From Methanospirillum hungatei (lineage in GTDB: Archaea > Halobacteriota > Methanomicrobia > Methanomicrobiales > Methanospirillaceae), in assembly GCF_020216685.1 (NCBI RefSeq), contig NZ_JAIWNS010000120.1, positions 1-16,900 of the forward strand: 16,900 nt of DNA, in the 5' to 3' direction. Position 1 is the stretch's first letter. Each line of letters begins with the position of its first letter. The translations under genes and the position numbers were made by a program. The notes beneath the pieces were generated by a model, which made no database searches, was not told where the DNA came from, and worked only from the letters and a program-made list of their open reading frames with translations. Shown here one piece after another: positions 1 through 16,900 of the stretch.

Positions 1-12
1 GGGTTTGTCTGA

Positions 13-159
13 AGATACCTCATACCCATCGGATGCGTTCGTGATCGTATATACAATTCAGATGTACAACCGCGAACGGATATTGAATGGAACGTTGCCC
101 TAAAAACCGGGAGAATCACACCAGAGGATCTTTTTGCAATAAACTTTACAAACTTGTAA
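13..159 (+). pseudogene. Possible 3' end of an upstream gene or gene remnant
   Basis: The reading frame beginning after a TGA at 10-12 runs to a TAA at 157-159. Its last 25 codons look protein-like (it ends ...ITPEDLFAINFTNL). No start codon of ATG, GTG or TTG type is visible in this frame after the TGA, so it is either the tail of a gene interrupted by that stop or a frameshifted remnant. A second frame, 2-103, is also open from the left edge and could instead be the true tail of an upstream gene. I do not recognise either peptide. The end of this frame overlaps the operator-like array in front of the next gene. Confidence 0.25.
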
Positions 160-178
160 GATAACTACATATTTGTAA
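146..178 (+). promoter_or_regulatory. Operator-like array in front of the HTH/peptidase gene
   Basis: TTACAA (146-151) and TTGTAA (154-159) form a perfect 6-bp inverted repeat with a 2-bp spacer. A third half-site, TTGTAA, lies at 173-178, 19 bp downstream. The array ends 16 bp before the start codon at 195, where the transcription start would be expected. XRE regulators commonly bind such dyads in their own promoters, so autoregulation by the downstream HTH protein is a reasonable inference. A GAGGGAG ribosome site follows at 184-190. Confidence 0.45.
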
Positions 179-194
179 AGTATGAGGGAGCCGT

Positions 195-1223
195 ATGCAT
201 ATCGGAGAGCGGATAAAACATGGTAGATTGAGGTCAGGACTCAGCCTGAGGGCTCTGGCTGAAAAGATTGGAATAACTGCCCCGGCACTTGGTAATTATG
301 AGAATGGAATTTCTACTCCGGACTCATCCCGGCTGATTTCAATAGCCGAGGCACTAAATATCCCGATTGAATATTTTTTCAGACAAGAGCCGATAATTTC
401 GCTCACTCCACTCGCCTACCGGAAGAAGTCACGCTTTGGGCTTAAGAAAGAGAAACAGGTTATCGAAGTGACCCGTGACTGGCTTGAAAGGTTTTGTGCG
501 ATCGAGGATATTCTTGGTGAGCAAGGAAAGCCCGATCTCCCTGAACCTGTAATCCTTTCCTCGCCAGACGAGATAGAGCTGATTGCAGCGAACCTTCGAA
601 ATAGATGGAATCTCGGTGTTGAACCGATTCAGAGCCTCATGGATATCATGGAACAACATGGGATCAAGGTCTGTCTCATTGATGGTCCGAAGACCTTTGA
701 CGGGATGATCATTATGGTGAATGAAGAACTTCCGGTGATTGCCATTAACCGAACCATGAGCGGAGATCGACAACGACTGACTCTTGCTCATGAACTTGGT
801 CATCTTGTCTGCTCAATCCCTGATGACTGGTTTGATGATGCCTTGTTTCATCGGTTTGCCGGGGCTTTTCTGTTCCCGGATGAGCGGGTAAAGACAGAGT
901 TTGGTGGTGGCAGAAAGAAGATCAGTATTGAAGAACTCTGTATTCTGAAACACCGGTATGGCATCTCCATGATGGCAATATTGTACCGGGCATACCATCT
1001 TGGCCTTATATCTGCATCATGCTTAAAAAATATGCAGATTCTGTTCAGAAAAAACGGATGGCATGAATGCGAGCCGATGAGACCATATCCTCCGGAAGTG
1101 CCGACGTACATGAATCAACTCATCATGCGGGCATATTCTGAAGGAATGATCACACGGACGCGGGCAAATGAATTGTATGGCGGTGATATATCAACCATCT
1201 GTGGCTGTGAGTCTTGTTCATGA
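195..1223 (+). CDS. HTH-XRE regulator fused to ImmA/IrrE-type zinc metallopeptidase
   Basis: The 342-residue protein has an N-terminal XRE helix-turn-helix (about residues 5-62, with the typical SLRALAEKIG...LGNYENG pattern) followed by a COG2856/ImmA-IrrE peptidase domain. The zinc site HELGH is at residues 199-203, and the usual downstream AGAFLFP motif is at about 222-228. Proteins of this build bind DNA as repressors and can cleave a partner regulator; many act as the antitoxin or regulator of a toxin pair. The start at ATG 195 is supported by GAGGGAG a few bases upstream. The gene overlaps the next one by four bases (ATGA), implying translational coupling with the PIN protein. The TTACAA/TTGTAA array just upstream may be its own operator. 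The family call is firm; the toxin-antitoxin role is inferred from context. Confidence 0.9.
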   Translation: MHIGERIKHGRLRSGLSLRALAEKIGITAPALGNYENGISTPDSSRLISIAEALNIPIEYFFRQEPIISLTPLAYRKKSRFGLKKEKQVIEVTRDWLERFCAIEDILGEQGKPDLPEPVILSSPDEIELIAANLRNRWNLGVEPIQSLMDIMEQHGIKVCLIDGPKTFDGMIIMVNEELPVIAINRTMSGDRQRLTLAHELGHLVCSIPDDWFDDALFHRFAGAFLFPDERVKTEFGGGRKKISIEELCILKHRYGISMMAILYRAYHLGLISASCLKNMQILFRKNGWHECEPMRPYPPEVPTYMNQLIMRAYSEGMITRTRANELYGGDISTICGCESCS

Positions 1224-1720
1224 GCGGAGAGATCCTCCATCTCCTTGATTCAAGTGTCTTATTTACTTTACAAGACGGAGGTCTGGTATCATCTCTCTTG
1301 GATCTGCATATTTCTTTGGGGACCATGGATCTGATTCTGGCAGAATGGAAGAGTGTTCTCCCCAATCATTTGATTTCTGCGGGTCTGCAAGTAAAACCTC
1401 TGACAGGTCCACAACTTGCGGAATTATTTCACTTGGCACCAACATATAAGCGAATCAGCCCGGCTGATCTCTCTTTGTATGTGTATGCCCTTCATCATCC
1501 GGATTGTATGATTATTACCGGTGATAGAAGGTTACGCAGCCTGTGTGCTGACCATAACATACCTGTTCACGGGGTGCTCTGGCTTATGGACATGATGGAT
1601 GAGAGAGGAGTGGTTTCAGATTCTTATCTTGCTGATGCCCTCGAAGAGATGATCACGAAAGGGAATTTCCTTCCAGAAGGAGATTGTGATGAGAGACTTA
1701 TGAGATGGAGAGAGCCATAA
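1220..1720 (+). CDS. PIN-domain protein (putative toxin ribonuclease)
   Basis: This 166-residue protein looks like a PIN-fold nuclease. An N-terminal LLDSS strand carries an acidic residue at D10. A central PADLSLYVYA segment supplies D83, and IITGDRRLRSLC supplies D102 followed by the basic stretch usual in this fold. PIN toxins are Mg-dependent RNases acting on tRNA, rRNA or mRNA. I place the start at ATG 1220, which overlaps the stop of the HTH/peptidase gene as ATGA; a TTG six bases upstream is in frame but less likely. The tight coupling to an XRE-ImmA protein suggests a toxin-antitoxin-like pair with the peptidase protein as control element. The length is normal for a single-domain PIN protein, and no other domain is seen. 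Target and activity are unknown. Confidence 0.82.
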   Translation: MSGEILHLLDSSVLFTLQDGGLVSSLLDLHISLGTMDLILAEWKSVLPNHLISAGLQVKPLTGPQLAELFHLAPTYKRISPADLSLYVYALHHPDCMIITGDRRLRSLCADHNIPVHGVLWLMDMMDERGVVSDSYLADALEEMITKGNFLPEGDCDERLMRWREP

Positions 1721-1798
1721 GAATGTACGAGAGATTATTGAAACAAAAATTTAAGGTCTTGCAGCAAAAACCGAAACCGCGAAATTATGTTTAAAACT

Positions 1799-1814
1799 AA
1801 GAATATTCATTCTT
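1799..1814 (+). terminator. Weak hairpin after the PIN gene
   Basis: AAGAAT and ATTCTT form a 6-bp stem with a 4-base loop about 80 bp after the PIN stop codon, in an A/T-rich stretch. It may help end the two-gene transcript, but the stem is short and made mostly of A-T pairs. Confidence 0.2.
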
Positions 1815-1943
1815 TAAATTAGGTACAGATCTTAGAGAGCCCCTCGCTCCCATCAATCAGAAGAACGAGTTCCATCACTGTAGTGTTCACAATAAGGCCT
1901 AAATTTTTCACGGTGTTACGGTGTGAACGATTATTACGATACA

Positions 1944-2495
1944 TCATTCATGATCCGTTACATGAGTGAGAATGAGAGGAGTTTTATAGGCTCCTTCCTT
2001 TTTAGGAATCGAGGAAACCTTCTTCAGACGAATTGTCACACCAGGTCCGAGAAGATTGGTAAACCGTTCTAAAAGTGCATCTGAGTCAGGGATTACGTCA
2101 AAGTATGAGGGGAATGAATCAGGGACGATGATTATCTCAAGTTCGTCCAAAGAGTGCTGGACAACCTGATACTGACCCACACCTCTTGTCTCGTCCATGA
2201 TGACATCGATGAGATACGGATCTATCCGGGTCATATCACGTCGAAACAGAGACTGCATCTTTCTTCCATGAACTGCCTGTATCACGAGGCCATAGGCATC
2301 CGGGTCAGGAGAAAAAGATGCCAGATCACCAAGCCCGCTGTACCTGATCAGGGGAGTTACAGTATTGTGAAAGGTGGTAACAACAACAGACCCGGTCTCA
2401 GAAGGCCCAACCGGATTCCCTGCGTCGTTGAGGATTTCAACAACCACATCCCAGAAGAAAACCCGGTACCCATCGCCGTACCGTATTTCCGAAGT
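1944..2495 (-). pseudogene. C-terminal fragment of an AMP-forming CoA ligase (phenylacetate-CoA ligase-like)
   Basis: The frame read leftward from 2495 encodes about 183 residues. It begins with a YGDGYRVFFWDVVVEIL segment, then has ETGSVVVTTFHNTVTPLIRY and the adenylate-forming hinge region (GRKMQSLFRRD), and ends with a typical C-terminal lid domain. This matches the last third of PaaK/coenzyme F390 synthetase-like ligases. The N-terminal two thirds, including the AMP-binding core, is missing: a TGA at 2496-2498 precedes the fragment. The overlapping frame further upstream (to about 2647) encodes a hydrophobic stretch ending in IELRKYG, suggesting a frameshift or fusion there. The only in-frame start (GTG 2447) has no ribosome site. 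I read this as a decayed remnant, not a working gene. Confidence 0.7.
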
Positions 2496-3398
2496 TCAAT
2501 AACACCGAGAAGGATCGAGACCACTATTGATATGATAATGGCATGTGAAACGGCAGTTTTTCTCCTGGAGGCTGTGCATGAATCTAGGGGATCGTGTGAT
2601 ACTGTTCCTCCCAGTGATTCACGCTCCCGAAAATCAGCTTCTCTCATATTGATATTCTCATCAAAGCCATAATTGGGTAGAGTATTCGTAGAATAAATCC
2701 ACTTATCTCATGTTATTTCTTATGATAAAAAGAGACATGTCCTTTGGAAAGGGCTGGCACTATCACTATTACGATATTTTTCAGAGAGATCCCCTTTCCT
2801 CCGCCATATCCCTACTGAGGTACCAGGCGACCGACCCTTTCTCAAATATTAGTTCTTTTTTATAATTAATTGAATGAACGATTTATTTATTTAATAATAT
2901 ATTATTATACGATGAGGTTAATTCCCATGTTGTATTTACATCAGACTGCACATATGCCACCCTATTTCTCAAAATTTCACCAAGACCACTTATTTCATCC
3001 CCTAATTATCCTGATAATAGCAGACCAATAATGAATTCTATAGATTGAGTATATAGAGGGTTCATAATTACTGCATAAGATACTATGGTTAGGATGGCCT
3101 TATTGAGAATCGACTTTCATATGAATTATATGAGGTGAGTATAGTCGATAAAATTGAAATTTAAGGCCCATATTCCATTTTTAAACTCTCATATGATAGA
3201 ACTGGGACCCTACCTCATTTTCAGTGAGTACCGGTATGAAAAAACTCTTTTGACCGACCAGATCCTATTCATTGATCTCGTCACCAAAATATTCTTATCG
3301 CTATTAAATTCCGACTCTGCCTTGATCCTTTACCAGATCTGAAAACTTACACCTCATAGGACAAGGCATGTCATGACACCTTCATGTTTATCAATATG
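2496..3398. other. About 0.9 kb without a convincing gene
   Basis: This A/T-rich stretch lies between the ligase remnant and the end of the exporter operon. It contains a hydrophobic reading frame on the minus strand (up to about 2707) that seems to be part of the same decayed locus. A 42-codon frame at 2737-2865 (plus, starting MSFGKGWHYHYYD) has no good ribosome site, and I do not recognise it. There is a perfect 16-bp A/T palindrome at 2892-2907. The left copy of the flanking repeat lies at about 3022-3270. A TGTCATGACA palindrome at 3369-3378, close to the end of the ABC gene, could contribute to termination on the minus strand. Nothing else is supported. Confidence 0.5.
3022..3270 (+). 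repeat. Left copy of a diverged ~250-bp direct repeat flanking the peptide cluster
   Basis: This segment aligns by eye with 12795-13043 in the same orientation. Shared blocks in order are AGACCAATAATGAA (3022-3035), TATTGAGAATCG (3101-3112), TTCATATG followed by an ATTATAT block, an exact 22-base block (3145-3166) and CATTTTCAG, ending near the GATCTGGTC region. The blocks are separated by diverged sequence with small indels. In the right copy the last part is the 3' end of a ywbE-type gene; here that reading frame is not preserved. It is either a dispersed intergenic repeat or a relic of a duplication of the insertion site. Confidence 0.65.
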
Positions 3399-6257
3399 TC
3401 ATAATAATTGATGCCGTGCAAGTTCAGCAAATATCCCTCCCTTATCTAATAACTCCTGATATGTTCCTTTTTCAACAATTTTTCCTTTATCAAGAACATA
3501 GATGCTATCGGCATGAATAATTGTTGATAATCGATGGGCAATTACTACTCTTGTCAGATGTAGTTTTTCAAGACTCTTCATGACGATCATCTGGCTATTA
3601 TTATCAAGAGCACTCGTTGCCTCATCCAGGTAGAGAATTTGAGGTTTTTTAGCAAGGGCTCGTGCAATGAGTATCCTTTGTTTCTGTCCTCCGGATATAT
3701 TTGCGGATCTCTCACTGATGTACGTATCCATCTGCATGGGCATCTCTCTGATATCCGTATCTACCCCGACATCTTCCGCTAATTTCCATGCCTCTTCCAG
3801 AGAGATTTTCCTTGGGCCTGAAATGTTCTGAAAAATACTTCCTGGCATGAGTTGCCCATCCTGAAGTACAACTCCGATCTGTCTTCGCACCTTTCGAATG
3901 CTCAATTTTGAAAGTAATTTTCCATTATAGATAACCTCCCCGGAGTCTGGTTTCTCAAATCCGAGAAGAATACGGAGCAATGTAGATTTTCCACTTCCTG
4001 ATGTTCCAACAATTGCCACAAATTCTCCAGGTTGAATTTTTATTGTTACATCATCCAAAACGAGAGGAGCATCAGATTCATATCGATATGATACATGCCT
4101 CATTTCAACAGACCCGGTAAGTATCCCTGGATCTTCCTTCCCTTCATCGGTTTCTGGAGGGGTTTTCAAAATAGGACTTACAAATTCCATCATTGGCTTT
4201 ATATTCCAAAGAGCGATGCATGAACTTCCAAGGCTTACAAATGAGGTCGAGAATGAACCTAAAGCTGAGTAAAATGCTAAAAACCATCCCTGATCACGAT
4301 CGGGCTGTACTACTGAAAGTTGTATCCCGGCAAGGTAAAATACAAGAATAGTAAGAAGTCCTGGCCAGAGTATGGTCAGTATCTTACTATACACATCATA
4401 TGTCCCAATTTTTAATCGTAATGCAATCTGCTTTTTCAGATCTCTCTCCCACAGTACAAACGCCCTGTTTTGAGCACCATAACTGGAAATACTTATGAGT
4501 CCGGATAAAATCTGAAACGTCTTTCCGGAAAGGTGGCCTTGTAAAAAGATGAGTTCCTTTCTTTTCAAAACACTGAGATACCCAATAAAAATAGTGAGCA
4601 TGAAAACCCCTATGACAAGCATAATTGCATATCCAGCAATATCAGGATATATTTGATACATAATTATGACATTAAAGAGAGAGAAGACACCCCCTAATAC
4701 CATACTTACAGTAACTGCAGATAACACCATCCTGATATCATCAATAACACCCACCCTGCTTGTCAGGTTTCCAGCATTATATCTTCTGAAGAAACCGGGT
4801 GAGAGTTTAAGGATCCTATCCCATATTGCAGCTTCGAAAAGACTTCCGATTCGTCCATCAATTCTAATATTGGCAATCTCACGACCGAATTGAAAGAATA
4901 ATGACGTAAAGATACTCATAAAAACGATAAATATTATTGTTTCAACGATTGAAATATTCTGAAAAGGAATTCCAATGCTAAATATAAGTCCTGTCGCTAA
5001 TGGAATAGAAGTACCCAAAATGCCTAACAACAATCCAAAAACAATCAGATTGAGAATATCCCGCTTCCATAATAATGACAGGATAAAATGGATAATATCA
5101 TATAATGAGAGTGATCTGTCAGGAAATGTCGGATAGACCATAATTCCTGAAGAATTGAAATGTATTTTTTTTATTGTATGATGATTGAACACCCGTCCTT
5201 GATCATCATACAATCGATATTTCCCGGGTTTTTCAGGAATTGCAGCATATAAATTATTATCATCAGATACGATGAGCGGTCCGTTATCGTGAGTATACCA
5301 TGATTCAGATAAGGTGACTCTTCGGATACGAACACCGCACTGATCTGCGAGGTCAGAGACATATTCATAGAGATCCTGATCTTTTTCATTTTTCTTAAAA
5401 AAATCATTAGATTTCTCTATTTTGGTCTCAATTCCCAAATTTTTTAAGATAATGGAAAAAATATTGAAATTCTTCTCTTCCCATTCAAGGGAATCATATT
5501 TGTTCTTTTGAATCTGATTATTCAGTGCTTCCTCCTGTTTGTACCACATTTCCAGGCGTTTTTTCTCCTCATACACATAATCATTCCAGAGTGCTAATGC
5601 TCGTGAATATAGCCATGCACTTAAATTTGTATGAAATAGTTTTATTGAAAAATCCGCGGGTATTTTATCCCCTTTCGTAATTCTGAGTGAACCATCTGAT
5701 TGGGTTTCTAGTACTGTATGCTCTGTTATAATAAACCAGCCCAATTCAGCCTGAAAGAGCATATCAGATCGCATATCTTTCAGGATACCTTCTTTTATAA
5801 GGCAAAATGCAAATTTATCCTGAACGAGATTACAATGAATCGTAACCCCAGAGGAAAATGCGGTATCCCCATACTCTATCTCATAAAGATCTTCTTTTGA
5901 GAACTCCCTTTGTATATAGGAGGGGATATTCTTTTGAGCATAGGTATACCATGCAACCCATAAAGAGCAGATTTCCATCTCATTTTTTACCGATGCTATC
6001 TCTATCTCTTCAATAATTGAGGCCGTTTGAGAGATACCGATCAGACATATTGTTTCAGGTTCCCACCCAAAGATCGGTTGTCCTTTATCTGCAACAATAC
6101 CATGCAGTCTTCTGCCAACAACGCCATTGACATACTCTGCAATATGAAGGATGAGGGTGCCTTCTATCAGACGATAACACACATCTCTTTTCAAGAATAT
6201 GATCTCTTCACCTTGTTTTAACAGATATTGAGAGGGGGATGGAGGAGTGCCTGGCAT
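3399..6257 (-). CDS. NHLM-type peptide ABC transporter, ATPase/permease without peptidase
   Basis: This 952-residue protein has three parts. An N-terminal cytoplasmic region (about 1-390) includes a segment around 300-380 seen in the second transporter of NHLM-type peptide export systems. A six-helix ABC exporter membrane domain follows (about 400-690). The C-terminal ATPase carries Walker A GTSGSGKST (751-759), signature ISGGQKQR (about 853-860), Walker B ILYLDEA and the H-loop IAHRLST. No Cys-His peptidase site is present. It probably pairs with the C39 transporter encoded just upstream to export the modified peptide. The ATG at 6257 is preceded by a strong GGAGGTGA site formed by the last codons (SLEGGE) of the previous gene, leaving only two bases between the genes. 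It is the last gene of the operon. Whether it forms a heterodimer with its neighbour is inferred. Confidence 0.88.
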   Translation of the reverse strand: MPGTPPSPSQYLLKQGEEIIFLKRDVCYRLIEGTLILHIAEYVNGVVGRRLHGIVADKGQPIFGWEPETICLIGISQTASIIEEIEIASVKNEMEICSLWVAWYTYAQKNIPSYIQREFSKEDLYEIEYGDTAFSSGVTIHCNLVQDKFAFCLIKEGILKDMRSDMLFQAELGWFIITEHTVLETQSDGSLRITKGDKIPADFSIKLFHTNLSAWLYSRALALWNDYVYEEKKRLEMWYKQEEALNNQIQKNKYDSLEWEEKNFNIFSIILKNLGIETKIEKSNDFFKKNEKDQDLYEYVSDLADQCGVRIRRVTLSESWYTHDNGPLIVSDDNNLYAAIPEKPGKYRLYDDQGRVFNHHTIKKIHFNSSGIMVYPTFPDRSLSLYDIIHFILSLLWKRDILNLIVFGLLLGILGTSIPLATGLIFSIGIPFQNISIVETIIFIVFMSIFTSLFFQFGREIANIRIDGRIGSLFEAAIWDRILKLSPGFFRRYNAGNLTSRVGVIDDIRMVLSAVTVSMVLGGVFSLFNVIIMYQIYPDIAGYAIMLVIGVFMLTIFIGYLSVLKRKELIFLQGHLSGKTFQILSGLISISSYGAQNRAFVLWERDLKKQIALRLKIGTYDVYSKILTILWPGLLTILVFYLAGIQLSVVQPDRDQGWFLAFYSALGSFSTSFVSLGSSCIALWNIKPMMEFVSPILKTPPETDEGKEDPGILTGSVEMRHVSYRYESDAPLVLDDVTIKIQPGEFVAIVGTSGSGKSTLLRILLGFEKPDSGEVIYNGKLLSKLSIRKVRRQIGVVLQDGQLMPGSIFQNISGPRKISLEEAWKLAEDVGVDTDIREMPMQMDTYISERSANISGGQKQRILIARALAKKPQILYLDEATSALDNNSQMIVMKSLEKLHLTRVVIAHRLSTIIHADSIYVLDKGKIVEKGTYQELLDKGGIFAELARHQLL

Positions 6258-6259
6258 AC

Positions 6260-8449
6260 TTATTCACCTCCTTCTAATGAACTATCATCAGCAGATATTA
6301 ATCGATAATAACTCCCTTTTAATTCCATTAACTGTTCATGGGTTCCCTGTTCCACGATATATCCTTTATCAAGCACAATAATCCAGTCACAATCTCTGAC
6401 GGTGCTTAATCTGTGGGCGATAATAAGACATGAACAACCCCTTTGCCTGATATGAGACTCAATGTTTTTTTCCGTTACCGGATCGAGAGCACTGGTTGCC
6501 TCATCCATGATAAGGAGTGAAGGATTTTTGGCCAAAGCACGTGCTATTTCCAGACGTTGTCTCTGACCCCCGCTCACATTTCTCCCTCCATCCTCTATGT
6601 TATGTTCATATCCTCCTTCAAGACCTGATATGAACTCATCAATCTCTGCATCTTTTGCTGCCTGAATAATTGAAGATTGACTCAAAGTCTTATCCCATAA
6701 TGTAATATTATGAAGAACCGTATCCTCGAAGATAAAAATTTCCTGACTGACGTATGCAATTGATACATGTCTCACATGGTGTGGTATTTCATTCAGATCT
6801 CTTCCATCAATGGTAATCCGCCCTTCCCAGGGTGTATAAAAACCTGCAGCTAATTTTGCAATGGTGCTTTTTCCACACCCTGATGGCCCTACAAATGCAA
6901 TGCGTTTCCCAGGCATACAATGAAAAGAGATATTATGAAGAATTGGTGGTTCACGTGGATTATATCCAAAAGTTACCTCCTCAAACCGGATGTCCCCTAC
7001 CATTTTTGAAAAATTTCCATCTGAAGCAAATTCTGATAGAGATACTTCTCTTTTTTGTTCTTTTGCAAAATACTGTTCAACATCAATTAATCGTTGAAGA
7101 CTGCCATCTAGATCTGAGAGATCTCCTCCAACGTTCATGAGTCTTTGTGTTGGCTGAAGAAAGTTTACCAAGAGGGTCTGGTACGCAAAGAAAAATCCAA
7201 TACTTATTGACCCTTGTAAGATGAGATAACTCCCTGCTGCAAGAAGTATGGTGGTTCCAATTCCTGATATGAATGATGGGACAATATTCATCAATGATGA
7301 TGCAATCTTTACATCCCGCATGGTATTGATATACCCTGCATGATATCCGGACCATTTTTCAAAAAATTCGGACTCCTGACCACTCGATTTCAGCGATTCA
7401 ATCATCTGAATACCTGAAAACGCAACACCAGTTAACCTTCCCCGAGCAAGTATAATTTTTCTGCTTAATTCTACTCGTTTATCAGATATATACCTGAAAA
7501 ACAGAAGGTTTCCCAGGCTTACAAAACAGGCAATAAGAGTAAGGAGAGCATTCAATGAAAAAAGGAGTCCAAGATAGACAAACGAGATGATGATATCTAA
7601 AACTGCAGGAGCCCCTTTTGAACAGATAATGCTTGCAATATGTTCATTTATAGATACCCGTGATGAGATCTCTCCAGTATATCGCTGATCAAAAAAACTT
7701 ATTGGAAGCGATAAAATTTTATGAAAAAAGGTATGAGACAATTTGTATGAGAGGTTTGCTTCCCATCTGATCACACAGATCTCACGAATCCAATTGATAA
7801 ATACCTGCAGAAGAACAAAAAAGGAGATATACTGAAGAAGAGGGAGTAATAAACCCTGTCGATCCGCTAATACAATTTGATCCAAAAACACCTGATTTGC
7901 TATTGGAAGAGCAATACCAGGTATCAGCATTGCAATACCGGCAATAAGGAGAAATAAGAGCGGGAGAATTTCGGGTTTCATTTTCGGTAGAAGCATATTC
8001 CAGAATGTGGTCCTGACACCTCCTGATTTGAAATCAGGTCCTGGATGAATGGAAAGGACAATTCCTGTAAAGGAATTATCAAATTCTTCAAAGGATATCG
8101 TTCTCCTCCCGCTTGCAGGATCGTTCACATACACCTTCCCTCTCCCAAAACCTTCCAATACCATGAAATGCGAAAAATTCCAATGAATAATTACCGGCAT
8201 TTTGATATCTTTCAGATTTTCTGGTTCTACCCGATACCCTGCAGCATCCATTCCATATTTTCGTGCAGCCTGTATGACATTAATAGCCCGGCTTCCATCC
8301 CTTGATATACCACAATCTTCTCTTATCTTCTCCAATGGAAGAAAAAGGCCATAGTAACCAAGAATAATGGCTAAAGAAACAGCACCACATTCTGCGGCTT
8401 CCATTTGTAAAACAAAAGGAGTTTTAACCTTTTTTGATAGGAATGCCAT
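6260..8449 (-). CDS. C39 peptidase-containing ABC exporter for double-glycine leader peptides
   Basis: The 729-residue protein starts with a C39 peptidase domain. Catalytic Cys21 lies in AAECGAVSLA, His94 in FSHFMVLEG and Asp110 in VNDPASG. An exporter membrane domain (about 155-440) and an ABC ATPase follow, with Walker A GPSGCGKST (521-529), signature VSGGQRQR (about 625-632), Walker B LLIMDEA and the H-loop IIAHRLS. Such transporters cut the leader after Gly-Gly in the cytoplasm and export the released core. Both precursor peptides here end their leaders in VSGG, so they are the obvious substrates. The gene follows the HlyD-like gene by 17 bp, with AGAGGT just before ATG 8449, and is followed two bases later by the second ABC gene. 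All catalytic and ATPase motifs look intact. Confidence 0.93.
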   Translation of the reverse strand: MAFLSKKVKTPFVLQMEAAECGAVSLAIILGYYGLFLPLEKIREDCGISRDGSRAINVIQAARKYGMDAAGYRVEPENLKDIKMPVIIHWNFSHFMVLEGFGRGKVYVNDPASGRRTISFEEFDNSFTGIVLSIHPGPDFKSGGVRTTFWNMLLPKMKPEILPLLFLLIAGIAMLIPGIALPIANQVFLDQIVLADRQGLLLPLLQYISFFVLLQVFINWIREICVIRWEANLSYKLSHTFFHKILSLPISFFDQRYTGEISSRVSINEHIASIICSKGAPAVLDIIISFVYLGLLFSLNALLTLIACFVSLGNLLFFRYISDKRVELSRKIILARGRLTGVAFSGIQMIESLKSSGQESEFFEKWSGYHAGYINTMRDVKIASSLMNIVPSFISGIGTTILLAAGSYLILQGSISIGFFFAYQTLLVNFLQPTQRLMNVGGDLSDLDGSLQRLIDVEQYFAKEQKREVSLSEFASDGNFSKMVGDIRFEEVTFGYNPREPPILHNISFHCMPGKRIAFVGPSGCGKSTIAKLAAGFYTPWEGRITIDGRDLNEIPHHVRHVSIAYVSQEIFIFEDTVLHNITLWDKTLSQSSIIQAAKDAEIDEFISGLEGGYEHNIEDGGRNVSGGQRQRLEIARALAKNPSLLIMDEATSALDPVTEKNIESHIRQRGCSCLIIAHRLSTVRDCDWIIVLDKGYIVEQGTHEQLMELKGSYYRLISADDSSLEGGE

Positions 8450-8466
8450 ATTACCTCTTCTTTAGG

Positions 8467-9078
8467 TTAAAAAAAATTCTCCTGAACACTCTTTTGATTC
8501 AGAATGATCCTTCCATGACAAGGAGTTGCTGGTTGAACTGATACATTTCCAGGATCATCTCCTACAATGATAAAAGAATTAGGATCATCTTCCTGTTTGT
8601 CTAATAAAACTTCAACAATATAGGGAGGTCCGTCAATATATCGTAAGAGATAATCAGCGAGTTCAGAGTTATTATTCAGCATATACACAACATCGTTTCT
8701 GGAAGCCGGCCATTGACCTATCGTTGTGACCGTCCCGCGTATGTAGGCATATTCACCTTTATCTAATGTCAATGGCGAGATCTGAACCTTTAATCCTGGT
8801 TTTATCTTTGGACCCTGTATGTATTGTACAAAGAGAAGAACATGAAGATCTGATAGCGGTGTATCATTTTCCGAATTATTTGTGATGAAGATACCATTTG
8901 CATCGATAAAATCATAGATAGTAAGATGAATAAAACTCAAATACAGGCCAATTACAATGATGAGAAAACCAGTAAGTATAATCCAGTAAGGAAGTGAGGG
9001 TTGTACTACCAGTTGATCCAGGTTATCTGTATTTGAGTGCCTGACCAGAGCTTTTTTTCGAAATAAATTTTCTTTCAT
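8467..9078 (-). CDS. Very short HlyD-like adaptor of the peptide exporter
   Basis: The 203-residue protein has a short cytoplasmic N-terminus (LFRKKALVRHS...LDQLVV), one membrane helix (about 31-50), then an extracytoplasmic segment containing IKPGLKVQISPLTL and a C-terminal beta-type region. These N-terminal and C-terminal blocks resemble the NHLM HlyD-type secretion protein. The long coiled-coil and lipoyl hairpin that normally sit between them (family members are usually well over 300 residues) are absent. An archaeon with one membrane would not need a periplasm-spanning hairpin, so this may be an adapted form and not a damaged gene; that is inference. It starts at ATG 9078, 94 bp after the second radical SAM gene, with no strong ribosome site, so a separate promoter cannot be excluded. 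It is followed after 17 bp by the C39 transporter. Confidence 0.78.
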   Translation of the reverse strand: MKENLFRKKALVRHSNTDNLDQLVVQPSLPYWIILTGFLIIVIGLYLSFIHLTIYDFIDANGIFITNNSENDTPLSDLHVLLFVQYIQGPKIKPGLKVQISPLTLDKGEYAYIRGTVTTIGQWPASRNDVVYMLNNNSELADYLLRYIDGPPYIVEVLLDKQEDDPNSFIIVGDDPGNVSVQPATPCHGRIILNQKSVQENFF

Positions 9079-9172
9079 ATGGGTTTAACATACCATATAC
9101 CTTCACCTGTTCTGTAATCTTCTCATGATATTTGTATATTCCTGACAATTTCGTATTTTTGATTCATATGCT

Positions 9173-10345
9173 TCAGCTCGGATTTTTCAGATTCGTGGAT
9201 GGGAACGAACGCAATCTAGTCTTTGGAAATATTCCCATATTTTCTGCTTCTCTGCATTCCCATTGAGGAGAAACCAGAATCCCGTTTTCCAGGTAATTAT
9301 GCGCCACACATCCGGTTCGGCATTGTTTTGCATGAATACAAGAGCCACAGATACCGGGGTATTCATACACGTTCTCAAGATCTTTTCTGAGTGTTTGAAT
9401 GATAGGATTATTCATCCAAATATCTTTAATACTATCTATTCCAAGTTTCCCATACACAAGTTCCGGGATCGTTTGGCCTATTCCGCATAGAGCAATCTCT
9501 CCAGTGCCAAGAATTCCAAGAACATTTAAAACACCGCAATCACCGACATATCCCTTTCGAACCCGTAGATCTGAAAGAGAGGTCAAAGCCAGTGGTGTTA
9601 GAAAAATCAGGCTTATGGTAGATGATGGACGTAATGTTTTGCTAATATATTCTGATAATTCCAGAATATCAGTAAGATTTAGCGTTTCACCTCGTTCATT
9701 CATCTGTATTCCTCTTCCTGATTTAATAAACGGATTGAATTTCACAGATGCTGCACCGTGCTCTGTTGCAAGTTTAACTAAATCAGCCATCTGATCCCGA
9801 TTATTCTTATGCACTGCCATGATTACCTGACAATTTGTATATCCAGCCTCAACAAGTGCATCAAGTCCGTCTAATGCCTTCTGAAAGGCTCCTTTTTTTC
9901 CACGAAATTGATCATGTATATCAGGTACTGGTGAATCAAGGCTGATCGTAATAAAATCTACCTTATCTCCTTCTTTCATGAATTGTGCCAGTTCAGGTGT
10001 GATGAGGGTCCCATTAGTCTCCATACTCAAACGCAGACCTTCCGAATGGAGATATGACACAACATCCTGAAACTGTGGATGAAGCATAGGTTCTCCCCCG
10101 GTAAGCTTTGCACCACACAGGCCCAGTTCTTTTGCTTCCTGAACTGCTTTTTTTAACAGATTCAAAGGGATATATGCTCCATGAACCTGATTATCGGATG
10201 CATAGCTGGGATCTATCCAGCAATGTTTACATCTGAGATTGCATCCTGAAGTGAGGTACAGAAAAAAAAAAAAAAGGGGTGGAACTCCTTCAGGCAGATT
10301 GATCTCTTTTTGCTCTGATATCATCTGGTTTTCACATGAGGTCAT
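9173..10345 (-). CDS. scmF: Radical SAM/SPASM peptide-modifying protein, ScmF type
   Basis: The 390-residue protein has the radical SAM CxxxCxxC motif in LTSGCNLRCKHCWIDP (Cys35, 39, 42), the SAM-binding KLTGGEP stretch (about 81-86), and a C-terminal SPASM region with CGVLNVLG, ALCGIG, ICGSCIHAKQCRTGC and WECREAE, which would hold auxiliary iron-sulfur clusters. The LYLTSGCNLRCKHCWIDP and AKLTGGEPMLHP strings match what I recall of ScmF of the SynChlorMet cassette. I choose ATG 10345: GGAGAGG (10355-10361) sits nine bases upstream, and the start overlaps the end of the scmE-type gene by 14 bp. A TTG at 10363 is in frame but would contain that ribosome site. Codons 25-29 include a run of 14 T in the coding strand. 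The likely job is cross-linking or other modification of the Cys/Gly/Ala core peptides; the reaction is not known. Confidence 0.88.
   Translation of the reverse strand: MTSCENQMISEQKEINLPEGVPPLFFFFLYLTSGCNLRCKHCWIDPSYASDNQVHGAYIPLNLLKKAVQEAKELGLCGAKLTGGEPMLHPQFQDVVSYLHSEGLRLSMETNGTLITPELAQFMKEGDKVDFITISLDSPVPDIHDQFRGKKGAFQKALDGLDALVEAGYTNCQVIMAVHKNNRDQMADLVKLATEHGAASVKFNPFIKSGRGIQMNERGETLNLTDILELSEYISKTLRPSSTISLIFLTPLALTSLSDLRVRKGYVGDCGVLNVLGILGTGEIALCGIGQTIPELVYGKLGIDSIKDIWMNNPIIQTLRKDLENVYEYPGICGSCIHAKQCRTGCVAHNYLENGILVSPQWECREAENMGIFPKTRLRSFPSTNLKNPS
10262..10275. repeat. 14-base A/T homopolymer inside the scmF-type gene
   Basis: Fourteen consecutive A on the plus strand (T in the coding strand), followed by GGGG, encode four phenylalanines just before the radical SAM cluster motif. 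A change of one or two bases would shift the frame before any catalytic residue is made. Such a run is prone to replication or transcription slippage. Confidence 0.95.
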
Positions 10346-11477
10346 GATACTCTGCCTCTCCAATTATATATCGGTAACAGGTGTATGGGTCAATTGCATT
10401 CAGTTTATTCTTTATGGCCATGACTAATGCCGGGCAGCCTCCAGCACAATAACCGGTGTACGCACAGTCAGAACAGGTCGGAAGAGATGAGAGTGGAATT
10501 TCTCTTCGGTATCGTAATGCGTTTATTGCAGGTGAATGGAGCCATGCCTCCTTTATGGGATGCATTCCGGCTACACCCATAACCAGAGTTGGAAGCATAT
10601 TACAGGGGACCATAGTACCATCATGAAGAATCGCCATTTTTGAGAAGACTCCTCCACATGAGCATAATGTGCCTCTTCCTGGAATACCGGTCTTTCCTTC
10701 CCTGCGATGCTGGTCAATCTCATCAACCATGTCTGCCATAGCTAATGGACCAGCCTGAGCACTGATGACATTCCCATATTGCTCATTTAATTCACGTAAT
10801 ATTTTCATGGCTTTCTTCCGCTGGTCAGGTGATAATAAGATATTATCTCCATGGCATCGTGCAGTCCCCATAGGTTCGGCTTCATTTGTTGAGAATCCAG
10901 GTAGTCCTATATCACAAATGAGAAGTCTGGCGATATTCTCCAGATCATCAATATTATGCCGGTTTAACGTTACCCGTACCGTTGCTGGAAGTCCATGTTG
11001 AACAATGAGACGAAGTGCATGGATTGCGCGGTCAAAACTCTGTGGAGGTCTTGATAAATCATGAATGCCGGCATGTGAACCATCAATAGAGATTTGAATA
11101 TAATCAAGTCGAATTCTCCGTTTACCAATGAGTAACTGCTGTATTGTCTCTTCCGTAATCAGTGTACCATTTGAAAGGATACTGTATCGCATTCGATTCT
11201 CGATAACCGAATCAATAATGTCAAAGATGTCCTTTCTGGTAAAAACCTCACCGCCGGAGAGTATGACACGCTGGACAGCAAGACTTCCTAGCTCATAGAG
11301 GATTATTTTCCATTTTTCAAAAGGCAAATCCTTTTTTTGAATCATGCTGTCAGCATAAAAGCAATACGCACATGAAAGATTACATCTCCCGGTTATTTCG
11401 AGATCGACCGAATACGGCGTTTTGGATGTTCCAATTGGCGGGATAGTAAGGTCCCAGTATGGCTTATGAGTATTCAT
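10332..11477 (-). CDS. scmE: Radical SAM/SPASM peptide-modifying protein, ScmE type
   Basis: The 381-residue protein carries CxxxCxxC in ITGRCNLSCAYC (Cys32, 36, 39), a SAM-binding VILSGGEVF stretch in which the usual GGEP proline is valine, and NRMRYSILSNGTLIT. Its C-terminal SPASM domain includes LCSCGGVFSKMAILHDGT, MVPCNM, CSDCAYTGYCAGGCPAL and a final TCYRY cysteine. The SVDLEITGRCNL, ENRMRYSILSNGTLIT and DIGLPGFSTN strings fit the ScmE family of the SynChlorMet cassette as I remember it. ATG 11477 overlaps the stop of the PqqD-like gene (ATGA), and the 3' end overlaps the next radical SAM gene. It is expected to act on the leader-bound precursor with the PqqD-like protein as guide. Whether the two radical SAM enzymes act on different residues or different precursors cannot be read from the sequence. 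Confidence 0.88.
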   Translation of the reverse strand: MNTHKPYWDLTIPPIGTSKTPYSVDLEITGRCNLSCAYCFYADSMIQKKDLPFEKWKIILYELGSLAVQRVILSGGEVFTRKDIFDIIDSVIENRMRYSILSNGTLITEETIQQLLIGKRRIRLDYIQISIDGSHAGIHDLSRPPQSFDRAIHALRLIVQHGLPATVRVTLNRHNIDDLENIARLLICDIGLPGFSTNEAEPMGTARCHGDNILLSPDQRKKAMKILRELNEQYGNVISAQAGPLAMADMVDEIDQHRREGKTGIPGRGTLCSCGGVFSKMAILHDGTMVPCNMLPTLVMGVAGMHPIKEAWLHSPAINALRYRREIPLSSLPTCSDCAYTGYCAGGCPALVMAIKNKLNAIDPYTCYRYIIGEAEYHDLM

Positions 11478-11764
11478 TCATCAAACCTGCACAGATATTC
11501 ATCACCAAGTCCGATGATAAATTCATGGATATCCTGTAAGACTTCTTCTTTATGTGGAAGACCTGTACATCGACTTTTCAGATGCTCATAGATCTCCTCT
11601 TCCGTGTGGGGGTTTTCAAGATATTGCCAAATCAAGATGCCAATTTTATTTATGATAGTGCTGTTATCAGTATCCGGATTGTACAATAGTGCGTCGTTTT
11701 CTGTCTCAATTCTTAATGAAACAACCGGTTGAGCCTGGTATCGTAAGATGGTATCAGAACACAT
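11474..11764 (-). CDS. scmD: PqqD-like RiPP recognition element, ScmD type
   Basis: This 96-residue protein has the PqqD/RRE winged-helix pattern: a beta segment (RIETENDALLYNPDTDN), then TIINKIGILIWQYLENPHTEEEIYEHL, then a C-terminal helix ending in FIIGLGDEYL. PqqD-like proteins bind the leader of the precursor and deliver it to the radical SAM enzyme. ATG 11764 is preceded by GAGGAG, and its stop overlaps the start of the scmE-type gene. It follows precursor 1 by about 100 bp containing a 12-bp hairpin. By position and fold it is the ScmD counterpart of the SynChlorMet cassette; the symbol rests on fold and neighbourhood more than on sequence identity. Confidence 0.82.
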   Translation of the reverse strand: MCSDTILRYQAQPVVSLRIETENDALLYNPDTDNSTIINKIGILIWQYLENPHTEEEIYEHLKSRCTGLPHKEEVLQDIHEFIIGLGDEYLCRFDE

Positions 11765-11793
11765 AACTCCTCTTATGAAAAAAATTTTTTTCT

Positions 11794-11833
11794 GGTTTTG
11801 TCAAAATGATAAACCTACATCTTTGACAAAACC
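11794..11833 (-). terminator. 12-bp perfect hairpin between precursor 1 and the modification genes
   Basis: GGTTTTGTCAAA (11794-11805) and TTTGACAAAACC (11822-11833) form a perfect 12-bp stem with a 16-base loop. In the minus-strand direction the stem is followed by AG, seven A and then seven T (11791 down to 11778). It lies between the precursor stop and the ribosome site of the PqqD-like gene. It fits a partial terminator or a processing/stability hairpin that would leave precursor mRNA in excess over the enzyme mRNA. Confidence 0.6.
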
Positions 11834-11863
11834 CTCTTTCCTTAATGTTAGAACCAAAAATGT

Positions 11864-12133
11864 TTAATCAGTCCCGCCTGCATGACAATTTGTTGCGACG
11901 GCGCCCCCTGCGGGTTTACATCCAGTTGATGCTGCCCCACCGGTTCTACAGGATGTTGCAGCAGCACCACCAGCAGTACAGGTTCCTATCGCGGCTGCCC
12001 CCACACCAAGACATTCAAGTCGGTTTTCATCATCACTTCCTTCTCCTCCGGATACATGCTCAAGATCCTTGTCATCGAGTTTTGACCCAGTAGGTTTTTC
12101 ATACGGCTCCTTGCCTGACTCTGTGTCGGACAT
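11864..12133 (-). CDS. RiPP precursor peptide 1 (five-Cys Gly/Ala repeat core)
   Basis: The 89-residue peptide has a 30-residue leader ending DLEHVSGG, a classic double-glycine site with hydrophobic residues at -4 and -7. The core follows from Glu31. Cys lie at 41, 52, 62, 72 and 83 (spacing 11, 10, 10, 11), each followed by a Gly/Ala repeat: CLGVGAAAIGT, CTAGGAAATS, CRTGGAASTG, CKPAGGAVATN, CHAGGTD. The leader closely matches that of the divergent precursor (about 20 of the first 33 residues identical). The gene heads the minus-strand operon of PqqD-like, radical SAM and C39 exporter genes. There is no ribosome site, but a TTTTAAAT box is centred about 28 bp before ATG 12133, as expected for a leaderless archaeal mRNA. 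Thioether cross-links from Cys to the Gly/Ala residues are a plausible modification, but this is inference. I cannot name a known product. Confidence 0.88.
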   Translation of the reverse strand: MSDTESGKEPYEKPTGSKLDDKDLEHVSGGEGSDDENRLECLGVGAAAIGTCTAGGAAATSCRTGGAASTGCKPAGGAVATNCHAGGTD

Positions 12134-12152
12134 AAATTTTTTTTAGGACAAT

Positions 12153-12171
12153 CGATAATTTAAAAGTATCG
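12153..12171 (-). promoter_or_regulatory. TATA box of precursor 1 inside a CGATA/TATCG dyad
   Basis: On the minus strand CTTTTAAATTA forms a TATA-like box centred near 12161, about 28 bp before the start codon. It is bracketed by CGATA and TATCG arms (12153-12157 and 12167-12171) with nine bases between them, so a repressor bound there would block TATA-binding protein. Confidence 0.45.
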
Positions 12172-12380
12172 TGGCTGTTCTATGAATGATGCTTATCAAT
12201 AATAAATGATTAATTGAGCGAGAATTTTATTTTTCATAATTAATTCGTACAATAAGGTAAGAATTTTGATCCAATCATTTTCCAGGAATATAATTAAATT
12301 TTGGATGCCTAGAATCCATTATTTCAGGTAATTTTAGATTGAATATATATTTCTCTAGAGATTGCCTTAATGTTCGACAT

Positions 12381-12394
12381 ATAGAAATATCTAT
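12381..12394 (+). promoter_or_regulatory. Possible promoter of precursor 2 with an ATAGA/TCTAT dyad
   Basis: ATAGA-AATA-TCTAT forms a small inverted repeat around an AAATAT box, centred about 32 bp before ATG 12420. No ribosome site precedes that ATG, so a leaderless transcript is likely here too. A 10-bp palindrome TCTCTAGAGA lies further upstream at 12352-12361 and could be another regulator site. The region is A/T-rich, so both are tentative. Confidence 0.3.
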
Positions 12395-12419
12395 TAGTTC
12401 ATATTTCATAATTACATTC

Positions 12420-12629
12420 ATGGCCGAAGAAAAAGGTGAGCATGAGTCCTATGAGAAACCCACGGTTTCTAAAATAGATGACAAAGAACTTGATAATGTC
12501 TCTGGTGGAGAAGGATCTGAAAATCTAATAGGACAATGCATCTATGCCGGAGCAGCTGCAGTTACTTCATGCAAAACTGGGGGTGCAGCTGCACATGCAT
12601 GCAAGACGGGTGGTGCTGCAGTTAATTGA
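12420..12629 (+). CDS. RiPP precursor peptide 2 (three-Cys Gly/Ala repeat core)
   Basis: The 69-residue peptide is homologous to precursor 1. The leader again is exactly 30 residues and ends ELDNVSGG, sharing the YEKPT, SK, DDK and VSGGEGS blocks. The core has Cys at 40, 51 and 61 with repeats CIYAGAAAVTS, CKTGGAAAHA and CKTGGAAVN. I place the start at ATG 12420, since it aligns with the start of precursor 1; the frame stays open further upstream (to about 12339), but that part is unlike precursor 1. The gene is divergent from the operon and has no modification or export genes of its own, so it presumably uses the same enzymes and exporter. The shorter three-repeat core suggests gain or loss of repeat units after duplication. 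A hairpin with a T run follows the gene. Confidence 0.87.
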   Translation: MAEEKGEHESYEKPTVSKIDDKELDNVSGGEGSENLIGQCIYAGAAAVTSCKTGGAAAHACKTGGAAVN

Positions 12630-12992
12630 TGAAATAAAGATGGAATAATAATATTACATCTTTTACGAAAGTTTCCGGATATGGAAGACAAATATCCGAA
12701 CTAACACATTATTTTTTATTAAATTGTGTGCTGTTTTTAGTTCCTGATTCCTTTTGATGGATGTAAAAAACCCATGTAATCCAGATCCTATGGGAGACCA
12801 ATAATGAACCCCACAGAGTGAGTAGATATAGGATTCAGAGTTACGTCATAAGAGATATAAGGAAGGAGGACACTATTGAGAATCGGTCTTCATATGGATT
12901 ATATATGATATTAATTATCGATAAAATTGAAATTTAAGGTTAGTATACTGTTTTCAGACACTATGTGATAAAACGCGGACCCGGACCCATTT
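12630..12992. other. Non-coding stretch between precursor 2 and the ywbE remnant
   Basis: After the hairpin and T run nothing gene-like is visible on either strand. From 12795 onward the sequence is the right copy of the flanking repeat. No promoter or RNA gene is clearly supported. Confidence 0.5.
12676..12717 (+). terminator. Hairpin and T run after precursor 2
   Basis: CGGATAT (12676-12682) and ATATCCG (12692-12698) form a 7-bp stem with a 9-base loop, extendable by GTT/AAC across a 2-base bulge. A run of six T follows at 12712-12717. The hairpin starts 46 bp after the stop codon and is a reasonable end for this one-gene transcript. Confidence 0.5.
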
Positions 12993-13043
12993 TCAGGGCT
13001 TATCCGGATGAATAAAACAAACCCTGCCGATCTGACCAGAAGT
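12795..13043 (+). repeat. Right copy of the diverged ~250-bp direct repeat
   Basis: This copy aligns by eye with 3022-3270 in the same orientation. Shared blocks include AGACCAATAATGAA (12795-12808), TATTGAGAATCG, TTCATATG followed by ATTATAT, and an exact 22-base block at 12918-12939. Its right-hand 50 bp code for the last residues of the ywbE-type gene on the minus strand, so the repeat includes that gene's 3' end and about 200 bp beyond it. The two copies bracket the whole peptide cluster. Confidence 0.65.
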
Positions 13044-13279
13044 GGGCCTGACTTTTATCCCATGGGGATGAACTGATGAACTGATGAACCAGTAAGAATC
13101 TCCCTGACGATTCCCCGAGTTTTCTTACCAGTTCGCTGATCCTGTTTCAAAATAATATCTACAGAGAGACCGGGTTTGATGGATTGTCGCTTTGTTCCAT
13201 CCCGGTCATTCGTACTTTTTATATCGCTCACCTGTAACACCTGATGTATCGTGTGGAGATCATATTCAGAAATCTCCAT
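12993..13279 (-). pseudogene. ywbE: YwbE-family protein gene, frameshifted by an 8-bp tandem repeat
   Basis: From ATG 13279 the frame encodes the YwbE/DUF2196 signature SIKPGLSVDIILKQDQRTGK followed by KTRGIVREILTGSSVH. It then leaves the family pattern and stops at 13055, giving 74 residues. Removing one 8-bp copy of the GATGAACT repeat at 13067-13090 restores the expected ending HPHGIKVRPTSGQIGRV, with a natural stop at 12993-12995 and 92 residues in all. So the gene is intact except for one extra repeat unit. YwbE is a small conserved protein of unknown function. The N-terminal 30 or so residues before the signature are longer than in many family members. The state could be a true null allele, a switchable one or a sequencing error. 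Confidence 0.8.
13067..13090. repeat. Three-copy 8-bp tandem repeat in ywbE
   Basis: GATGAACT, GATGAACT and GATGAACC lie in tandem. Two copies keep the ywbE frame open and three break it, so slippage at this site would switch the C-terminal half of the protein on or off. Confidence 0.85.
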
Positions 13280-13399
13280 TCTCTTCGATGTCCATAAACA
13301 AAAAATCTTCTACAAAACCATCACCTGGACTCAGCATATCCTTGTATACCTTACAGGATAAGTACTCACTAATCCGACCGGATTCCTATAGGAGGCACT

Positions 13400-13995
13400 A
13401 TGACACAAACTAGTGAAACGGGATCACTGATCGTCTCTGAAATTACTGCAAATCCTGCACCCCTCGGGCTTCTGGGTTTTGGTATGACAACTGTCCTGCT
13501 TAATCTGCATAATGCCGGGTTATTCACCCTGGGCTCCATGATTCTGGCGATGGGATTATGCTATGGAGGGACTGCCCAGATTATTGCAGGACTTATGGAA
13601 TGGAAGAAGAATAATACCTTTGGCATGACTGCTTTTCTCTCCTACGGGCTTTTCTGGATATCCCTCGTGATGCTGCTCCTGTTACCGGCAGCAGATCTGA
13701 TAGACGGAACCGGAGGCAATATCGCCATGGCTTCATACCTCATCATGTGGGGCATCTTCACAGGAATTATGTTATCGGGACATTACGACTAAATAAGGCA
13801 TTACAATTTGTCTTTGGATCCCTGACTCTTCTATTCTTCCTCCTCGCACTTGGGGATATCACCGGGATTGAGATCATTACACAGATTGCAGGGATAGAAG
13901 GAATTATCTGCGGGTTTTCAGCAATCTACACCGGACTAGCCCAGGTTCTGAATGAAGTGTACGGAAAGGTTATCTGGCCGGTATGGCCCGTTTAA
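13400..13995 (+). pseudogene. Acetate uptake transporter (GPR1/FUN34/YaaH family), single-base frameshift
   Basis: The first frame (ATG 13400, stop 13790-13792) encodes the family signature [12 protein letters not shown] and about four membrane helices. The next part, in the +1-shifted frame, continues with [27 protein letters not shown] and ends at 13995. Adding one A near 13780 (GGACATTA to GGAACATTA) joins them into a 198-residue, six-helix protein of normal family length. Members move acetate or succinate with protons, and some in bacteria carry ammonium or other small acids. AGGAGG at 13390-13395 gives a good ribosome site. A methanogen could use it for acetate assimilation. As written the gene is broken, either a real inactivating deletion or an assembly error. 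It lies next to another frameshifted gene (ywbE). Confidence 0.85.
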
Positions 13996-14110
13996 CTTAA
14001 ATTTTCATTCCCGATGAAATCTGTAATTTTATCAGATATTCTAGATTATTAATGATTACCGGATTTACTTCTCCATACCGGCTATGTACACTCACTTTTC
14101 ATTAATTGCG

Positions 14111-14119
14111 TATAATTTT
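14111..14119 (+). promoter_or_regulatory. TATA-like box of the SLC13 transporter gene
   Basis: TATAATTTT would place the transcription start near 14140, giving an mRNA leader of about 80 bases before the chosen start at 14221. A GGGAGG at 14146-14151 is too far from either ATG to be an ordinary ribosome site. Confidence 0.3.
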
Positions 14120-14220
14120 GACAGTATCTTTTCCCGGTTTTATTGGGGAGGGATCTCGTTACTACAATGAATACCTATTTAAAGAGCTATCTACAATGTG
14201 AGACTATATCAGGAAATGAA

Positions 14221-16005
14221 ATGCTTCCCATAACTATCGACCAGATCATTGTATTTCTAACTCTTCTTTTATCCTTATATCTTTTTATCAATGGCCGGTT
14301 CAGATATGATATTGTTGCGTTAATTGCTCTCATGATCGTCACCGTTCTTGGAGTTGTTCCCTGGAATCAGGCATTTACCGGTTTTGCAAACCCCGCAGTC
14401 ATCAGTGTTGCCGCAGTTCTTGTCATCAGCAGAGGTCTTCAGAATGCCGGAGTGGTAGAGATGCTCGCAGGGTGGCTTAAAAAGGCAGGGAACCGGCCGA
14501 CTGCCCAGGTATCTGCCCTGACCGGACTCGTAATTGTGTTTTCAGCGTTTATGAATAATGTTGGTGCTCTGGCTCTTCTCATGCCGGTGGGGATAAAAAT
14601 GGCACGAAGGAGTATGATTCCCGTCTCAATACTTCTCCTCCCTCTCGCATTTGGCTCTCATCTGGGAGGTATGATAACTCTCATCGGAACCCCTCCAAAT
14701 CTTATCATCTCTGCATTCAGACAGGAAAATCTTGGCCAGCCCTATGGGATGTTTGATTTCTCCCCGGTAGGGGTGGCAGTTTCACTGGTGGCATTTTTAT
14801 TTATTGCAATTGTTGGTTGGCGACTCATTCCAAAACGTGTGAGTCCGGGATCTAAAGACGATTTTTTTAATGTACAAGGATATCTGACCGAGATTCGTGT
14901 CCCGGAGGATTCTAAATTTGCAGGAAAAGCACTTCGTGAGATAGTAAAATCTTCTGATGCAAAAATTACTATCATCCAGCTGATTCGTGATTCATTTGCT
15001 CGTCCGGTCCCCTATATGTATGAAAAGATAAAAGCCGGTGATATTCTTATCATACAGTCAGCATTGGATGATTTGCATAAATTTCTTGCTGCGACCGGGT
15101 TTAAAATTGAAGAAAATGTGACAATAAACCGCGATGTCATCGAATCCAATGATTCAATCCTGAGGGAAGCGACGGTAAAACCAGATTCTCCATCAATTGG
15201 CATGAATGTAAAGGATATCGGACTGCGTTCGAGTTTTGGGATCAATCTTCTTGCCGTATCCAGACAAGGTATACTGCTAAAAGAGCGGTTAAATGATATC
15301 AGGTTTCAGGCCGGAGATGTCCTCCTTCTTCAGGGTACTGAAGGTCCGATTCGTGAAGCCATGAAAGCCCTAGGCTGCCTTCCCCTGGCTGAAAGAGAAC
15401 TGAAAATTGGAGAGCCACGAAGAATTATTGAGGCTGTCGGAATTTTTGCCCTTGCGATTGGAATTGCTGCGACCGGACTTATTCCTGCACAGATAATTCT
15501 GACAATTGCTGCAGTTGTGATGGTACTCTTGTCTTTGGTTCCAGTCAGAGAGATCTATGACAGTATTGACTGGCCGGTTATCATTTTACTTGGTGCTTTT
15601 ATCCCCGTCGGACAGGCCATGGAAAGTACCGGGGGTGCAGCGCTCATTGCATCGACGCTTCTTAGTTTCCAGCATTACCTGACTCCGGAAATACTTCTCA
15701 TTATCATCCTTATCGTGACGATGTTTCTTTCAGATCTCATCAATAATGCTGCAACTGCCGTCCTGATGGCACCTATTTCATTCAGTATCGCAACCGGTCT
15801 TGGAGTTTCTCCGGATCCTTTTTTGATGGCAATTGTGATTGGAGCATCAAGTGCATACCTGACACCGGTAGGTCATCAGTCAAATGCTCTGATCATGGGA
15901 CCGGCAGGTTTACGGTTCAGTGATTACTGGAAACTCGGTCTTCCGTTAGAGATAGTTATTATCATTGTTTCGATACCGGTTATTCTTCATTTCTGGCCGT
16001 TGTAA
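14221..16005 (+). CDS. SLC13/DASS-type anion transporter with TrkA-C domains
   Basis: The 594-residue membrane protein has an N-terminal half with helices and the conserved FANPAVISVAAVLVISRGLQ and TLIGTPPNLIISAF motifs. Two soluble RCK_C/TrkA-C segments follow in the middle (about 220-300 and 310-390; for example EIRVPEDSKFAGKALREI and QAGDVLLLQG). The C-terminal half contains INNAATAVLMAP and TPVGHQSNALIMGP. This is the build of Na+-coupled sulfate/dicarboxylate/arsenite-like carriers of the SLC13/CitMHS group; the substrate cannot be told from the sequence. I choose ATG 14221 because AGGA lies six bases upstream and homologs start just before the TIDQIIVF helix. ATG 14167 and TTG 14143 are in-frame alternatives. 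It is a single gene, facing the amidohydrolase gene 71 bp away. Confidence 0.87.
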   Translation: MLPITIDQIIVFLTLLLSLYLFINGRFRYDIVALIALMIVTVLGVVPWNQAFTGFANPAVISVAAVLVISRGLQNAGVVEMLAGWLKKAGNRPTAQVSALTGLVIVFSAFMNNVGALALLMPVGIKMARRSMIPVSILLLPLAFGSHLGGMITLIGTPPNLIISAFRQENLGQPYGMFDFSPVGVAVSLVAFLFIAIVGWRLIPKRVSPGSKDDFFNVQGYLTEIRVPEDSKFAGKALREIVKSSDAKITIIQLIRDSFARPVPYMYEKIKAGDILIIQSALDDLHKFLAATGFKIEENVTINRDVIESNDSILREATVKPDSPSIGMNVKDIGLRSSFGINLLAVSRQGILLKERLNDIRFQAGDVLLLQGTEGPIREAMKALGCLPLAERELKIGEPRRIIEAVGIFALAIGIAATGLIPAQIILTIAAVVMVLLSLVPVREIYDSIDWPVIILLGAFIPVGQAMESTGGAALIASTLLSFQHYLTPEILLIIILIVTMFLSDLINNAATAVLMAPISFSIATGLGVSPDPFLMAIVIGASSAYLTPVGHQSNALIMGPAGLRFSDYWKLGLPLEIVIIIVSIPVILHFWPL

Positions 16006-16076
16006 GATCAGATGAAAAATAGATACCAACAATCAAGTTTTCAAGAGTTAGGATTATCTTCAATTTTCGATAAAAA

Positions 16077-16900
16077 TTAAAAGGTTTTTTGTGGTGGATT
16101 CTCTGCATCATACTTTTTCTGGCCATGAATGTATGTTGCCAAAACCTTCGGCGATTTGTTTGAAATGGATTGTAAAGGAACAGTGAACAGATCCTGATCA
16201 TAAATTACCATATCCGCATCGAACCCTTCTGTTAATCTACCGACGTCTGTAAATGGTGTGGTGGCAGCACTTCCGGTGGTAAGGCCCTGTATTACATCTG
16301 CACGGGTCAATGGCGGAACATCTGTCGGATTGTCACCACCCTTCAGGGAGATATTCAGAATTGCAGTCGGGGGCGATTCTGAAAGGGGAGATACACCGAA
16401 GTCTGTGCTTATGCCCACCGGGATTTTGGAATCAAATAATTTCTTCAGTGGATATGCGGTATAATATCTGTCTCCATAATATCTGGTGAGATCACTCTCT
16501 ACATGCCAGAATGCCGGCTGCACCGTCATTACAACCTTTCCATTGAATCGGGAGATTCGTTTTATCTGTTCATCGGTCACAAACGCGAGGTGAATCAGAG
16601 TGTGAGTGCTGTTCAGGCCATGATTCCTGGCATAGATCTCTTCCAGAGGTGAGAGAACTGCCTCGATGGCCTCATCTCCCTGGACATGATAATGTACATT
16701 CAGCCCCAGTTCATCAGCCCGTTCAATTATTCGAGAGAGATTATACTCTGGCCCTTTGGAATCATCCCGGTAGACATAGGAGAGACCATATGTTCCCTCA
16801 TTATTCTCCCAACTGGTCCAGGCCTGACCTCCTGCATACGCTCCATCAACAAAGATCTTCAGTCCAATAAACCTGACCATGGGAGTGTCATTTCCGAGAT
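16077..16900 (-). CDS. Amidohydrolase family 3 protein (YtcJ-like), C-terminal part, cut by the window edge
   Basis: The visible 274 codons are open to the right edge, so the start and N-terminal metal site lie outside the window. Seen here are an IFVDGAYAGGQAW segment, NVHYHVQGDEAIEAVL (a metal-ligand His region), THTLIHLAFV, GISTDFGVSP (the catalytic or metal Asp region) and the composite C-terminal block LTTGSAATTPF followed by GFDADMVIYDQDLF. This is typical of COG1574/YtcJ-type amidohydrolases, which hydrolyse amide, formamide or ring bonds. ATG 16878-16880 is internal and not the start. The gene converges on the SLC13 transporter gene; no clear terminator is visible in the 71 bp between them. 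The specific substrate is unknown. Confidence 0.85.
   Translation of the reverse strand, partial: LGNDTPMVRFIGLKIFVDGAYAGGQAWTSWENNEGTYGLSYVYRDDSKGPEYNLSRIIERADELGLNVHYHVQGDEAIEAVLSPLEEIYARNHGLNSTHTLIHLAFVTDEQIKRISRFNGKVVMTVQPAFWHVESDLTRYYGDRYYTAYPLKKLFDSKIPVGISTDFGVSPLSESPPTAILNISLKGGDNPTDVPPLTRADVIQGLTTGSAATTPFTDVGRLTEGFDADMVIYDQDLFTVPLQSISNKSPKVLATYIHGQKKYDAENPPQKTF

Follow-up and report, generated by a model that had tools for sequence, protein, structure and literature searches.

A Methanospirillum hungatei gene cluster that probably joins Scm-type peptide maturation to C39/NHLM-type export

Introduction

The closest described relatives of the locus reported here are the SynChlorMet cassette (models TIGR04248-TIGR04252) and the NHLM/NHLP export system (TIGR03794, TIGR03796, and TIGR03797). 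The cassette shares with our locus the gene order ScmD-E-F, two radical SAM/SPASM proteins, a PqqD-like protein, and an adjacent precursor with a Y-x-x-P leader and C-x2-G units. In most other Scm loci, unlike in ours, the export half combines the kinase-like ScmC with an S26-type peptidase and with an ABC protein that lacks a C39 domain. Double-glycine leaders follow the consensus hydrophobic-x3-E/D-hydrophobic-x2-hydrophobic-x-G-G. Exported RiPPs of methanogens are, to our knowledge, hardly characterised.

We analysed a stretch of 16,900 nucleotides, referred to as the window, from Methanospirillum hungatei (GCF_020216685.1, contig NZ_JAIWNS010000120.1, positions 1 to 16,900), in which the cluster occupies 3399-12629. 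A preliminary description had proposed a RiPP-type cluster in a methanogen; the analysis supports this, the host being a probable methanogen. We consider it likely that the window encodes an Scm-type RiPP pathway whose processing and export module has been exchanged for a C39/NHLM module, with a leader to match.

Organisation of the cluster

Two homologous Cys-rich precursors (A1 and A2) are accompanied by a PqqD-like protein and a pair of radical SAM/SPASM proteins; the cluster further encodes a C39 peptidase-ABC exporter (ABC1), a second ABC protein (ABC2), and a short adaptor resembling HlyD (Table 1). Every gene that the preliminary description had claimed was found in its place. The minus-strand genes are separated by 99, -4, -14, 94, 17, and 2 bases, spacings that are compatible with one operon. 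Precursor A2 diverges from this operon, and the spacings and orientation agree with the layout originally described, one operon plus a divergent precursor. The region between A1 and A2 presumably contains the promoters of both. The most likely start of A2 is the ATG at 12420, as opposed to the TTG at 12339 in the list of open reading frames; for the ScmF-like protein we used the ATG at 10345, where the list uses the TTG at 10363.

A direct repeat flanks the cluster, and a genome search found only two copies in the source genome. The right flank, with SatP- and SLC13-like genes, matches a region of genome G003; the left-flank genes had no match within the 18-kb stretch of G003 that matches the right flank. 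The cluster was seen in one genome only, on a single contig of 16.9 kb from an assembly of 300 contigs.

Table 1. Features of the window, with profile scores and cut-offs in bits
Feature	Position	Strand	Remarks
Direct repeat, left copy, flanking the cluster	3017..3244	+	72% identity to 12790-13016
NHLM-type ABC2 permease/ATPase without C39, 952 aa	3399..6257	-	TIGR03797 718, just above cut-off 709.4
NHLM-type ABC1 (C39 peptidase, permease, ATPase), 729 aa	6260..8449	-	TIGR03796 909.3, above cut-off 853.3
Short HlyD-like adaptor, 203 aa	8467..9078	-	TIGR03794 66, below cut-off 156.2, C-terminal part of profile only
ScmF-like radical SAM/SPASM maturase	9173..10345	-	TIGR04251 349.7, below cut-off 400; PF04055 above cut-off; SPASM cysteines conserved
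ScmE-like radical SAM/SPASM maturase, 381 aa	10332..11477	-	TIGR04250 364.7, below cut-off 400; PF04055 and PF13186 above cut-off
ScmD-like PqqD-family protein	11474..11764	-	PF05402 28.6, above cut-off 23.4; TIGR04248 50.9, below cut-off 100
Precursor A1, 89 aa	11864..12133	-	Leader to Gly30, core of 59 aa with 5 Cys
Intergenic region between divergent precursors A1 and A2	12134..12419		Position only
Precursor A2, 69 aa	12420..12629	+	Leader to Gly30, core of 39 aa with 3 Cys
Direct repeat, right copy, flanking the cluster	12790..13016	+	Repeat comparison; single copy in G003

Precursor peptides

The two precursors are 55% identical over residues 4-70, and their leaders close with V-S-G-G, the second Gly being residue 30 in both, which bears out the homology and leader ends first reported. 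The A2 leader contains Y-E-K-P and ends in I-D-D-K-E-L-D-N-V-S-G-G, and that of A1 ends in L-D-D-K-D-L-E-H-V-S-G-G. Among 52 precursors compared, the full double-glycine pattern is present in both from the window and in none of the 50 others, eight of which have a GG pair without it. The pattern is not attributable to chance, since it occurs in only two of the 298 stop-to-stop frames (at least 30 codons) of the window, namely A1 and A2, and arises in 18 of 40,000 shuffled versions of the two sequences. Precursor A2 scores 15.7 bits with the NCBIfam model bacteriocin_sig, whose cut-off is 15.7. Neither precursor matched the Nif11 / nitrile-hydratase-like leader family in NCBIfam and Pfam profiles, and assignment to this Nif11/NHLP family was rejected on that ground.

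A close leader was found only in the window when 392 genomes of the phylum were searched with A1 (3 further genomes matched weakly, the best with E 1.8e-4) and 232 of the order with A2 (2 further genomes matched weakly, the best with E 0.004); it is also absent from the 50 precursors of other Scm-type loci. Within the window cores, the spacing of Cys residues is 10 (three times) or 11 (three times), and Gly stands at +4 after 8/8 Cys. Between positions -4 and +10 around the core Cys, no reactive side chain besides Cys itself is conserved in every unit.

Maturation enzymes and the SynChlorMet models

The best family matches of the three maturases are ScmD, ScmE, and ScmF. Both radical SAM proteins carry CxxxCxxC and seven invariant cysteines in the SPASM region and can be regarded as complete, as had been claimed; the Pfam SPASM model itself matches the first (ScmE-like) only. 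Their profiles match the solved peptide maturases SkfB, PqqE, 5wgg, and 5v1q, in line with Foldseek, and we take the nearest solved relatives to include both C-C bond formers and thioether formers. The ScmE-like protein falls below the cut-offs of AlbA (80.5 bits; 850), StsB (87; 625), and PapB (63.3; 340), and SkfB is absent among its best 25 families listed. The ScmF-like protein is likewise below cut-off for AlbA (78.3), StsB (82.2), PapB (69.2), and SkfB (59.5; cut-off 300).

The SynChlorMet link drawn in the preliminary description holds insofar as the maturases resemble ScmD, ScmE, and ScmF; the curated models give no cassette. Plain membership was rejected because all three score below their cut-offs and neither ScmA nor ScmC was found. 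An S26 peptidase was not found in the window either, and the ScmC-S26 protein of locus L039, used as a query, had no match in the window's own genome. Locus L161, a complete control, has all five SynChlorMet models above cut-off (ScmE 721.5, ScmF 714.3, ScmD 162.5, and ScmA 64.6 bits among them). With ScmA (TIGR04252), A2 scores 9.8 bits, below the cut-off of 35, and A1 gives no match. Five precursors of other Scm loci gave one weak match (L164, 14.8) and four blanks, so the ScmA model appears to cover few Scm precursors.

Export and leader processing

The C39 domain of ABC1, about its first 145 residues, scores 120.8 bits with PF03412 and contains Q15, C21, H94, and D110, the presumed catalytic residues of this family. 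Residues 9-724 of ABC1 match 4ry2, a solved ABC-type bacteriocin transporter, over its whole length (352.3 bits). The adaptor has one predicted N-terminal membrane-length helix, its best match is the HlyD model of the NHLM/NHLP system, and its structural model (pLDDT 70.5) weakly matches membrane-fusion proteins. With ABC1 and ABC2 above the NHLM cut-offs and double-glycine leaders in 2/2 precursors, the earlier pairing of Gly-Gly leaders with a C39/NHLM exporter is sustained.

Comparison with other Scm-type loci

The comparison set consists of 42 other Scm-type loci drawn from 40 genomes, of which G008 and G615 contribute two apiece. From the best 80 of at least 298 relatives, 10 other loci with at least 40% identity were used; L053 was left out as the same record as L033, and loci L042, L203, L204, and L205 are either disrupted or incomplete. 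A precursor was recovered in 36/42 loci and was not found, by pattern, in L034, L040, L042, L060, L201, and L203. A repeat search showed that L037 carries 1-kb repeats; a tandem scan with a longest period of 500 found none there.

In tblastn searches (E 1e-3), the C39, HlyD, and ABC2 N-terminal domains were found in 0/42 loci and an ABC ATPase in 28/42. The kinase-like ScmC is present in 34/42 and an S26-type peptidase in 30/42, neither being found in the window. A missing C39 domain means little at short or cut loci, since eight of the 42 are shorter than 9 kb and others are truncated close to one side. C39 processing from a distance is conceivable in the 14 of 24 Scm-bearing genomes searched that encode a C39 domain somewhere.

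The leader motif Y-x-x-P is present in 51/52 precursors, a count that is partly circular as two of the pattern searches required Y-x-x-P and a third required either that motif or V/I-S/T-G-G. It occurs in 15/16 precursors from loci first read without requiring Y-x-x-P, a group in which the precursor at L032 11026 was placed by a later Y-x-x-P search. The two L160 precursors were chosen by eye from a list of open reading frames. In non-window cores, 53.6% of 252 Cys gaps are 10 or 11 (shuffle mean 7.8%, maximum 13.1%). Outside the window, 224 of 302 core Cys have Gly at +3 (shuffle mean 56, maximum 74), with most of these precursors coming from searches that required Cys-Gly patterns; in nine precursors found without the C-x2-G criterion (two Cys plus a share of small residues), the count is 36/46.

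The core is not unique to the window, because regular Cys-x2-Gly units and a Y-x-x-P leader adjoin scmDEF-type genes in archaea and bacteria. The idea of a core confined to methanogens was rejected, as bacterial loci have the same units, and the preliminary view that the core could not be assigned does not stand. That description had also named the lack of a homologous precursor beside scmDEF genes in related genomes as a refuting outcome: this outcome did not occur, and the close A1/A2 leader was not found outside the window in the genomes searched or in the 50 other precursors.

Proposed pathway and alternatives

In the pathway that we propose, the precursors would be bound via the conserved Y-x-x-P motif of the leader, with the ScmD-like protein as the probable binding partner. 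The ScmE- and ScmF-like enzymes would then act on the regularly spaced C-x2(-3)-G units of the core, most likely introducing Cys-based thioether links, as core and enzyme relatives suggest. Judging from the exporter family and the leader, the C39 domain of ABC1 would cut after Gly30, and the modified cores would be exported by ABC1/ABC2 together with the short adaptor.

The weightiest competitor concerns chemistry: the same pathway might install C-C links, epimers, or dehydro residues, the Cys serving in disulfides or metal binding. We regard this as rather unlikely. PqqE, the 5v1q enzyme (SuiB), and WgkB-type enzymes are among the relatives of ScmE/F, and the conserved Gly/Ala beside each Cys could itself be the target; against this, Cys alone among reactive residues is retained throughout the units. 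An ordinary SynChlorMet cassette that merely adjoins an unrelated NHLM exporter is improbable. The maturases' best families, the unchanged D-E-F order, and 66% identity of the ScmE-like protein to that of L039, whose ScmC exceeds its cut-off, would suit such a cassette, but ScmA and ScmC were not found, curated cut-offs were missed, the genes form a single closely spaced run, and a leader suited to C39 occurs, among the 52 precursors, in the window only. Least probable is that A1 and A2 are unmodified class II type bacteriocins exported by C39, with the radical SAM genes acting on another substrate. Their cores are Gly/Ala-rich, the peptides are paired, and A2 scores 16.1 bits with bact_IIb_cerein (below the cut-off of 21.5). 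The PqqD-like and two radical SAM genes, however, lie directly behind A1, and the same type of leader and core adjoins scmDEF at loci without C39.

If the exchanged-module reading holds, the cluster suggests that processing of the leader can be exchanged separately from modification of the core. Unlike Scm clusters of unknown processing, it has a C39 site predictable to the residue, and the mature A1 and A2 cores thus have definite calculated masses, which makes it a good entry point for learning ScmE/ScmF function. For the reduced and unmodified cores cut after Gly30, the calculated monoisotopic masses are 5338.340 Da (A1) and 3621.697 Da (A2); each cross-link would lower the mass by 2.016 Da, and one link per Cys by 10.08 and 6.05 Da. 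More tentatively, and with some doubt, Scm-type peptides may form a RiPP class of wide distribution whose C-x2-G repeats are modified one unit at a time by two radical SAM enzymes, giving a ladder of regularly spaced cross-links, the export half being detachable and here swapped (ScmC/S26/ABC for C39/NHLM) together with a change of leader.

Relation to known systems

The locus differs from SynChlorMet in its sub-cut-off ScmD/E/F, its C39/NHLM export, and its double-glycine leader. Unlike the NHLM/NHLP system, it has an adaptor of about half length that scores below cut-off, precursors outside the Nif11/NHLP leader families, and an exporter joined to Scm-type maturases. The substrate of ABC1 would be a radical SAM modified peptide, unlike those of C39 exporters such as 4ry2. 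Three NHLM clusters of the same archaeal family (L146, L147, and L148) have an ABC1 55-60% identical to ours, and L146 and L148 share the short adaptor; L147 is too short for its enzymes to be judged, and L146 (YcaO) and L148 (another radical SAM) have different maturation enzymes without the ScmDEF set. Scm-type maturases, NHLM/C39 export, and C-x2-G cores each occur at other loci, and what sets this single case apart among the loci compared is their combination with a double-glycine leader.

Gene content and surroundings

The preliminary description of this contig proposed an archaeal RiPP cluster with two Cys-rich precursors, a PqqD-like protein, two radical SAM/SPASM maturases and a C39 exporter, and all its main points were borne out by the gene content and by NCBIfam and Pfam profile matches. 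Precursor A1, the ScmD-like (PqqD-like), ScmE-like and ScmF-like (radical SAM/SPASM) proteins, an HlyD-like adaptor, a C39 peptidase-permease-ATPase (ABC1), and a permease/ATPase without C39 (ABC2) follow in this order on the minus strand, with consecutive gaps of 99, -4, -14, 94, 17, and 2 bases. Precursor A2 is divergent from this run. The cluster is real and is read here as an Scm-type RiPP pathway whose processing and export half is of the C39/NHLM kind, with a leader to match. The whole window is one 16.9-kb contig of a genome in 300 contigs.

Two copies of the flanking direct repeat, and no others, were found in the window genome. A single copy is present in G003, a genome of the same genus, approximately 330 bases before the same SatP-like gene, and the repeats may mark the cluster's mode of arrival. 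Both matches to this gene lie in a single frame in G003; the window gene is either broken or an assembly slip.

Coordinates of features in the window and in comparison loci
Sequence	Position	Strand	Feature
Window	195-1720		HTH/IrrE-type protein (PF01381, PF06114), then PIN-like protein (weak match, under cut-off)
Window	3017-3244 and 12790-13016		Direct repeats of ~225 bases, 72% identical, closely bracketing the cluster
Window	11864-12133	minus	Precursor A1
Window	12420-12629	plus	Precursor A2
Window	13400-13995		SatP-like gene split over two frames, each ~94% identical to G003
L037 (G008)	8773-12252		Three to four direct repeats, ~1,008-1,035 bases apart
L041	3649-5724		ScmE without ScmF, two PqqD-like frames, precursor with irregular Cys pattern
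L146	6900-13014		Archaeal NHLM exporter with YcaO protein (PF02624, 162.9 bits)
L148	1074-13678		Archaeal NHLM exporter, small repeated frames (QTPEIVVLT-like start), radical SAM-like genes
L160	5008-5130 and 8752-8961		Two short precursors, one Cys-x2-Gly each; ScmF without ScmE

Comparison loci

The comparison set comprised 42 other Scm-type loci from 40 genomes (by source 11, 10, 6, and 15, the 10 being from the best 80 of 298 relatives); 34 of these loci have a length of 9 kb or more. ScmF matches at E 1e-60 or better were obtained in 20 of the 232 genomes of the order, including the window, and the other 19 are all in the set; two further searches, with matches in 10 of 392 genomes (E 1e-50) and 8 of 301 genomes, were also fully taken in. 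The set includes incomplete loci, namely L034, whose ScmF is on another contig, and L042 and L203-L205, which are broken or partial. Genome G020 (locus L160) has ScmF and seemingly lacks ScmE (best match E 1.7e-21), and G009 (locus L041) has ScmE and seemingly lacks ScmF (no match at 1e-60).

Precursor cores and leaders

Fifty-two precursors were read, two in the window and 50 from 36 of the 42 loci. The precursors outside the window have 302 core Cys, and 224 of them are followed by Gly at +3, against a mean of 56 and a maximum of 74 in shuffled sequences. Of their 252 Cys-Cys gaps, 53.6% measure 10 or 11, compared with 7.8% on average after shuffling. Both counts are partly selected by the precursor search patterns; nine precursors found without requiring C-x2-G have Gly at +3 in 36 of 46 Cys. 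Within the two window peptides, successive core Cys lie 10 apart in three cases and 11 apart in three others; Gly follows at +4 for 8/8 and at +3 for 5/8 of these Cys, and Ala at +6 for 7/8. The window core is thus the common Scm core in a form rich in Gly and Ala. Each repeat in L037 carries its own scmD together with scmE, of which the 5' portion or more is present, and some also contain a precursor frame; L038 (G004) has one extra unit of this kind. These repeats look like a precursor-multiplying array.

The leader pattern hydrophobic-x3-acidic-hydrophobic-x2-hydrophobic-x-Gly-Gly is present in both window precursors and in none of the 50 others, eight of which have a loose GG pair without the full pattern. 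G-x-G between Y-x-x-P and the first Cys occurs in 33 of these 50 (shuffle mean 11.3, maximum 23) and may be the usual processing end of Scm precursors, perhaps cut by the S26-type peptidase, for which the rule is a small residue at each of -3 and -1. The G-G of the window would then be a replacement for this end.

Export half

ABC1 and ABC2 both exceed the NHLM cut-offs, the latter by a narrow margin. The C39 domain, HlyD-like adaptor, and ABC2 N-terminal domain were found in none of the 42 other loci (eight of them below 9 kb), 28 of which have an ABC ATPase match. ScmC, which a weak NCBIfam match links to HPr kinase, is present in 34 and an S26-type peptidase in 30; neither was found in the window, and a ScmC-S26 query against its own genome gave no match, an empty result that is weak on its own.

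NHLM ABC1 is over cut-off in 4 of the 108 genomes of the family, including the window. The other three loci are L146 with YcaO, L148 with another radical SAM-like gene, and the short L147. L146 also has a short frame resembling a precursor, whose leader ends in VAGG. In L148, frames that look PqqD-like and signal-peptidase-like were assigned by visual inspection, and tblastn also picked up the S26-like frame. In G020, the NHLM exporter (contig C14) and ScmF locus (C52) are on separate contigs, and the full double-glycine pattern is absent from both ScmF-side precursors. C39 domains occur somewhere in 14 of 24 Scm-bearing genomes, and within the Scm locus in the window only. The export-module swap is a single observed case.

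The adaptor has 203 residues, its kin 203 (L146) and 207 (L148), and the NHLM HlyD profile 421 positions. Its structural model (pLDDT 70.5, three sequences) weakly matches membrane-fusion proteins (best E 1e-3, TM 0.40). An adaptor of about half the profile length would suit a cell that has no outer membrane.

Proposed pathway and chemistry

The analysis establishes gene content, gene order, protein families, leader pattern, and core regularity. In the proposed pathway, ScmD would bind the leader, ScmE and ScmF would modify the core, the C39 domain of ABC1 would cut after Gly30, and ABC1/ABC2 with the HlyD-like adaptor would export the modified cores. By profile, the relatives with solved structures are SkfB, PqqE, 5wgg (CteB), and 5v1q (SuiB), and the ScmF model (pLDDT 74.8) matches SuiB, SkfB, and the 5wgg/5why structures. 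The enzymes SkfB, PqqE, CteB, and SuiB make either thioether or C-C links. Chemistry is the most uncertain part of the model, and the sequences favor thioethers because Cys is the one constant reactive residue. L160 is a natural minimal case: it has only ScmF, and each of its two precursors has a single Cys, in a C-x2-G unit. L041 has only ScmE and an irregular Cys pattern. Together these two loci hint that ScmF may act at C-x2-G units.

Comparison with the SynChlorMet cassette

The NCBIfam top names for the window maturation proteins are ScmD, ScmE, and ScmF. L161 is a complete SynChlorMet cassette, over cut-off in all five models (ScmA 64.6, ScmC 525.3, ScmD 162.5, ScmE 721.5, and ScmF 714.3 bits), whereas the window ScmD, ScmE, and ScmF (50.9, 364.7, and 349.7 bits) fall short of the cut-offs of 100, 400, and 400. 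The near relative L039 is likewise below them (49.3, 371.6, and 349.1 bits), and its ScmC scores 175.8 bits, over the cut-off of 125. In the ScmE tree of 38 sequences, the window belongs to a set of eight (support 100/98) with six rows from its archaeal order and one from the order of an Anaerolineae genome (L214). L161 and most remaining rows fall into another set, of 22 (support 100/100). The window maturases thus belong to a second branch of the Scm type, distinct from the curated cassette. This cluster makes Scm-class chemistry testable; the Scm class itself is already named, and the variant here has a C39/NHLM half with a leader to fit.
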